This document shows positions 1 to 40,057 of a DNA stretch of 40,057 nucleotides, one piece after another (positions within the stretch are counted from its first letter, which is position 1; every line of letters starts with the position of its first letter). The translations under genes were made by a program, and so were the position numbers. The notes beneath the pieces were generated by a model. That model was not told the origin of the DNA and did not search any database. It saw nothing but the letters and a program-made list of their open reading frames with translations. Origin of the DNA: a virus; IMG/VR virus record IMGVR_UViG_3300009509_000137, positions 1 to 40,057 of that record; one strand, given 5' to 3'.

Positions 1-1
1 G

Positions 2-133
2 TTCGACGACCTGGCCAAGAAGGAACCAAAAACCGAACAGACCGGAGAGGGCCCGGTACTGTACGAACTGGGAAAAGAGGTACCTCATGATCGCAGAAGC
101 AATCGAAAAGATTCTCTCGCTGGGAAAGACTGA
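2..133 (+). CDS. 3' end of an upstream gene (partial)
   Basis: Reading frame 2 is open from the window edge to a TGA at 131-133 and encodes about 43 residues of a charged, Lys/Glu-rich C-terminus (it contains GPVLYELGKEV). Its codon choice (GAA, AAG, GAC, CTG) matches neighbouring genes better than frame 1, which ends at the TGA overlapping the next ATG (88-90). Frame 1 would give the ATGA overlap common in this genome, so the choice of frame is not certain. No family is recognisable from so short a piece. Confidence 0.45.
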   Translation, partial: FDDLAKKEPKTEQTGEGPVLYELGKEVPHDRRSNRKDSLAGKD

Positions 134-806
134 ATTCCATGACATCGACGGCGTGAAGTACGTCGATGGTAGAATCGAACGGGTCGATATTCCTGAGAGC
201 GTCACTCTGCACGTTGACACCCTAAACGGACTGTTGTCGATCGCGACTGCGGAATTCCTACCGCAGTACGCGAACAATCTCTTGATCCACGTTGTCGGTC
301 CATCGAGGGTTGACCTGGTGACGAAGCTGGATCCAGTACGCAAGAGCAGAGACACCCTGGCAGTCGCGGTGTGCCCGAGTCGTGACCCAGAGTTTCAGCG
401 ATGGCGCGAACTGCAGGACATGATTATTTTTCTCGCGACTCAGTTCGTCGACGACGACAACAGGCAGAAATTGATCGACCTCATAGGCAACGTACGCGAT
501 GAGAAGATCACGACAGCAGTGGACGACGGCATCTCCCAAGTGGTCACAGTAAAAAGCGGAGTCGCCCGCGTGAATCAGGTCAAGGTCGATCCGATCATAA
601 CATTGGCACCGGTTCGTTCCTTCCCTGAGGTACAGCAGGCGACTTCGCAGTTTCTGTTCCGTATGCGGCAGAGAGAGGAGGGCGAACTTCCGCAGTGTGT
701 TCTAGTCGAGTGCGAGGGCACTGGTTGGAAACTCGAATCAATGGGCCACATCAGACGACACGTCGAAGAGTGGGCAGACAGGCATGCAGTACCGATCATT
801 GTTTGA
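87..806 (+). CDS. Conserved phage protein of unknown function (239 aa)
   Basis: The 239-residue soluble protein starts at ATG 87 after a GGGAAAAGAGG purine stretch. The N-terminus (IEKILSLGKTEFHDIDGVKY, then VTLHVDTLNGLLSI) resembles a phage protein type often found near replication and recombination genes, with the pattern 'DG..Y..G......P....L.V.TL.gl'. I recall this as a phage protein of unknown function but cannot name the family. No catalytic motif or membrane segment is visible. It is followed 36 nt later by a small coiled-coil protein, and the RecT-like and exonuclease genes lie at the other end of the window, so a role in DNA metabolism is possible but unproven. Confidence 0.8.
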   Translation: MIAEAIEKILSLGKTEFHDIDGVKYVDGRIERVDIPESVTLHVDTLNGLLSIATAEFLPQYANNLLIHVVGPSRVDLVTKLDPVRKSRDTLAVAVCPSRDPEFQRWRELQDMIIFLATQFVDDDNRQKLIDLIGNVRDEKITTAVDDGISQVVTVKSGVARVNQVKVDPIITLAPVRSFPEVQQATSQFLFRMRQREEGELPQCVLVECEGTGWKLESMGHIRRHVEEWADRHAVPIIV

Positions 807-842
807 TGATCGAAACAATAACCGCTGAAAGAGAGGACAGAC

Positions 843-1301
843 ATGAAAACCGAGAAGAGAGAAGACGGGAAGACGTACCTCGTATTCGAGACCGATGGTG
901 AAAAGAAGTGTATGCAGACGTTCATGGAGATCGTGCGCGAAGAGGATCCCATCGTAGAGAAGGGCCTGAAGTTGGCAAATCAACACAGAGAACTGACGAA
1001 AACACTGAACGAATTGAAATTGAAACTCGAACTTCATCGTCTCAGTGAGTTCGATCGGTTGTGGACGCCGATGAATAAGCTGTGGGAAGAAACTATGAAA
1101 ACTCAAGCGCCGAACTTCAGGTACCATCGAGAGCAAGACCTGATCGAGGTATACGAGAAAGACAACGAAGACGACGACGAAGAGAAGATGTCTGCAACCG
1201 CGGTCAGAGTACCGAAGGGAGTCATCGAAAAAATCATTCAAGAAGTCATGAGAAAAGGCATTCCTGAAAAAGCCATGGAGAACACGACCAGCGAGAGCTG
1301 A
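843..1301 (+). CDS. Small charged coiled-coil protein, unknown function
   Basis: This 152-residue protein is rich in Lys and Glu. Residues about 45-65 (KGLKLANQHRELTKTLNELK) carry heptad-like leucines consistent with a coiled coil. An acidic stretch (NEDDDEEK, near residues 109-118) precedes a basic helix near the C-terminus. The start is ATG 843 after GAAAGAGAGGACAG. There is no signal peptide or transmembrane segment. It ends just before a 158-nt non-coding stretch, so it is probably the last gene of its unit. I do not recognise the family. Confidence 0.75.
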   Translation: MKTEKREDGKTYLVFETDGEKKCMQTFMEIVREEDPIVEKGLKLANQHRELTKTLNELKLKLELHRLSEFDRLWTPMNKLWEETMKTQAPNFRYHREQDLIEVYEKDNEDDDEEKMSATAVRVPKGVIEKIIQEVMRKGIPEKAMENTTSES

Positions 1302-1382
1302 TCTTTTTCCTTGATTTCTTCCCCCGTCTCTGGTACCGAGACTGAATCGTGGTAATTGGCATCATCGGAAACTAGAATTCTA

Positions 1383-1439
1383 CAGCGTCTCCCAGGTGGT
1401 AAACCTTCGCCGGTTATCACGAACCACCTGGGGGCGCTG
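1383..1439 (+). promoter_or_regulatory. Long leader hairpin upstream of the replication gene
   Basis: A strong inverted repeat: CAGCG (1383-1387) pairs with CGCTG (1435-1439), CCCAGGTGGT (1391-1400) with ACCACCTGGG (1423-1432), and AACC/GGTT pair inside the loop. It is followed by GTTTTA and then directly by the ribosome binding site of the gene at 1460. It could be a terminator with a weak T tract or an attenuator/translation-control hairpin. The rest of 1302-1459 holds a smaller dyad (GTCTC 1326-1330 / GAGAC 1338-1342) and a -10-like TAGAAT (1373-1378) with a poor -35. Confidence 0.55.
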
Positions 1440-1459
1440 GTTTTACTGGGAGAGCCTTC

Positions 1460-2299
1460 ATGCGCTGGTTCAAGCACATGTCGAACGCCCGGAACAATGA
1501 AAAACTCGTGAAGATTAGGATCAAGTGGGGAATGTGGGGCATCGGTGTCTACTGGGATCTGGTTGCTCAGGTTGCAGAGAGATTCGACGGCAGCGATCCG
1601 GTTCCGGTGGCCCACTTCGGACTGTGGGAACTGTGCCGTCGGTACGGAGTAAAGCGGAAGAAACTCGTTTTGTTCTTCGTTTATCTTGAGAACATTCGCG
1701 TTTTGTTCGCAGAAACAAATGAAGACGTTATTGAAATCAAAATCCCTAGTCTATTGAAACATCAGGATACTTACACAAAAAAGTTCGCACAATGTTCGAA
1801 GCAAGAAGTAGAAGTAGAAGTAGATCTTAAAAGTAATATAACCAAACCCGCGCCGGCTGCGCCGGCTGATCATATTCTGTCAACTTCTAAGAAGCGAAAG
1901 ACGGACCCAAAGAAACCAGGTCGGCCACAGTCCCAGGTCGACCTTTTGGTTCGACATGGAGTCGACGAACAGGTCGCGAGAGACTTCGTTCAGCTGCGCA
2001 AGGGCAAGCGCGCTGCGATTACCGAGACGGCCATCAGGGGCATAGCGCGAGAAGCACAAAAGGCAGGCATCTCGCTGCAGTCAGCAATCGAGAAGATGTG
2101 CGCCGACGGTTGGCAGGGATTCAATGCGTCATGGGTAAAAGACGCCACCACAGCGCGCGCCGCCCGCAATGTACCTACGAAAGAAGACATCGCGCGAGAG
2201 CGCGAAGAGTGGGAGAGGAGGGCAAGAGACTCTCTGCCTAGGCTGGAATCTGCCGCGAGGGCAGCGGCCATCAACCGGAAGTTGAAAAAAGGAGGGTAG
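1460..2299 (+). CDS. DUF4373-type (Lin1244/Lin1753 N-terminal) phage replication initiation protein
   Basis: The N-terminus (MRWFKHMSNARNNEKLVKIR, followed by GMWGIGVYWDLVAQV) matches the DUF4373 winged-helix domain that opens many phage replication initiators. The domain covers about residues 1-95. A low-complexity linker with KQEVEVEVDL and a Pro/Ala stretch follows at about 110-165. The C-terminal part (LVRHGVDEQVARDFVQLRKG ... GWQGFNASWV, about 165-230) is the helical module commonly found at the end of such proteins, where it is thought to contact the replicative helicase or loader. No ATPase motifs are present, so it is an initiator or loader rather than a helicase. A long hairpin sits immediately upstream, and GGGAGAG serves as ribosome binding site. 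Confidence 0.85.
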   Translation: MRWFKHMSNARNNEKLVKIRIKWGMWGIGVYWDLVAQVAERFDGSDPVPVAHFGLWELCRRYGVKRKKLVLFFVYLENIRVLFAETNEDVIEIKIPSLLKHQDTYTKKFAQCSKQEVEVEVDLKSNITKPAPAAPADHILSTSKKRKTDPKKPGRPQSQVDLLVRHGVDEQVARDFVQLRKGKRAAITETAIRGIAREAQKAGISLQSAIEKMCADGWQGFNASWVKDATTARAARNVPTKEDIAREREEWERRARDSLPRLESAARAAAINRKLKKGG

Positions 2300-2302
2300 T
2301 CA

Positions 2303-2512
2303 ATGGTACTGGTAAAAAATCGCAAGGGCAAGATGAAGAACTACCGATCAGGCTTCATCGTGTGGGAACGATCAATTCCACACTGGCACGCAAGGTACTC
2401 GAACGCAAAAGAGAGACTCGACCACCTGGGCGAAGACTGTTGGATCCAGTGCTGCAGATGCAAGCAACCTACGCCGTGCACCCACGCCGGCGCTGGGTTC
2501 GGAGAGTGGTGA
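2303..2512 (+). CDS. Small Cys-rich protein, probable zinc-binding
   Basis: A 69-residue protein starting at ATG 2303, right after the stop of the replication gene. AAAGGAGGG at its 5' edge is an excellent ribosome binding site. The C-terminal third carries CWIQCCRCKQPTPCTH, giving several Cys and a His that could bind zinc. It resembles small accessory zinc proteins common in phage early regions. No function can be assigned. Confidence 0.75.
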   Translation: MVLVKNRKGKMKNYRSGFIVWERSIPHWHARYSNAKERLDHLGEDCWIQCCRCKQPTPCTHAGAGFGEW

Positions 2513-2524
2513 AAGGATCAAGAC

Positions 2525-2761
2525 ATGAAAAGTTACTTTGTGAACAGTAGCGATCTCTTGTTGGCCGCTGACTGCATTGACATGATCTCCGACAGCGTCG
2601 TCGTACGCGACGACGATGATCGGGATCTGAAGAAAAAGCAGGCGCACGCTGCGGCGATCTTCAGGCGCATCGCCGATACAGTTGCGCAGAGCGACAGACG
2701 GGAGAGGCCGCCGTCATTTCGACCGTTCATAACGATCAGGGTCAGGTCAACCACTGATTGA
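2525..2761 (+). CDS. Small hypothetical phage protein (78 aa)
   Basis: A 78-residue ORF that begins at ATG 2525 with AAAGGA upstream and ends 14 nt before the next gene. It has a Val/Asp stretch (VVVRDDDDRDLKKK) and a basic C-terminus, with no membrane segment. The spacing and ribosome binding site support expression. I recognise no family. Confidence 0.7.
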   Translation: MKSYFVNSSDLLLAADCIDMISDSVVVRDDDDRDLKKKQAHAAAIFRRIADTVAQSDRRERPPSFRPFITIRVRSTTD

Positions 2762-2774
2762 AGGAGGGCATAGC

Positions 2775-3629
2775 ATGGAACCAATAGAGAAGATAAGGGC
2801 ACCGCACGACATTCTCGTCGTGGGTGATAACGCCTTTTTCATGCCTGTCACCATCGGTCCGGAAGCAGCAAGACAAATGTTGTCAAAGATGGTCCGCAAT
2901 CGCACCGTGAAACAGAAGAGAGTCGACCAGTACGCGCGCGAGATGACAGAGGGCAGATGGACGATCAACGGAGACACGATCAAGCTAGACGCAGACGACA
3001 GACTGATTGATGGTCAGCATCGGTTGCTCGCGATAATAAAAAGCGGACGTCCTGTTCTAGCTGTGTTGGCTGTGGGTGTCGACAATCTAGACGATCGTTG
3101 TCAGCGAACACCGGGAGACCAGCTTGCGATCGAACGCGGCTTGAAAGACACACGATCGCTTGCAGCAGCTGCGCACTATCACATGCGCATGCAGTCAGGG
3201 CAGAGCATAGAACCGAAACATGGAACAAATTATTCACACCGGGAAGTGGTGGCGCATATTGACAGACACCCGGAACTGATCGTCTTCATGAGGAGAGCGA
3301 ACCGGATCAGGCAGATCGGTTTCTCGAAAAGTATGACTGCGGCGATCTGGTACATCTGCGACAGTATCGACCATGAACTCGCAGAAGATTTCTTTGGCAA
3401 GATCATCACGGGCGTCGGGATCGAACTCGGCGATGTGGAGGGTCTGTTTCGTGAACGCATGATCCAAGACATGCGGTCTCTGACAAAAACTCCCGCGGAA
3501 GTGAAAGCGGCGCTTCTGATCAAAGCATGGAACACCAGGAGGAAAGGAGTCAACAGACGCGTTCTTGTCTGGAAGCGATCGAAGAGAATAGACAAAAAGG
3601 GCGCCGAGTCGTTCCCTGTGATCATGTGA
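2775..3629 (+). CDS. ParB/Srx-fold DGQHRL-motif phage protein
   Basis: A 284-residue protein with the hallmark 'parameters then DGQHRL' of ParB N-terminal-like domains. RVDQYAREMTEGRWTINGDT leads into the DGQHRL motif at residues 79-84. In this superfamily the motif binds nucleotides or has nuclease activity (ParB CTPase, sulfiredoxin, DndB-like DGQHR proteins). Homologues of this architecture (an approximately 280-residue single domain with a helical C-terminus) occur in phages and actinobacteria without assigned function. The start is ATG 2775 with GGAGGGCATAGC upstream. The gene lies in the replication block. It is not a true partition protein, because I see no ParA gene and no HTH typical of ParB. 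Confidence 0.8.
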   Translation: MEPIEKIRAPHDILVVGDNAFFMPVTIGPEAARQMLSKMVRNRTVKQKRVDQYAREMTEGRWTINGDTIKLDADDRLIDGQHRLLAIIKSGRPVLAVLAVGVDNLDDRCQRTPGDQLAIERGLKDTRSLAAAAHYHMRMQSGQSIEPKHGTNYSHREVVAHIDRHPELIVFMRRANRIRQIGFSKSMTAAIWYICDSIDHELAEDFFGKIITGVGIELGDVEGLFRERMIQDMRSLTKTPAEVKAALLIKAWNTRRKGVNRRVLVWKRSKRIDKKGAESFPVIM

Positions 3630-3636
3630 GAGAGAC

Positions 3637-4044
3637 ATGAAGTCTTTTTTATTCAAGCCTGACATGGTGCGGGCCATCCTGACCGGGCGCAAGACGCAGA
3701 CTCGCAGGCTGCACGCAAAGCCCAGGTTCCGGGTCGGGGAGAGGGCCTATGTGAAGGAGCCATGGCGCGACGGCGATCCATTGCCACGATGGCGCAGTCC
3801 CCTGTTCATGCCAGAGAGGGCTGCAAGAATATTTCTGGAGATCACCGACGTTCGCGTGCAGCCGCTGCAGGACATTAGCGAGACAGACGCGCTAGACGAG
3901 GGCGTCAAGCAAACGGACTTGTATGAGCCGACAGAACTGTTCGCCTTCCTGTGGGACTCGATCAACGGGCCCCCCAACGACTGGAACAGTAACCCCGCCG
4001 TGGTGGCCTACACTTTCAAGGTGGTGACCGATGGCACTGACTGA
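3637..4044 (+). CDS. ASCH/PUA-like phage protein
   Basis: The opening LFKPDMVRAILTGRKTQTRR is the signature of a widespread phage family with an ASCH (PUA-like) fold that probably binds RNA or modified nucleotides. After GERAYVKEPW come ITDVRVQPLQDISETDALDE and a closing LWDSINGPPNDWNSNPAVVA, all in the usual order. At 135 aa it is shorter than many homologues (about 150-200), mainly in the loop after residue 45. It uses AGAGAGACATG for initiation. The downstream sequence holds a degenerate second copy of its C-terminal half. Confidence 0.85.
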   Translation: MKSFLFKPDMVRAILTGRKTQTRRLHAKPRFRVGERAYVKEPWRDGDPLPRWRSPLFMPERAARIFLEITDVRVQPLQDISETDALDEGVKQTDLYEPTELFAFLWDSINGPPNDWNSNPAVVAYTFKVVTDGTD

Positions 4045-4119
4045 CCCGAAGCGATTCAAGCGCCCGCGGAGCGCCACCCACAGGACCGGTTTCCATTGCC
4101 AGGGGAGAGAGGAGACGTG

Positions 4120-4316
4120 ATGACTGACAAGCCCAAGCGCAGCGACTGCAAGACATCAGCGAGAGCGACGCGTTGGCCGAAGGTGTGGATCCGACTCCAG
4201 TCGCCACACCGCGCGAGGCGTTCGAGTATCTCTGGGACTCGATCAATCGGTTCCCGAACACATGGGTGGAGAACCCCCGCCTGATCGCGTACGGGTTCGA
4301 GAGAGTGAAACCATGA
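4120..4316 (+). pseudogene. Truncated, frameshifted duplicate of the ASCH-like gene
   Basis: From 4128 to the TGA at 4314-4316, frame 3 encodes RLQDISESDALAEGV ... EYLWDSINRFPNTWVENP. This is clearly homologous to the C-terminal half of the intact gene at 3637-4044 (LQDISETDALDEGV ... FLWDSINGPPNDWNSNP). An in-frame TGA at 4125-4127 closes it upstream, and no N-terminal half is present. A good ribosome binding site (AGAGGAGACGTG) and ATG at 4120 instead open a different frame (MTDKPKR..., stop 4282-4284). The copy is therefore either dead or translated only after a frameshift. Its stop overlaps the ATG of the next gene (ATGA at 4313). Confidence 0.7.
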
Positions 4317-4522
4317 CCTGCGATCAGTGCGTCCACTTCGGTATGTATACCGAAGCGGACGGATTCCAGCACTGGGGTGGATCGATACGGCACAGAGACG
4401 GAAGTCTGACCACGCGAGGGTACTGCGCCGTCTTTCTCGAATGGTTCTGGGACGTGAACGATGCCTGCAAGTGGCACGCACAACGACCTGGTCAGAAAGA
4501 AGAGAACGGAGGACGAACATGA
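4313..4522 (+). CDS. Small CxxC zinc-binding protein
   Basis: A 69-residue protein starting MTCDQCVHFG at ATG 4313, overlapping the stop of the decayed ASCH copy by ATGA. Cysteines occur as C-x2-C near the N-terminus, then GYC and ACKWH later. This pattern is common in small phage and bacterial proteins in which four Cys (or Cys/His) bind one zinc or an Fe-S cluster. A longer in-frame extension upstream to 4262 runs through the ASCH remnant and has no ribosome binding site, so I prefer 4313. Function unknown. Confidence 0.7.
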   Translation: MTCDQCVHFGMYTEADGFQHWGGSIRHRDGSLTTRGYCAVFLEWFWDVNDACKWHAQRPGQKEENGGRT

Positions 4523-4605
4523 ACCGAACGAAGTACACACTCGGCACTTGTCTCTGGTACGTTCACGAGTCGTGCGACGGATGGAGGGAGGCAAGCAATG
4601 GGTAA
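4519..4605 (+). CDS. Very small ORF (28 aa), ATGA-coupled
   Basis: A 28-codon ORF (begins MNRTKYTLGTCLWYVHES) opening at ATG 4519 inside the ATGA that ends the previous gene. A GGAGGACGA stretch sits upstream. The coupling and ribosome binding site make translation plausible. It is too short for a family assignment and could be a chance ORF. Confidence 0.4.
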   Translation: MNRTKYTLGTCLWYVHESCDGWREASNG

Positions 4606-4636
4606 GGCACACCACATCCTGGCAGAGGAGACGTGA
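4598..4636 (+). CDS. Micro-ORF (12 aa) with a strong ribosome binding site
   Basis: ATG 4598 is preceded by GGAGGGAGG at ideal spacing and encodes MGKAHHILAEET, ending at the TGA 4634-4636 that overlaps the ATG of the next gene. It may be a leader peptide that couples translation to the next gene rather than a functional protein. The evidence is positional only. Confidence 0.3.
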   Translation: MGKAHHILAEET

Positions 4637-4851
4637 TGCTCGACAGCGCCCAGGACTTTTTAATCAAGAATGCCGTCAACCAGGCCTGCACATGTGGCGG
4701 TGGCGGACCGTATGACGCTTACACATGCCCGGCCTGCATGGTCTGGCACTGGTACCTGTATCTGCTCGGTCTCGGCCCGGACCCGAGAAAGCCAAGTCCT
4801 ATGTCGGAGAGTGAAGCAGAGAACATGTGCGAGCGCGAGGAGATGAAATGA
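4636..4851 (+). CDS. Small zinc-ribbon-like protein
   Basis: A 71-residue protein from ATG 4636, preceded by AGAGGAG. Residues 15-32 contain ACTCGGGG and TCPACMVWHW, giving two CxC/CxxC clusters about 11 residues apart, which suggests one zinc ribbon. The C-terminus is acidic. Its TGA (4849-4851) overlaps the start of the resolvase gene, so the two are translationally coupled. It is one of at least five small Cys-cluster proteins in this phage. Confidence 0.65.
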   Translation: MLDSAQDFLIKNAVNQACTCGGGGPYDAYTCPACMVWHWYLYLLGLGPDPRKPSPMSESEAENMCEREEMK

Positions 4852-5402
4852 TTCTCGCGATTGACCCAGGCAAGCGCGCAGGGTGGGCCATCGTCGACGG
4901 TGAGCAGGTTCTCGAAGCGGGCGTGATTCGATGTGACCGTGAGATTTCAGACCCGCAAGAGACGGTTCAGAACGCAAGAGTGCTTTACCACATCACGCGC
5001 GTGATGATCGAGAAACAGCGGCCAGGTCCCATGGGTGCAGAGTCTCTCGAACGCATGGCATACCACAGACATCTGTGGGAGATAGCTGCACGCATGAAGA
5101 GACTCGACATCGAGACAGTCTGGCCCGCGACTTGGCAATCTCACTTCGGTCTGACGGCAGACCGCGCCGGGCCTGAAGAGAAGGAACTGCGATCAATAGC
5201 GAAGCACTTCGTTGACGAAAAGGTAGCGAGAAAGTACGTGCGATTCGCGAATCAGATGCGAAAGAAACGGCAAGATTCGCACAAGGCAGCGATCGTTCGC
5301 CTCGCGACTTCTCTCGCTTCACCATACGGGTTTATCAGGGTAGAACAGGACATGGCAGACGCAATACTGATCGGCCTGTGGGCCGAGAGGAGGGCTACAT
5401 GA
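4848..5402 (+). CDS. RuvC-like Holliday junction resolvase
   Basis: A 184-residue protein with the RuvC/RNase H fold pattern: ILAIDPGKRAGWAI supplies the first catalytic Asp (D6), MIEKQRPGP a second acidic residue (E55), and VEQDMADAILIG the closing Asp pair (D168, D171). The length matches RuvC (about 170 aa). Phage RuvC-like enzymes cut branched DNA formed during replication and recombination and so clear DNA for packaging. It overlaps the preceding zinc-ribbon gene by ATGA, with GAGGAG as ribosome binding site. The presence of a RecT-like protein and an exonuclease elsewhere in the window fits this role. Confidence 0.85.
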   Translation: MILAIDPGKRAGWAIVDGEQVLEAGVIRCDREISDPQETVQNARVLYHITRVMIEKQRPGPMGAESLERMAYHRHLWEIAARMKRLDIETVWPATWQSHFGLTADRAGPEEKELRSIAKHFVDEKVARKYVRFANQMRKKRQDSHKAAIVRLATSLASPYGFIRVEQDMADAILIGLWAERRAT

Positions 5403-5725
5403 TGAAGGAAGCAGAACAACTGATTCGCTGGGTAGACGGAGAAAGCAGGCATGACGATCTGGGCGATCGATGCTGCCCCGATTTTTCATGTTGCCAGCCA
5501 CGACTGCAGGCACCTCGTGATGTGCGCGAACAATTCATGTTGGCATGGGAACAGAACGACAACGGGACCGTCATGGATATGCTCGCGATGTTTTTTTGTA
5601 GAGCGTTCGGAGATCACGAGATCAGATTCGTTCGCGCCAGCGACGCCGGGATCTACGGGACCGGTGCATACATAACTTTCAAAGTGGGCGACGGTTCAGC
5701 ACCGGCTGAGAACCTGATGAACTAA
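5399..5725 (+). CDS. Conserved small phage protein with CCPDFSCC motif
   Basis: A 108-residue protein starting at ATG 5399 (or the adjacent ATG 5402) after GAGAGGAGGG, overlapping the resolvase stop. The segment DDLGDRCCPDFSCCQPRL followed by REQF and a 'DMLAMFF' helix matches a recurrent, uncharacterised phage protein family with a double-Cys motif near residue 30. The four Cys could bind a metal. It follows the resolvase and precedes a promoter region, so it closes the first early unit. Confidence 0.75.
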   Translation: MMKEAEQLIRWVDGESRHDDLGDRCCPDFSCCQPRLQAPRDVREQFMLAWEQNDNGTVMDMLAMFFCRAFGDHEIRFVRASDAGIYGTGAYITFKVGDGSAPAENLMN

Positions 5726-5818
5726 CAGTCGCTGCGATCGCCCTACCCTCTCTCAGATGCCAACCACCGGCCGGATCCGGGCCGGGCCCACATGTGACAC
5801 GCCGCGTCGTACACCAGG

Positions 5819-5847
5819 TGGACTTGTACCGTGCCAGGTGGTAGAAT
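5819..5847 (+). promoter_or_regulatory. Candidate sigma70-type promoter with flanking direct repeats
   Basis: TGGACT (5819-5824, 4/6 match to TTGACA) and TAGAAT (5842-5847, 5/6 match to TATAAT) are separated by 17 bp in the 177-nt non-coding stretch 5726-5902. Two copies of CCAGGTGG (5814-5821 and 5834-5841, 20 bp apart) overlap the -35 and abut the -10, as operators often do. A GC-rich dyad (CCGGCC...GGCCGG, about 5768-5786) lies upstream and has no T tract. The host's sigma preferences are unknown. Confidence 0.45.
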
Positions 5848-5902
5848 TTTGGTAACTGTGAACCAGGCCGGCGACGCTGGCCAAAACCGAAAGGGGCAGA
5901 TC

Positions 5903-6112
5903 ATGGCAAGGTACGAACAAGTTGTTATGGCAAAGGAACAGCTGAACAAGGCGCGCCAGTTCATTCGCGAGTACGATTCCGATGCGTTCGCGAAGAACAT
6001 CCGGGTCGCTGCGCGCACGGCACTGGAACGCATCGACGACGCGAATGATGCAGCATGGGAACTGGTTCGCGTGCTTGGTTCCGATCTTCTCACGGCGACG
6101 ACAGAGGGCTGA
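5903..6112 (+). CDS. Small helical hypothetical protein (69 aa)
   Basis: The protein starts at ATG 5903 after AAAGGGGCAGATC. An extension to 5831 would run through the promoter and is rejected. It is a predominantly helical, soluble protein (ARYEQVVMAKEQLNKARQ...). It is the first gene downstream of the candidate promoter at 5819-5847. I do not recognise a family. Confidence 0.7.
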   Translation: MARYEQVVMAKEQLNKARQFIREYDSDAFAKNIRVAARTALERIDDANDAAWELVRVLGSDLLTATTEG

Positions 6113-6114
6113 CC

Positions 6115-6588
6115 ATGACGAAGATCAAAGGACTCGAACGGGAGCTGAACGGTATCTGTACGGAGGTAGAGATCGTTCTCGAATCAGGACATCTCTTTCT
6201 CTACGGCCACACGATGCTGAAACCTACCGGGCACGAGAACTTCATTCATGCCCTGCCCGGTCACTTCGGGAAGCATCTCGTCTACAGATTGGAGGGCGAA
6301 TCGGAGCAGACAGCGTCGACTGTCCTGATCGAGATCAGTCGACTAATCATGGCAATCGCGGCGCACTACGCGGAGATCGATACCGATCGCCACGTCGTGG
6401 ACTATGTGCGGCGTGAGTCGGCGAACGGTCGCCTGGTCGATCAACACTATCCATCCGACGACGCCGGTTCTTGTTTCAAGCATCTATTCGGACGTGATGC
6501 GACTGCTGACGAGGAGGATGTGTTCTCTGTTTTTTATTCGCACTGGGTCAAAGTGTTCGTAGAGCACGCGACCCGCAACGACTTGTGA
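6115..6588 (+). CDS. Hypothetical phage protein (157 aa)
   Basis: The start is ATG 6115, two nt after the previous stop, with GAGGGCTGACC upstream. The soluble mixed alpha/beta protein contains LFLYGHTMLKPTGHENF in its first third and an acidic SDDAGSC segment later. No membrane segment or known catalytic motif is visible. It lies in a run of five small early genes (5903-7784) of unknown function. Confidence 0.7.
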   Translation: MTKIKGLERELNGICTEVEIVLESGHLFLYGHTMLKPTGHENFIHALPGHFGKHLVYRLEGESEQTASTVLIEISRLIMAIAAHYAEIDTDRHVVDYVRRESANGRLVDQHYPSDDAGSCFKHLFGRDATADEEDVFSVFYSHWVKVFVEHATRNDL

Positions 6589-6605
6589 CCGAAAGGAGGG
6601 CAGGT

Positions 6606-7196
6606 ATGAAAACTCAAGAGAGGCATCTTCGACGATTCGTTTCGGAGATTGTCAAGCGTGGTGGCGAGACGGAGATCATTGGTAGGTACGGGCGAAAGAG
6701 TCTATGCATCATCGACACGGGAACCAGCGAGCGCCGGAAGGTTTGGCTTCTGCGCGCCGAAGGGTGGAGGCATTACAGTTATGGCTTCGGTTCGCGGAAG
6801 GCAATGCTCGCCTATCTGTGCGGGTACGACGACAGTGGGACATGGGCCGTTCGTGTACCCGGCCCCACGAAGACGGCGGAAGCAGCGATCAAGTACATCG
6901 TGCCGTCTCATGTACGCCTTGCGCGGCGCCTGGGCTGGAAGGTCAAAAGGCAGGGAGACGTCTACGCAGTATGTACATTGAAGCAGTACGATGGGACTGG
7001 GTTGACTACCATGATGTTCGTGCAACCGTACATCGGGCACGCCGTCATCAGCAACCACGAATTTCACCATACCTCGCGACTCCTGCTGCACCATTCCCAC
7101 GCCCCCGTCGTCATCGACTTCCCAGCGCGCTTCATCGCGCAGAACGCCCTGGGCATGGGTCGCGGTCGCGGCCGCGGCGCAGGCATGGCCGACTGA
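6606..7196 (+). CDS. Hypothetical phage protein with Gly-Arg tail (196 aa)
   Basis: The textbook ribosome binding site GGAGGGCAGG is followed by ATG 6606. The protein is basic, with residues such as WLLRAEGWRHYSYGFGSRKA and a His-rich segment HEFHHTSRLLLHHSH near residues 155-170. It ends in GRGRGRGAGMAD, a short Gly-Arg tail of the kind found in some nucleic-acid-binding proteins. No recognised domain; the His cluster might bind metal. Confidence 0.7.
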   Translation: MKTQERHLRRFVSEIVKRGGETEIIGRYGRKSLCIIDTGTSERRKVWLLRAEGWRHYSYGFGSRKAMLAYLCGYDDSGTWAVRVPGPTKTAEAAIKYIVPSHVRLARRLGWKVKRQGDVYAVCTLKQYDGTGLTTMMFVQPYIGHAVISNHEFHHTSRLLLHHSHAPVVIDFPARFIAQNALGMGRGRGRGAGMAD

Positions 7197-7210
7197 AAGG
7201 AGTGAAGACC

Positions 7211-7600
7211 ATGAAGAACACAAGCATCGTTCTACACGCAAGGCACCTGAACTGGCTAGAGCGCTACGGAAACCCGACGTCTGCCCAGGTGCGCGAAGAT
7301 CTGGATATGTTACTTGAACTGCTTGCGATAGGCATCGAAGAGGTAACAGGCGTTTTTACTGCTGACGAGGCGCTGCTTCTCTGTGACGTCATCAATGGCT
7401 ACGACGTGATCAAAGACCCGAACGCACTCATGCGGTACGTACGCATCGTCTGCGATCTCGCCCTGGTCGACAAGGTCGAGAGTATGTCACCGCTTGCCCG
7501 TGTGACCTGCATCCACTTGGCGCGGAATTTTCTTACACGCAAGAAGCAGGACAGAAAAACCGCTGCCGTGGTCTTCAGAACGGTTGACCGTGATAGGTGA
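7211..7600 (+). CDS. Helical hypothetical protein (129 aa)
   Basis: ATG 7211 follows AAAGGAGTGAAGACC. The protein is mostly helical and Leu-rich (REDLDMLLELLAIGIEEVTG), soluble, and ends in a basic tail (RKKQDRKTAAVVFRTVDRDR). An alternative longer frame from 6704 shadows the preceding gene and is not used. No known domain. Confidence 0.7.
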   Translation: MKNTSIVLHARHLNWLERYGNPTSAQVREDLDMLLELLAIGIEEVTGVFTADEALLLCDVINGYDVIKDPNALMRYVRIVCDLALVDKVESMSPLARVTCIHLARNFLTRKKQDRKTAAVVFRTVDRDR

Positions 7601-7604
7601 AGTC

Positions 7605-7784
7605 ATGGACACGAGACGATACAGATTCAAGGTCGTCGTGTACGAGGCAAGCCAAAGCGCGTACATCACGTACATCGTCGAAAGCGAAGCGGGGAACAGG
7701 CGCGCCGCCGAGGACATGATCGAAATACTGGTTGACCCTGCGCTGAAGATCACGCGCATCGAGTATCAGGGGCGTTCCAAGTAA
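7605..7784 (+). CDS. Small RYRFKV-motif protein, paralogue of 36932-37150
   Basis: A 59-residue protein from ATG 7605 (AGGTGA upstream). It reads TRRYRFKVVVYEASQSAYIT, then IVESEAG, and ends with LKITRIEYQG. The protein at 36932 reads PYRYRFKVKIQ ... YFIESVAAKR ... SKIKYIRG, so the two share the same small beta-alpha-beta plan and are probably paralogues. Function unknown. It is the last gene before the late promoter. Confidence 0.7.
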   Translation: MDTRRYRFKVVVYEASQSAYITYIVESEAGNRRAAEDMIEILVDPALKITRIEYQGRSK

Positions 7785-7818
7785 CGAGACCCATACTCGC
7801 CCTTCTGCCTACGCTCTC

Positions 7819-7848
7819 TTGACAACATTCAACAATTCTTGAGATCAT
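7819..7848 (+). promoter_or_regulatory. Candidate late promoter upstream of terminase
   Basis: TTGACA (7819-7824, perfect -35) and GATCAT (7843-7848, 4/6 to TATAAT) are 18 bp apart in the 185-nt gap between the early genes and the packaging genes. The leader that follows holds the short hairpin GGCG-CGAGA-CGCC (7862-7874). It is well placed to drive the packaging/head operon to the terminator at 14575. Confidence 0.55.
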
Positions 7849-7859
7849 GTCTGCATGCA

Positions 7860-7874
7860 ACGGCGCGAGACGCC
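7860..7874 (+). repeat. 15-nt leader repeat, copy 1 (hairpin GGCG-CGAGA-CGCC)
   Basis: ACGGCGCGAGACGCC occurs here and, identically, at 14619-14633. Both copies lie in non-coding leaders, one ahead of terminase and one ahead of scaffold/capsid. The sequence folds into a 4-bp stem with a CGAGA loop. Confidence 0.6.
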
Positions 7875-7969
7875 TGAACCCAGCGAGACTGGACAACAGC
7901 TTGACCACTGCAACAGATGACAGACGGCCATACCAAAAGCCCTCAATCGCACTTCGAGAGGGCAGGACT

Positions 7970-8554
7970 GTTTCAAAATCAAAGCATGGGCGTGGAGGCG
8001 CACGACCAGGTGCAGGTGCACCGAAGGGAACGACGAACCGACTCGATCATGGTCTATCCAGGCGCGAACTGTTCGCCGGTTATCGTCCCAGCATGCGGCT
8101 GCTTATGGAGCACGCCGAAGCTGTCATTGCAAAGGAATCTCTACGCGAGACGCTCATCGACAGAGTTCGAGAAGAGATTGCCTGGTGTGACGCTGCCGAG
8201 TCCCAGCTTGCGGAAGACTTCGCTTCGCTTGACGGTCAAAGGAAAGACTGGCGAACCGGTGCGGCCGGCGATAGGTATCACGAGCGTCTCAGCAGGATCC
8301 AGAACCGACGCCGGCGCCTGGTCAAGCTACTCGCCGAGAACGAGAAAGACGTTCAGTCACTGCATCTCGAAGACGAAGACGGGAGAGATGAAAGGTTCAT
8401 CGCCGAGATCGATACGGGCCAGGGCGTTCTATTTGTACGGGAAGGTCTTGACCTGATCGCGGAGTGGGAACGACACGATGATCAGATTCTACCCGCGCAA
8501 TCCAAAGAACCCGACAGAGAGAGCGACATTCTACCCACATCAGAAACGGTTTAG
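7970..8554 (+). CDS. terS: Terminase small subunit (putative), unusual start codon
   Basis: The N-terminus SKHGRGGARPGAGAPKGTTN with LDHG nearby is the standard opening of many phage small terminase subunits. The rest is helical with a long charged coiled-coil centre (about residues 50-140). TerS binds phage DNA and feeds it to TerL, whose gene overlaps by 77 nt. The start is odd. The frame is open up to ATG 7847, but that ATG sits in the -10 of the promoter and has no ribosome binding site. A perfect phage-type site, GAGAGGGCAGG (7956-7966), lies just before GTT at 7970. I use GTT as the most likely initiation point; TTG 7901 is an alternative. Confidence 0.65.
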   Translation, partial: VSKSKHGRGGARPGAGAPKGTTNRLDHGLSRRELFAGYRPSMRLLMEHAEAVIAKESLRETLIDRVREEIAWCDAAESQLAEDFASLDGQRKDWRTGAAGDRYHERLSRIQNRRRRLVKLLAENEKDVQSLHLEDEDGRDERFIAEIDTGQGVLFVREGLDLIAEWERHDDQILPAQSKEPDRESDILPTSETV

Positions 8555-9893
8555 TGCATCGCGCGCTCGCAATACTTACATGGCGGGAGGGTGGAGGGCA
8601 GGAAAGAGCTATGGCGCCCTGGGATTTTGTTGGGTGTCGATGTTCCTGAATCCCGGCTGCAAGGGCGCCATAATAGAACCCACCTATGCACTGATGCGCG
8701 ACTTCATGAGAGACAAGTTTATACCCGCGTTCAAGCCATACATCATAGGCGAGTCGAAGAGAGACAACACGCTGTTCCTTCGCAATGGGATCAGCGTACT
8801 GTACCTCTCTGGTCATGACCTACGGAAACTCGAACAGTACGAACTTGCTTGGTTGCTCGGCGACGAAGCTGGTCTGATGAAGGGCGATCTGTTTGTGCGT
8901 GCGAACGCCCGTGTCAACGATCCGAAGGCAGGTCATCAACGCGTCGGATTCGTCGGCACTCCCAAAATGGGATGGTTGTCTGACACCTTCGAGGGCAGAG
9001 ACGATTCACAGCGCAGAATCATACACGCGAAGACTACAGACAATCTCGCGAACACACCGGAATTCATAGAGGGCCTGTATGCCTCGTGCCCAAGAAGACT
9101 GCAAGACGCGTACATCAACGGGAAGTTCGTTCCCACCGGTGGCGTGGTGTACGCCGAGTACGATCCAACCACGCACATCATACCGTGGAAACATACGGAC
9201 ATGGTGCGCCTCGCTAATGGAGACGTAGCAAAACCCGTCTTAAACCTGGCCGTCGATTTCAGTCCCAGACGCCCTCATGTGCTCTGGATACAGCGCGTGC
9301 CGAAGGGCGCCATCATGCCAGGTGGTTGGGTCACGAAACGCGAGGTCTCGATCGTCGTCGATGAAGTTTATCCCGACGGCCAGTTCAGGGCAGTCACCAT
9401 CAAAAGACTGTCTCGCGGTATACGCAAGCGACCCAGGCAGGACAAGATGGGACCATGGGTGTTTTCGGAGATCGTGTGCGACCCGGCCGGAAAGAAGCGC
9501 GAGGCGACATCAGGAGAGTCGGAGATTATCCAGCTGCAAAAGTATCTCGATGTTCCTGTGCTGTTTCTGCACGGCGAGCGTATTCGCATCGGAGTGCAGC
9601 ACGTACAGCTTGCACTCGACCCGATGGAAGGGCATCCGTTTCTTTTCTTCAGCGATTACCTGTTGCATAATCCAGACCCTACTATGGGAACAGGAGACCC
9701 AGACGAGAACGCATCTCGATCGGTTCTGAAGTCGCTGGAAGGGTACGCATACGAAGAGGGCAAGCACGGAAAGATGCCAGACGAACCTTACCACGACGAC
9801 ATGTTCTCGCATTCAATGGACACCGTGCGCTATCATGTCCGCTTCTATTACCCGGAGGACCGTCTCTCGATTGAGGCGTGGTCCGCTGCCTGA
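8478..9893 (+). CDS. terL: Terminase large subunit
   Basis: A 471-residue packaging motor. An adenine-binding (Q) motif FYPHQKRF precedes the Walker A motif GGWRAGKS (residues 37-44). Walker B is LLGDEAGL (about 130). The C-terminal RNase H-like nuclease has LAVDFSPRR (about 260), VCDPAGKK and YHDDMFSHSMDTVRY near the end, which supply the acidic metal ligands. The ATPase pumps DNA through the portal and the nuclease cuts the concatemer. The start ATG 8478 lies within terS. It is followed 9 nt later by the portal gene. Confidence 0.95.
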   Translation: MIRFYPRNPKNPTERATFYPHQKRFSASRARNTYMAGGWRAGKSYGALGFCWVSMFLNPGCKGAIIEPTYALMRDFMRDKFIPAFKPYIIGESKRDNTLFLRNGISVLYLSGHDLRKLEQYELAWLLGDEAGLMKGDLFVRANARVNDPKAGHQRVGFVGTPKMGWLSDTFEGRDDSQRRIIHAKTTDNLANTPEFIEGLYASCPRRLQDAYINGKFVPTGGVVYAEYDPTTHIIPWKHTDMVRLANGDVAKPVLNLAVDFSPRRPHVLWIQRVPKGAIMPGGWVTKREVSIVVDEVYPDGQFRAVTIKRLSRGIRKRPRQDKMGPWVFSEIVCDPAGKKREATSGESEIIQLQKYLDVPVLFLHGERIRIGVQHVQLALDPMEGHPFLFFSDYLLHNPDPTMGTGDPDENASRSVLKSLEGYAYEEGKHGKMPDEPYHDDMFSHSMDTVRYHVRFYYPEDRLSIEAWSAA

Positions 9894-9902
9894 GGAGGCA
9901 CC

Positions 9903-11822
9903 ATGTTCGATTCCGTTGTGAACTGGCTTGTGGGGAAAGAAAACGATCAGCGCGATTGGTTGCTTGAACGGGCGGGTCTCTATCGGGAGGCCGGGTACAT
10001 GAAGGAAATACCCAGGCGCGTGAACTATCTGAACGAAGACATGGAGAAAGACGGAAAGGATTTTCTGAAAGAGGAGTTCGCCCTCTCGTACGACGATATG
10101 AAATACAAGTTGATGGAGTATTCTGTTGTCAGCTTGATCACGAGAAAGCGAGCGCAGACCTTCCGAGGGAAGGGCATGCGTTTCTACCTCGCGAACGCGA
10201 AGGGCGAAGAGGTGCCGAAAGACTCGCCCATCGCGCGCTCGTTCAAGGACATGATCGAAGAGTCGCAGATCGTGACCAGTCTGTTCGAAATAGACACCAC
10301 AGAAGACATCTGCAACGGATGTGCCGCGAAGGTGTGGTGGGACGTCGACCACCTGGAGATCAGTCCCTATAACGGCGCTGTCTGTCATGTAGCAATAAAC
10401 CCCGATCGATGGTGGGATCCATACACGGCGTATGGTGTTCTCTTCGAACAGACAGGAGTCGATGGTTTCAATTCCGAACCGCGCTACGAGGTATGGGCGA
10501 CGCGAGACCCGAAGCAGACGACAGAACGAGACATTGACGGTCGACTGATCTTCTCTCCGAACCTGCATTACGTGAGTTCAAAGAACGGCCCGATCCATGT
10601 GAACGATAAAGATGTGAATCCGTACGTCGACCGATACACAAAAAAGCCGCTGATGCCCTTCGTGTGGTTCGCTTCTAAAAAGGGCGAAGTCTATCAGAAG
10701 GGCGGCGACCAGCTGGTTCACTTCAATCGGTTGCTAAATCTGATGATGACTTATCTTACACATAATGCAATATGGCAGATGGCTGTGTCTCCCGTGTTCG
10801 AACTTCCTGCAGGGCAGGTGGGATCGACAGCGCTTGCAGAATTGAAGGCAGTGATTCTCTCGAAACCGAATGCTGCAATCAAGGTGCCACCGGGAGTCAA
10901 GTTCTCGTTCGTGCGACCTGATGGTCAGCTTTCGCAGTTCACCGACCTAATGGAATTGCTAGTTCAGTACCAGGCTCTGATGCAGGGACTGACTCCACGC
11001 CTACTGAACATCAGAGGTTCTCTGCCACAACCAGGCATCGCGATGCAGATCGAACAGGAAGAACTGATCAAGTATCGGAATCAGCGAGTCGTCATCATGA
11101 GGCCACACGTACGCCGATTGTTGAACGTCATGATCTCGATCTGGAACGCACGAGCGCCGGCGGTGCGTGGTGCTGGTTGGGTCAAGATACCAGAAAATCT
11201 TTACCCGGTATGGGACGCCGGCGTCATGGATAGCGGACCGACTGACCACGGCATGATCTCGGCAAAGTATCAACCTGGCATCGAGACGGGCGTCTACTCC
11301 GTCGACGATTGGGCAGCAGAGGTGCACGGCGTGACAAAAGACGAAGCGCGTGCCATCGTAGACGCAAACCTTGAACGGAACAAGGAAGTGTTGAAGATGC
11401 TGACCAGGTACCCGGATGAACCGGAAAAACCAGAACCGGACGCGGAAGACGTGGAACCGAAGGCAGAAGCGCCAGACGTACCAGAAAAGAAAGCGGAAGC
11501 AGGCGGCGTAGACGAGGCAGGCGCGGACAAAATCGTGGCGAACGTGTACCAGATCGTCAAGGCGATCGAAGTAGGCGCAGCTACTGCCGTAGACCTGCGC
11601 ATGGCACTCTACCCGAACGAGAGCAGGCAGCAGGCAGAAGCGATCGTGAAAGAGAACATCGAGTTCAATTTGTGGATCGCCGAACTACTCGGCAAGGTGA
11701 GAGCTGTCGAAGCGAGTGCCGCGGCGTCTGGCCAACCACCCACCACGAAGAACCTACCGACGCCAAAGAAACCAGGGGAACAGATCGAAGAGGAAAAACA
11801 GACAACGGAGGGCAATGAATGA
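9903..11822 (+). CDS. Portal protein
   Basis: A 639-residue protein directly after terL with GAGGAGG as ribosome binding site. The position, size, the Trp/Pro-rich central region (NRLLNLMMTYLTHNAIWQMA, then a long helix) and the acidic Glu/Pro/Ala-rich C-terminal tail (about 505-560) fit a siphophage portal. The dodecameric portal occupies the capsid vertex and acts as DNA channel and head-to-tail docking site. The C-terminal extension (about 130 residues, with a helical AADLRMALYPNES-like part) is longer than usual and may be an internal or crown domain. Confidence 0.85.
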   Translation: MFDSVVNWLVGKENDQRDWLLERAGLYREAGYMKEIPRRVNYLNEDMEKDGKDFLKEEFALSYDDMKYKLMEYSVVSLITRKRAQTFRGKGMRFYLANAKGEEVPKDSPIARSFKDMIEESQIVTSLFEIDTTEDICNGCAAKVWWDVDHLEISPYNGAVCHVAINPDRWWDPYTAYGVLFEQTGVDGFNSEPRYEVWATRDPKQTTERDIDGRLIFSPNLHYVSSKNGPIHVNDKDVNPYVDRYTKKPLMPFVWFASKKGEVYQKGGDQLVHFNRLLNLMMTYLTHNAIWQMAVSPVFELPAGQVGSTALAELKAVILSKPNAAIKVPPGVKFSFVRPDGQLSQFTDLMELLVQYQALMQGLTPRLLNIRGSLPQPGIAMQIEQEELIKYRNQRVVIMRPHVRRLLNVMISIWNARAPAVRGAGWVKIPENLYPVWDAGVMDSGPTDHGMISAKYQPGIETGVYSVDDWAAEVHGVTKDEARAIVDANLERNKEVLKMLTRYPDEPEKPEPDAEDVEPKAEAPDVPEKKAEAGGVDEAGADKIVANVYQIVKAIEVGAATAVDLRMALYPNESRQQAEAIVKENIEFNLWIAELLGKVRAVEASAAASGQPPTTKNLPTPKKPGEQIEEEKQTTEGNE

Positions 11823-12220
11823 AGACCAGCACCATACTAGGGCCGGACGGACTGCCAGCGCGAATTCATGGTTTCGACCGTGAGAAGATGCAAGAGGTGT
11901 TCGACCACAACACGCGCAACCGGGCGCGCCTGCGTGCGCGTGTGGGCCCGTGGGTGGCAAAGTTTCAAATAGACCAGGGCCTGCAGGTGGGCCCGGTCCG
12001 CTTCGTTGTAAGAGAGAAACACGACGACCTGCTTGTGCTTGGCAATCCCGTCTGCACGAACGAGAGCGAGCGCGACTGGTACGGGTATTTCCGTATCGGG
12101 CAGATCTGGCCGCTGCGTGGATACCAGTTCAAGGTGCAGGATCTGTACTACAATTCAATGCACTTGGTGTGCCATGGCCCGACTGGTAAGCAGCGGAAGG
12201 GAAGGTGGAACAATGTCTGA
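11819..12220 (+). CDS. Hypothetical head-region protein (133 aa)
   Basis: The start ATG 11819 overlaps the portal stop (ATGA), with GGAGGGCA upstream. The basic soluble protein (FDHNTRNRARLRARVGPWVA) has WYGYFRIGQIWPLRGYQF later. Its place between portal and MuF-like genes suggests a head-assembly role. I recognise no family and see no membrane segment. Confidence 0.7.
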   Translation: MKTSTILGPDGLPARIHGFDREKMQEVFDHNTRNRARLRARVGPWVAKFQIDQGLQVGPVRFVVREKHDDLLVLGNPVCTNESERDWYGYFRIGQIWPLRGYQFKVQDLYYNSMHLVCHGPTGKQRKGRWNNV

Positions 12221-12431
12221 AGACAAGGTGCAGAAGATCAACCGGGTGCGCGTATTCATGATCGGCACCACGCCAGGCGTGTCGGTGACTCTCGACTTGC
12301 GGCAGAACGGCCTGGGTCAACCGACTCCATGCTGGCCGACCAGGGAAACAGCTACGGCTGCAGCGCGTGTGTTGTCATCGGCACAGAATAGACAACTGGG
12401 TGTGTTCCCAGCATACCTGCAGGAGAGGTAA
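12213..12431 (+). CDS. Small hypothetical protein (72 aa)
   Basis: It starts at ATG 12213, eight nt before the end of the previous gene, after GGGAAGGTGGAA. It ends in TAA overlapping the next ATG (TAATG). The sequence (RVRVFMIGTTPGVSVTLDLR) suggests a small beta-rich fold. No known domain. Confidence 0.65.
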   Translation: MSEDKVQKINRVRVFMIGTTPGVSVTLDLRQNGLGQPTPCWPTRETATAAARVLSSAQNRQLGVFPAYLQER

Positions 12432-12751
12432 TGATTCGCCTAATTTGGAAACTGTTGACCTTGCCGATCGCTACGATAGGCTTCATCATGTCGTGGGTCA
12501 CAATCGACGGAGAGGAGGCGCCCAGTGGCTTGCGGGAAGAAAAAGAAAAAGATCACGATTCGGAAGACGAGGTAGAACGCGTTGACATGACAGGGCTCTG
12601 GGGTGCTCTTGCAGACGGAACAACGATCGTATTGACCGACAAAATCACGAACGCAAAAAAAGCGACCGTTCAGATCGACGATGAAGTTGTTCCCTGTGAA
12701 ATCGTCGACGCAGGATTGACCGAGTTCTACAAGAAGCGGTGTGGTCGATAG
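12431..12751 (+). CDS. Small membrane-anchored protein (106 aa)
   Basis: An N-terminal hydrophobic segment (LIWKLLTLPIATIGFIMSWV, residues about 4-23) is followed by an acidic linker and a small soluble domain (VERVDMTGLWGALADGTT ... EVVPCEIVD). The start is ATG 12431, in a TAATG overlap, with GGAGAGG upstream. A second possible start is ATG 12589 inside the soluble part. The gene also contains a tiny out-of-frame ORF (12525-12575). Its function in the head region is unclear. Confidence 0.65.
   Translation: MIRLIWKLLTLPIATIGFIMSWVTIDGEEAPSGLREEKEKDHDSEDEVERVDMTGLWGALADGTTIVLTDKITNAKKATVQIDDEVVPCEIVDAGLTEFYKKRCGR
12525..12575 (+). CDS. Nested micro-ORF MACGKKKKK... (16 aa)
   Basis: Within the gene at 12431, a strong ribosome binding site GAGAGGAGG is followed by GTG 12525. 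It encodes MACGKKKKKITIRKTR in another frame, ending at TAG 12573-12575. A Cys followed by a run of Lys is an unusual composition, and small 'CGKK' basic proteins exist in some bacteria and phages. The ribosome binding site is the strongest support. It may still be chance. Confidence 0.3.
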   Translation: MACGKKKKKITIRKTR

Positions 12752-13628
12752 AGACTGCGCCGGTGGAGAGAGATTGACACGGTCGCCCTACACGAACCCT
12801 GCTGTAGAATCGGCAGTGCGCAAATTGGAGAGAGAGTATGGAGACGCGTTCAGGCGTCTCCGCGTATATCTCGAACGCGCTCTTGCCAAGCTGAACCGTG
12901 ACGGTAAGCTACTCGTTCGCGACCGCTTCAATGTCCACCACATCAACAGCGTCTTGAATGAACTGCAAGCGACTGCCCGTGAACTCGGATTCGGCGACGT
13001 CATAAAGACGCAGACGAAGGAACTGCGTGGATTGACAAAAGCGATCCTGAAAGAAGCACAGGAACTGAAAGGTGCAACGAAGTTCTCTGCACTCACCGGC
13101 GAGACTATCAAGGCAATGATGATGGACGCCCAGCGCGTGGTCATCGGCGAAGAGGCCGCGGTGTCAAGGCAGCTGGAATTCATGCTGCGTAGGTCTCTGA
13201 CCGGAAACGTGGAATGGATGGATCTGGTCGGACAACTGCAGACGCAGCTGAAACTCACAGAGACCCAGGCAATCACGAAGTCGCTTGACGTGGTTTCCAG
13301 CTTCCACACGTCGACACGGGTCGAGCACTTCGAGGCGCGAGACGCAGACGGTACAATCACAGGTGTCGAGTGGTGGCTGTACGCTGGCGCCCGCGACGAC
13401 CGGAACCGTGACTTTTGCGCGCACTTCGTAGGCACGAGGGTCACGACTGCGATCCTTGATTCATACGCTGACCAGTACGGACGCAAGCACCCGGCGCCGC
13501 CGTCGATGTCGCTGGGTGGGTACGGTTGCAGGCATGAACTTGTTCCCCTGCCCATGGAAGAACAATGGGGGAAGTATCGCGAGGGCCCCATTGCGCCGGG
13601 TGCTTCGCGCGAGGTGAAAAAGAAATGA
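12741..13628 (+). CDS. MuF-like phage head morphogenesis protein
   Basis: A 295-residue protein with a long helical N-terminal part and the typical C-terminal MuF signature: YAGARDDRNRDFCAHFVG, then GGYGCRHELVPLP, with the conserved Cys residues and the CRH motif. MuF proteins are minor capsid proteins near the portal, injected or needed for head assembly, and sometimes carry effector domains; none is visible here. The start is GTG 12741, or possibly TTG 12774 after GGAGAGAGA. It follows the portal in the standard order and contains an 8-bp dyad at 12840-12861. Confidence 0.85.
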   Translation: MVDRDCAGGERLTRSPYTNPAVESAVRKLEREYGDAFRRLRVYLERALAKLNRDGKLLVRDRFNVHHINSVLNELQATARELGFGDVIKTQTKELRGLTKAILKEAQELKGATKFSALTGETIKAMMMDAQRVVIGEEAAVSRQLEFMLRRSLTGNVEWMDLVGQLQTQLKLTETQAITKSLDVVSSFHTSTRVEHFEARDADGTITGVEWWLYAGARDDRNRDFCAHFVGTRVTTAILDSYADQYGRKHPAPPSMSLGGYGCRHELVPLPMEEQWGKYREGPIAPGASREVKKK

Positions 13629-13798
13629 ACGAAGAACCCGGATCCCTGTTTGACCCGTACCCAGAAGATTCACCGGAGGGCCCTGAACCTGGTGTCGTTG
13701 ACCCGGAATGGTTCGTGCTGCAGGAAAAAAGAAGCCACAGAGAGAAGATCTACACAGAACAAGTTGTGTTCTGGGACGTGTGGAGTGCGTATTGCTGA
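13625..13798 (+). CDS. Small acidic protein (57 aa)
   Basis: It starts at ATG 13625, overlapping the MuF stop (ATGA). It is acidic and Pro-rich at the N-terminus (FDPYPEDSPEGPEPG) and ends YTEQVVFWDVWSAYC. Its TGA (13796-13798) overlaps the start of the next gene, which argues for translation. No family recognised. Confidence 0.6.
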   Translation: MNEEPGSLFDPYPEDSPEGPEPGVVDPEWFVLQEKRSHREKIYTEQVVFWDVWSAYC

Positions 13799-14334
13799 AG
13801 ATCAAAATCAGCGTAGACCTTTCAGGTTTACAGAAGTTCGACCTGTACTCGCCGGCGCAGCTGGATCGGGCGATACGTGCGGCGACTGGCGCCTACATGG
13901 AGAGACAGCGCGACCTGGTGAACAAAGGTCTCGACATCCACGGCAAGCCCTTCGCACCGTACGACCCACCTGCGACGAAGCGCGGTTCGTACGCTGATAA
14001 GAAATCGCGCGCTGGCCGCATGCAGTCGAACTACTGGCTGCGTCTCACCGGGCAGATGTGGAGGCATCAGCGCGTTCGGTATCGGAAAGGCAAGGGGTTC
14101 AGGCAGTCGATCATTTCATTTGAAGGTATGCAATCCCAGGCGAGATTCAGCAGTCCCAGGCGGCGACGGAAGGGAATGAGCAACGACGCCCTGGTCGTGA
14201 GAATGAACAAGGGAGACAAGATCCCGAGCGCGTTCGTTGCGTGGATGTGCCATCGCAAGAGGCCGTTCGTCGGGTTCAGCTGGAAGACGTACGAGATTGT
14301 TACACGAGCATTCAAGAAAGCGCTGAAGACGTAG
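13792..14334 (+). CDS. Phage virion morphogenesis protein (gpG-like)
   Basis: A 180-residue basic protein starting at TTG 13792 with GGAG six nt upstream. It has VDLSGLQKFDLYSPAQLDRA and the segment DIHGKPFAPYDPPATKRGSY, the usual 'G.pF.pY.p.T' motif of phage virion morphogenesis proteins (Mu gpG / HK97 gp10 neighbourhood). A longer in-frame extension upstream to 13708 runs through the previous gene and is not used. It probably acts in head completion or head-tail joining. Confidence 0.75.
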   Translation: MLKIKISVDLSGLQKFDLYSPAQLDRAIRAATGAYMERQRDLVNKGLDIHGKPFAPYDPPATKRGSYADKKSRAGRMQSNYWLRLTGQMWRHQRVRYRKGKGFRQSIISFEGMQSQARFSSPRRRRKGMSNDALVVRMNKGDKIPSAFVAWMCHRKRPFVGFSWKTYEIVTRAFKKALKT

Positions 14335-14338
14335 CGTC

Positions 14339-14368
14339 TTGACATGGAGTAGAACGCGGTGCCACAAT
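14339..14368 (+). promoter_or_regulatory. Possible promoter
   Basis: TTGACA (14339-14344) and CACAAT (14363-14368, 4/6 to TATAAT) are 18 bp apart, immediately after the morphogenesis gene. The -10 lies within the 5' end of the small gene at 14359, and a terminator follows 200 nt downstream. It is weak support and may be coincidental. Confidence 0.3.
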
Positions 14369-14541
14369 TGACCCAACAAAAGCAGAAGGCAGACAATGCA
14401 AGGGCACGACTCGAACACATACTGCGAGACCTACAGCGAAAGAGCAGAGAGGGCTGGTATGGAGAGTACTACGTTCGCTTCCGTGCAGGAGAGCCCTTTA
14501 TGGTAGAGCGCAGGGAGACGAAGAAACCGGAAGAACTGTAA
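14359..14541 (+). CDS. Small basic coiled-coil protein (60 aa)
   Basis: GTG 14359 with GGAG about 11 nt upstream opens a 60-residue helical, charged protein (QLTQQKQKADNARARLEHIL). The C-terminal part has YGEYYVRFRAGEPFMVERR. It is the last gene before the strong terminator. Function unknown. Confidence 0.55.
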   Translation: MPQLTQQKQKADNARARLEHILRDLQRKSREGWYGEYYVRFRAGEPFMVERRETKKPEEL

Positions 14542-14574
14542 CCTGACATATTAGGGCACCATGGAAGAACCAGG

Positions 14575-14613
14575 GCCCCGTGCATCGGCGAGACCGATGA
14601 CGGGGCTTTTTTT
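14575..14613 (+). terminator. Rho-independent terminator
   Basis: GCCCCGT-G-CATCGG pairs with CCGATG-ACGGGGC around a CGAGA loop and is followed by seven T. This 13-bp stem with one bulge ends the packaging/head-entry transcript before the scaffold and capsid genes. Confidence 0.92.
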
Positions 14614-14618
14614 GTTTC

Positions 14619-14633
14619 ACGGCGCGAGACGCC
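14619..14633 (+). repeat. 15-nt leader repeat, copy 2 (hairpin GGCG-CGAGA-CGCC)
   Basis: Identical to 7860-7874 (ACGGCGCGAGACGCC). It sits between the terminator and the ribosome binding site of the scaffold gene. I see no clear promoter in 14614-14652, so capsid expression may rely on read-through or on this leader element. Confidence 0.6.
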
Positions 14634-14652
14634 ACAGACAGGAGAGGAAAGA

Positions 14653-15426
14653 ATGTCGAAATACGAACTGCGAGACGGTTCGCACCGAAGCGAAGGGCGA
14701 GACCTGTTCCGCTTCGAGACCCGCTTAGGGTTGATTGCGTTTCACACCGACGACGGTACCCAGGGCGAAGATGGTGCAGGTTCTGCAGGTGCCGGAGACG
14801 ATGGTACCCAGGGGAAGGGCGACGACGACGGCGCTGACCTTGCCGAAGCTGAACTCTTGAAAGCATCGAACGAGACCCTGGTCTCGAAGCTGAAAGACAG
14901 GAACACGAAGATCAAGAAACTACTCGACAAGGTCAAGAATCAGGGAGACTACGAAGACATCAAAAAGAAACTGTCTACCCTCGAAGCAGCAGAAGAGAAA
15001 CGCCGGCAAGAGTCGCTGACGAAAGAACAGGCGGCGATCGAACGCGCAGAGAAGGCAGAACTTGCCCTTGCCGCAGAGCAAGAGAATTCGGCCCGAGCGA
15101 GTCGAATGCTTCTCTTGAAAAACGTGTCCGAAGAGTATCGCCCTTTCGTAGAGCCCAGGTTGAAAGACGCAATGTCACAGAAGGGATTCGACTTCGCTAA
15201 GTGGGAAGACGAAGAAAAAACGAAGTTCCCCGCACTGTGGGGAGACGTAGACAACACTCCCGGCGCAGCAGGTGGTCATGCGCGCGGTGCTGGTCTGTCA
15301 CCAGAACAGCGCATCGCAGTCATTGAGAAAGAGATCACGGACGGTCGAAAGCAGGGAATTCTGAACGGAACCCAGCTTGCGATCAAGTACGCGAAGATCG
15401 AGCGCATACGTCTGGGTCTGGAGTAA
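14653..15426 (+). CDS. Capsid scaffolding protein
   Basis: A 257-residue protein immediately upstream of the major capsid gene. It is dominated by acidic, Gly-rich low complexity (about 33-65) followed by a long charged coiled coil (about 70-150: LVSKLKDRNTKIKKLLDKVK ...). It has a short structured C-terminus with basic residues (IKYAKIERIRLGLE), the usual scaffold layout in which the C-terminus binds the coat protein. It directs procapsid assembly and leaves before maturation. The ribosome binding site is GGAGAGGAAAGA. Assignment is by composition and position. Confidence 0.8.
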   Translation: MSKYELRDGSHRSEGRDLFRFETRLGLIAFHTDDGTQGEDGAGSAGAGDDGTQGKGDDDGADLAEAELLKASNETLVSKLKDRNTKIKKLLDKVKNQGDYEDIKKKLSTLEAAEEKRRQESLTKEQAAIERAEKAELALAAEQENSARASRMLLLKNVSEEYRPFVEPRLKDAMSQKGFDFAKWEDEEKTKFPALWGDVDNTPGAAGGHARGAGLSPEQRIAVIEKEITDGRKQGILNGTQLAIKYAKIERIRLGLE

Positions 15427-15447
15427 ACAACAGAGAGGAGTGGAATT

Positions 15448-16605
15448 GTGACGACCTACGAACGAGACGGCATGACTTCCGACAAGCTGGTCGGACTGCA
15501 TACCGCGTACTCGAACTCTGTATTCATGGCGAAGAGAGCAGACGTCCCAGTACTGGGATACCTCTCGCCCAGCTTGCGCAATCTGCACACCGACGACGGC
15601 ATGGTTCCGTTCGGGCAGAAGGCATACAAGTACAAAGAAAAAACCTACATGCCAGGTCGAACGACTCTGAACGGTGCGCTTGCAGCAGCTGCTGTCTCGG
15701 TGACGTTCGCCGAGAAGGTGTTCCGGCCCGGCGACCTGGCCGTTCTGAACGATGAAGTGATCACGCTGGTCAGTTCCGACGACTACCTGACCTTTGTCTG
15801 CACCCGGTCGACTTTCACCGGTGCCGACGCCGCGCACGCAGACGGCGACGTCGCCCTGCTGTTCGGGACGTCCTATGTAGAGAACAGCGCCGCGCCCACG
15901 GCCGGAGCCATCTCGCAGGCGACCGAAGTGACCACGTCGACGGACGTGTTCATCGACACCGTGCAGGTGTCCGGTTCCGCACGCTACATGCAGCAGTATG
16001 CCGAAGGCAATCAAGACAAGATGATCCAGTACACCAGCGAATGCATGGACGGCATGCTGCAACAGCTGCAGACCAGGTACTTGTTCTCAGATTACCAGGC
16101 CGCGAGTGGAGAAACCACGGCCGGCCGAATGGACGGGGCGTATGAACGGATCGCAGGTTCGAACTACGTGAACTTCAGTTCTGCCGATCTCACGTACCCG
16201 GATATTCAGAAGATGTACCGCATGTGCAAGCGCAAGGGCGGAAGTCCGCGCGCGCTGTTCATCTCCGACTACCAGGGGCACATCGCCGACCAGTGGATCA
16301 TGGCCTACGGTCAAGTATCTGCTTCCGAACTGGCACAGGCAATCTTCGGTTCGCATGTTCGCGCGATTCGAGTCGGCAACGACGTGCTGGACATCATCAG
16401 CACCGACATCATGCAGAAACTCGCCCTGATGGTCACGGTCGAGAACACCGGAGTCGGACCGAAAGACGCCTCGCGTGTCTTCCATCCCGAGCAACTGGGT
16501 AAAGACGGAGACCGCGACAAGGTCATGGTCGTCGGAGAGTACACCTGCGAATGGGCGAACGCGTACACCCATTGCTGGGGTCTGAGCGTAAACTACTCCA
16601 CCTGA
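15448..16605 (+). CDS. Major capsid protein (SU10/DUF5309-like)
   Basis: A 385-residue HK97-fold coat protein starting at GTG 15448 after GAGAGGAGTGG. The central part shows the DUF5309 (SU10 major capsid) pattern: an inserted beta domain (FRPGDLAVLNDEVITLVSSD ... TFTGADAAHADGDVALLFG), then TDVFIDTVQVSGSARYMQQ and a long helix. The end (RVFHPEQLGKDGDRDKVMVV, GEYTCEWANAYTHCWGLS) is the C-terminal strand region. Several hundred copies form the head shell. It is preceded by scaffold and followed by a completion-type protein. Confidence 0.88.
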   Translation: MTTYERDGMTSDKLVGLHTAYSNSVFMAKRADVPVLGYLSPSLRNLHTDDGMVPFGQKAYKYKEKTYMPGRTTLNGALAAAAVSVTFAEKVFRPGDLAVLNDEVITLVSSDDYLTFVCTRSTFTGADAAHADGDVALLFGTSYVENSAAPTAGAISQATEVTTSTDVFIDTVQVSGSARYMQQYAEGNQDKMIQYTSECMDGMLQQLQTRYLFSDYQAASGETTAGRMDGAYERIAGSNYVNFSSADLTYPDIQKMYRMCKRKGGSPRALFISDYQGHIADQWIMAYGQVSASELAQAIFGSHVRAIRVGNDVLDIISTDIMQKLALMVTVENTGVGPKDASRVFHPEQLGKDGDRDKVMVVGEYTCEWANAYTHCWGLSVNYST

Positions 16606-16638
16606 TCGTTCTAGCGATCAAGGTGGTCAGGAGGATCG

Positions 16639-17241
16639 ATGATGGTACGCTACAAGAGGCAGGAAGACGAAGCAGAAGAGAAGTTCGAGAATGAAGCACC
16701 GGTGGCCTACGAAAAGAAGGCAGCGCCTCTCCCCGAAGGTGTTCTGTTCTGGCATCGTCGGAGAGTCGAGACCGCTGCAGGCCCTGTCTACTACGACGAC
16801 CCGAAGCTGTTCCCGGCGAACGCTCCGATCCCGATGGCAGAATACGCTCGCATCGAGTACCCGAAGGGTTCAGGTCAGACCCTGAAGATTCACGGGGCAC
16901 GTCGAATCAACGATCGCAACGTCATTGCCTACCTCGTGTTGACGCACAAGAAACCGAAGCCTGTCAACGCCCCTGGCCCGAAGGCAGGCGCTCTGCTGTA
17001 CGAAGGAAAAGAAATCGTAGGTCAGGGATTCATGACCGAAGAGGAACTGAAAGACGCGGCCGAAAGAAACATTCCGCCCGACTGGTATCGCCCGCCCAAT
17101 GAACCAGCACCGAATTTCAACATGTTCCCCGACTCGGAACTGGATCGGTGGGCGACCCAGAACAACGTGCACAACTACGATTTCAGCGCGAAGCGCTGGG
17201 AAAAGATCGGTCGCCTGAACCTGTACTGCAAAAACCGGTAG
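16639..17241 (+). CDS. Head-completion/neck-region hypothetical protein (200 aa)
   Basis: Two adjacent ATGs (16639, 16642) follow GGAGGATCG. The protein has an acidic N-terminus (YKRQEDEAEEKFENEA), a central beta-like part (LFWHRRRVETAAGPVYYDD ... LVLTHKKPKP) and a C-terminal FMTEEELKDAAERNIPPDWY segment. The position after the capsid gene suggests a completion or decoration role. I recognise no family. Confidence 0.7.
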   Translation: MMVRYKRQEDEAEEKFENEAPVAYEKKAAPLPEGVLFWHRRRVETAAGPVYYDDPKLFPANAPIPMAEYARIEYPKGSGQTLKIHGARRINDRNVIAYLVLTHKKPKPVNAPGPKAGALLYEGKEIVGQGFMTEEELKDAAERNIPPDWYRPPNEPAPNFNMFPDSELDRWATQNNVHNYDFSAKRWEKIGRLNLYCKNR

Positions 17242-17264
17242 ACACCGGAGAGAGGAAAGAAACA

Positions 17265-17987
17265 ATGAAGCGACTTCACAAGCTGATCTTCGCCCTGGGC
17301 ACCGTGGCCGTGGCTTGCATGATCTGCATGCCCATCATGGCCGCGCACATTCCCACGGGTGCGAATTCCACGTCGAGTGCCGCGCAGTTCAAGCACGCCT
17401 CGCCGTTCTCCCAGAACTTCGTTTTCGATAAGCCGCGGATCTGGATCCCGTTGCATCAGGCTAACATCGACGTGAATACCACGAACGACGGAGGCATCAC
17501 TACCACATCCGTCGTCCGATCCGTGGGTACTGGTTCGGTCTCGCTGTTGGAGATCAATTCCAGCGAAGTGAACGGGTTCACGTTCGACAGTGACAACGAT
17601 TCGGTTGGGTTTATGATCCCGATTCCGCACGACATCGATCTCGCGCAGCAGATTGGATTGCGCGTGTTGTGGTCGAACAGCGAAGCAGCTGCCACGGGCA
17701 CCGCGCGCTTCTATTTCAAGTATATTCCGCTGACCGTCGGAACCGATGCAATCGCTGTTGGTTCCACGGCCATGGGAACCGACGGCGCCGCGCAGGCCGA
17801 TCTCGGCGCTAATGTTTTGCAGTGGTCGACCTGGTCGTACATCGCCGCGTCGACTCTTACCGACGTACCCGGCGATGGTGTGCTTGTATTCAAGCTGTAC
17901 GTCGATGTGACGACGATCGCCGATTGTAGCGTCTTTGGCGTACAGCTAGAATATAGCCGCAAGTGGTTGGGCGGCGATAACTTGTAG
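17265..17987 (+). CDS. Exported beta-sandwich protein after the capsid gene (signal peptide)
   Basis: A 240-residue protein with a clear Sec-type signal: MKRLHKLIFALGTVAVACMI, then CMPIMAA, with likely cleavage after about residue 27. The mature part is Gly/Thr/Asp-rich and beta-structured (DNDSVGFMIPIPHDIDLAQQ, GLRVLWSNSEAAATG ... LVFKLYVDVTTI ... VFGVQLEYSRKW). It resembles small structural 'decoration/head fibre' proteins of environmental phages in composition, but I know of no function for an exported version. It starts at ATG 17265 after GAGAGGAAAGAAACA. A structured non-coding stretch follows. Confidence 0.75.
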   Translation: MKRLHKLIFALGTVAVACMICMPIMAAHIPTGANSTSSAAQFKHASPFSQNFVFDKPRIWIPLHQANIDVNTTNDGGITTTSVVRSVGTGSVSLLEINSSEVNGFTFDSDNDSVGFMIPIPHDIDLAQQIGLRVLWSNSEAAATGTARFYFKYIPLTVGTDAIAVGSTAMGTDGAAQADLGANVLQWSTWSYIAASTLTDVPGDGVLVFKLYVDVTTIADCSVFGVQLEYSRKWLGGDNL

Positions 17988-18098
17988 AAATACAAGGGTA
18001 TTTTGGAGGCTTCAAAATATTCCAATTGTACGGCATATCGTTCAATGGGGCACTGGCCCGGCCTGGTAACAGGCGCAACCACAGGACCGGGCCAGTGC
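17981..18098 (+). other. Three consecutive hairpins in a non-coding gap
   Basis: CTTGTA-GAAA-TACAAG (17981-17996) overlaps the stop codon of the previous gene. TATTTTG-GAGGCTT-CAAAATA (17999-18019) follows it. GCACTGGCCCGG (18050-18061) then pairs perfectly with CCGGGCCAGTGC (18087-18098), enclosing CCTG-GTAA-CAGG. None has a long T tract. The stretch could be a terminator/attenuator, an RNase-processing site or a small structured RNA. Confidence 0.65.
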
Positions 18099-18114
18099 TT
18101 CATCTGAGGTCACA

Positions 18115-18522
18115 ATGAACAGAACCTTGATCGTCGTCGTCGTTCTGGCTCTCGCCGCCGGCTGCAATCTAGAACGCAAAAGCAGAGCACAGGCTTCATT
18201 CGAGGCGTGGTGGGCGACTCTAGATCAGACGGAGCAGGACAGGATCAGGCAGCAGCAGGTCGTCTGGAACTGCCCAGGTCTTGATTGTTCATACCAGGTA
18301 GAACTGACCGACACCGGAAGAACAGAACCGGGTGCAGACCTGTTCGTGCGATGGTGGAATTCACAGGATCCTGCTGTACTCGAAGCCTGGATCAGACAGG
18401 TGAACGCGGAAAAAATGCAGAACATGCGAGGCAAGGTCAGCGACGAAGTGATCAGAGAATACTTGACCAGCACGGCCACGTTCAGGCCGCTGAAACTCGA
18501 ATTCGTGGAGGCAGACAAATGA
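18115..18522 (+). CDS. Phage-encoded lipoprotein (135 aa)
   Basis: MNRTLIVVVVLALAAGCNLE is a type II signal with lipobox LAAGC, so the mature protein would start at Cys17 with lipid attached. The rest is soluble, with VVWNCPGLDCSYQVELTD, two Trp-rich helices (WWATLDQTEQDRIRQQ; FVRWWNSQDPAVLEAW) and two further Cys. Start ATG 18115 follows GAGGTCACA. The TGA overlaps the next gene (ATGA). It would be anchored in the host inner or outer membrane. Function unknown; immunity or surface display are possibilities. Confidence 0.75.
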   Translation: MNRTLIVVVVLALAAGCNLERKSRAQASFEAWWATLDQTEQDRIRQQQVVWNCPGLDCSYQVELTDTGRTEPGADLFVRWWNSQDPAVLEAWIRQVNAEKMQNMRGKVSDEVIREYLTSTATFRPLKLEFVEADK

Positions 18523-20564
18523 AGCGGATCATCATCGCCCTGGCCGTGCTGGGCCTGTTACTCTCTGCACGGACGGCCACCGGTGCAGGAGTCAACGGCC
18601 GTTCAATGACCGGTAAATCAACCGAACTGAGAACCGACATTCATGGGAAGGCACTCCCCGGGAATGTCATGCTGTTCTACCTCGGCGACTGCGAGACAGC
18701 GACCGGATGGACTGCCCTCAGCAACGACACGACCACGATCGCCGTAGGGACGAACCATGTAGAAGGGACCTACTCTCTCTCGTACGCAAAGGTCAACGGA
18801 ACCGCGAACACGACGCTGGGCGCTGTCTACGCTACGCTATCGGCAGACGAGAATGCACGCTGGCCAGATCGACCATACAGCGTGAACATCACAGACGTCG
18901 TTCAGAATAACGGCCTTCTTGTTGGTTCAGTCTACGTTTCTGCATTGACGAATGTGGCCTATGCCTTCATCAGGATCGGAACGAGTTCTGCGGCGTACAA
19001 CGAATACAGGCTTGCCGATTCCGAGATGGCAGTTGGCTGGAACCAGTTTCGCGTTCCGCTAAACAGGCCGACGTCTGTCACTGGCGCAGGTCTCGACAGC
19101 GACGCCCTGGCCTACATCGTTCTGGGCGTCGGATTCGACGCAGAAACTGACGCGCTCGCTGGAATCCTGTGGGACAATGTTGGCGTCAGTTATACCACTC
19201 CCGTCGTCGCTTCGCTGGAACCGATAACACGGGCAATCCTTTCTGCGATCATGACGGCAGTTCAGTACATCGACGACATTGTCAAGGTAGACGACGCTGC
19301 CTTTACTCCGGGCACGTCAAAGATCGCCGTGGTTGGATATACCTTCGACGATGTTTCCCCTGACAGCGTGAACGAGGGCGACGCGGGCGCTGGGAGAATA
19401 AGCGCGAACCGATGCCAGTACTTCAATCTCCGCGACGGGGCCGGCGGTGAATACGGGCAGCACGTCGACCAGTACGGACGCGCCGAAGTCATGCCGTTTG
19501 AACTGGCAATCCTTGACGCCTGCGACAGCGCCACCGGATGGACCGCATACGGGAACGATACGGACAACCTAGATACCAGCACGAACCATGTGCAGGGAAC
19601 GCTCGGCCTATCTTTCGACAAAGTCGACGGGGCGGCGGGAACAACCACGGCGGGCGCATATCGCACGATTTCAAGCACGGACATCTCGAAGTACTTAGGA
19701 TGTGGCGGAATCCTCGGCACGTCGATCTACATCTCGTCATTGACAGACGTCGACTATGCTTTTCTGCGGATCGGTACTGATACGACGAATTACGCAGAAT
19801 GGCGCGTGCAAGATGACGACCTCGTCGCCGGTTGGAATAGCGCCGTCTTTCAGCTATGCCAGCCCTACTCGATAACCGGCAACGGGCACAATACGGCTGC
19901 AATCACGCACGTCGGCATCGGCGTAGTTTTCGACGGTGAAGACGACGCCCTCGCAGAAATTGTTTTCGACCCGGTGGCTGTGAGCAGTGGCCAGCATGTT
20001 CGCACGTCGATCGCAACGGCGACGTCGATCGCGACGCCGAACATCAACCTGCATCGAGTCGGAGGGCAGCCGGTGGATACAGGGGCGGGGAATATCGGTA
20101 ACGCTACCCAGCGCGTCACCATCGCAACGGACGACGCGAACCTGGCCACGATTGCTGGCTGGAATAACAGCGGCGACGCGGGCGTCGACATAGCAGCACA
20201 GACGTTGACTGCTGTGAAGATCAGCGACGACGCCAGCGCGAACGCAGAGGGCAATCCGATCTACGCGCAGACGGTCAACCCTGTTTTCGACGATAGCGAC
20301 ACGGCGAACTGTGTCGCTATCACGGGAGGCAGCGTACAGTTTACCATGCCGGGCAATGATGGATATTGGCTATGCGCGAACGGCGGAACTGCGTACGTCT
20401 ACTGTGCAGCAAACCCGACCGTCACCACAGCCGTCGGTAATTTTACGACGATCGTGGGTGATGGACAATGCAAACCCGGAAGGGAATATCCAAGCGCAAA
20501 GTGCGCCGTCATCGGCGCGGTAGCAGGCGGGTTTATTTGCTTCGAAGCATATGATTACAACTGA
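18519..20564 (+). CDS. Large exported protein with two tandem homologous domains
   Basis: A 681-residue protein starting at ATG 18519 in an ATGA overlap. The signal peptide MKRIIIALAVLGLLLSARTA is followed by a short linker and domain copy 1 (about 53-225: GDCETATGWTALSNDTT ... YAFIRIGTSSAAYNEYRL ... LVGSVYVSAL). Copy 2 (about 331-490: LDACDSATGWTAYGNDTDNL ... YAFLRIGTDTTNYAEWRV ... GTSIYISSL) is clearly homologous. The domains look like beta-sandwich carbohydrate-binding modules. The last 190 residues include NIGNATQRVTIATDDANLAT, a phrase typical of phage fibre-like proteins, and several Cys. The role could be virion decoration or host-surface binding; export is the odd part. Confidence 0.75.
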   Translation: MKRIIIALAVLGLLLSARTATGAGVNGRSMTGKSTELRTDIHGKALPGNVMLFYLGDCETATGWTALSNDTTTIAVGTNHVEGTYSLSYAKVNGTANTTLGAVYATLSADENARWPDRPYSVNITDVVQNNGLLVGSVYVSALTNVAYAFIRIGTSSAAYNEYRLADSEMAVGWNQFRVPLNRPTSVTGAGLDSDALAYIVLGVGFDAETDALAGILWDNVGVSYTTPVVASLEPITRAILSAIMTAVQYIDDIVKVDDAAFTPGTSKIAVVGYTFDDVSPDSVNEGDAGAGRISANRCQYFNLRDGAGGEYGQHVDQYGRAEVMPFELAILDACDSATGWTAYGNDTDNLDTSTNHVQGTLGLSFDKVDGAAGTTTAGAYRTISSTDISKYLGCGGILGTSIYISSLTDVDYAFLRIGTDTTNYAEWRVQDDDLVAGWNSAVFQLCQPYSITGNGHNTAAITHVGIGVVFDGEDDALAEIVFDPVAVSSGQHVRTSIATATSIATPNINLHRVGGQPVDTGAGNIGNATQRVTIATDDANLATIAGWNNSGDAGVDIAAQTLTAVKISDDASANAEGNPIYAQTVNPVFDDSDTANCVAITGGSVQFTMPGNDGYWLCANGGTAYVYCAANPTVTTAVGNFTTIVGDGQCKPGREYPSAKCAVIGAVAGGFICFEAYDYN

Positions 20565-20571
20565 GGATAAC

Positions 20572-22218
20572 ATGCGCCGACTCCTGATCCTATTCTTGCT
20601 TTTCTCCGCTGCCTTCGTCGGCGCACGCGAGCGCAGTGCCCTGGTTGTACGCTCGTTCCCGTTCACGCATTCCGGATATCTCGACGTGAACCACGGCGGC
20701 GCGGCGACGATGTGGATCGATTTCTCGCAGGACCCGAGCGGTGCCACCATCACGACCTCGGACGGCGGGTATACTTTGACGAAAGCGGGGGCGCCGGCGA
20801 GGGTCAATGATGGGACGTGGCCCGCGGGGCTGTCGGGGGCGCAGGGGTACGCGCACGATCTAAACGGCGTGGATGATGAGTGGTACAGGGCAGACACCGG
20901 AGCGGGGGACGCCTTCGAACCGTCCGGTAGTTTTTCTGTACGTTGCGCATTGACCGCCCATGACGTCAGTGGATCTCAAGACATCATCGGAAAATGGACG
21001 GCGTTGGGCAGTCAACGTGGATGGAAACTGTACCTGTCCACAACAACCGTGGGTCTTGGTGTTAGCGATGATGGAACGACAGACGCTGGTCATGTTTCAT
21101 ATGCTTCAAAGGCGGCGGCTGTATCTAAATTTGTACCTGCGTTCATAACGGCAAGTTATCAGTACGTAGCGGATGGATCTAGCGTTGGGAATGTCTATGT
21201 GAACAATCTTTCGACAGGCTCAAATTCTTCTATGGATGGCCCAGCATTCGATAACACATCGAATTTTGAAATTGGATCAGGAAGCGGAAACTTTTTCAAC
21301 GGACTGATTCATCATTGCGCCTACTATGACGGCGTGGTCCTGACCGAAGCCGATCACGATTTTGCCTTTGCCCAGTGGCAGGGGCGCATGTCAACGACCG
21401 GGAACGTGGCCACGGTGACCAGCGCCGCGCCTCCCGATGTGATCATGGCACCGCCGGCGAGCGGCACAGAGCCGTTCATCGTTCCGCAGCCGGCGAATGC
21501 CTCGTACATCGGCAGCCCGGCCGCTGGGTCAGGCGGCGCGTATGGCGCAAGTGGCATAACGAACCTGGCCTACAGATCGCGAATCTGTTGGACGCAGACG
21601 GGAGGAAACGAGCCACAAGGTTGGGGAAGCGTAGAAACGGCCGGCGACGGGTCGGCAGACATTTCGTGTTCCACCGACTACGCGGCGAATGGTCTATACA
21701 GTGCGAAAACGGTTCTGACGGGAACGACTTCGTACGCTTCGATTCGAACAGCATGCATCACGACCGGCATCGGCAGCGACATCTATCTCAGCGCGTATCA
21801 GATGTGCGCGAGCGGAACATGCACGTCACAGCTACGCGTGCTTGAATACGACGCAGCCGATTGCACTTCTTACCTCGCCGATACGCTCGTGATTGGAACG
21901 GTCGGGACAACTGCATGGGCGAAGTTCGGCGGCACCTTTGCAAGCGGTTCATGGAATGGATCGACATCTTCGTACAAGGTTCATCTTTTCGACTCCGGAG
22001 ATTCAGGCACGACAACCTACTGGTCGGCGCCGATGGTCCGGGTAGCGTCGCAACCACACGACGGATTCTGTGGCAACGACGCAGACAGCGCGGCAGTATG
22101 CAATGATGTCGTCTATACGATCGCGAATCCCTTGACGTCAGGTGGGACCTGGGAAATCACGGGCACGACCAGGACGCCGATTGACTGGGCGAGGCAGGGA
22201 CGCCCAGCATGCTCTTGA
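20572..22218 (+). CDS. Exported LamG-like lectin protein, probably truncated by a frameshift
   Basis: ATG 20572 follows GAGGATAAC and opens the signal peptide MRRLLILFLLFSAAFVGA. A concanavalin/LamG-like domain spans about 40-270 (MWIDFSQDPSGATITTSDGG ... FSVRCALTAHDVSGSQDIIG ... NFFNGLIHHCAYYDGVVLTE). A second beta module follows at about 330-500 (SRICWTQTGGNEPQGWGS ... Cys-rich). A third module starts near 510 (TIANPLTSGGTWEITG) and stops after WARQGRPACS. The -1 frame then carries what looks like the rest of that module (22185-22547). The in-frame protein is 548 residues. It may bind glycans. Confidence 0.75.
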   Translation: MRRLLILFLLFSAAFVGARERSALVVRSFPFTHSGYLDVNHGGAATMWIDFSQDPSGATITTSDGGYTLTKAGAPARVNDGTWPAGLSGAQGYAHDLNGVDDEWYRADTGAGDAFEPSGSFSVRCALTAHDVSGSQDIIGKWTALGSQRGWKLYLSTTTVGLGVSDDGTTDAGHVSYASKAAAVSKFVPAFITASYQYVADGSSVGNVYVNNLSTGSNSSMDGPAFDNTSNFEIGSGSGNFFNGLIHHCAYYDGVVLTEADHDFAFAQWQGRMSTTGNVATVTSAAPPDVIMAPPASGTEPFIVPQPANASYIGSPAAGSGGAYGASGITNLAYRSRICWTQTGGNEPQGWGSVETAGDGSADISCSTDYAANGLYSAKTVLTGTTSYASIRTACITTGIGSDIYLSAYQMCASGTCTSQLRVLEYDAADCTSYLADTLVIGTVGTTAWAKFGGTFASGSWNGSTSSYKVHLFDSGDSGTTTYWSAPMVRVASQPHDGFCGNDADSAAVCNDVVYTIANPLTSGGTWEITGTTRTPIDWARQGRPACS

Positions 22219-22547
22219 TACCTGGCAGCCCTGCGCTTGAAAATAGGATTGTAATAGATGCGGCGGCTGATATATTTTACGGATTCGCGTGGGACTATGC
22301 GGGGACACCGCGGAGCAGTTCTATATCCGCCGCCGGGAATGCAGATACAGACTATCCCTGGTCAGTAACCAAGTACTTTACCGGGGCGATCACTGCGTGC
22401 TGGAACGGCACTTGTGACGCTACGCCTGGCAGTGACGCGCTACAGACTGCACAGACTGCCACTGCGTACTTGGTAGTGCAGACATCCGCGACCGGCGCTG
22501 ACCTTTGGCTGAATAGCCTGAAGACATACCGAAGGGGCACGAAATGA
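22185..22547 (+). pseudogene. C-terminal fragment of the LamG-like protein in the -1 frame
   Basis: The -1 frame opens after a TGA at 22182-22184 and reads GTPSMLLIPGSPALENRIVI ... DIFYGFAWDYAGTPRSS ... ADLWLNSLKTYRRGTK to a TGA at 22545-22547. This continues the interrupted third module of the gene at 20572. The first ATG (22209) has no ribosome binding site, so separate expression is unlikely. A single-base deletion near 22198 (CAGGGACGCC), a sequencing error, or less likely frameshifting would explain it. No slippery heptamer is present. Confidence 0.6.
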
Positions 22548-23101
22548 ACAAGCTGGGACCTGTGGCTTTTGTGTCTTTCTTCCTGGCCGCCGGAGGAATC
22601 TACTTCATCGGCGGCGAAGAACTGGAAGCGACCGCTGTTGAAACGCTGCGCCCGGCCCGGCTGCCCGCTGAGACCACGTCCCAACAGCTTGCCGAGGATT
22701 GCGACGGCGGCGCTGTTCTGCTTCCCGATGAAGGAGCATGGATCTGTCTTACCAGCAAAGAAACAATCGTAGACGAGATCATGTCGATGCCTTCTGGCCA
22801 GAAGCGCGACCTTCTAATCTGCGACGAGGAGGACCCAGAAGATGGCGGTACCTGGGTGACTCGCGTCCGCTACCTCCCCAGTGGCACCTTGCCTCCCAAG
22901 TGTAAACTGGTATGTTCTGACCTGCTGTGGCCTGGGTATTCAATTGGAACAGTAGAGACCGGAGTGGAGGCTTGTCTTCGCGAAGCCTGCGATCCATGTC
23001 AAGTGACCGCTGGGCACTGGGATCAGTGCCCGCACTGCCTATCAGACATCACACCATCATGCGCCGAGACCTGCCCGGCGCCAGAGGAGTTCGAACCATG
23101 A
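22544..23101 (+). CDS. Exported or membrane-anchored Cys-rich protein (185 aa)
   Basis: The start ATG 22544 overlaps the previous stop (ATGA). The N-terminus KLGPVAFVSFFLAAGGIYFI is a signal peptide or membrane anchor. The remainder holds about a dozen Cys, in clusters such as CDGGAVLLPDEGAWIC, PPKCKLVCSD and a C-terminal CDPCQVTAGHWDQCPHC. In the periplasm these would form disulphides, which fits export. No family recognised. It is coupled to the next lipoprotein by an ATGA overlap. Confidence 0.7.
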   Translation: MNKLGPVAFVSFFLAAGGIYFIGGEELEATAVETLRPARLPAETTSQQLAEDCDGGAVLLPDEGAWICLTSKETIVDEIMSMPSGQKRDLLICDEEDPEDGGTWVTRVRYLPSGTLPPKCKLVCSDLLWPGYSIGTVETGVEACLREACDPCQVTAGHWDQCPHCLSDITPSCAETCPAPEEFEP

Positions 23102-23373
23102 AAGCAATCGCCCTCGCAATCGCCCTCGCACTCTGTTCTGGCTGTGCCATCGACCACGCGCACGCATACCCGAACGAGAAGGTGTGCCAGCCCTGCCCGC
23201 AAGTGAAGTTCGTGCAGTGCTTCCCTGAACCGACAGAGCAGGCAGTGATCTGTCATTACCCGTATTGGGTTCAGGACTCGAAGACGAAGGAATGGTTTCG
23301 CCTGTGGATCCCGACCGTCTGTTCTCCCGGTTGCGTGGACGCAGACGGAGCGAAAATTCCCGGTTGCAAATAG
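23098..23373 (+). CDS. Small Cys-rich lipoprotein (91 aa)
   Basis: MKAIALAIALALCSGCAIDH shows a lipoprotein signal with LCSGC lipobox. The mature part has seven or eight more Cys (CQPCPQVKFVQCFPEP, VICHYPYWVQD, VCSPGCVDADG, final GCK), which suggests a disulphide-bonded periplasmic or surface domain. The gene begins in the ATGA overlap with the Cys-rich protein upstream, so the two are probably co-translated and may act together. Function unknown. Confidence 0.7.
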   Translation: MKAIALAIALALCSGCAIDHAHAYPNEKVCQPCPQVKFVQCFPEPTEQAVICHYPYWVQDSKTKEWFRLWIPTVCSPGCVDADGAKIPGCK

Positions 23374-23379
23374 GGTGTA

Positions 23380-23889
23380 GTGGTGAGTGACATCACGATA
23401 ATAATACTCAGCTCGATCGGTGGGTTCATTGCCCTTTTGATCAGCGGCATGGCATCATTGATTTTCTTCGGACTGAAACGACACGTCAAGCGCACAGATG
23501 AGCAGTTCGACCTGCACTCTGAGAAACTGAAGATGGTCGCCGACCGCTTCGATTTGAAGAGTAGAGACGACGACAAGCGCGACGAACAACTGAAAGCTGG
23601 CCGGGCTACCTTCGAGGAAATACGAAAGTCGCTGAAGTCGATCAACAAGTGGATCGAATCATTGCCTGGTCAGTTCGTACAGACGGCGCAGTTCGAGAAC
23701 TTCTGCGAGACCTACCGGCTGGACAAGGTAGAGCAAGACAAGCGCATCGCAGAGATTCGGGCTGGGTGGGAAGACATCAGGGGAGAGATTCACGGTATAG
23801 GGCAGCGAGTCGACGGGGCGCTACGGGCGATTACCGACATCGTTGCCCGAGAACATGGGCCAGTCGGCAGTCAGGAGGTACCACAATGA
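23380..23889 (+). CDS. Membrane-anchored coiled-coil protein (169 aa)
   Basis: GTG 23380 (or GTG 23383) opens a protein with one long N-terminal hydrophobic segment (ITIIILSSIGGFIALLISGM, then ASLIFFGL, about 5-33). A charged coiled coil follows (EQFDLHSEKLKMVADRFDLK ... RKSLKSINKWIESLPGQF). The layout resembles phage inner-membrane proteins that sit near holin or tail genes. A function cannot be given. GGAGGT near its 3' end is the ribosome binding site of the next gene. Confidence 0.7.
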   Translation: MVSDITIIILSSIGGFIALLISGMASLIFFGLKRHVKRTDEQFDLHSEKLKMVADRFDLKSRDDDKRDEQLKAGRATFEEIRKSLKSINKWIESLPGQFVQTAQFENFCETYRLDKVEQDKRIAEIRAGWEDIRGEIHGIGQRVDGALRAITDIVAREHGPVGSQEVPQ

Positions 23890-24599
23890 TCGAGGGCATC
23901 ATACAAGGGATCAAGTACGGGTCGAGTTCGCACCGGGTATACGCTCGTCTTCGTGCTGATGGTGCCGACGGTTCTGCCGATGCGGAAACGAACGTAACAA
24001 TCACGATCGAAAACCCGGAAGGTACGGTTGTCAAGTCAGCGGTGAACATGACCCAGGTGGGTTCGACAGCTGTCTACTACTACGACCTTGACGTTTCAAC
24101 GACCGCGACCTGGGCGCTTGGTTATGGATACCAGGCCCATATACAATGGACGCAGTCATCTCTGGCCCGCGAAGATTACATTTATCTTGACGTGGTACGC
24201 TGGCCGTTCAATGACCCACTGTGGACGACGCAGGAGATCGACGCGATGCGCCCGGCCTGGGCGGGGAAGAAACCAGGATCGTGGACAACGTGGACGGAAG
24301 CGATTGAACAAGCACACGCGAAGTTCCACGCTGATCTTCGCGAACGACGTGATGACAAGGGAGAGCCTATCTATCCGCACAGAATCCTGGTTCGCGAACA
24401 GGTCAGGCAGGCACAGCTGGCATACATATTGCTAGAGATTGCCCTTGCCGGTGTGCGTCTGCAGACCGACGAACGCCAGTTCTACATTGATGCGGCGAAC
24501 GATGCCATACCTACCCTGATTACCCTTGACCGCGACGACGACTTGATCGACGGCGGTGCAGACGAGGAGGCAGCGCAAGCGACAACGTTCGCGCATTGA
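23886..24599 (+). CDS. Probable neck/head-tail connector protein (237 aa)
   Basis: ATG 23886 follows GGAGGTACCACA and overlaps the previous stop. The N-terminal half is beta-rich (SSSHRVYARLRADGADGSAD, NVTITIENPEGTVVKSAV) and the C-terminal half is helical (LWTTQEIDAMRPAWAGKKPG ... REQVRQAQLAYILLEIALAG). A mixed fold of this size at this position, between capsid and tail tube, fits a head-tail joining protein. I do not recognise a named family. Confidence 0.6.
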   Translation: MIEGIIQGIKYGSSSHRVYARLRADGADGSADAETNVTITIENPEGTVVKSAVNMTQVGSTAVYYYDLDVSTTATWALGYGYQAHIQWTQSSLAREDYIYLDVVRWPFNDPLWTTQEIDAMRPAWAGKKPGSWTTWTEAIEQAHAKFHADLRERRDDKGEPIYPHRILVREQVRQAQLAYILLEIALAGVRLQTDERQFYIDAANDAIPTLITLDRDDDLIDGGADEEAAQATTFAH

Positions 24600-24603
24600 C
24601 GCA

Positions 24604-25086
24604 ATGATCAACACGACACCTGCTGCCATCTGTTCGAGTCTCGAAAGTATGATCGCCGGTCTCGATCCTTCCGGCGGGGAAACCGTGTACGAGAAAAGTG
24701 CCTACGCAGTGATAGAAGACACGAACTACGCAGAGGATCCAGACATACTCGAAGAGTCAGAACTCGATCGACAGTTCCAGATCCATGGAATCATTCCGGC
24801 GTCGATGAGTATCGAAGGCATGACGACCACGAACGTCTGCAACGGTAGTTTCCAGATCGCAATCGGGCACATACTTGGAGACTACCGAGATTCACGCGAC
24901 AGGCGTGACAAGGACCTGCAACAGATCGTCGCTCAGGTCATCCACTTGGACAACAAACCATCGGGAGTGCACTCGATCAGACATCTCGACACAAGCACAC
25001 GATTGATTCGAGAAGGTACCTATTTCTGGACAGTCATGGAGTTCGCAATTACCTATTCGGCAGCTGCCGACTACGGAGGGTCATAA
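24604..25086 (+). CDS. Tail terminator/completion-like protein (160 aa)
   Basis: ATG 24604 opens INTTPAAICSSLESMIAGLD, the usual start of phage tail-completion proteins. Then come a variable loop, FQIAIGHILGDYRDSRDRRD and a final beta strand FAITYSAAADYG. It sits right before the tail tube gene, as expected. The ribosome binding site is weak at 24604; GTG 24556 in the same frame is an alternative that would overlap the previous gene. The protein would cap the tail tube for head joining. Confidence 0.65.
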   Translation: MINTTPAAICSSLESMIAGLDPSGGETVYEKSAYAVIEDTNYAEDPDILEESELDRQFQIHGIIPASMSIEGMTTTNVCNGSFQIAIGHILGDYRDSRDRRDKDLQQIVAQVIHLDNKPSGVHSIRHLDTSTRLIREGTYFWTVMEFAITYSAAADYGGS

Positions 25087-25087
25087 C

Positions 25088-26296
25088 ATGGCACACGCCG
25101 CACGATACATCAAAAACGATCTGAAAGGTCTATCGCTCGGTACGCAATCTGCATTGACCGGTGCGATCTCTGGCGCCGCTGCCTTCTACGCGAAAGACAT
25201 CGCGGCCGATCTAGGCTACGAGATGCTTCCGTATGATGTTCAGCGTTCGCAAGAGGCCGTCGGGCCTGAACTGTCGATCGTCGGGCCACAGAAGGGCGAG
25301 GCATCTTTCAAGATTCCCCTGCGTGGTGGCGAGACCAGCGCGGCAGCTGCAGGCACATCTCCGATCATCACACTAGGGCAGTACTGCGGCATGACGAAGC
25401 ACGCGCTCGCCGGCGGTGCAGCAAAGGTTACTGGGGGCACATCGTCAACGATGACCTGCCTCGATGCAGATGATCCCGGCTGGGCAGTCGGTGACTTCAT
25501 CCTGGTCGGTGCGAACGCCGGCGCTGATCTCCAACTGAGATACATAACCAGAGTGCAGAGCGCTGCAGGTACAACCACGGTTTCGGTCGCGCCGAACTGG
25601 GACACGAACCCGGTCAACGCCGATACCTTTTATGCCGTGGACGTTCTCATTCCTGGGCCTGGCACCGCGGCGACCTACCTCGCAGGGTACGTCTACCACG
25701 GCGGCGACGCGACGGACAGGCACAAGGCCACGATTCAAGGGTGTGGCAGTACCTTCGAGTTCGATGAATGTCAGGTGGGAATGTTGCCCTGGGCCACGTT
25801 CAAGATGATCGTCGACAACTGGTCTGTGACGGAAGACAATGTTGCGGTCGACGCCGACGGGTACGCGGATCCATTCCCCTGGAAGTCAGACAACTTCTAC
25901 CTGGGCGCGAGCGCGATCGACGTTCACTCGTTCTCGTTCAATCCAGGCGTGGTGGCTGTACCTCTCATCGGTCAGCAGGGGCAGGGTCGCATCGGTTGGA
26001 GACATCGACAAGAGGCGCCATCGTTCAAGATCACTCCGTATCACGACAACCAGTTCTGGACCGACTTGGCAGCGGCGACCGCATACCGCGCGTTCCTTCA
26101 ATCAATCAAAGGCACAAAGAATGCATGGGGCTTGTGCATCCCGTCGGTGCAGCTGCTGAAGACTGGGTATGGAGAAGCAGTCGGCGACAACTTCGTCGGT
26201 GCAGGTCTCGAAACAAAGATCACATACGCGGGCGAGAATGCAGACAGTGTGCAGTACCCGCTTTACTCGATCGTATGCTCTGGCGCCGCGACATAA
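25088..26296 (+). CDS. Major tail tube protein
   Basis: A 402-residue protein, one nt after the tail terminator gene, with GGAGGGTCATAAC as ribosome binding site. It is beta-rich with an inserted module (TMTCLDADDPGWAVGDFILV ... LRYITRVQSAAGTTTVSVAP) similar in style to the insert in the capsid protein, then long strands (KATIQGCGSTFEFDECQVGM ... FSFNPGVVAVPLIGQQGQGR). Size, composition and its place before tail chaperones and tape measure fit the tube subunit of a siphophage tail. At about 400 aa it is larger than most tube proteins (150-250 aa). Confidence 0.75.
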   Translation: MAHAARYIKNDLKGLSLGTQSALTGAISGAAAFYAKDIAADLGYEMLPYDVQRSQEAVGPELSIVGPQKGEASFKIPLRGGETSAAAAGTSPIITLGQYCGMTKHALAGGAAKVTGGTSSTMTCLDADDPGWAVGDFILVGANAGADLQLRYITRVQSAAGTTTVSVAPNWDTNPVNADTFYAVDVLIPGPGTAATYLAGYVYHGGDATDRHKATIQGCGSTFEFDECQVGMLPWATFKMIVDNWSVTEDNVAVDADGYADPFPWKSDNFYLGASAIDVHSFSFNPGVVAVPLIGQQGQGRIGWRHRQEAPSFKITPYHDNQFWTDLAAATAYRAFLQSIKGTKNAWGLCIPSVQLLKTGYGEAVGDNFVGAGLETKITYAGENADSVQYPLYSIVCSGAAT

Positions 26297-26322
26297 GCGC
26301 GGAGAGGGCAGAAGGGCAGACA

Positions 26323-26970
26323 ATGAAACCGCAGATCCTGATTCCAGACATCAACGCTACTGAACAGGTCGACCTGATTGAACTGTTTATTGAGTATGGC
26401 GCGAAGGTAGCGAGAGAGATTTTGGAGACCTCCCGTGATGAAGATGTTCGCGGAGTCTACCGTCAACAGCTGGAAGACGCCGAGATGATGCTGGCGAAGT
26501 ACACGCCTGAACCTGATGCAGTCAAGATCACGGTCGGATATGTGCCATCTCGCAAGGTGACAGAACTACGCAATCGTGAAATTGTGCGCACGCAGGGAAG
26601 GTCTCCCGATGACCCGCTTACCATGGAACTACTCGAAGGCAGTGCAGAGGAGTCTCGCGAGTGGGTACGCTGGGGTGTCAAGGATCACACCGGGTTTCCG
26701 TACCCGTTCACGAAGCAATCAGAACGGTGTGGTGGGAAGAACCACGACATCGTCTCCGATGACTGCCTGGAACTGTACGAGCGCGTGGGCGTGTATCTCG
26801 ATTACAGTGGGAACCGCGGCACGTTCATATTCCACGCGATCGCTGACGCGGTGAAGCGATTCAATCATCTCGAACCAAAAAAAAAGATCAGCTCGCCGCG
26901 TACATCTTCAGACGAGACGGAGACTTTGATTGCAGCAGATGCAGAGGAGACGAACATTGGAAGCGGGTGA
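26323..26970 (+). CDS. Tail assembly chaperone, short form (G-like)
   Basis: A 215-residue protein with ribosome binding site GGAGAGGGCAGAAGGGCAGACA. It is acidic and helical (EQVDLIELFIEYGAKVAREI ... YRQQLEDAEMMLAKY). It lies between the tube and tape-measure genes, the place of lambda gpG-like chaperones, which bind the tape measure and recruit tube subunits. The -1 frame overlapping its 3' end encodes a T-like extension reached through a slippery site (26880-26886). If no slip occurs the protein ends in ...TNIGSG. Confidence 0.75.
   Translation: MKPQILIPDINATEQVDLIELFIEYGAKVAREILETSRDEDVRGVYRQQLEDAEMMLAKYTPEPDAVKITVGYVPSRKVTELRNREIVRTQGRSPDDPLTMELLEGSAEESREWVRWGVKDHTGFPYPFTKQSERCGGKNHDIVSDDCLELYERVGVYLDYSGNRGTFIFHAIADAVKRFNHLEPKKKISSPRTSSDETETLIAADAEETNIGSG
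26880..26886 (+). promoter_or_regulatory. Programmed -1 ribosomal frameshift site
   Basis: The heptamer A AAA AAG lies in a run of nine A (26877-26885) and is read in the 0 frame as xxA AAA AAG, the most efficient bacterial slippery sequence. Slipping back one base enters the frame of 26886-27227, which is open from the slip site onward. The location in the tail chaperone gene is the classic one (G/GT of lambda). Confidence 0.88.
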
Positions 26971-27227
26971 AAGGGTGCAAGGCAGAAGCAGAGAGACCAC
27001 ACCAGAGAGGGCCCGTTGTCTTCCGGGTCTGCCCTGTTCGTTTTGTGGGAGAAGATGTGTCTTCCCTGGTCGAATCTTTCTTGCTTGCGGGCGAGCGATT
27101 GTCATTGACGGAGCAACAAGATCTCCCCGCGCCCTACCTCGATGCACTGGAGTGGGCAGCGTCATACATTGCGATGTACCGCGATCAGGAGACGAAGCGA
27201 ATCAATAGGGAGTATTGCCGTGTCTAA
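26886..27227 (+). CDS. Tail assembly chaperone extension (T-like), made by -1 frameshift
   Basis: After slippage at 26880-26886 the frame reads DQLAAYIFRRDGDFDCSRCR, then VKGC ..., ending at TAA 27225-27227. The fused product would be about 301 residues (188 of G, 113 of T). The T part holds DFDCSRCRGDEHWKRVKGC, a Cys cluster, and a helical C-terminus (LSLTEQQDLPAPYLDALEWA) that in other phages binds the tape measure. An independent start at GTG 26967 is possible, but it has only a weak ribosome binding site. Confidence 0.8.
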   Translation, partial: DQLAAYIFRRDGDFDCSRCRGDEHWKRVKGCKAEAERPHQRGPVVFRVCPVRFVGEDVSSLVESFLLAGERLSLTEQQDLPAPYLDALEWAASYIAMYRDQETKRINREYCRV

Positions 27228-28740
27228 GCTACCGTCCGACGTCGTCAACGAAGTCATCACGAAACTCACCGCAGACGACAAGACGAAGCAGGGCGTCGAC
27301 TCTGCAAAGAACAACATTTCCTCCCTGGGCGATACCGCAAAGAAGACGGGCGAGAAGATGTCTGGTTTTGTCAGCGAGCAGACCGGGCGTAATCTCAGCC
27401 AATTCAATGAGAAAACAGAAAAGGGCAGGCAACTGCTTACCGCTTTCGGCGGTGCTGTGGGCGGTGCTGCCGGCAATGTCGTCTATTACACCGGGACGCT
27501 TTCCTATGTCGTGGGCAGGTTCAGTGCCCTCGAACTGGCCGCGATGGGTGTGCTCGCTGTCATTGGAGGTCTTGCCTGGGCGTTCACTCGTGCATCAGAA
27601 GAGGAGGAAAAAGCAGCGCGCACGATGAAGTTTCACGGCGAGACGATGAAAGGACTTAGAGAAGAAATCAAACGCGTCGTAGAAGCGAATCGCGATCAGA
27701 TGGACGGATACGACGCGATCGGCAAGGCAACGGCGAAAGCAAAGGATCTGCACGAAGTCTATGCCGTGGCGTTCGAGTCGTACACGAAACAGCTGAAGTC
27801 GTTCGACTTCCAGGAACATTCCGTATCAGAATACAATGCACTAAAAGCTGTGGTCGAACGTGCAAAAACGCTGCGCGACGAGGCGAAGAAACAATATGAC
27901 TTTGCCGTTGCAGAGCAGGGCAAGTACAGAGACTTTCAGATGGGCGAACAACTTGAACGGGAGAAAGAAGCGGAGAGGCAACGGCAAGAGAGAGAAGAGG
28001 TACGGAAGAAAGCAGAGCGCAGGCGACGCCGAGAACAGCGCATCGCAGAAGAGGAGGCCGCTGCACGCGCCGAGATGGAAAGACAGAACAGGTTGTTCGA
28101 TCAAAGCATGGAAAGATCTATTCAGAACGGCCAGAGACATACGGCGGCGCAGAAGGAATTCGAGGCGCGACTGACAAAGGATAAGCTGGAAGCAGAGCGC
28201 AAGCGCACGGCCATCGAGAAAGAGGAGGCGCGGAAGCGCGCCGAAGCGCGGAGAGAAGAGATCGAATTTCAGGCCAACCTGGTAAGGTCTGCAGGCGGGG
28301 AGATGATCAACATCATGCAGGCCATTGCCCAGGGTCAGACCGACGAGGCGTTCAAGGCAGCAGCAGCGAACGCGGCGATGAAAGCAGCATACCATCTGTT
28401 AGAAGCAGGGGTGGCTGCGCTGTTTTTCGATCAAGCTGATGTTATTCGCAACCTGAAAGCAGCTGCGATGTATTCTGCTTTTGCTGCAGCCTATGGCGTA
28501 GGGTACGCGGCGACGAAGGGAGGCGGGGGCGGGGGCGGCGCAGCTGTAGGCGAGAGCAGTGCGGGTGCTTCTACCACGACTCCGGTTGAACGCAGTGAAC
28601 GGGGTGCAGGGCAGAAGATCGTTGTTTACGTCAACGGCCATTGGATCAACACAAGCCCAGAATACGATCGCGTATTTTCCGACGGCGTCGAAGGTTGGCA
28701 AGCATCACAGACGCCTGGTCGGACACAGAGGAAATTCTAA
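27220..28740 (+). CDS. Tape measure protein
   Basis: The start is GTG 27220 with AGGGAG upstream. The 506-residue protein has an N-terminal region with KTKQGVDSAKNNISSLGDTA, hydrophobic segments (ALELAAMGVLAVIGGLAWAF) and a long, very charged coiled coil (about 245-370: REKEAERQRQEREEVRKKAE ...). A Gly-rich linker and a compact C-terminus follow. These are standard features of tape measures, which fix tail length and line the tube. At 1.5 angstrom per residue it predicts a tail of about 76 nm. Confidence 0.85.
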   Translation: MSKLPSDVVNEVITKLTADDKTKQGVDSAKNNISSLGDTAKKTGEKMSGFVSEQTGRNLSQFNEKTEKGRQLLTAFGGAVGGAAGNVVYYTGTLSYVVGRFSALELAAMGVLAVIGGLAWAFTRASEEEEKAARTMKFHGETMKGLREEIKRVVEANRDQMDGYDAIGKATAKAKDLHEVYAVAFESYTKQLKSFDFQEHSVSEYNALKAVVERAKTLRDEAKKQYDFAVAEQGKYRDFQMGEQLEREKEAERQRQEREEVRKKAERRRRREQRIAEEEAAARAEMERQNRLFDQSMERSIQNGQRHTAAQKEFEARLTKDKLEAERKRTAIEKEEARKRAEARREEIEFQANLVRSAGGEMINIMQAIAQGQTDEAFKAAAANAAMKAAYHLLEAGVAALFFDQADVIRNLKAAAMYSAFAAAYGVGYAATKGGGGGGGAAVGESSAGASTTTPVERSERGAGQKIVVYVNGHWINTSPEYDRVFSDGVEGWQASQTPGRTQRKF

Positions 28741-29510
28741 TGGCAACGCACGCGCTACTGCAAAACATCATCATCGACGAGAACAACAAGTACTTGGATA
28801 TTTGGGAAGCTGGCGGCGGCGCCCAGGTTGTTACATTGACAGAGGGCACGTATGACGACATCCATGATCTACTCGACCACATTCAAGCACAGATTCGTGC
28901 AAAAGCTGGAAACTGGGCAGCTGCGACTGTCTCGCTCGATCATGACCCGGACCTGGGCAGAGTCGTGTTCGCCGTTTCAGGGGTCACTTTTTCTCTACTC
29001 TGGAAAACAGGTACACACGGATCGGACAACGACGACGACCACGTCGGGACCGTTTTGGGATACTCTGACGCAGCTGATGACACGGGCGCCCAGACGTACA
29101 CGAGTGACAATCAGCATCAGTACGGATGGTACGCGCCGCACGGCCCTGCATTCGATAGTCAAGACATGCCTGTAGTGCTGGGGGCGCCGCCTGTGATTGT
29201 CACCGCAGGATATGTTCGACGGGTTACGAATCCGAACACCCTTGACGATCGCGTGATGCGATGGGAAGCGATTGCCGCTGCGTACTGGCACCCAGACGAC
29301 AGCGCTACAAATGAAGACTTTGTGACGTGGTGGCGCGCGGCAGCAAGAGGCAGGCCGTTTCAGTACTATACCGATGTAGAGAACGAGACCAGCGAAGGAA
29401 CGTTCGCGATGATTGACCCGGTCGAAAGACTCGGCGCTTCCATGGCGCGCGAGAGCGCAGGTTCTGCGTACTTCGCGCTGACAATGACCTGGCAGAAGGA
29501 TCCGACATGA
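28740..29510 (+). CDS. Distal tail protein-like (256 aa)
   Basis: ATG 28740 overlaps the tape-measure stop (TAATG), with AGAGGAAA upstream. The protein is beta-rich (LLQNIIIDENNKYLDIWEAG ... VTLTEGTYDDIHDLL ... RVVFAVSGVTFSLLW) and ends with FAMIDPVERLGASMARES. Position between tape measure and hub suggests a distal tail (Dit-like) ring protein. I base this on order and composition only. Confidence 0.6.
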   Translation: MATHALLQNIIIDENNKYLDIWEAGGGAQVVTLTEGTYDDIHDLLDHIQAQIRAKAGNWAAATVSLDHDPDLGRVVFAVSGVTFSLLWKTGTHGSDNDDDHVGTVLGYSDAADDTGAQTYTSDNQHQYGWYAPHGPAFDSQDMPVVLGAPPVIVTAGYVRRVTNPNTLDDRVMRWEAIAAAYWHPDDSATNEDFVTWWRAAARGRPFQYYTDVENETSEGTFAMIDPVERLGASMARESAGSAYFALTMTWQKDPT

Positions 29511-32500
29511 CAACGACCTTTGCCATTGCAAACGCGAGACGCGCGAACCTGGTCTACTACTGGGTAGAGATCGAGGGCTTGCGGTATCGCTACGGTTCTA
29601 TAAAAGCAGGTGCAGACGCTGTCTTTGATGCGTGGAATCCTGCAGACAGTGGGAACAATCGACACATCAGGCCATGGTTGAATGGATACCCTGCAGTGGG
29701 TGGACAGACGGCAGATCCATTGAACGGTGAGTGTTCCATACCTTCCCACTCGTTCTCATTGTTCGATAAAGACGACACGATTACGGCCATGGTGGCGGTG
29801 AGTGATACACCGTTCAACAAGACTTTTCTCACAGCATCCATTGAGGACGACGATGTTGTGATTCCAGTGGAAGCGACCGACGGTTTCGCGGCCACCGGGT
29901 ACTTCTACCTTGACCGCGAGACTATCATCTATAGCGGCAAGGGCAGCGATAGCGACACGGATACCTGTGCAACATACGAGCGCACGGGTCTTGTCGCTGA
30001 TGCTGGCACGATATACCACATCATGGATGCTGCGCTTGCGGAGGACAACATCGGTCAGGTTGCCGGCGGTGCGGAAGGCAGGTCGTACTGGGCCGGCGCC
30101 TATGTGGTCGTGACCGCGGGAACGAACAACGGGGAGACGCGTCGGGTTCGGAATTCTTACTACGACGTAGACAATTCCTACGGCGTGCTGATTCTTGATT
30201 CTCCGATGCCAGCGGCGAACGACGCGACGACGACCTACAGCATTACGCCGGCGCCCACGCGCATCAAGACAACGACTCTCGCCGGCGCTGACGATACCTG
30301 GAAGGGCGCGGTGCTTACAGTTACGGCGGGCACGAACATCGGGCAGACCCGATGGGTGTACGAGTGGGATCTGAGTGAAGACTTGTTGACCCTGGTCAGT
30401 CCGTTTCCAGAACCATGTGACTCTACGTCCCAGTTCGCGATCGTTCTTGCTACCTTCACCGGATGCACACGCGGCGCGTTCCGCTCAGTGGCAAAGTCAC
30501 ATTATCTAATTGACGAAAACAAGGCATTGATCAAGAGACCAGTCGTTGACAAGGTACCATTCCTGAAGACGCGGCGCGTGTGGATATATGAGAACCGAGT
30601 CGGATGTGCGGAAGCACAGGCCCTGTGCACCGGTGGGTTCATAAACGATCATGTACTGAGTCACAATCTTACCTGCTACACCTTCTCGTGCTCTGGTGTT
30701 CTCTCCCGTCTATCAGGGAAGCTGCTTGCCGATCCTGCAGTGACCCGTATCCGCGGACGCCGTCTGTGGGGTGGGTACTTCGAAATTCGTCACGGTGTGA
30801 ACTACGAAACGCGGGCGATCGGCGCATCGTTCTACATTGACGGGAACAGCGGGTTCCATGTCGGAATGAAGATGTCAGATGGAAGCCTGGCAGGGTTCAC
30901 CGTCGACTGCATTGCCGTGGAGAACATCCACGACTTTCCGCTGAACGGCGGGCACGTCAAAGTCGACGAAGAACTGATTTACTACAACCACAAGAAACAT
31001 CATCAGGACACAGACGATCTCGACTTGATGAACCTTCTCGTACTGGGAGAGATGGGCATTGATGCCGCATCAAACGACGTGCGCGATTATTGGCATTATG
31101 AGAACAGAACATTCCCCGAAGAGGATATGAGCGCGCTCGCCGGGTTCGGTCAACGCGGTCTCTTCAGCGAACTGATCGGCACTCCGAACCTGAAAAACAA
31201 TTGGACAATTGCCGAAGGGACGAAAGGATACATCGAACACAATGGAGGGCATGTCCCAGCATTCCACCCTGAAGTCTCAGGTCTGACGACTGAACATGAT
31301 GTCGGTGCAGAGGTCAAGCAAGCGATCGCTTGTTATGATTCATCGAGATCTGAGTTCGTACGCTATGACAGGATCACATACGAAAATATTTCGGGCGCCG
31401 GGTTCAATGTCGGCGATACAATAACAGGCGGCACGTCTGGGAATACGGCCGTTGTAATGTACGACGTGGTCGACAGCTACATGTACGTTGCTTTCATGGA
31501 CGACGAGAAAGACGCGTTCGTCGCCGGGGAAGTGATCAGTGGAAGCGGACAGACGGCGGACGTGCTGACATACACGAAAGAGATACGACCGCGCAACAAT
31601 GCGATCGACGCGTTCCTGCAGTTGCTTTTGTCCACCGGGACCGTGGGCGCAAACGGCATGTATGACACCATGCCTACCGGCCTGGGTCTCGGTCTCGATG
31701 AATCTTATGTTGATGTCTCCGGGATCGAGACCCTTCGAGACAAGTACTTTGCAGGTACACAGATCCACTTCGTGATTCATGAACCGACGGAAGCGCAAGA
31801 GTTCTTTCAAGAGGCAATCTTCAAACCTCTGCAGATCTTTCCCTTCGAGAATACTGCCGGGCAGATCTCTCTCGGATATCTGATGACCTACAATGAGGCA
31901 GACGTGCAGAACGGCGTCTCTGCCCTCGAATCTCTCGGCAGCGGCGATCCTGCGACACCTCTGCCCGACTGGACATCGGGCAAGCCTCCGGTCGGCAAGC
32001 TGACAATCAAGTACAATCGACACCCTTGCAAAGATGAATATCTAGGAGAGATAGATGTGATCTTTGGAAACGTACGCGACTGGTACGAAGACCTGGGAAG
32101 AAACATCACTCTGGAGATGCCCACTCTTTATTCGCCAGATCGGAACATCAGACGCGCGCGACATCGTGACCCACGCTTGCCGATGCTGCTGCGCCGTATG
32201 CTTGGCATCGTATGGGATAGATACGCACAGCATCCGTGCCCAGTAATATCGTATAAGGGAGATTATAGCACTGTGACTCTGAACATAGGTGATCCGGTGC
32301 TGTTCACCCAGGCGAACATGCCAAACATGAGAACGTCTCTTCGAGGTCTGACTGACGAATACTTTCAGATTCTAGGCAAGACCCAGAACCCGGAAGCAGG
32401 TACAGTCGAATTCATTCTATGGCAGATCGGAGTGCACGACGCGAAGTTCGGCCGGCGCTGCCCGTCATGCATGGTTGCGAGTTATACGGCCGACAATCCT

Positions 32501-32836
32501 ATCGCGGGCAAGAGTAGGATCGTCACGTATTCAAGCGTTTTTTCCCCGCCCGGAACAAATGACGCGGCATCTTTCAATGATGGTGACATCGTTATGTTTC
32601 TAGACGACGTCTACGACAAGCTGTCGACTCCGATTGAAACATACGAGGTAGACTCTGTCTCTGGCAACACGATTTACCTGACAAGCAACGTCACCACACC
32701 TCCGGCTGCAGGATACTTCTTGGAGTTCGCCGACTATGACAGCGTTCAAACGTCACAAAAAAGCGCTCGCGTTTTTATGGCTGACAGCAAGCGGGTGCTG
32801 GGAGCAGGGAATGTCTCTGGGTACAAGTATCTCTGA
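29507..32836 (+). CDS. Tail hub / baseplate protein (1109 aa)
   Basis: The largest gene in the window, starting at ATG 29507 with an ATGA overlap. It is beta-rich throughout. Two related modules lie near residues 193-312 (AGAYVVVTAGTNNGETRRVR ... and KGAVLTVTAGTNIGQTRWVY ...), and a further beta loop (GYFYLDRETIIYSGKGSDSD) precedes them. The C-terminal third (KPLQIFPFENTAGQISLGY ... GDPVLFTQANMPNM) looks like a phage tail tip hub. It probably closes the tail tube and may contact the receptor. No lysozyme or peptidase motif is visible. Confidence 0.75.
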   Translation: MTTTFAIANARRANLVYYWVEIEGLRYRYGSIKAGADAVFDAWNPADSGNNRHIRPWLNGYPAVGGQTADPLNGECSIPSHSFSLFDKDDTITAMVAVSDTPFNKTFLTASIEDDDVVIPVEATDGFAATGYFYLDRETIIYSGKGSDSDTDTCATYERTGLVADAGTIYHIMDAALAEDNIGQVAGGAEGRSYWAGAYVVVTAGTNNGETRRVRNSYYDVDNSYGVLILDSPMPAANDATTTYSITPAPTRIKTTTLAGADDTWKGAVLTVTAGTNIGQTRWVYEWDLSEDLLTLVSPFPEPCDSTSQFAIVLATFTGCTRGAFRSVAKSHYLIDENKALIKRPVVDKVPFLKTRRVWIYENRVGCAEAQALCTGGFINDHVLSHNLTCYTFSCSGVLSRLSGKLLADPAVTRIRGRRLWGGYFEIRHGVNYETRAIGASFYIDGNSGFHVGMKMSDGSLAGFTVDCIAVENIHDFPLNGGHVKVDEELIYYNHKKHHQDTDDLDLMNLLVLGEMGIDAASNDVRDYWHYENRTFPEEDMSALAGFGQRGLFSELIGTPNLKNNWTIAEGTKGYIEHNGGHVPAFHPEVSGLTTEHDVGAEVKQAIACYDSSRSEFVRYDRITYENISGAGFNVGDTITGGTSGNTAVVMYDVVDSYMYVAFMDDEKDAFVAGEVISGSGQTADVLTYTKEIRPRNNAIDAFLQLLLSTGTVGANGMYDTMPTGLGLGLDESYVDVSGIETLRDKYFAGTQIHFVIHEPTEAQEFFQEAIFKPLQIFPFENTAGQISLGYLMTYNEADVQNGVSALESLGSGDPATPLPDWTSGKPPVGKLTIKYNRHPCKDEYLGEIDVIFGNVRDWYEDLGRNITLEMPTLYSPDRNIRRARHRDPRLPMLLRRMLGIVWDRYAQHPCPVISYKGDYSTVTLNIGDPVLFTQANMPNMRTSLRGLTDEYFQILGKTQNPEAGTVEFILWQIGVHDAKFGRRCPSCMVASYTADNPIAGKSRIVTYSSVFSPPGTNDAASFNDGDIVMFLDDVYDKLSTPIETYEVDSVSGNTIYLTSNVTTPPAAGYFLEFADYDSVQTSQKSARVFMADSKRVLGAGNVSGYKYL

Positions 32837-34712
32837 TGCTGGCGGTGTGCCTGGCAAGGCAGAAGTAGACAGCCAGGGCTGCCAGGAATATAGACCTGTA
32901 CCGTCAGCAGAGTTGTTCAATGAAGTATTCGTTGACTCTGCAGGAGAGGCGCAGCACTTCGTGAACGCGGTGAACGCGCTCTACATGCAGAACAGGCGCA
33001 TCGGTCAGGTGGTCCCGTCATACTTCCCCACTGATAGCACTGGAATGGACATGGTGCTTGACGTAGGCGCGAACTGGGGGAAGACGATCAGGACAATCAA
33101 CACGAAGGGCATGCTCACCGGTGCTGCCAAGCGGATCAAGGCTTGGATCTTCTATCAAACCGACGGTGCGAATACGTTGAACCTGCACCTGGAGTGTGGG
33201 CGACATCGTGGTGTAACCGAAAGCATCGAGTCTGTATCCTGGGCCTGGGCATCGGTAGAGTGCGAGGTCGACCCGGTGACACGGACAAACCTCAAACGCA
33301 ATCAGAACCTGAACTTGTTTGTAACCGCCGGCGACACGGCCGTGCAGATCACGATCAGGTCGATCTCGATTCACGAAATGGGAGACACGGCCGCGCCTGA
33401 CTTCATCGACACCAGCGGCGCGAGCAACGTTCTGGGAGAGGACGACTTCCCTTACTCTTCGGCCATGTGCTACGTGCTGAACAATAACATAAAAGCGGTG
33501 CGCGCTTGGAGGCTTCCACAGACGAATATTATGAACCACTGCATGACCGATCCGGTCAAGGCGGTCAGCGGATCCTTTGATGGTGATTATCGCGGCCTGG
33601 GCCAGTACATCATCAGGAAGTCGAAGGGGTGGACTGAGATCAACGGGATGGTCGGACTCATCATCGACACCGGGGGCGCCGGTGGTACCGCAGAGCTATC
33701 GTTCCGCATTTATACAACGGCCGGTGTCTACGTCGCCGGCGACCTGGTCGACGTCACGGCAAACGGGTACTACACCTTCAATGTTACCGGGCTGAGTAGC
33801 GCAGAGACCGAGTACGAGTTACGCATCGACGCACGGGAAAAAGTCTACCGCATAGACACGGTGCAGATCCTGGAAGTTTTCGCCGCAGATGACATCGCGA
33901 ATGCGAGTCCGTACCATGACGACACGCCGAAGCTGGGCGATGTGATGTCGGAAGACGACGTTGTTTCAAATACCTGGTTGCACGCGAAGCAAGTACTCGA
34001 ACAGATCTGGTTCGATGGTGGCAAAACTCTGTTGAATGATTACCGGTGGGACACGTCTGCGCTTGACGGGAATTTTTACCCAGTACTGTCGCGCGGCTTG
34101 CTGTTTCCTACTTATGGATCGAAGTGGCTTCACTTTCGGATGGACCTGCGCAAGCCCACCCAGGAAAAAACCGGGATGCTTGCTTATGACGGTAGGGCAG
34201 GCAACTTCACCGACGGCTTGATCTTGATAGGCGCATCGAGTGGAGCGACGGCATACATCACGTACCACACCGGAGACGGTGCAGCGACTGGCGTCTTGTA
34301 TCTTCGCGGTATCAACGGGGCATTCATCGACAACGAGGCGTTGTCCGACAGCGGGGGCGGAAGCGCGAACGCGAACGGCCTGGTCGATACAATCACGGGC
34401 CAGGTGGTAGAAGTTCGCACGATGATCACACCGACATATCCGTCGTGGACTGCAGGCACGATGTATGCGAAAGAGACCATCGACATCACGGACAAACCAG
34501 GCGAGAGGGTGTTCACGATTGAATCACGTCTGCCGATCCCTGCTGAGTACTGGAACGACCACAGCAAGCACGGGGCGTATCCTATTTGCTTCGAGTTCTT
34601 GACCCGCACGACGATCGACGGTACCGAAGTTACCGGAACAGGACTGGCCGATGGTGACGCCGTCGATTATACACAGCTGATCCAATCACATATATATGAG
34701 GAGGCAGGTTGA
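32811..34712 (+). CDS. Tail fibre/receptor-binding-like protein (633 aa)
   Basis: ATG 32811 after GGGAGCAGGGA is preferred over an extension to 32736 that runs through the previous gene. The protein is beta-rich with repeated sandwich-like parts (LRIDAREKVYRIDTVQILEV, TAELSFRIYTTAGVYVAGDL) and a C-terminal GANASSGATAYITYHTGDG-like segment (about 475-510). It is located after the hub and before the endolysin, where fibres usually lie. It has no signal peptide, unlike the genes at 17265-23101. Confidence 0.65.
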   Translation: MSLGTSISDAGGVPGKAEVDSQGCQEYRPVPSAELFNEVFVDSAGEAQHFVNAVNALYMQNRRIGQVVPSYFPTDSTGMDMVLDVGANWGKTIRTINTKGMLTGAAKRIKAWIFYQTDGANTLNLHLECGRHRGVTESIESVSWAWASVECEVDPVTRTNLKRNQNLNLFVTAGDTAVQITIRSISIHEMGDTAAPDFIDTSGASNVLGEDDFPYSSAMCYVLNNNIKAVRAWRLPQTNIMNHCMTDPVKAVSGSFDGDYRGLGQYIIRKSKGWTEINGMVGLIIDTGGAGGTAELSFRIYTTAGVYVAGDLVDVTANGYYTFNVTGLSSAETEYELRIDAREKVYRIDTVQILEVFAADDIANASPYHDDTPKLGDVMSEDDVVSNTWLHAKQVLEQIWFDGGKTLLNDYRWDTSALDGNFYPVLSRGLLFPTYGSKWLHFRMDLRKPTQEKTGMLAYDGRAGNFTDGLILIGASSGATAYITYHTGDGAATGVLYLRGINGAFIDNEALSDSGGGSANANGLVDTITGQVVEVRTMITPTYPSWTAGTMYAKETIDITDKPGERVFTIESRLPIPAEYWNDHSKHGAYPICFEFLTRTTIDGTEVTGTGLADGDAVDYTQLIQSHIYEEAG

Positions 34713-35416
34713 CAGTTGTCCTATACAGTATCGCGCACAGCGACCCGAACGACGAACCGGGTGTCGTGACTCCGAACGGGATCAGCGAACGAGACGTTGC
34801 CGAAGATGCAGCGACCGGTCTGTTCATGCGCCTGAAGAACAGGGGAATCCGAGTCGAGAGATTCAGTGGGCCATTGGAACGCACGGTGCGCGTGATGCGT
34901 GAGACGGTGCGGGCCCTGCGCAAGCTGGAAGAAAAACACGTTTGCCTAGAACTGCACTTCAATTCACCGCCACCGGCGCCGTGTGACCTGTGCGGTCGTG
35001 ACTGGGTCAAGGGTGTAGCTTGCCCGTACTGCGGACACATGCCAGCGCGCCGGTGGCGTATGGGCCATACGGCTCTGGTCAGCAGGTACCACGAAAGCAG
35101 CGTGATGCTCGCAGATGCTATTCTGACTCGGTTGTCCGAATTGTTCCCATGGTCGAACAGACGACCACCGATCAAGCTACCAGATCACAGATACGGACCG
35201 AAGGTATGGCCCGAGTCGATGTCACCGCCGGCTGCACTCATCGAAGCAGGTTTTGCGTGTGATCCAGACTTCGCGATGTACGTGAGAGAGAGAATCAGTC
35301 GCATCGCCCTGGGTCAGATGGTAGCAGAGGGCGTACTGGACTTTCTTGCTGCAACGAGCGATATTCAACCGGCCGAATGGGGCCGTAGCATGGAGGTGCG
35401 CCGTGGACTGGGCTAA
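34709..35416 (+). CDS. Endolysin: Amidase_3-type N-acetylmuramoyl-L-alanine amidase with inserted zinc ribbon
   Basis: TTG 34709 follows GAGGAGGCAGG and overlaps the previous stop. The 235-residue enzyme has the zinc ligands of Amidase_3: H10 (YSIAHSD), E27 (NGISERDV) and H83 (LELHFNS), plus catalytic E179 (AALIEAGF). It should cut the bond between muramic acid and L-alanine in peptidoglycan. Uniquely, right after LHFNS there is a four-Cys zinc ribbon (C92, C95, C105, C108: CDLCGRDW...ACPYCG), where the family normally has a substrate loop. There is no signal peptide, so export needs the holin. Confidence 0.85.
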   Translation: MTVVLYSIAHSDPNDEPGVVTPNGISERDVAEDAATGLFMRLKNRGIRVERFSGPLERTVRVMRETVRALRKLEEKHVCLELHFNSPPPAPCDLCGRDWVKGVACPYCGHMPARRWRMGHTALVSRYHESSVMLADAILTRLSELFPWSNRRPPIKLPDHRYGPKVWPESMSPPAALIEAGFACDPDFAMYVRERISRIALGQMVAEGVLDFLAATSDIQPAEWGRSMEVRRGLG

Positions 35417-35606
35417 ATTCCTGAGTCGTGAATTTCTGATCGCCGTGGTGCTGATCATCATTGCCAGCGTCGCGATGTTTGTTGGCATGGTGACGTTCGA
35501 GATCTGGGCCGCGGCCTGTGGTGGGTTCGCGGCTATCTATACAACGGGTCATGTGAAGACTAAGATCACGACCATCAAAGCGAACGGCAACGGAAATGGT
35601 GGTTGA
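35403..35606 (+). CDS. Holin-like small membrane protein
   Basis: GTG 35403 (GGAGGTGCGCC upstream) opens a 67-residue protein with two hydrophobic segments, FLIAVVLIIIASVAMFVGMV (about 11-31) and FEIWAAACGGFAAIYTTG (about 32-49). The tail is polar and basic (HVKTKITTIKANGNGNGG). Adjacent to the endolysin, this is the usual holin layout; it would form lethal pores in the inner membrane. It overlaps the endolysin 3' end and the next gene (TTGATG). Confidence 0.75.
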   Translation: MDWAKFLSREFLIAVVLIIIASVAMFVGMVTFEIWAAACGGFAAIYTTGHVKTKITTIKANGNGNGG

Positions 35607-35806
35607 TGTTCTGGAGTCAATCAGTGGGTATCAAAATACAGCGTACGCGAACATGTCCGAACTGCAAGACGATCCAGCCGATCGGCCGGGCGTGTGGGAT
35701 CTGCGGACGACCAGTCGAACCACCGGCGGATCTGGAAAGGTGCCCAGGTTGCGAACGCAGCCGGCCGGTGGGTACTGAGTGCCCGTGGTGCGGGGAACCC
35801 GTGTGA
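35606..35806 (+). CDS. Double zinc-ribbon protein within the lysis cassette
   Basis: A 66-residue protein starting at ATG 35606 in a TGATG overlap with the holin. It contains four CxxC motifs in regular order: TCPNCKTIQP, ACGICGRPVE, RCPGCERSRP and CPWCGEPV. Two zinc ribbons are therefore expected. Proteins of this kind often bind nucleic acids or other proteins. Its place among lysis genes, next to an endolysin that also carries a zinc ribbon, is unusual. An overlapping frame from 35596 lacks these motifs and is not used. Confidence 0.75.
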   Translation: MFWSQSVGIKIQRTRTCPNCKTIQPIGRACGICGRPVEPPADLERCPGCERSRPVGTECPWCGEPV

Positions 35807-36138
35807 TGTGGAAGCGATTCATCGAAGCGATCAAGACTCTCCCCCGGTGGGCCTGGGTGGCCCTGTCTGTCCTCCTGACTGTGTTCGGTCTGCGGGCACT
35901 CTGGCGACACATCCGGTACCTGCCCTCCCGGTTGATGCCAGGGTGCCCGCAGTCGGGCCAGTCGGTTGGGCCCGTGGTCTCGCCGGCCGAAGCGGAAAAG
36001 AAACGCACGGCCATTGTCAGAGACTACCGGGAGAGGACCGAGATCATCGACGCGCAGGCGGACGAAGAGATTCGCGAACTAGATGAGTGGTTGGAAAACA
36101 CCGATACGGATCCCGATTCGGAAGGTACGCCGCAATGA
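35806..36138 (+). CDS. Membrane-anchored coiled-coil protein, i-spanin candidate
   Basis: ATG 35806 (TGATG overlap) opens a 110-residue protein with an N-terminal transmembrane segment (LPRWAWVALSVLLTVFGLRA, about 11-30). A basic linker and a charged helical C-terminus follow (AEAEKKRTAIVRDYRERTEI ... EEIRELDEWLENT). That is the plan of an inner-membrane spanin (Rz-like). The next gene is a lipoprotein, as expected for a spanin pair. Confidence 0.6.
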   Translation: MWKRFIEAIKTLPRWAWVALSVLLTVFGLRALWRHIRYLPSRLMPGCPQSGQSVGPVVSPAEAEKKRTAIVRDYRERTEIIDAQADEEIRELDEWLENTDTDPDSEGTPQ

Positions 36139-36527
36139 ATAGAGCCCATTGCCTGTTCGTCGCGCTCGTGCTGGCCGCTGGTTGCAGCGGTCGGTCAAGG
36201 GTGCAGCCCTCCCCTGGAATCGAGACGCACTGGCGGGCTCTAAAATCGTCGTGTAAGGTGGGAACAGATTCTGTCAACTGCGACAAGCGGACCTTTCGCG
36301 ATGTGATTGCGACTTGTATCGAGACCGGAAGACATGCCCAAAATATCCAGGCACAGCTTGATAGTCTCGTGAAAACTTCCGCAGTGGACTTGGCCGCGAA
36401 AGAAGCAGAGGTACAACGCTATAAAACAAAAGCAGAAGACCCGTGGCGATCGCCCTGGTTGTGGTTTGGCATCGGTGCTGCAGCTGGTACGGCAGTCGGC
36501 GTCGGCGTGGGTCTCGGAACGAGGTGA
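36135..36527 (+). CDS. Lipoprotein with C-terminal membrane segment, u-spanin candidate
   Basis: The N-terminus MNRAHCLFVALVLAAGCSGR carries lipobox LAAGC. The central part is helical (IETGRHAQNIQAQLDSLVKT ... KEAEVQRYK). The C-terminus has PWLWFGIGAAAGTAVGVGVG, a Gly-rich membrane span. A lipobox plus C-terminal span is the architecture of unimolecular spanins (T1 gp11 type), which fuse inner and outer membranes at lysis. The gene overlaps the i-spanin candidate by ATGA. Confidence 0.65.
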   Translation: MNRAHCLFVALVLAAGCSGRSRVQPSPGIETHWRALKSSCKVGTDSVNCDKRTFRDVIATCIETGRHAQNIQAQLDSLVKTSAVDLAAKEAEVQRYKTKAEDPWRSPWLWFGIGAAAGTAVGVGVGLGTR

Positions 36528-36530
36528 CAC

Positions 36531-36773
36531 ATGGTAACACTGGGAGACCTGAGAGAGTACTCGGAATGGTTCGAGGTAGTGCCAGAGATGGACGACGAGA
36601 CGCAGGTATGTGTTTTGCGCTCTGGCGCCGTGGAACTGGCAGACAGTGGAGAACGAATCGTTCACCCGCGCGGTGACTGGAAATGGATGGACTGGCTGCG
36701 GCATCGTGGACTGATGAGTCAGCAGTTCGTGGGTGTCGGTTCGGCCGGCCGGATCCCAGACGTGGAAGACTGA
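36531..36773 (+). CDS. Small hypothetical protein (80 aa)
   Basis: ATG 36531 is 3 nt after the u-spanin stop; the ribosome binding site is GAGGTGACAC. The acidic soluble protein contains LREYSEWFEVVPEMDDETQV and WKWMDWLRHRGLM. It ends the lysis transcript before a 158-nt non-coding region. No family recognised. Confidence 0.65.
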   Translation: MVTLGDLREYSEWFEVVPEMDDETQVCVLRSGAVELADSGERIVHPRGDWKWMDWLRHRGLMSQQFVGVGSAGRIPDVED

Positions 36774-36931
36774 GGTTCATTCTGTAGCACATACAGCACC
36801 ACAAATTGACGTTCAATCTGTAATCAATCCAGTCATTCCATACGATTATATTCGTTGACAGTGTAGCACCGATCTGCGACTCTCTCTGTCCAGGGGCAAT
36901 CATGCCCCCGAAAACAATTGGAGGGCAGGAG
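36774..36931 (+). promoter_or_regulatory. Regulatory region of the rightward early genes
   Basis: This AT-richer gap holds TTGACG (36806-36811) and TTGACA (36855-36860) boxes, but I cannot match a good -10 to either; TATATT is at 36847-36852. Dyads are CTGTA-gcaca-TACAG (36782-36796) and ATTGA-cgt-TCAAT (36805-36817). TGTAGCAC is repeated at 36783-36790 and 36862-36869. A GGGGCA-atca-TGCCCC hairpin lies at about 36893-36908. It looks like a promoter/operator area, but the exact promoter is uncertain. Confidence 0.5.
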
Positions 36932-37150
36932 ATGACAGAACCATACCGGTACAGATTCAAGGTGAAGATTCAGAACGGACACGAATGGGGCGTCTACTAC
37001 TTCATCGAGTCAGTCGCCGCAAAAAGAGAGGATGCGCGTGAACAGATCAGATGGTTACTCGAAAGGAAACACCCGGCGTCGAAGATCAAGTACATCAGGG
37101 GCACGCGAGAGGGTCTCTATGAAAGTCAGCTATTCAATCAGAATGGGTGA
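36932..37150 (+). CDS. Small RYRFKV-motif protein, paralogue of 7605-7784
   Basis: ATG 36932 follows GGAGGGCAGGAG, an ideal site. The 72-residue protein has YRYRFKVKIQNGHEWGVYYF, then IESVAAKREDAREQIRWLLE and SKIKYIRGTREG. It matches the protein at 7605 along the whole length (RYRFKV ... IESxAxxR ... KIxxI). It is the first gene of a new transcription unit. Function unknown. An upstream ATG at 36902 lies in the hairpin and is not used. Confidence 0.75.
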   Translation: MTEPYRYRFKVKIQNGHEWGVYYFIESVAAKREDAREQIRWLLERKHPASKIKYIRGTREGLYESQLFNQNG

Positions 37151-37328
37151 AGGTCTCGCGAATGCGGTGAAGTCGTACGGCAATGGATCACTGGTAGACG
37201 GCCTGCGCCGTGCTGCCAGAATGATTCTCTACCTCGAACAGATGGTGAAAACCGACCCAGGGATTCCGCTTCGTGGCGCACTGCAGGCAGCAGAGAGTCA
37301 GCTTGCGAACCTGGGAGTGGGAGATTGA
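37119..37328 (+). CDS. Small helical protein (69 aa)
   Basis: ATG 37119 (GAGAGGGTCTCT upstream) overlaps the end of the previous gene by 32 nt. The protein is helical and Leu/Ala-rich (LVDGLRRAARMILYLEQMVK ... GALQAAESQLANLG). No membrane span or known domain. It ends about 80 nt before the long terminator hairpin. Confidence 0.65.
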   Translation: MKVSYSIRMGEGLANAVKSYGNGSLVDGLRRAARMILYLEQMVKTDPGIPLRGALQAAESQLANLGVGD

Positions 37329-37411
37329 AAAACGTTGCACGCAGCCTACCGCTGTGGCAAGCTACGCCCTGGTATGGCAGCATCACATCACAAAACCCGA
37401 TTGTAACGACC

Positions 37412-37481
37412 GGATCCAGGGCCTGGTACAGCGTCGCCGATAAACCCCGCTGTCATACCAGCCGGGCCCTGGATCCTTTTT
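37412..37481 (+). terminator. Long rho-independent terminator/attenuator abutting the exonuclease gene
   Basis: GGATCCAGGGCC (from 37412) pairs with GGCCCTGGATCC (37465-37476), TGGTA with TACCA and CAGCG with CGCTG, giving a tall stem followed by five T. The ribosome binding site of the exonuclease gene (GGAGGG, 37482-37487) begins right after the T tract. It may regulate the downstream genes by termination or antitermination. Confidence 0.85.
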
Positions 37482-37490
37482 GGAGGGCAC

Positions 37491-38132
37491 ATGATTCTTA
37501 CTGTAGACCTGGAAACGTACGAGTCGATTCACCCAGCACTATACGAGAGCCTGGTGAACGAGAAGGGAAAGAAACCAAAGAACATGATCGAGAAGGCAGC
37601 GCTCTCGCCCTTGACGGGGCGCATTGTCGCAGTGGGCGCAGGATTCAAGCACAGTGAAGAACCATGGGAGTTCGCCGCGCGCTCGTACCTACATCGCCAG
37701 ATCGGAACACCCGAAGACGATGACGCCGAGAGACATCTCATCCTGACCCTGGATAATCTCGCAGCACGATTGCAGCCGGCCGCGCTTGCGACCTTCAATG
37801 GCAGGTTGTTCGATCTGCCGTTTCTCTATGCGCGCGCGGCCGTGCTTGGGCTCAGTCTGAAGTGGAGATGGCCCACCCATAAGTACGATTCGAGACACGT
37901 CGACCTGATGGATTATTTCCCCGGAAAGCAGTCGCACTGGTCGTGCGTTTTGACGGGGCAGGGAAAGATCAAGGAAGGGTCTTCCATCGCCGAACTCGTG
38001 CGTACTGGGCAGTGGGACGAAGTTGACGCGCACGCGATTGAAGATGTGAAACTAAACGCGTTGATGCTGGATCGAATCTCGCCTGTACTAATCAATCTGC
38101 CCATGACGGCAGTGGAAGGGATTGCAGCATGA
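37491..38132 (+). CDS. DnaQ/PolB-like 3'-5' exonuclease
   Basis: A 213-residue RNase H-fold nuclease. ExoI is VDLETYES (D6, E8), ExoII is ATFNGRLFDLPFLYARA (about 100-115), and ExoIII is HAIEDVKLNALMLDR near the C-terminus, giving the expected acidic cluster. It looks like the predicted PolB-type exonuclease family. It is coupled by an ATGA overlap to the RecT-like gene downstream, so it probably supplies the resection or proofreading partner in phage recombination. The ribosome binding site is GGAGGGCAC. The start is ATG 37491. Confidence 0.85.
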   Translation: MILTVDLETYESIHPALYESLVNEKGKKPKNMIEKAALSPLTGRIVAVGAGFKHSEEPWEFAARSYLHRQIGTPEDDDAERHLILTLDNLAARLQPAALATFNGRLFDLPFLYARAAVLGLSLKWRWPTHKYDSRHVDLMDYFPGKQSHWSCVLTGQGKIKEGSSIAELVRTGQWDEVDAHAIEDVKLNALMLDRISPVLINLPMTAVEGIAA

Positions 38133-39589
38133 ACGATCTATTCACGAAGGCAGAACTCGAAGCGAAGCCACAGAAGCAGGACAAGCGACCTCTCACAGTC
38201 GAAGAGGTAGCAGAACAGAGCAGACGGCAGAAATCGATCCACAAGATTCTGGATATGGTTGAGATCGATTCCGGTCTCGCGATGATGATGAATCACGACA
38301 CGTTCGCGCAGATGCAGAGAATCGCCGCGATGTACTCGCAGAGCGACTTTGTGCCTGACAACTTCAAAGGTAAACCTGGCAACATTATGATCGCGATGAA
38401 CCTGGCCCAGCGCCTGGGCGTCGACTTATTCATGTTGATGCAGTCGATGTATATTGTTCACGGGCGCCCTGGGTTCGAGGCGAAGTTCATGATCGCGCTC
38501 GCGAACGCACGGGCCCCGTTCGAGGGCCCCATCGACTGGGTGTTCGAGAGATTCCCGAACGGTAAGATCAAATCGTGCACCGCGTTCGCAGTTCACAAGA
38601 TAAACGGCAAGCGCTACACGGCGACCATTGATTCAGAGATGGTCACAATGTTCGGATGGGATCGGGACAAGAAACGGAGAGACGGCGGTGTCGAGTTCTC
38701 GAAGTGGAAGCAGATGGACGAACAGATGTACTCGTACAGGTCGGCGGCATTCCTGATCCGAAAGGTCTGCCCTGAAGTGATTATGGGCATGCTCACAACG
38801 GACGAACTGCACGAGATTGCGGACAGGGAACACGAGACCGAGACGGAACCAGAGAAGCAAACCAAGGGCGAGACCGCGGCCGGACCATCCGGCAAGATCG
38901 CTTCGTCTATGGAGACGTACGAGTACCCGGTATGCAAGACGCTGGGAGAGGTGCGCGTGTACGCGGCCAGCATAGGCGTGCCCGACAAGGTGGTTGATGA
39001 TGCAGCTGCATCCATCGGGATCAACCGGTTCAAGAAAACCCAATCGCCGGAAAACCTGGGCGTTCTGGTCTCGATGATGGAAGCCTGGCAGGGAACAACG
39101 GAGACGACAACCGAAGCATCACACCCGACCGCGGAGATGCCGCAAGACACGCCGGCGCCGCAAGTCAAGACGGCTGCGCCTCTCGACATGCCTCATAGGG
39201 CAATGGAAAAACACGAAGACCTTGAACCTGGGAAAGCGACACAGAAGAACTTCCCACAACCAGGGTACTACCGGGTTCCGAGCGAAGACCTGGGAGACAT
39301 CACGCCGAATGGAGGCAAGCATTCGCGGGTGCACGTCGTAGACGAAACAGAAGAACCAGCACCGCCACCGGAGAGACGTGGCAAGGAAAAGTCGGTGAAC
39401 GATGAGGAGGTCATATATCTTCATCGGTTGTTCGACCGCGCTGGCATTCCGAAAGACGGGCGTCTTCCTGCAGTGCGTGGAATGCTCGGAATTGAACCGG
39501 GAGGCATCGACTCGTTGACGCAGTTGACTCTCGATGAATATTGGCAGGTCGTCAGTAACATCCAAGGAAACGGAGAAACGAACGGATGA
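38129..39589 (+). CDS. RecT-like single-strand annealing protein
   Basis: A 486-residue protein. The core (about 50-240) has SQSDFVPDNFKGKPGNIMIA, MNLAQRLGVDLFMLMQSMYI, VHGRPGFEAKFMIALANARA and KQMDEQMYSYRSAAFLIRKV. This resembles RecT/Bet-type annealing proteins: binds ssDNA, pairs complementary strands, works with an exonuclease. The C-terminal half is an acidic Pro/Thr/Glu-rich linker (about 240-440) with a small folded end (DEEVIYLHRLFDRAGIPKDG ...), longer than typical RecT (about 270 aa). It overlaps the exonuclease gene. Confidence 0.75.
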   Translation: MNDLFTKAELEAKPQKQDKRPLTVEEVAEQSRRQKSIHKILDMVEIDSGLAMMMNHDTFAQMQRIAAMYSQSDFVPDNFKGKPGNIMIAMNLAQRLGVDLFMLMQSMYIVHGRPGFEAKFMIALANARAPFEGPIDWVFERFPNGKIKSCTAFAVHKINGKRYTATIDSEMVTMFGWDRDKKRRDGGVEFSKWKQMDEQMYSYRSAAFLIRKVCPEVIMGMLTTDELHEIADREHETETEPEKQTKGETAAGPSGKIASSMETYEYPVCKTLGEVRVYAASIGVPDKVVDDAAASIGINRFKKTQSPENLGVLVSMMEAWQGTTETTTEASHPTAEMPQDTPAPQVKTAAPLDMPHRAMEKHEDLEPGKATQKNFPQPGYYRVPSEDLGDITPNGGKHSRVHVVDETEEPAPPPERRGKEKSVNDEEVIYLHRLFDRAGIPKDGRLPAVRGMLGIEPGGIDSLTQLTLDEYWQVVSNIQGNGETNG

Positions 39590-39696
39590 AGCGATTGACC
39601 GACTACACCGACGCAGAACTTGGTTGTGTAATCTTTACGGGAGGGCTGATCGTGATTCTCGTGACGTACCTTCTGATCTACTTTGACTGGCTCTGA
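39586..39696 (+). CDS. Tiny single-span membrane protein (36 aa)
   Basis: ATG 39586 overlaps the stop of the RecT-like gene (ATGA). It encodes a polar start (MKRLTDYTDAELG) followed by one membrane span (VIFTGGLIVILVTYLLIYFD) and ends in WL. The overlap and the clean hydrophobic segment support a real gene. Phages often carry such small membrane proteins as toxins or inhibitors; no function can be given. Confidence 0.6.
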   Translation: MKRLTDYTDAELGCVIFTGGLIVILVTYLLIYFDWL

Positions 39697-39705
39697 GGTG
39701 AAGAC

Positions 39706-40057
39706 ATGAAGAAAAGAGGGCAACAGGAGACGCCTCGCGTCTCTATCGAATACGAAGAGAGGACACCGCTGCAGCTGCAGGAACTAGCAGAAGAGTCACA
39801 GAGGAGGGCAAGGTTGAACGGACTTTTCGACATGATGGAACTGCGACGTCGATATCACACGCCGTTCATGACCTCGAAGTTGATGCGACAGTTGAACCTG
39901 AAACCATCAGAGAAGGCACTGCGCGCGCGGTCGTGGCTGTCTTCCATATCGGTACGAGATCATCTCTGGAAGCAGAGAAAGAATAAGCGGAGATACGCGA
40001 TCAGTATTCTCCCGATGCACATAGGTTTTGGTATAGGGAGATTTGTTGAACAGAAGA
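39706..40057 (+). CDS. Hypothetical basic protein, 3' end outside window
   Basis: ATG 39706, preceded by GAGGTGAAGAC, opens a frame that is still open at the window edge (117 codons). It begins MKKRGQQETPRVSIEYEER and continues with a Gln/Glu/Arg-rich helix (LQLQELAEESQRRARLNGLF). A basic part that could be a winged-helix-like or DNA-binding region follows (MTSKLMRQLNLKPSEKALRA). A perfect 7-bp hairpin, GAGACGC-CTC-GCGTCTC, lies in its 5' end (39727-39743). Partial, unidentified. Confidence 0.6.
   Translation, partial: MKKRGQQETPRVSIEYEERTPLQLQELAEESQRRARLNGLFDMMELRRRYHTPFMTSKLMRQLNLKPSEKALRARSWLSSISVRDHLWKQRKNKRRYAISILPMHIGFGIGRFVEQK

Follow-up and report, generated by a model that had tools for sequence, protein, structure and literature searches.

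Tailed phages are thought to assemble wholly in the cytoplasm and to export no more than their lysis proteins and a few exclusion factors. The latter include T5 Llp and phi80 Cor, which block receptors as lipoproteins or envelope proteins; the gene block described here also encodes predicted lipoproteins, but Llp and Cor are single small proteins. T4 Spackle (gp61.3) is a periplasmic inhibitor of the tail lysozyme with a cleaved Sec signal, and a phage may therefore direct a protein to the periplasm by means of such a signal (PMC7650644). Spackle is a single 97-aa inhibitor that counters arriving phages or tail protein gone astray (PMC7650644). Members of the block likewise appear to be sent to the periplasm, but they form an adhesin-type set within a structural operon.

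Virion adhesins and decoration proteins (Ig, lectin, and LamG types; e.g., Hoc and the DGR lectins) have glycan-binding-type domains, as is predicted for block proteins, with the difference that the block proteins carry signals. In a survey of phage DGRs, the target proteins, mostly of lectin fold, were without signal peptides, unlike their bacterial counterparts (PMC6199706), and a signal-bearing block is therefore unusual. No paper on Sec-tagged virion-type gene blocks turned up in a search of the open-licence literature.

Gene setting and relatives of the block

The window, i.e., the whole stretch of DNA that was analysed, is a 40,057-nt IMG/VR virus record of a tailed phage that encodes replication and recombination genes and an amidase endolysin. 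Genes are designated by their start positions, and all window features given here lie on the plus strand. From gene order and predicted signals, the block is a Sec-tagged set amid late virion genes, lying between head genes and tail genes. It is anchored upstream by the major capsid protein gene (15448..16605; Pfam SU10_MCP, 6.8e-21; PHROG 1328, 2.4e-9) and bordered downstream by a head-tail connector-type gene (23886..24599; 47-54% identity in L004/L009), the function of which is assigned by position. A conserved cytoplasmic-type protein without a signal (16639..17241; 44-55% identity in L004/L009) lies between capsid gene and block; its counterpart sits inside the block in L004 and L009, but before it in the window.

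The relatives of the phage are L004 (with its near-duplicate L003) and L009, which have a capsid identity of 61-64% and largely keep the gene order, while the block proteins share only about 25-50% identity with their homologues. Comparison of the capsid, block, and connector proteins with viral contigs gave no relatives beyond these, and the terminase relatives L016, L018, and L019 are contigs too short to extend to the block. Capsid and terminase alignments against 84,980 genomes, in a pattern-based search of limited sensitivity, matched no relative, prophage, or host. By tblastn in the phage collection, nothing was found for 15448, 17265, and 20572, and module matches only for 18519; full-length homologues of block proteins were not found in named phages.

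Export signals and cysteines

The sequence-only reading described six consecutive genes (17265, 18115, 18519, 20572, 22544, and 23098) with Sec signals or lipoboxes. All six starts and N termini are present in the translations as described, and the gene overlaps are real (18522/18519, 22218/22209, 22547/22544, 23101/23098, and 23889/23886). The run has six signal-bearing genes but seven ORFs, as 22209 is without a signal. In a rule-based heuristic scan, six of the nine positives genome-wide fall within the block, such that a signal peptide, lipobox, or N-terminal anchor is present in 6/7 block ORFs versus 3/43 other genes (hypergeometric P of ≥6/7 = 3.5e-5). N-terminal hydrophobicity (best 11-residue mean) ranges from 2.25 to 3.46 for the six block proteins; among the other curated genes, values above 2.1 are seen only for 23380 (2.43) and 36087/36135 (2.74). 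Features of Sec substrates (basic n-region, hydrophobic core, and AxA or lipobox) are found by rule-based scans and alignments, with 22544 and the 23098 lipobox being borderline. Comparison with related phages, which the sequence-only reading had named as one way to refute it, does not do so, as the hydrophobic N termini are kept rather than lost in L004 and L009.

Cysteine makes up 2.58% of the mature block proteins versus 0.87% in other genes (P = 3e-8). For any single protein, the claim that an oxidising compartment is the one place where the Cys-rich proteins make sense goes too far, but the link between signal peptide and cysteine content is statistically clear. Because the signals are kept in relatives, the lipobox Cys is conserved, Cys is enriched, the tagging recurs in unrelated phages, and a signal cassette is duplicated in L062 (see below), the block proteins are very probably exported. 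That the hydrophobic N termini serve instead in the virion or in packaging, or arose by chance, is very unlikely: the signals were called by a heuristic predictor, but the kept lipobox Cys, the AxA-type motifs, the Cys enrichment, the clustering, and a duplicated cassette ending at a cleavage motif all stand against it.

The block proteins

The first gene (17265..17987) encodes a predicted exported protein of beta-sandwich type with the signal peptide MKRLHKLIFALGTVAVACMICMPIMA and a weak jelly-roll/CBM-like fold (pLDDT 55). Its homologues in L004 and L009 retain a signal though the first 30 residues barely align. As the Cys18 "lipobox" is not conserved, the protein is better read as a substrate of signal peptidase I type than as a lipoprotein. 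Structure matches to IBDV VP2 were taken as a generic jelly roll rather than as kinship, the model being poor and a hint of fold only. The intergenic stretch (17988..18114) that separates the first two block genes holds two strong RNA hairpins (GCACTGGCCCGG...CCGGGCCAGTGC) with a fold z of -6.6, none of 200 shuffles being equally stable. An Rfam search of the stretch gave no match, and a terminator reading was dropped, as no T-run follows the hairpins; the pair may act in the processing of the mRNA or in attenuation. The second gene (18115..18522) encodes a lipoprotein with the lipobox LAAGC, the Cys17 of which is invariant in the window, L004, and L009.

The predicted exported protein 18519 (18519..20564; signal MKRIIIALAVLGLLLSARTATG) comprises two CBM-like repeats, identified by repeat alignment (18669..19220 and 19503..20153), and between them a DDAAFTPGTSK module (19266..19424). 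Its homologues, L004 13095 and L009 13025, are also signal bearing and begin MLKRLILILALMWALPAHGQ and MWKRIKGSVHPGLIVLLVSLLVAGLMGYALA, respectively. Pfam gave no match for 18519; a fold model of the repeat, at a low-confidence pLDDT of 52, has CBM30/11/16/27 as best PDB matches, with E values of about 2e-4 to 6e-4.

The LamG-related protein 20572 (20572..22218; signal MRRLLILFLLFSAAFVGA) has no Pfam match of its own but shares 36% identity over 526 aa with L009 13831, which is also signal bearing and begins MRRILLLVLGFILIPLALLA. The LamG protein at this position in L004 begins MKRLLIAFLLLALPVQA, and the signal-bearing L004 block protein 14726 is a Laminin_G_3 protein (Pfam, 1e-16). Protein 20572 is also related to a LamG-type tail-region protein of L009, itself a weak Laminin_G_3 match below the curated cut-off. 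This tail-region protein is without a signal while its block relative in the same phage has one, providing an internal control. The next ORF (22209..22547) is entered by a frame change, has no signal of its own, and continues 20572 at its C-terminal end: in L009, the two are fused into a single 670-aa protein. The junction shows no canonical slippery heptamer, which disfavours a programmed frameshift; the split more likely stems from one base that differs in this phage or in the assembly.

Protein 22544 (22544..23101) is Cys-rich (12 Cys), with an N terminus that looks like a hydrophobic anchor rather than a clearly cleaved signal; its positional homologue L009 15840 (E value 1e-4) is likewise Cys-rich and N-anchored. 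The last block gene (23098..23373) encodes a small Cys-rich lipoprotein in which, in an alignment of the three phages, Cys16 and Cys 30, 33, 41, 52, 75, 79, and 90 are invariant. Its lipobox, CSGC, is atypical, but the lipobox Cys residues of VAGC (L009) and FGAC (L004) share the alignment position of Cys16. In Pfam and PHROG scans, neither 18115 nor 23098 matches the families of T5 Llp, phi80 Cor, or similar exclusion lipoproteins.

The lectin-like or carbohydrate-binding-like members noted in the sequence-only reading fit the CBM-like and LamG-related domains suggested by fold models and domain relatives. From these weak models (pLDDT 52-55) and relatives, we predict that block proteins may bind glycans.

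The DDAAFTPGTSK module in other phages

The 53-residue module of 18519 occurs in no fewer than 169 viral contigs, and most of the proteins that carry it have no signal peptide. Eighty of these contigs were read: 73 module proteins are without a signal, with MADNVTLDPGVGGATIATDD as a typical start, and seven bear one (L024, which is L009, and L027, L032, L062, L071, L086, and L096). The median number of Cys per 100 residues is 1.21 in signal-bearing versus 0.20 in signal-less proteins (P = 4e-6), comparing 8 proteins, the window protein added, with 65 non-redundant ones, uncorrected for kinship and with about six lineages. Neighbouring proteins follow the same division, as 18.4% are Sec-tagged beside signal-bearing module proteins and 2.3% beside signal-less ones (P = 8e-6, kinship ignored); they include beta-helix and fibronectin-type proteins. 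The module protein of L103 (7044-8705) is an exception to the signal/cysteine link, having 16 Cys and no signal; a downstream 862-aa protein of the same contig (13547-16135) has 58 Cys. In L096, two signal-less MADN-type proteins (3383-4093 and 6375-6755) immediately precede the module protein at 6756, which bears a signal, and both kinds therefore coexist in one phage.

In MW202554 and the IMG/VR contigs L027, L032, L062, L071, L086, and L096, between two and four Sec-tagged proteins of module, LamG, or beta-helix type form a run; we found no description of these phages as a group. MW202554 (L107; Podoviridae sp. ctLwi270, Manatee Spring) is a complete circular podovirus in GenBank with three consecutive Sec-tagged genes directly after the portal gene, encoding a 13-Cys module protein, an unannotated protein of 195 aa (8195-8782), and a LamG lectin. 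In MW202647, from the same spring, the module protein has no signal and 1 Cys, and in MW202601 a signal-less module protein is positioned after the capsid gene. L062 has phage terminase and portal genes and an epsilon15-type capsid protein that shares 57% identity with its phiV10 counterpart. It carries a 57-nt cassette that encodes exactly one signal peptide at two places, 7008-7064 and 7417-7473 (56/57 identical), preceding two different adjacent proteins. The repeat stops at the AWA cleavage motif, and the second mature part starts with Met (MPVDLQQSDG directly after AWA). Such a cassette duplication was not seen in any other locus checked. As in the window, the Sec-tagged genes of MW202554 and L062 lie among structural genes, but the lineages differ and the domains differ in part. 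From these comparisons, predicted export of virion-type proteins is well supported and recurrent across unrelated phages.

Possible roles of the block

We tentatively favour a reading of the block as exported counterparts of virion adhesins that mask envelope glycans, the role, glycan binding, localisation, and expression time being what we infer from the genes; it may well be wrong, but it and virion appendages (below) lead, and we prefer it of the two. The counterpart reading is drawn from building blocks that recur in signal-less proteins of other phages and, in the case of LamG, among the tail-region proteins of a close relative. The glycan-binding-type members would be 17265, 18519, and 20572 with 22209, alongside the lipoproteins 18115 and 23098 and the anchored Cys-rich 22544. 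Produced together with head and tail proteins late in infection, they would traverse the inner membrane, shed their signals, gain disulfides in the periplasm, and be kept at the envelope via the lipoproteins or freed at lysis. There they could cover the glycans used by virions, on infected cells late in infection or on debris, which would spare progeny from capture by debris and by already infected siblings and would exclude superinfection. Against such masking, the block lies among structural genes, whereas a classical exclusion factor tends to be one small protein expressed early; exported proteins might also reattach to virions after lysis. In Pfam and PHROG scans, no block protein matches a known exclusion protein family.

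The rather less probable alternative is that the adhesin-type proteins mature in the periplasm, where disulfides form, and join virions as lysis proceeds or afterwards, decorating heads or tails and binding environmental or host glycans. The sequence-only reading had set a virion role aside on the grounds that virion proteins assembled in the cytoplasm do not normally carry such signals; a module shared with proteins that are signal-less in most phages, one of them after the capsid gene in MW202601, opens the case for virion parts maturing outside the cytoplasm. The place of the block within the structural operon points the same way, as do signal peptides apparently added before complete proteins, as the Met directly after AWA in L062 suggests. 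Yet lipoproteins would be expected to remain in membranes, 73 of the 80 module proteins read do without a signal, and we know of no tailed phage that builds virions from Sec-exported parts.

A lysis role is improbable, though part of the block has the look of one, with 22544 and 23098 as an i-spanin/o-spanin pair and 23380 as a holin-associated membrane protein. The gene order, the ATGA overlap of 22544 and 23098, and their topology would fit two-component spanins, which have an anchored partner and a lipoprotein encoded by overlapping genes and which contain cysteines (PMC6139136). Directly after 23098, 23380 (23380..23889) encodes a membrane protein with an N-terminal TM segment and a long helical tail that is holin/XhlA-like at most by layout; the topology of its counterparts, L004 16657 and L009 16735, is variable. 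The block pair is, however, far from the endolysin. The window has a separate lysis region at 34.7-36.5 kb, 11 kb from the block, with an N-acetylmuramoyl-L-alanine amidase endolysin (34709..35416; Pfam Amidase_3, 7.4e-8), a single-TM protein from the signal scan and layout (35806..36138), and, overlapping the latter, a lipoprotein gene (36135..36527; homologue L004 17161). This lipoprotein, with lipobox LAAGC and a C-terminal TM segment from its hydrophobic stretch, has a u-spanin-like layout, but it has Cys after the lipobox, whereas 58 surveyed u-spanins are without periplasmic Cys (PMC6139136). The layout of an anchored gene beside a lipoprotein gene fits the window and roughly L009, but L004 retains the 23098-type lipoprotein without such an adjacent partner. 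A lysis device would also leave the large adhesin-type proteins unexplained.

Still less probable is that the block is cargo (a moron set) by which infected cells or lysogens gain an altered surface or extracellular matrix that serves the host, e.g., in particle adhesion. The CBM-like and LamG domains, and the Sec-tagged beta-helix and fibronectin-type proteins of other loci, would suit such a function. However, the base composition of the block is that of the rest of the phage genome, the genes are tightly coupled to structural genes and kept in three phages, and the limited pattern-based search of the 84,980 genomes gave no capsid or terminase relatives.

Implications

Taking in the other loci, we propose, again tentatively and short of an even chance, that unrelated tailed phages may have independently tagged copies of virion-type adhesins with signal peptides. 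The result would be a secreted, disulfide-bonded glycan-binding system, free or reattached to virions after lysis: a secretome inside a morphogenesis operon. The conserved and apparently genuine export signals, several of them on proteins built like virion glycan-binding proteins, together with the same tagging in unrelated phages, suggest that relatives of particle proteins are, in some phages, deliberately secreted while infection is under way. The combined signature of cysteines and signal peptides offers a simple genome-wide screen. Conserved Sec-tagged adhesin operons would mean either that phages secrete receptor decoys or masks or that the cytoplasm is not where all virion parts mature, and either outcome would alter the annotation of lectin-like phage proteins.
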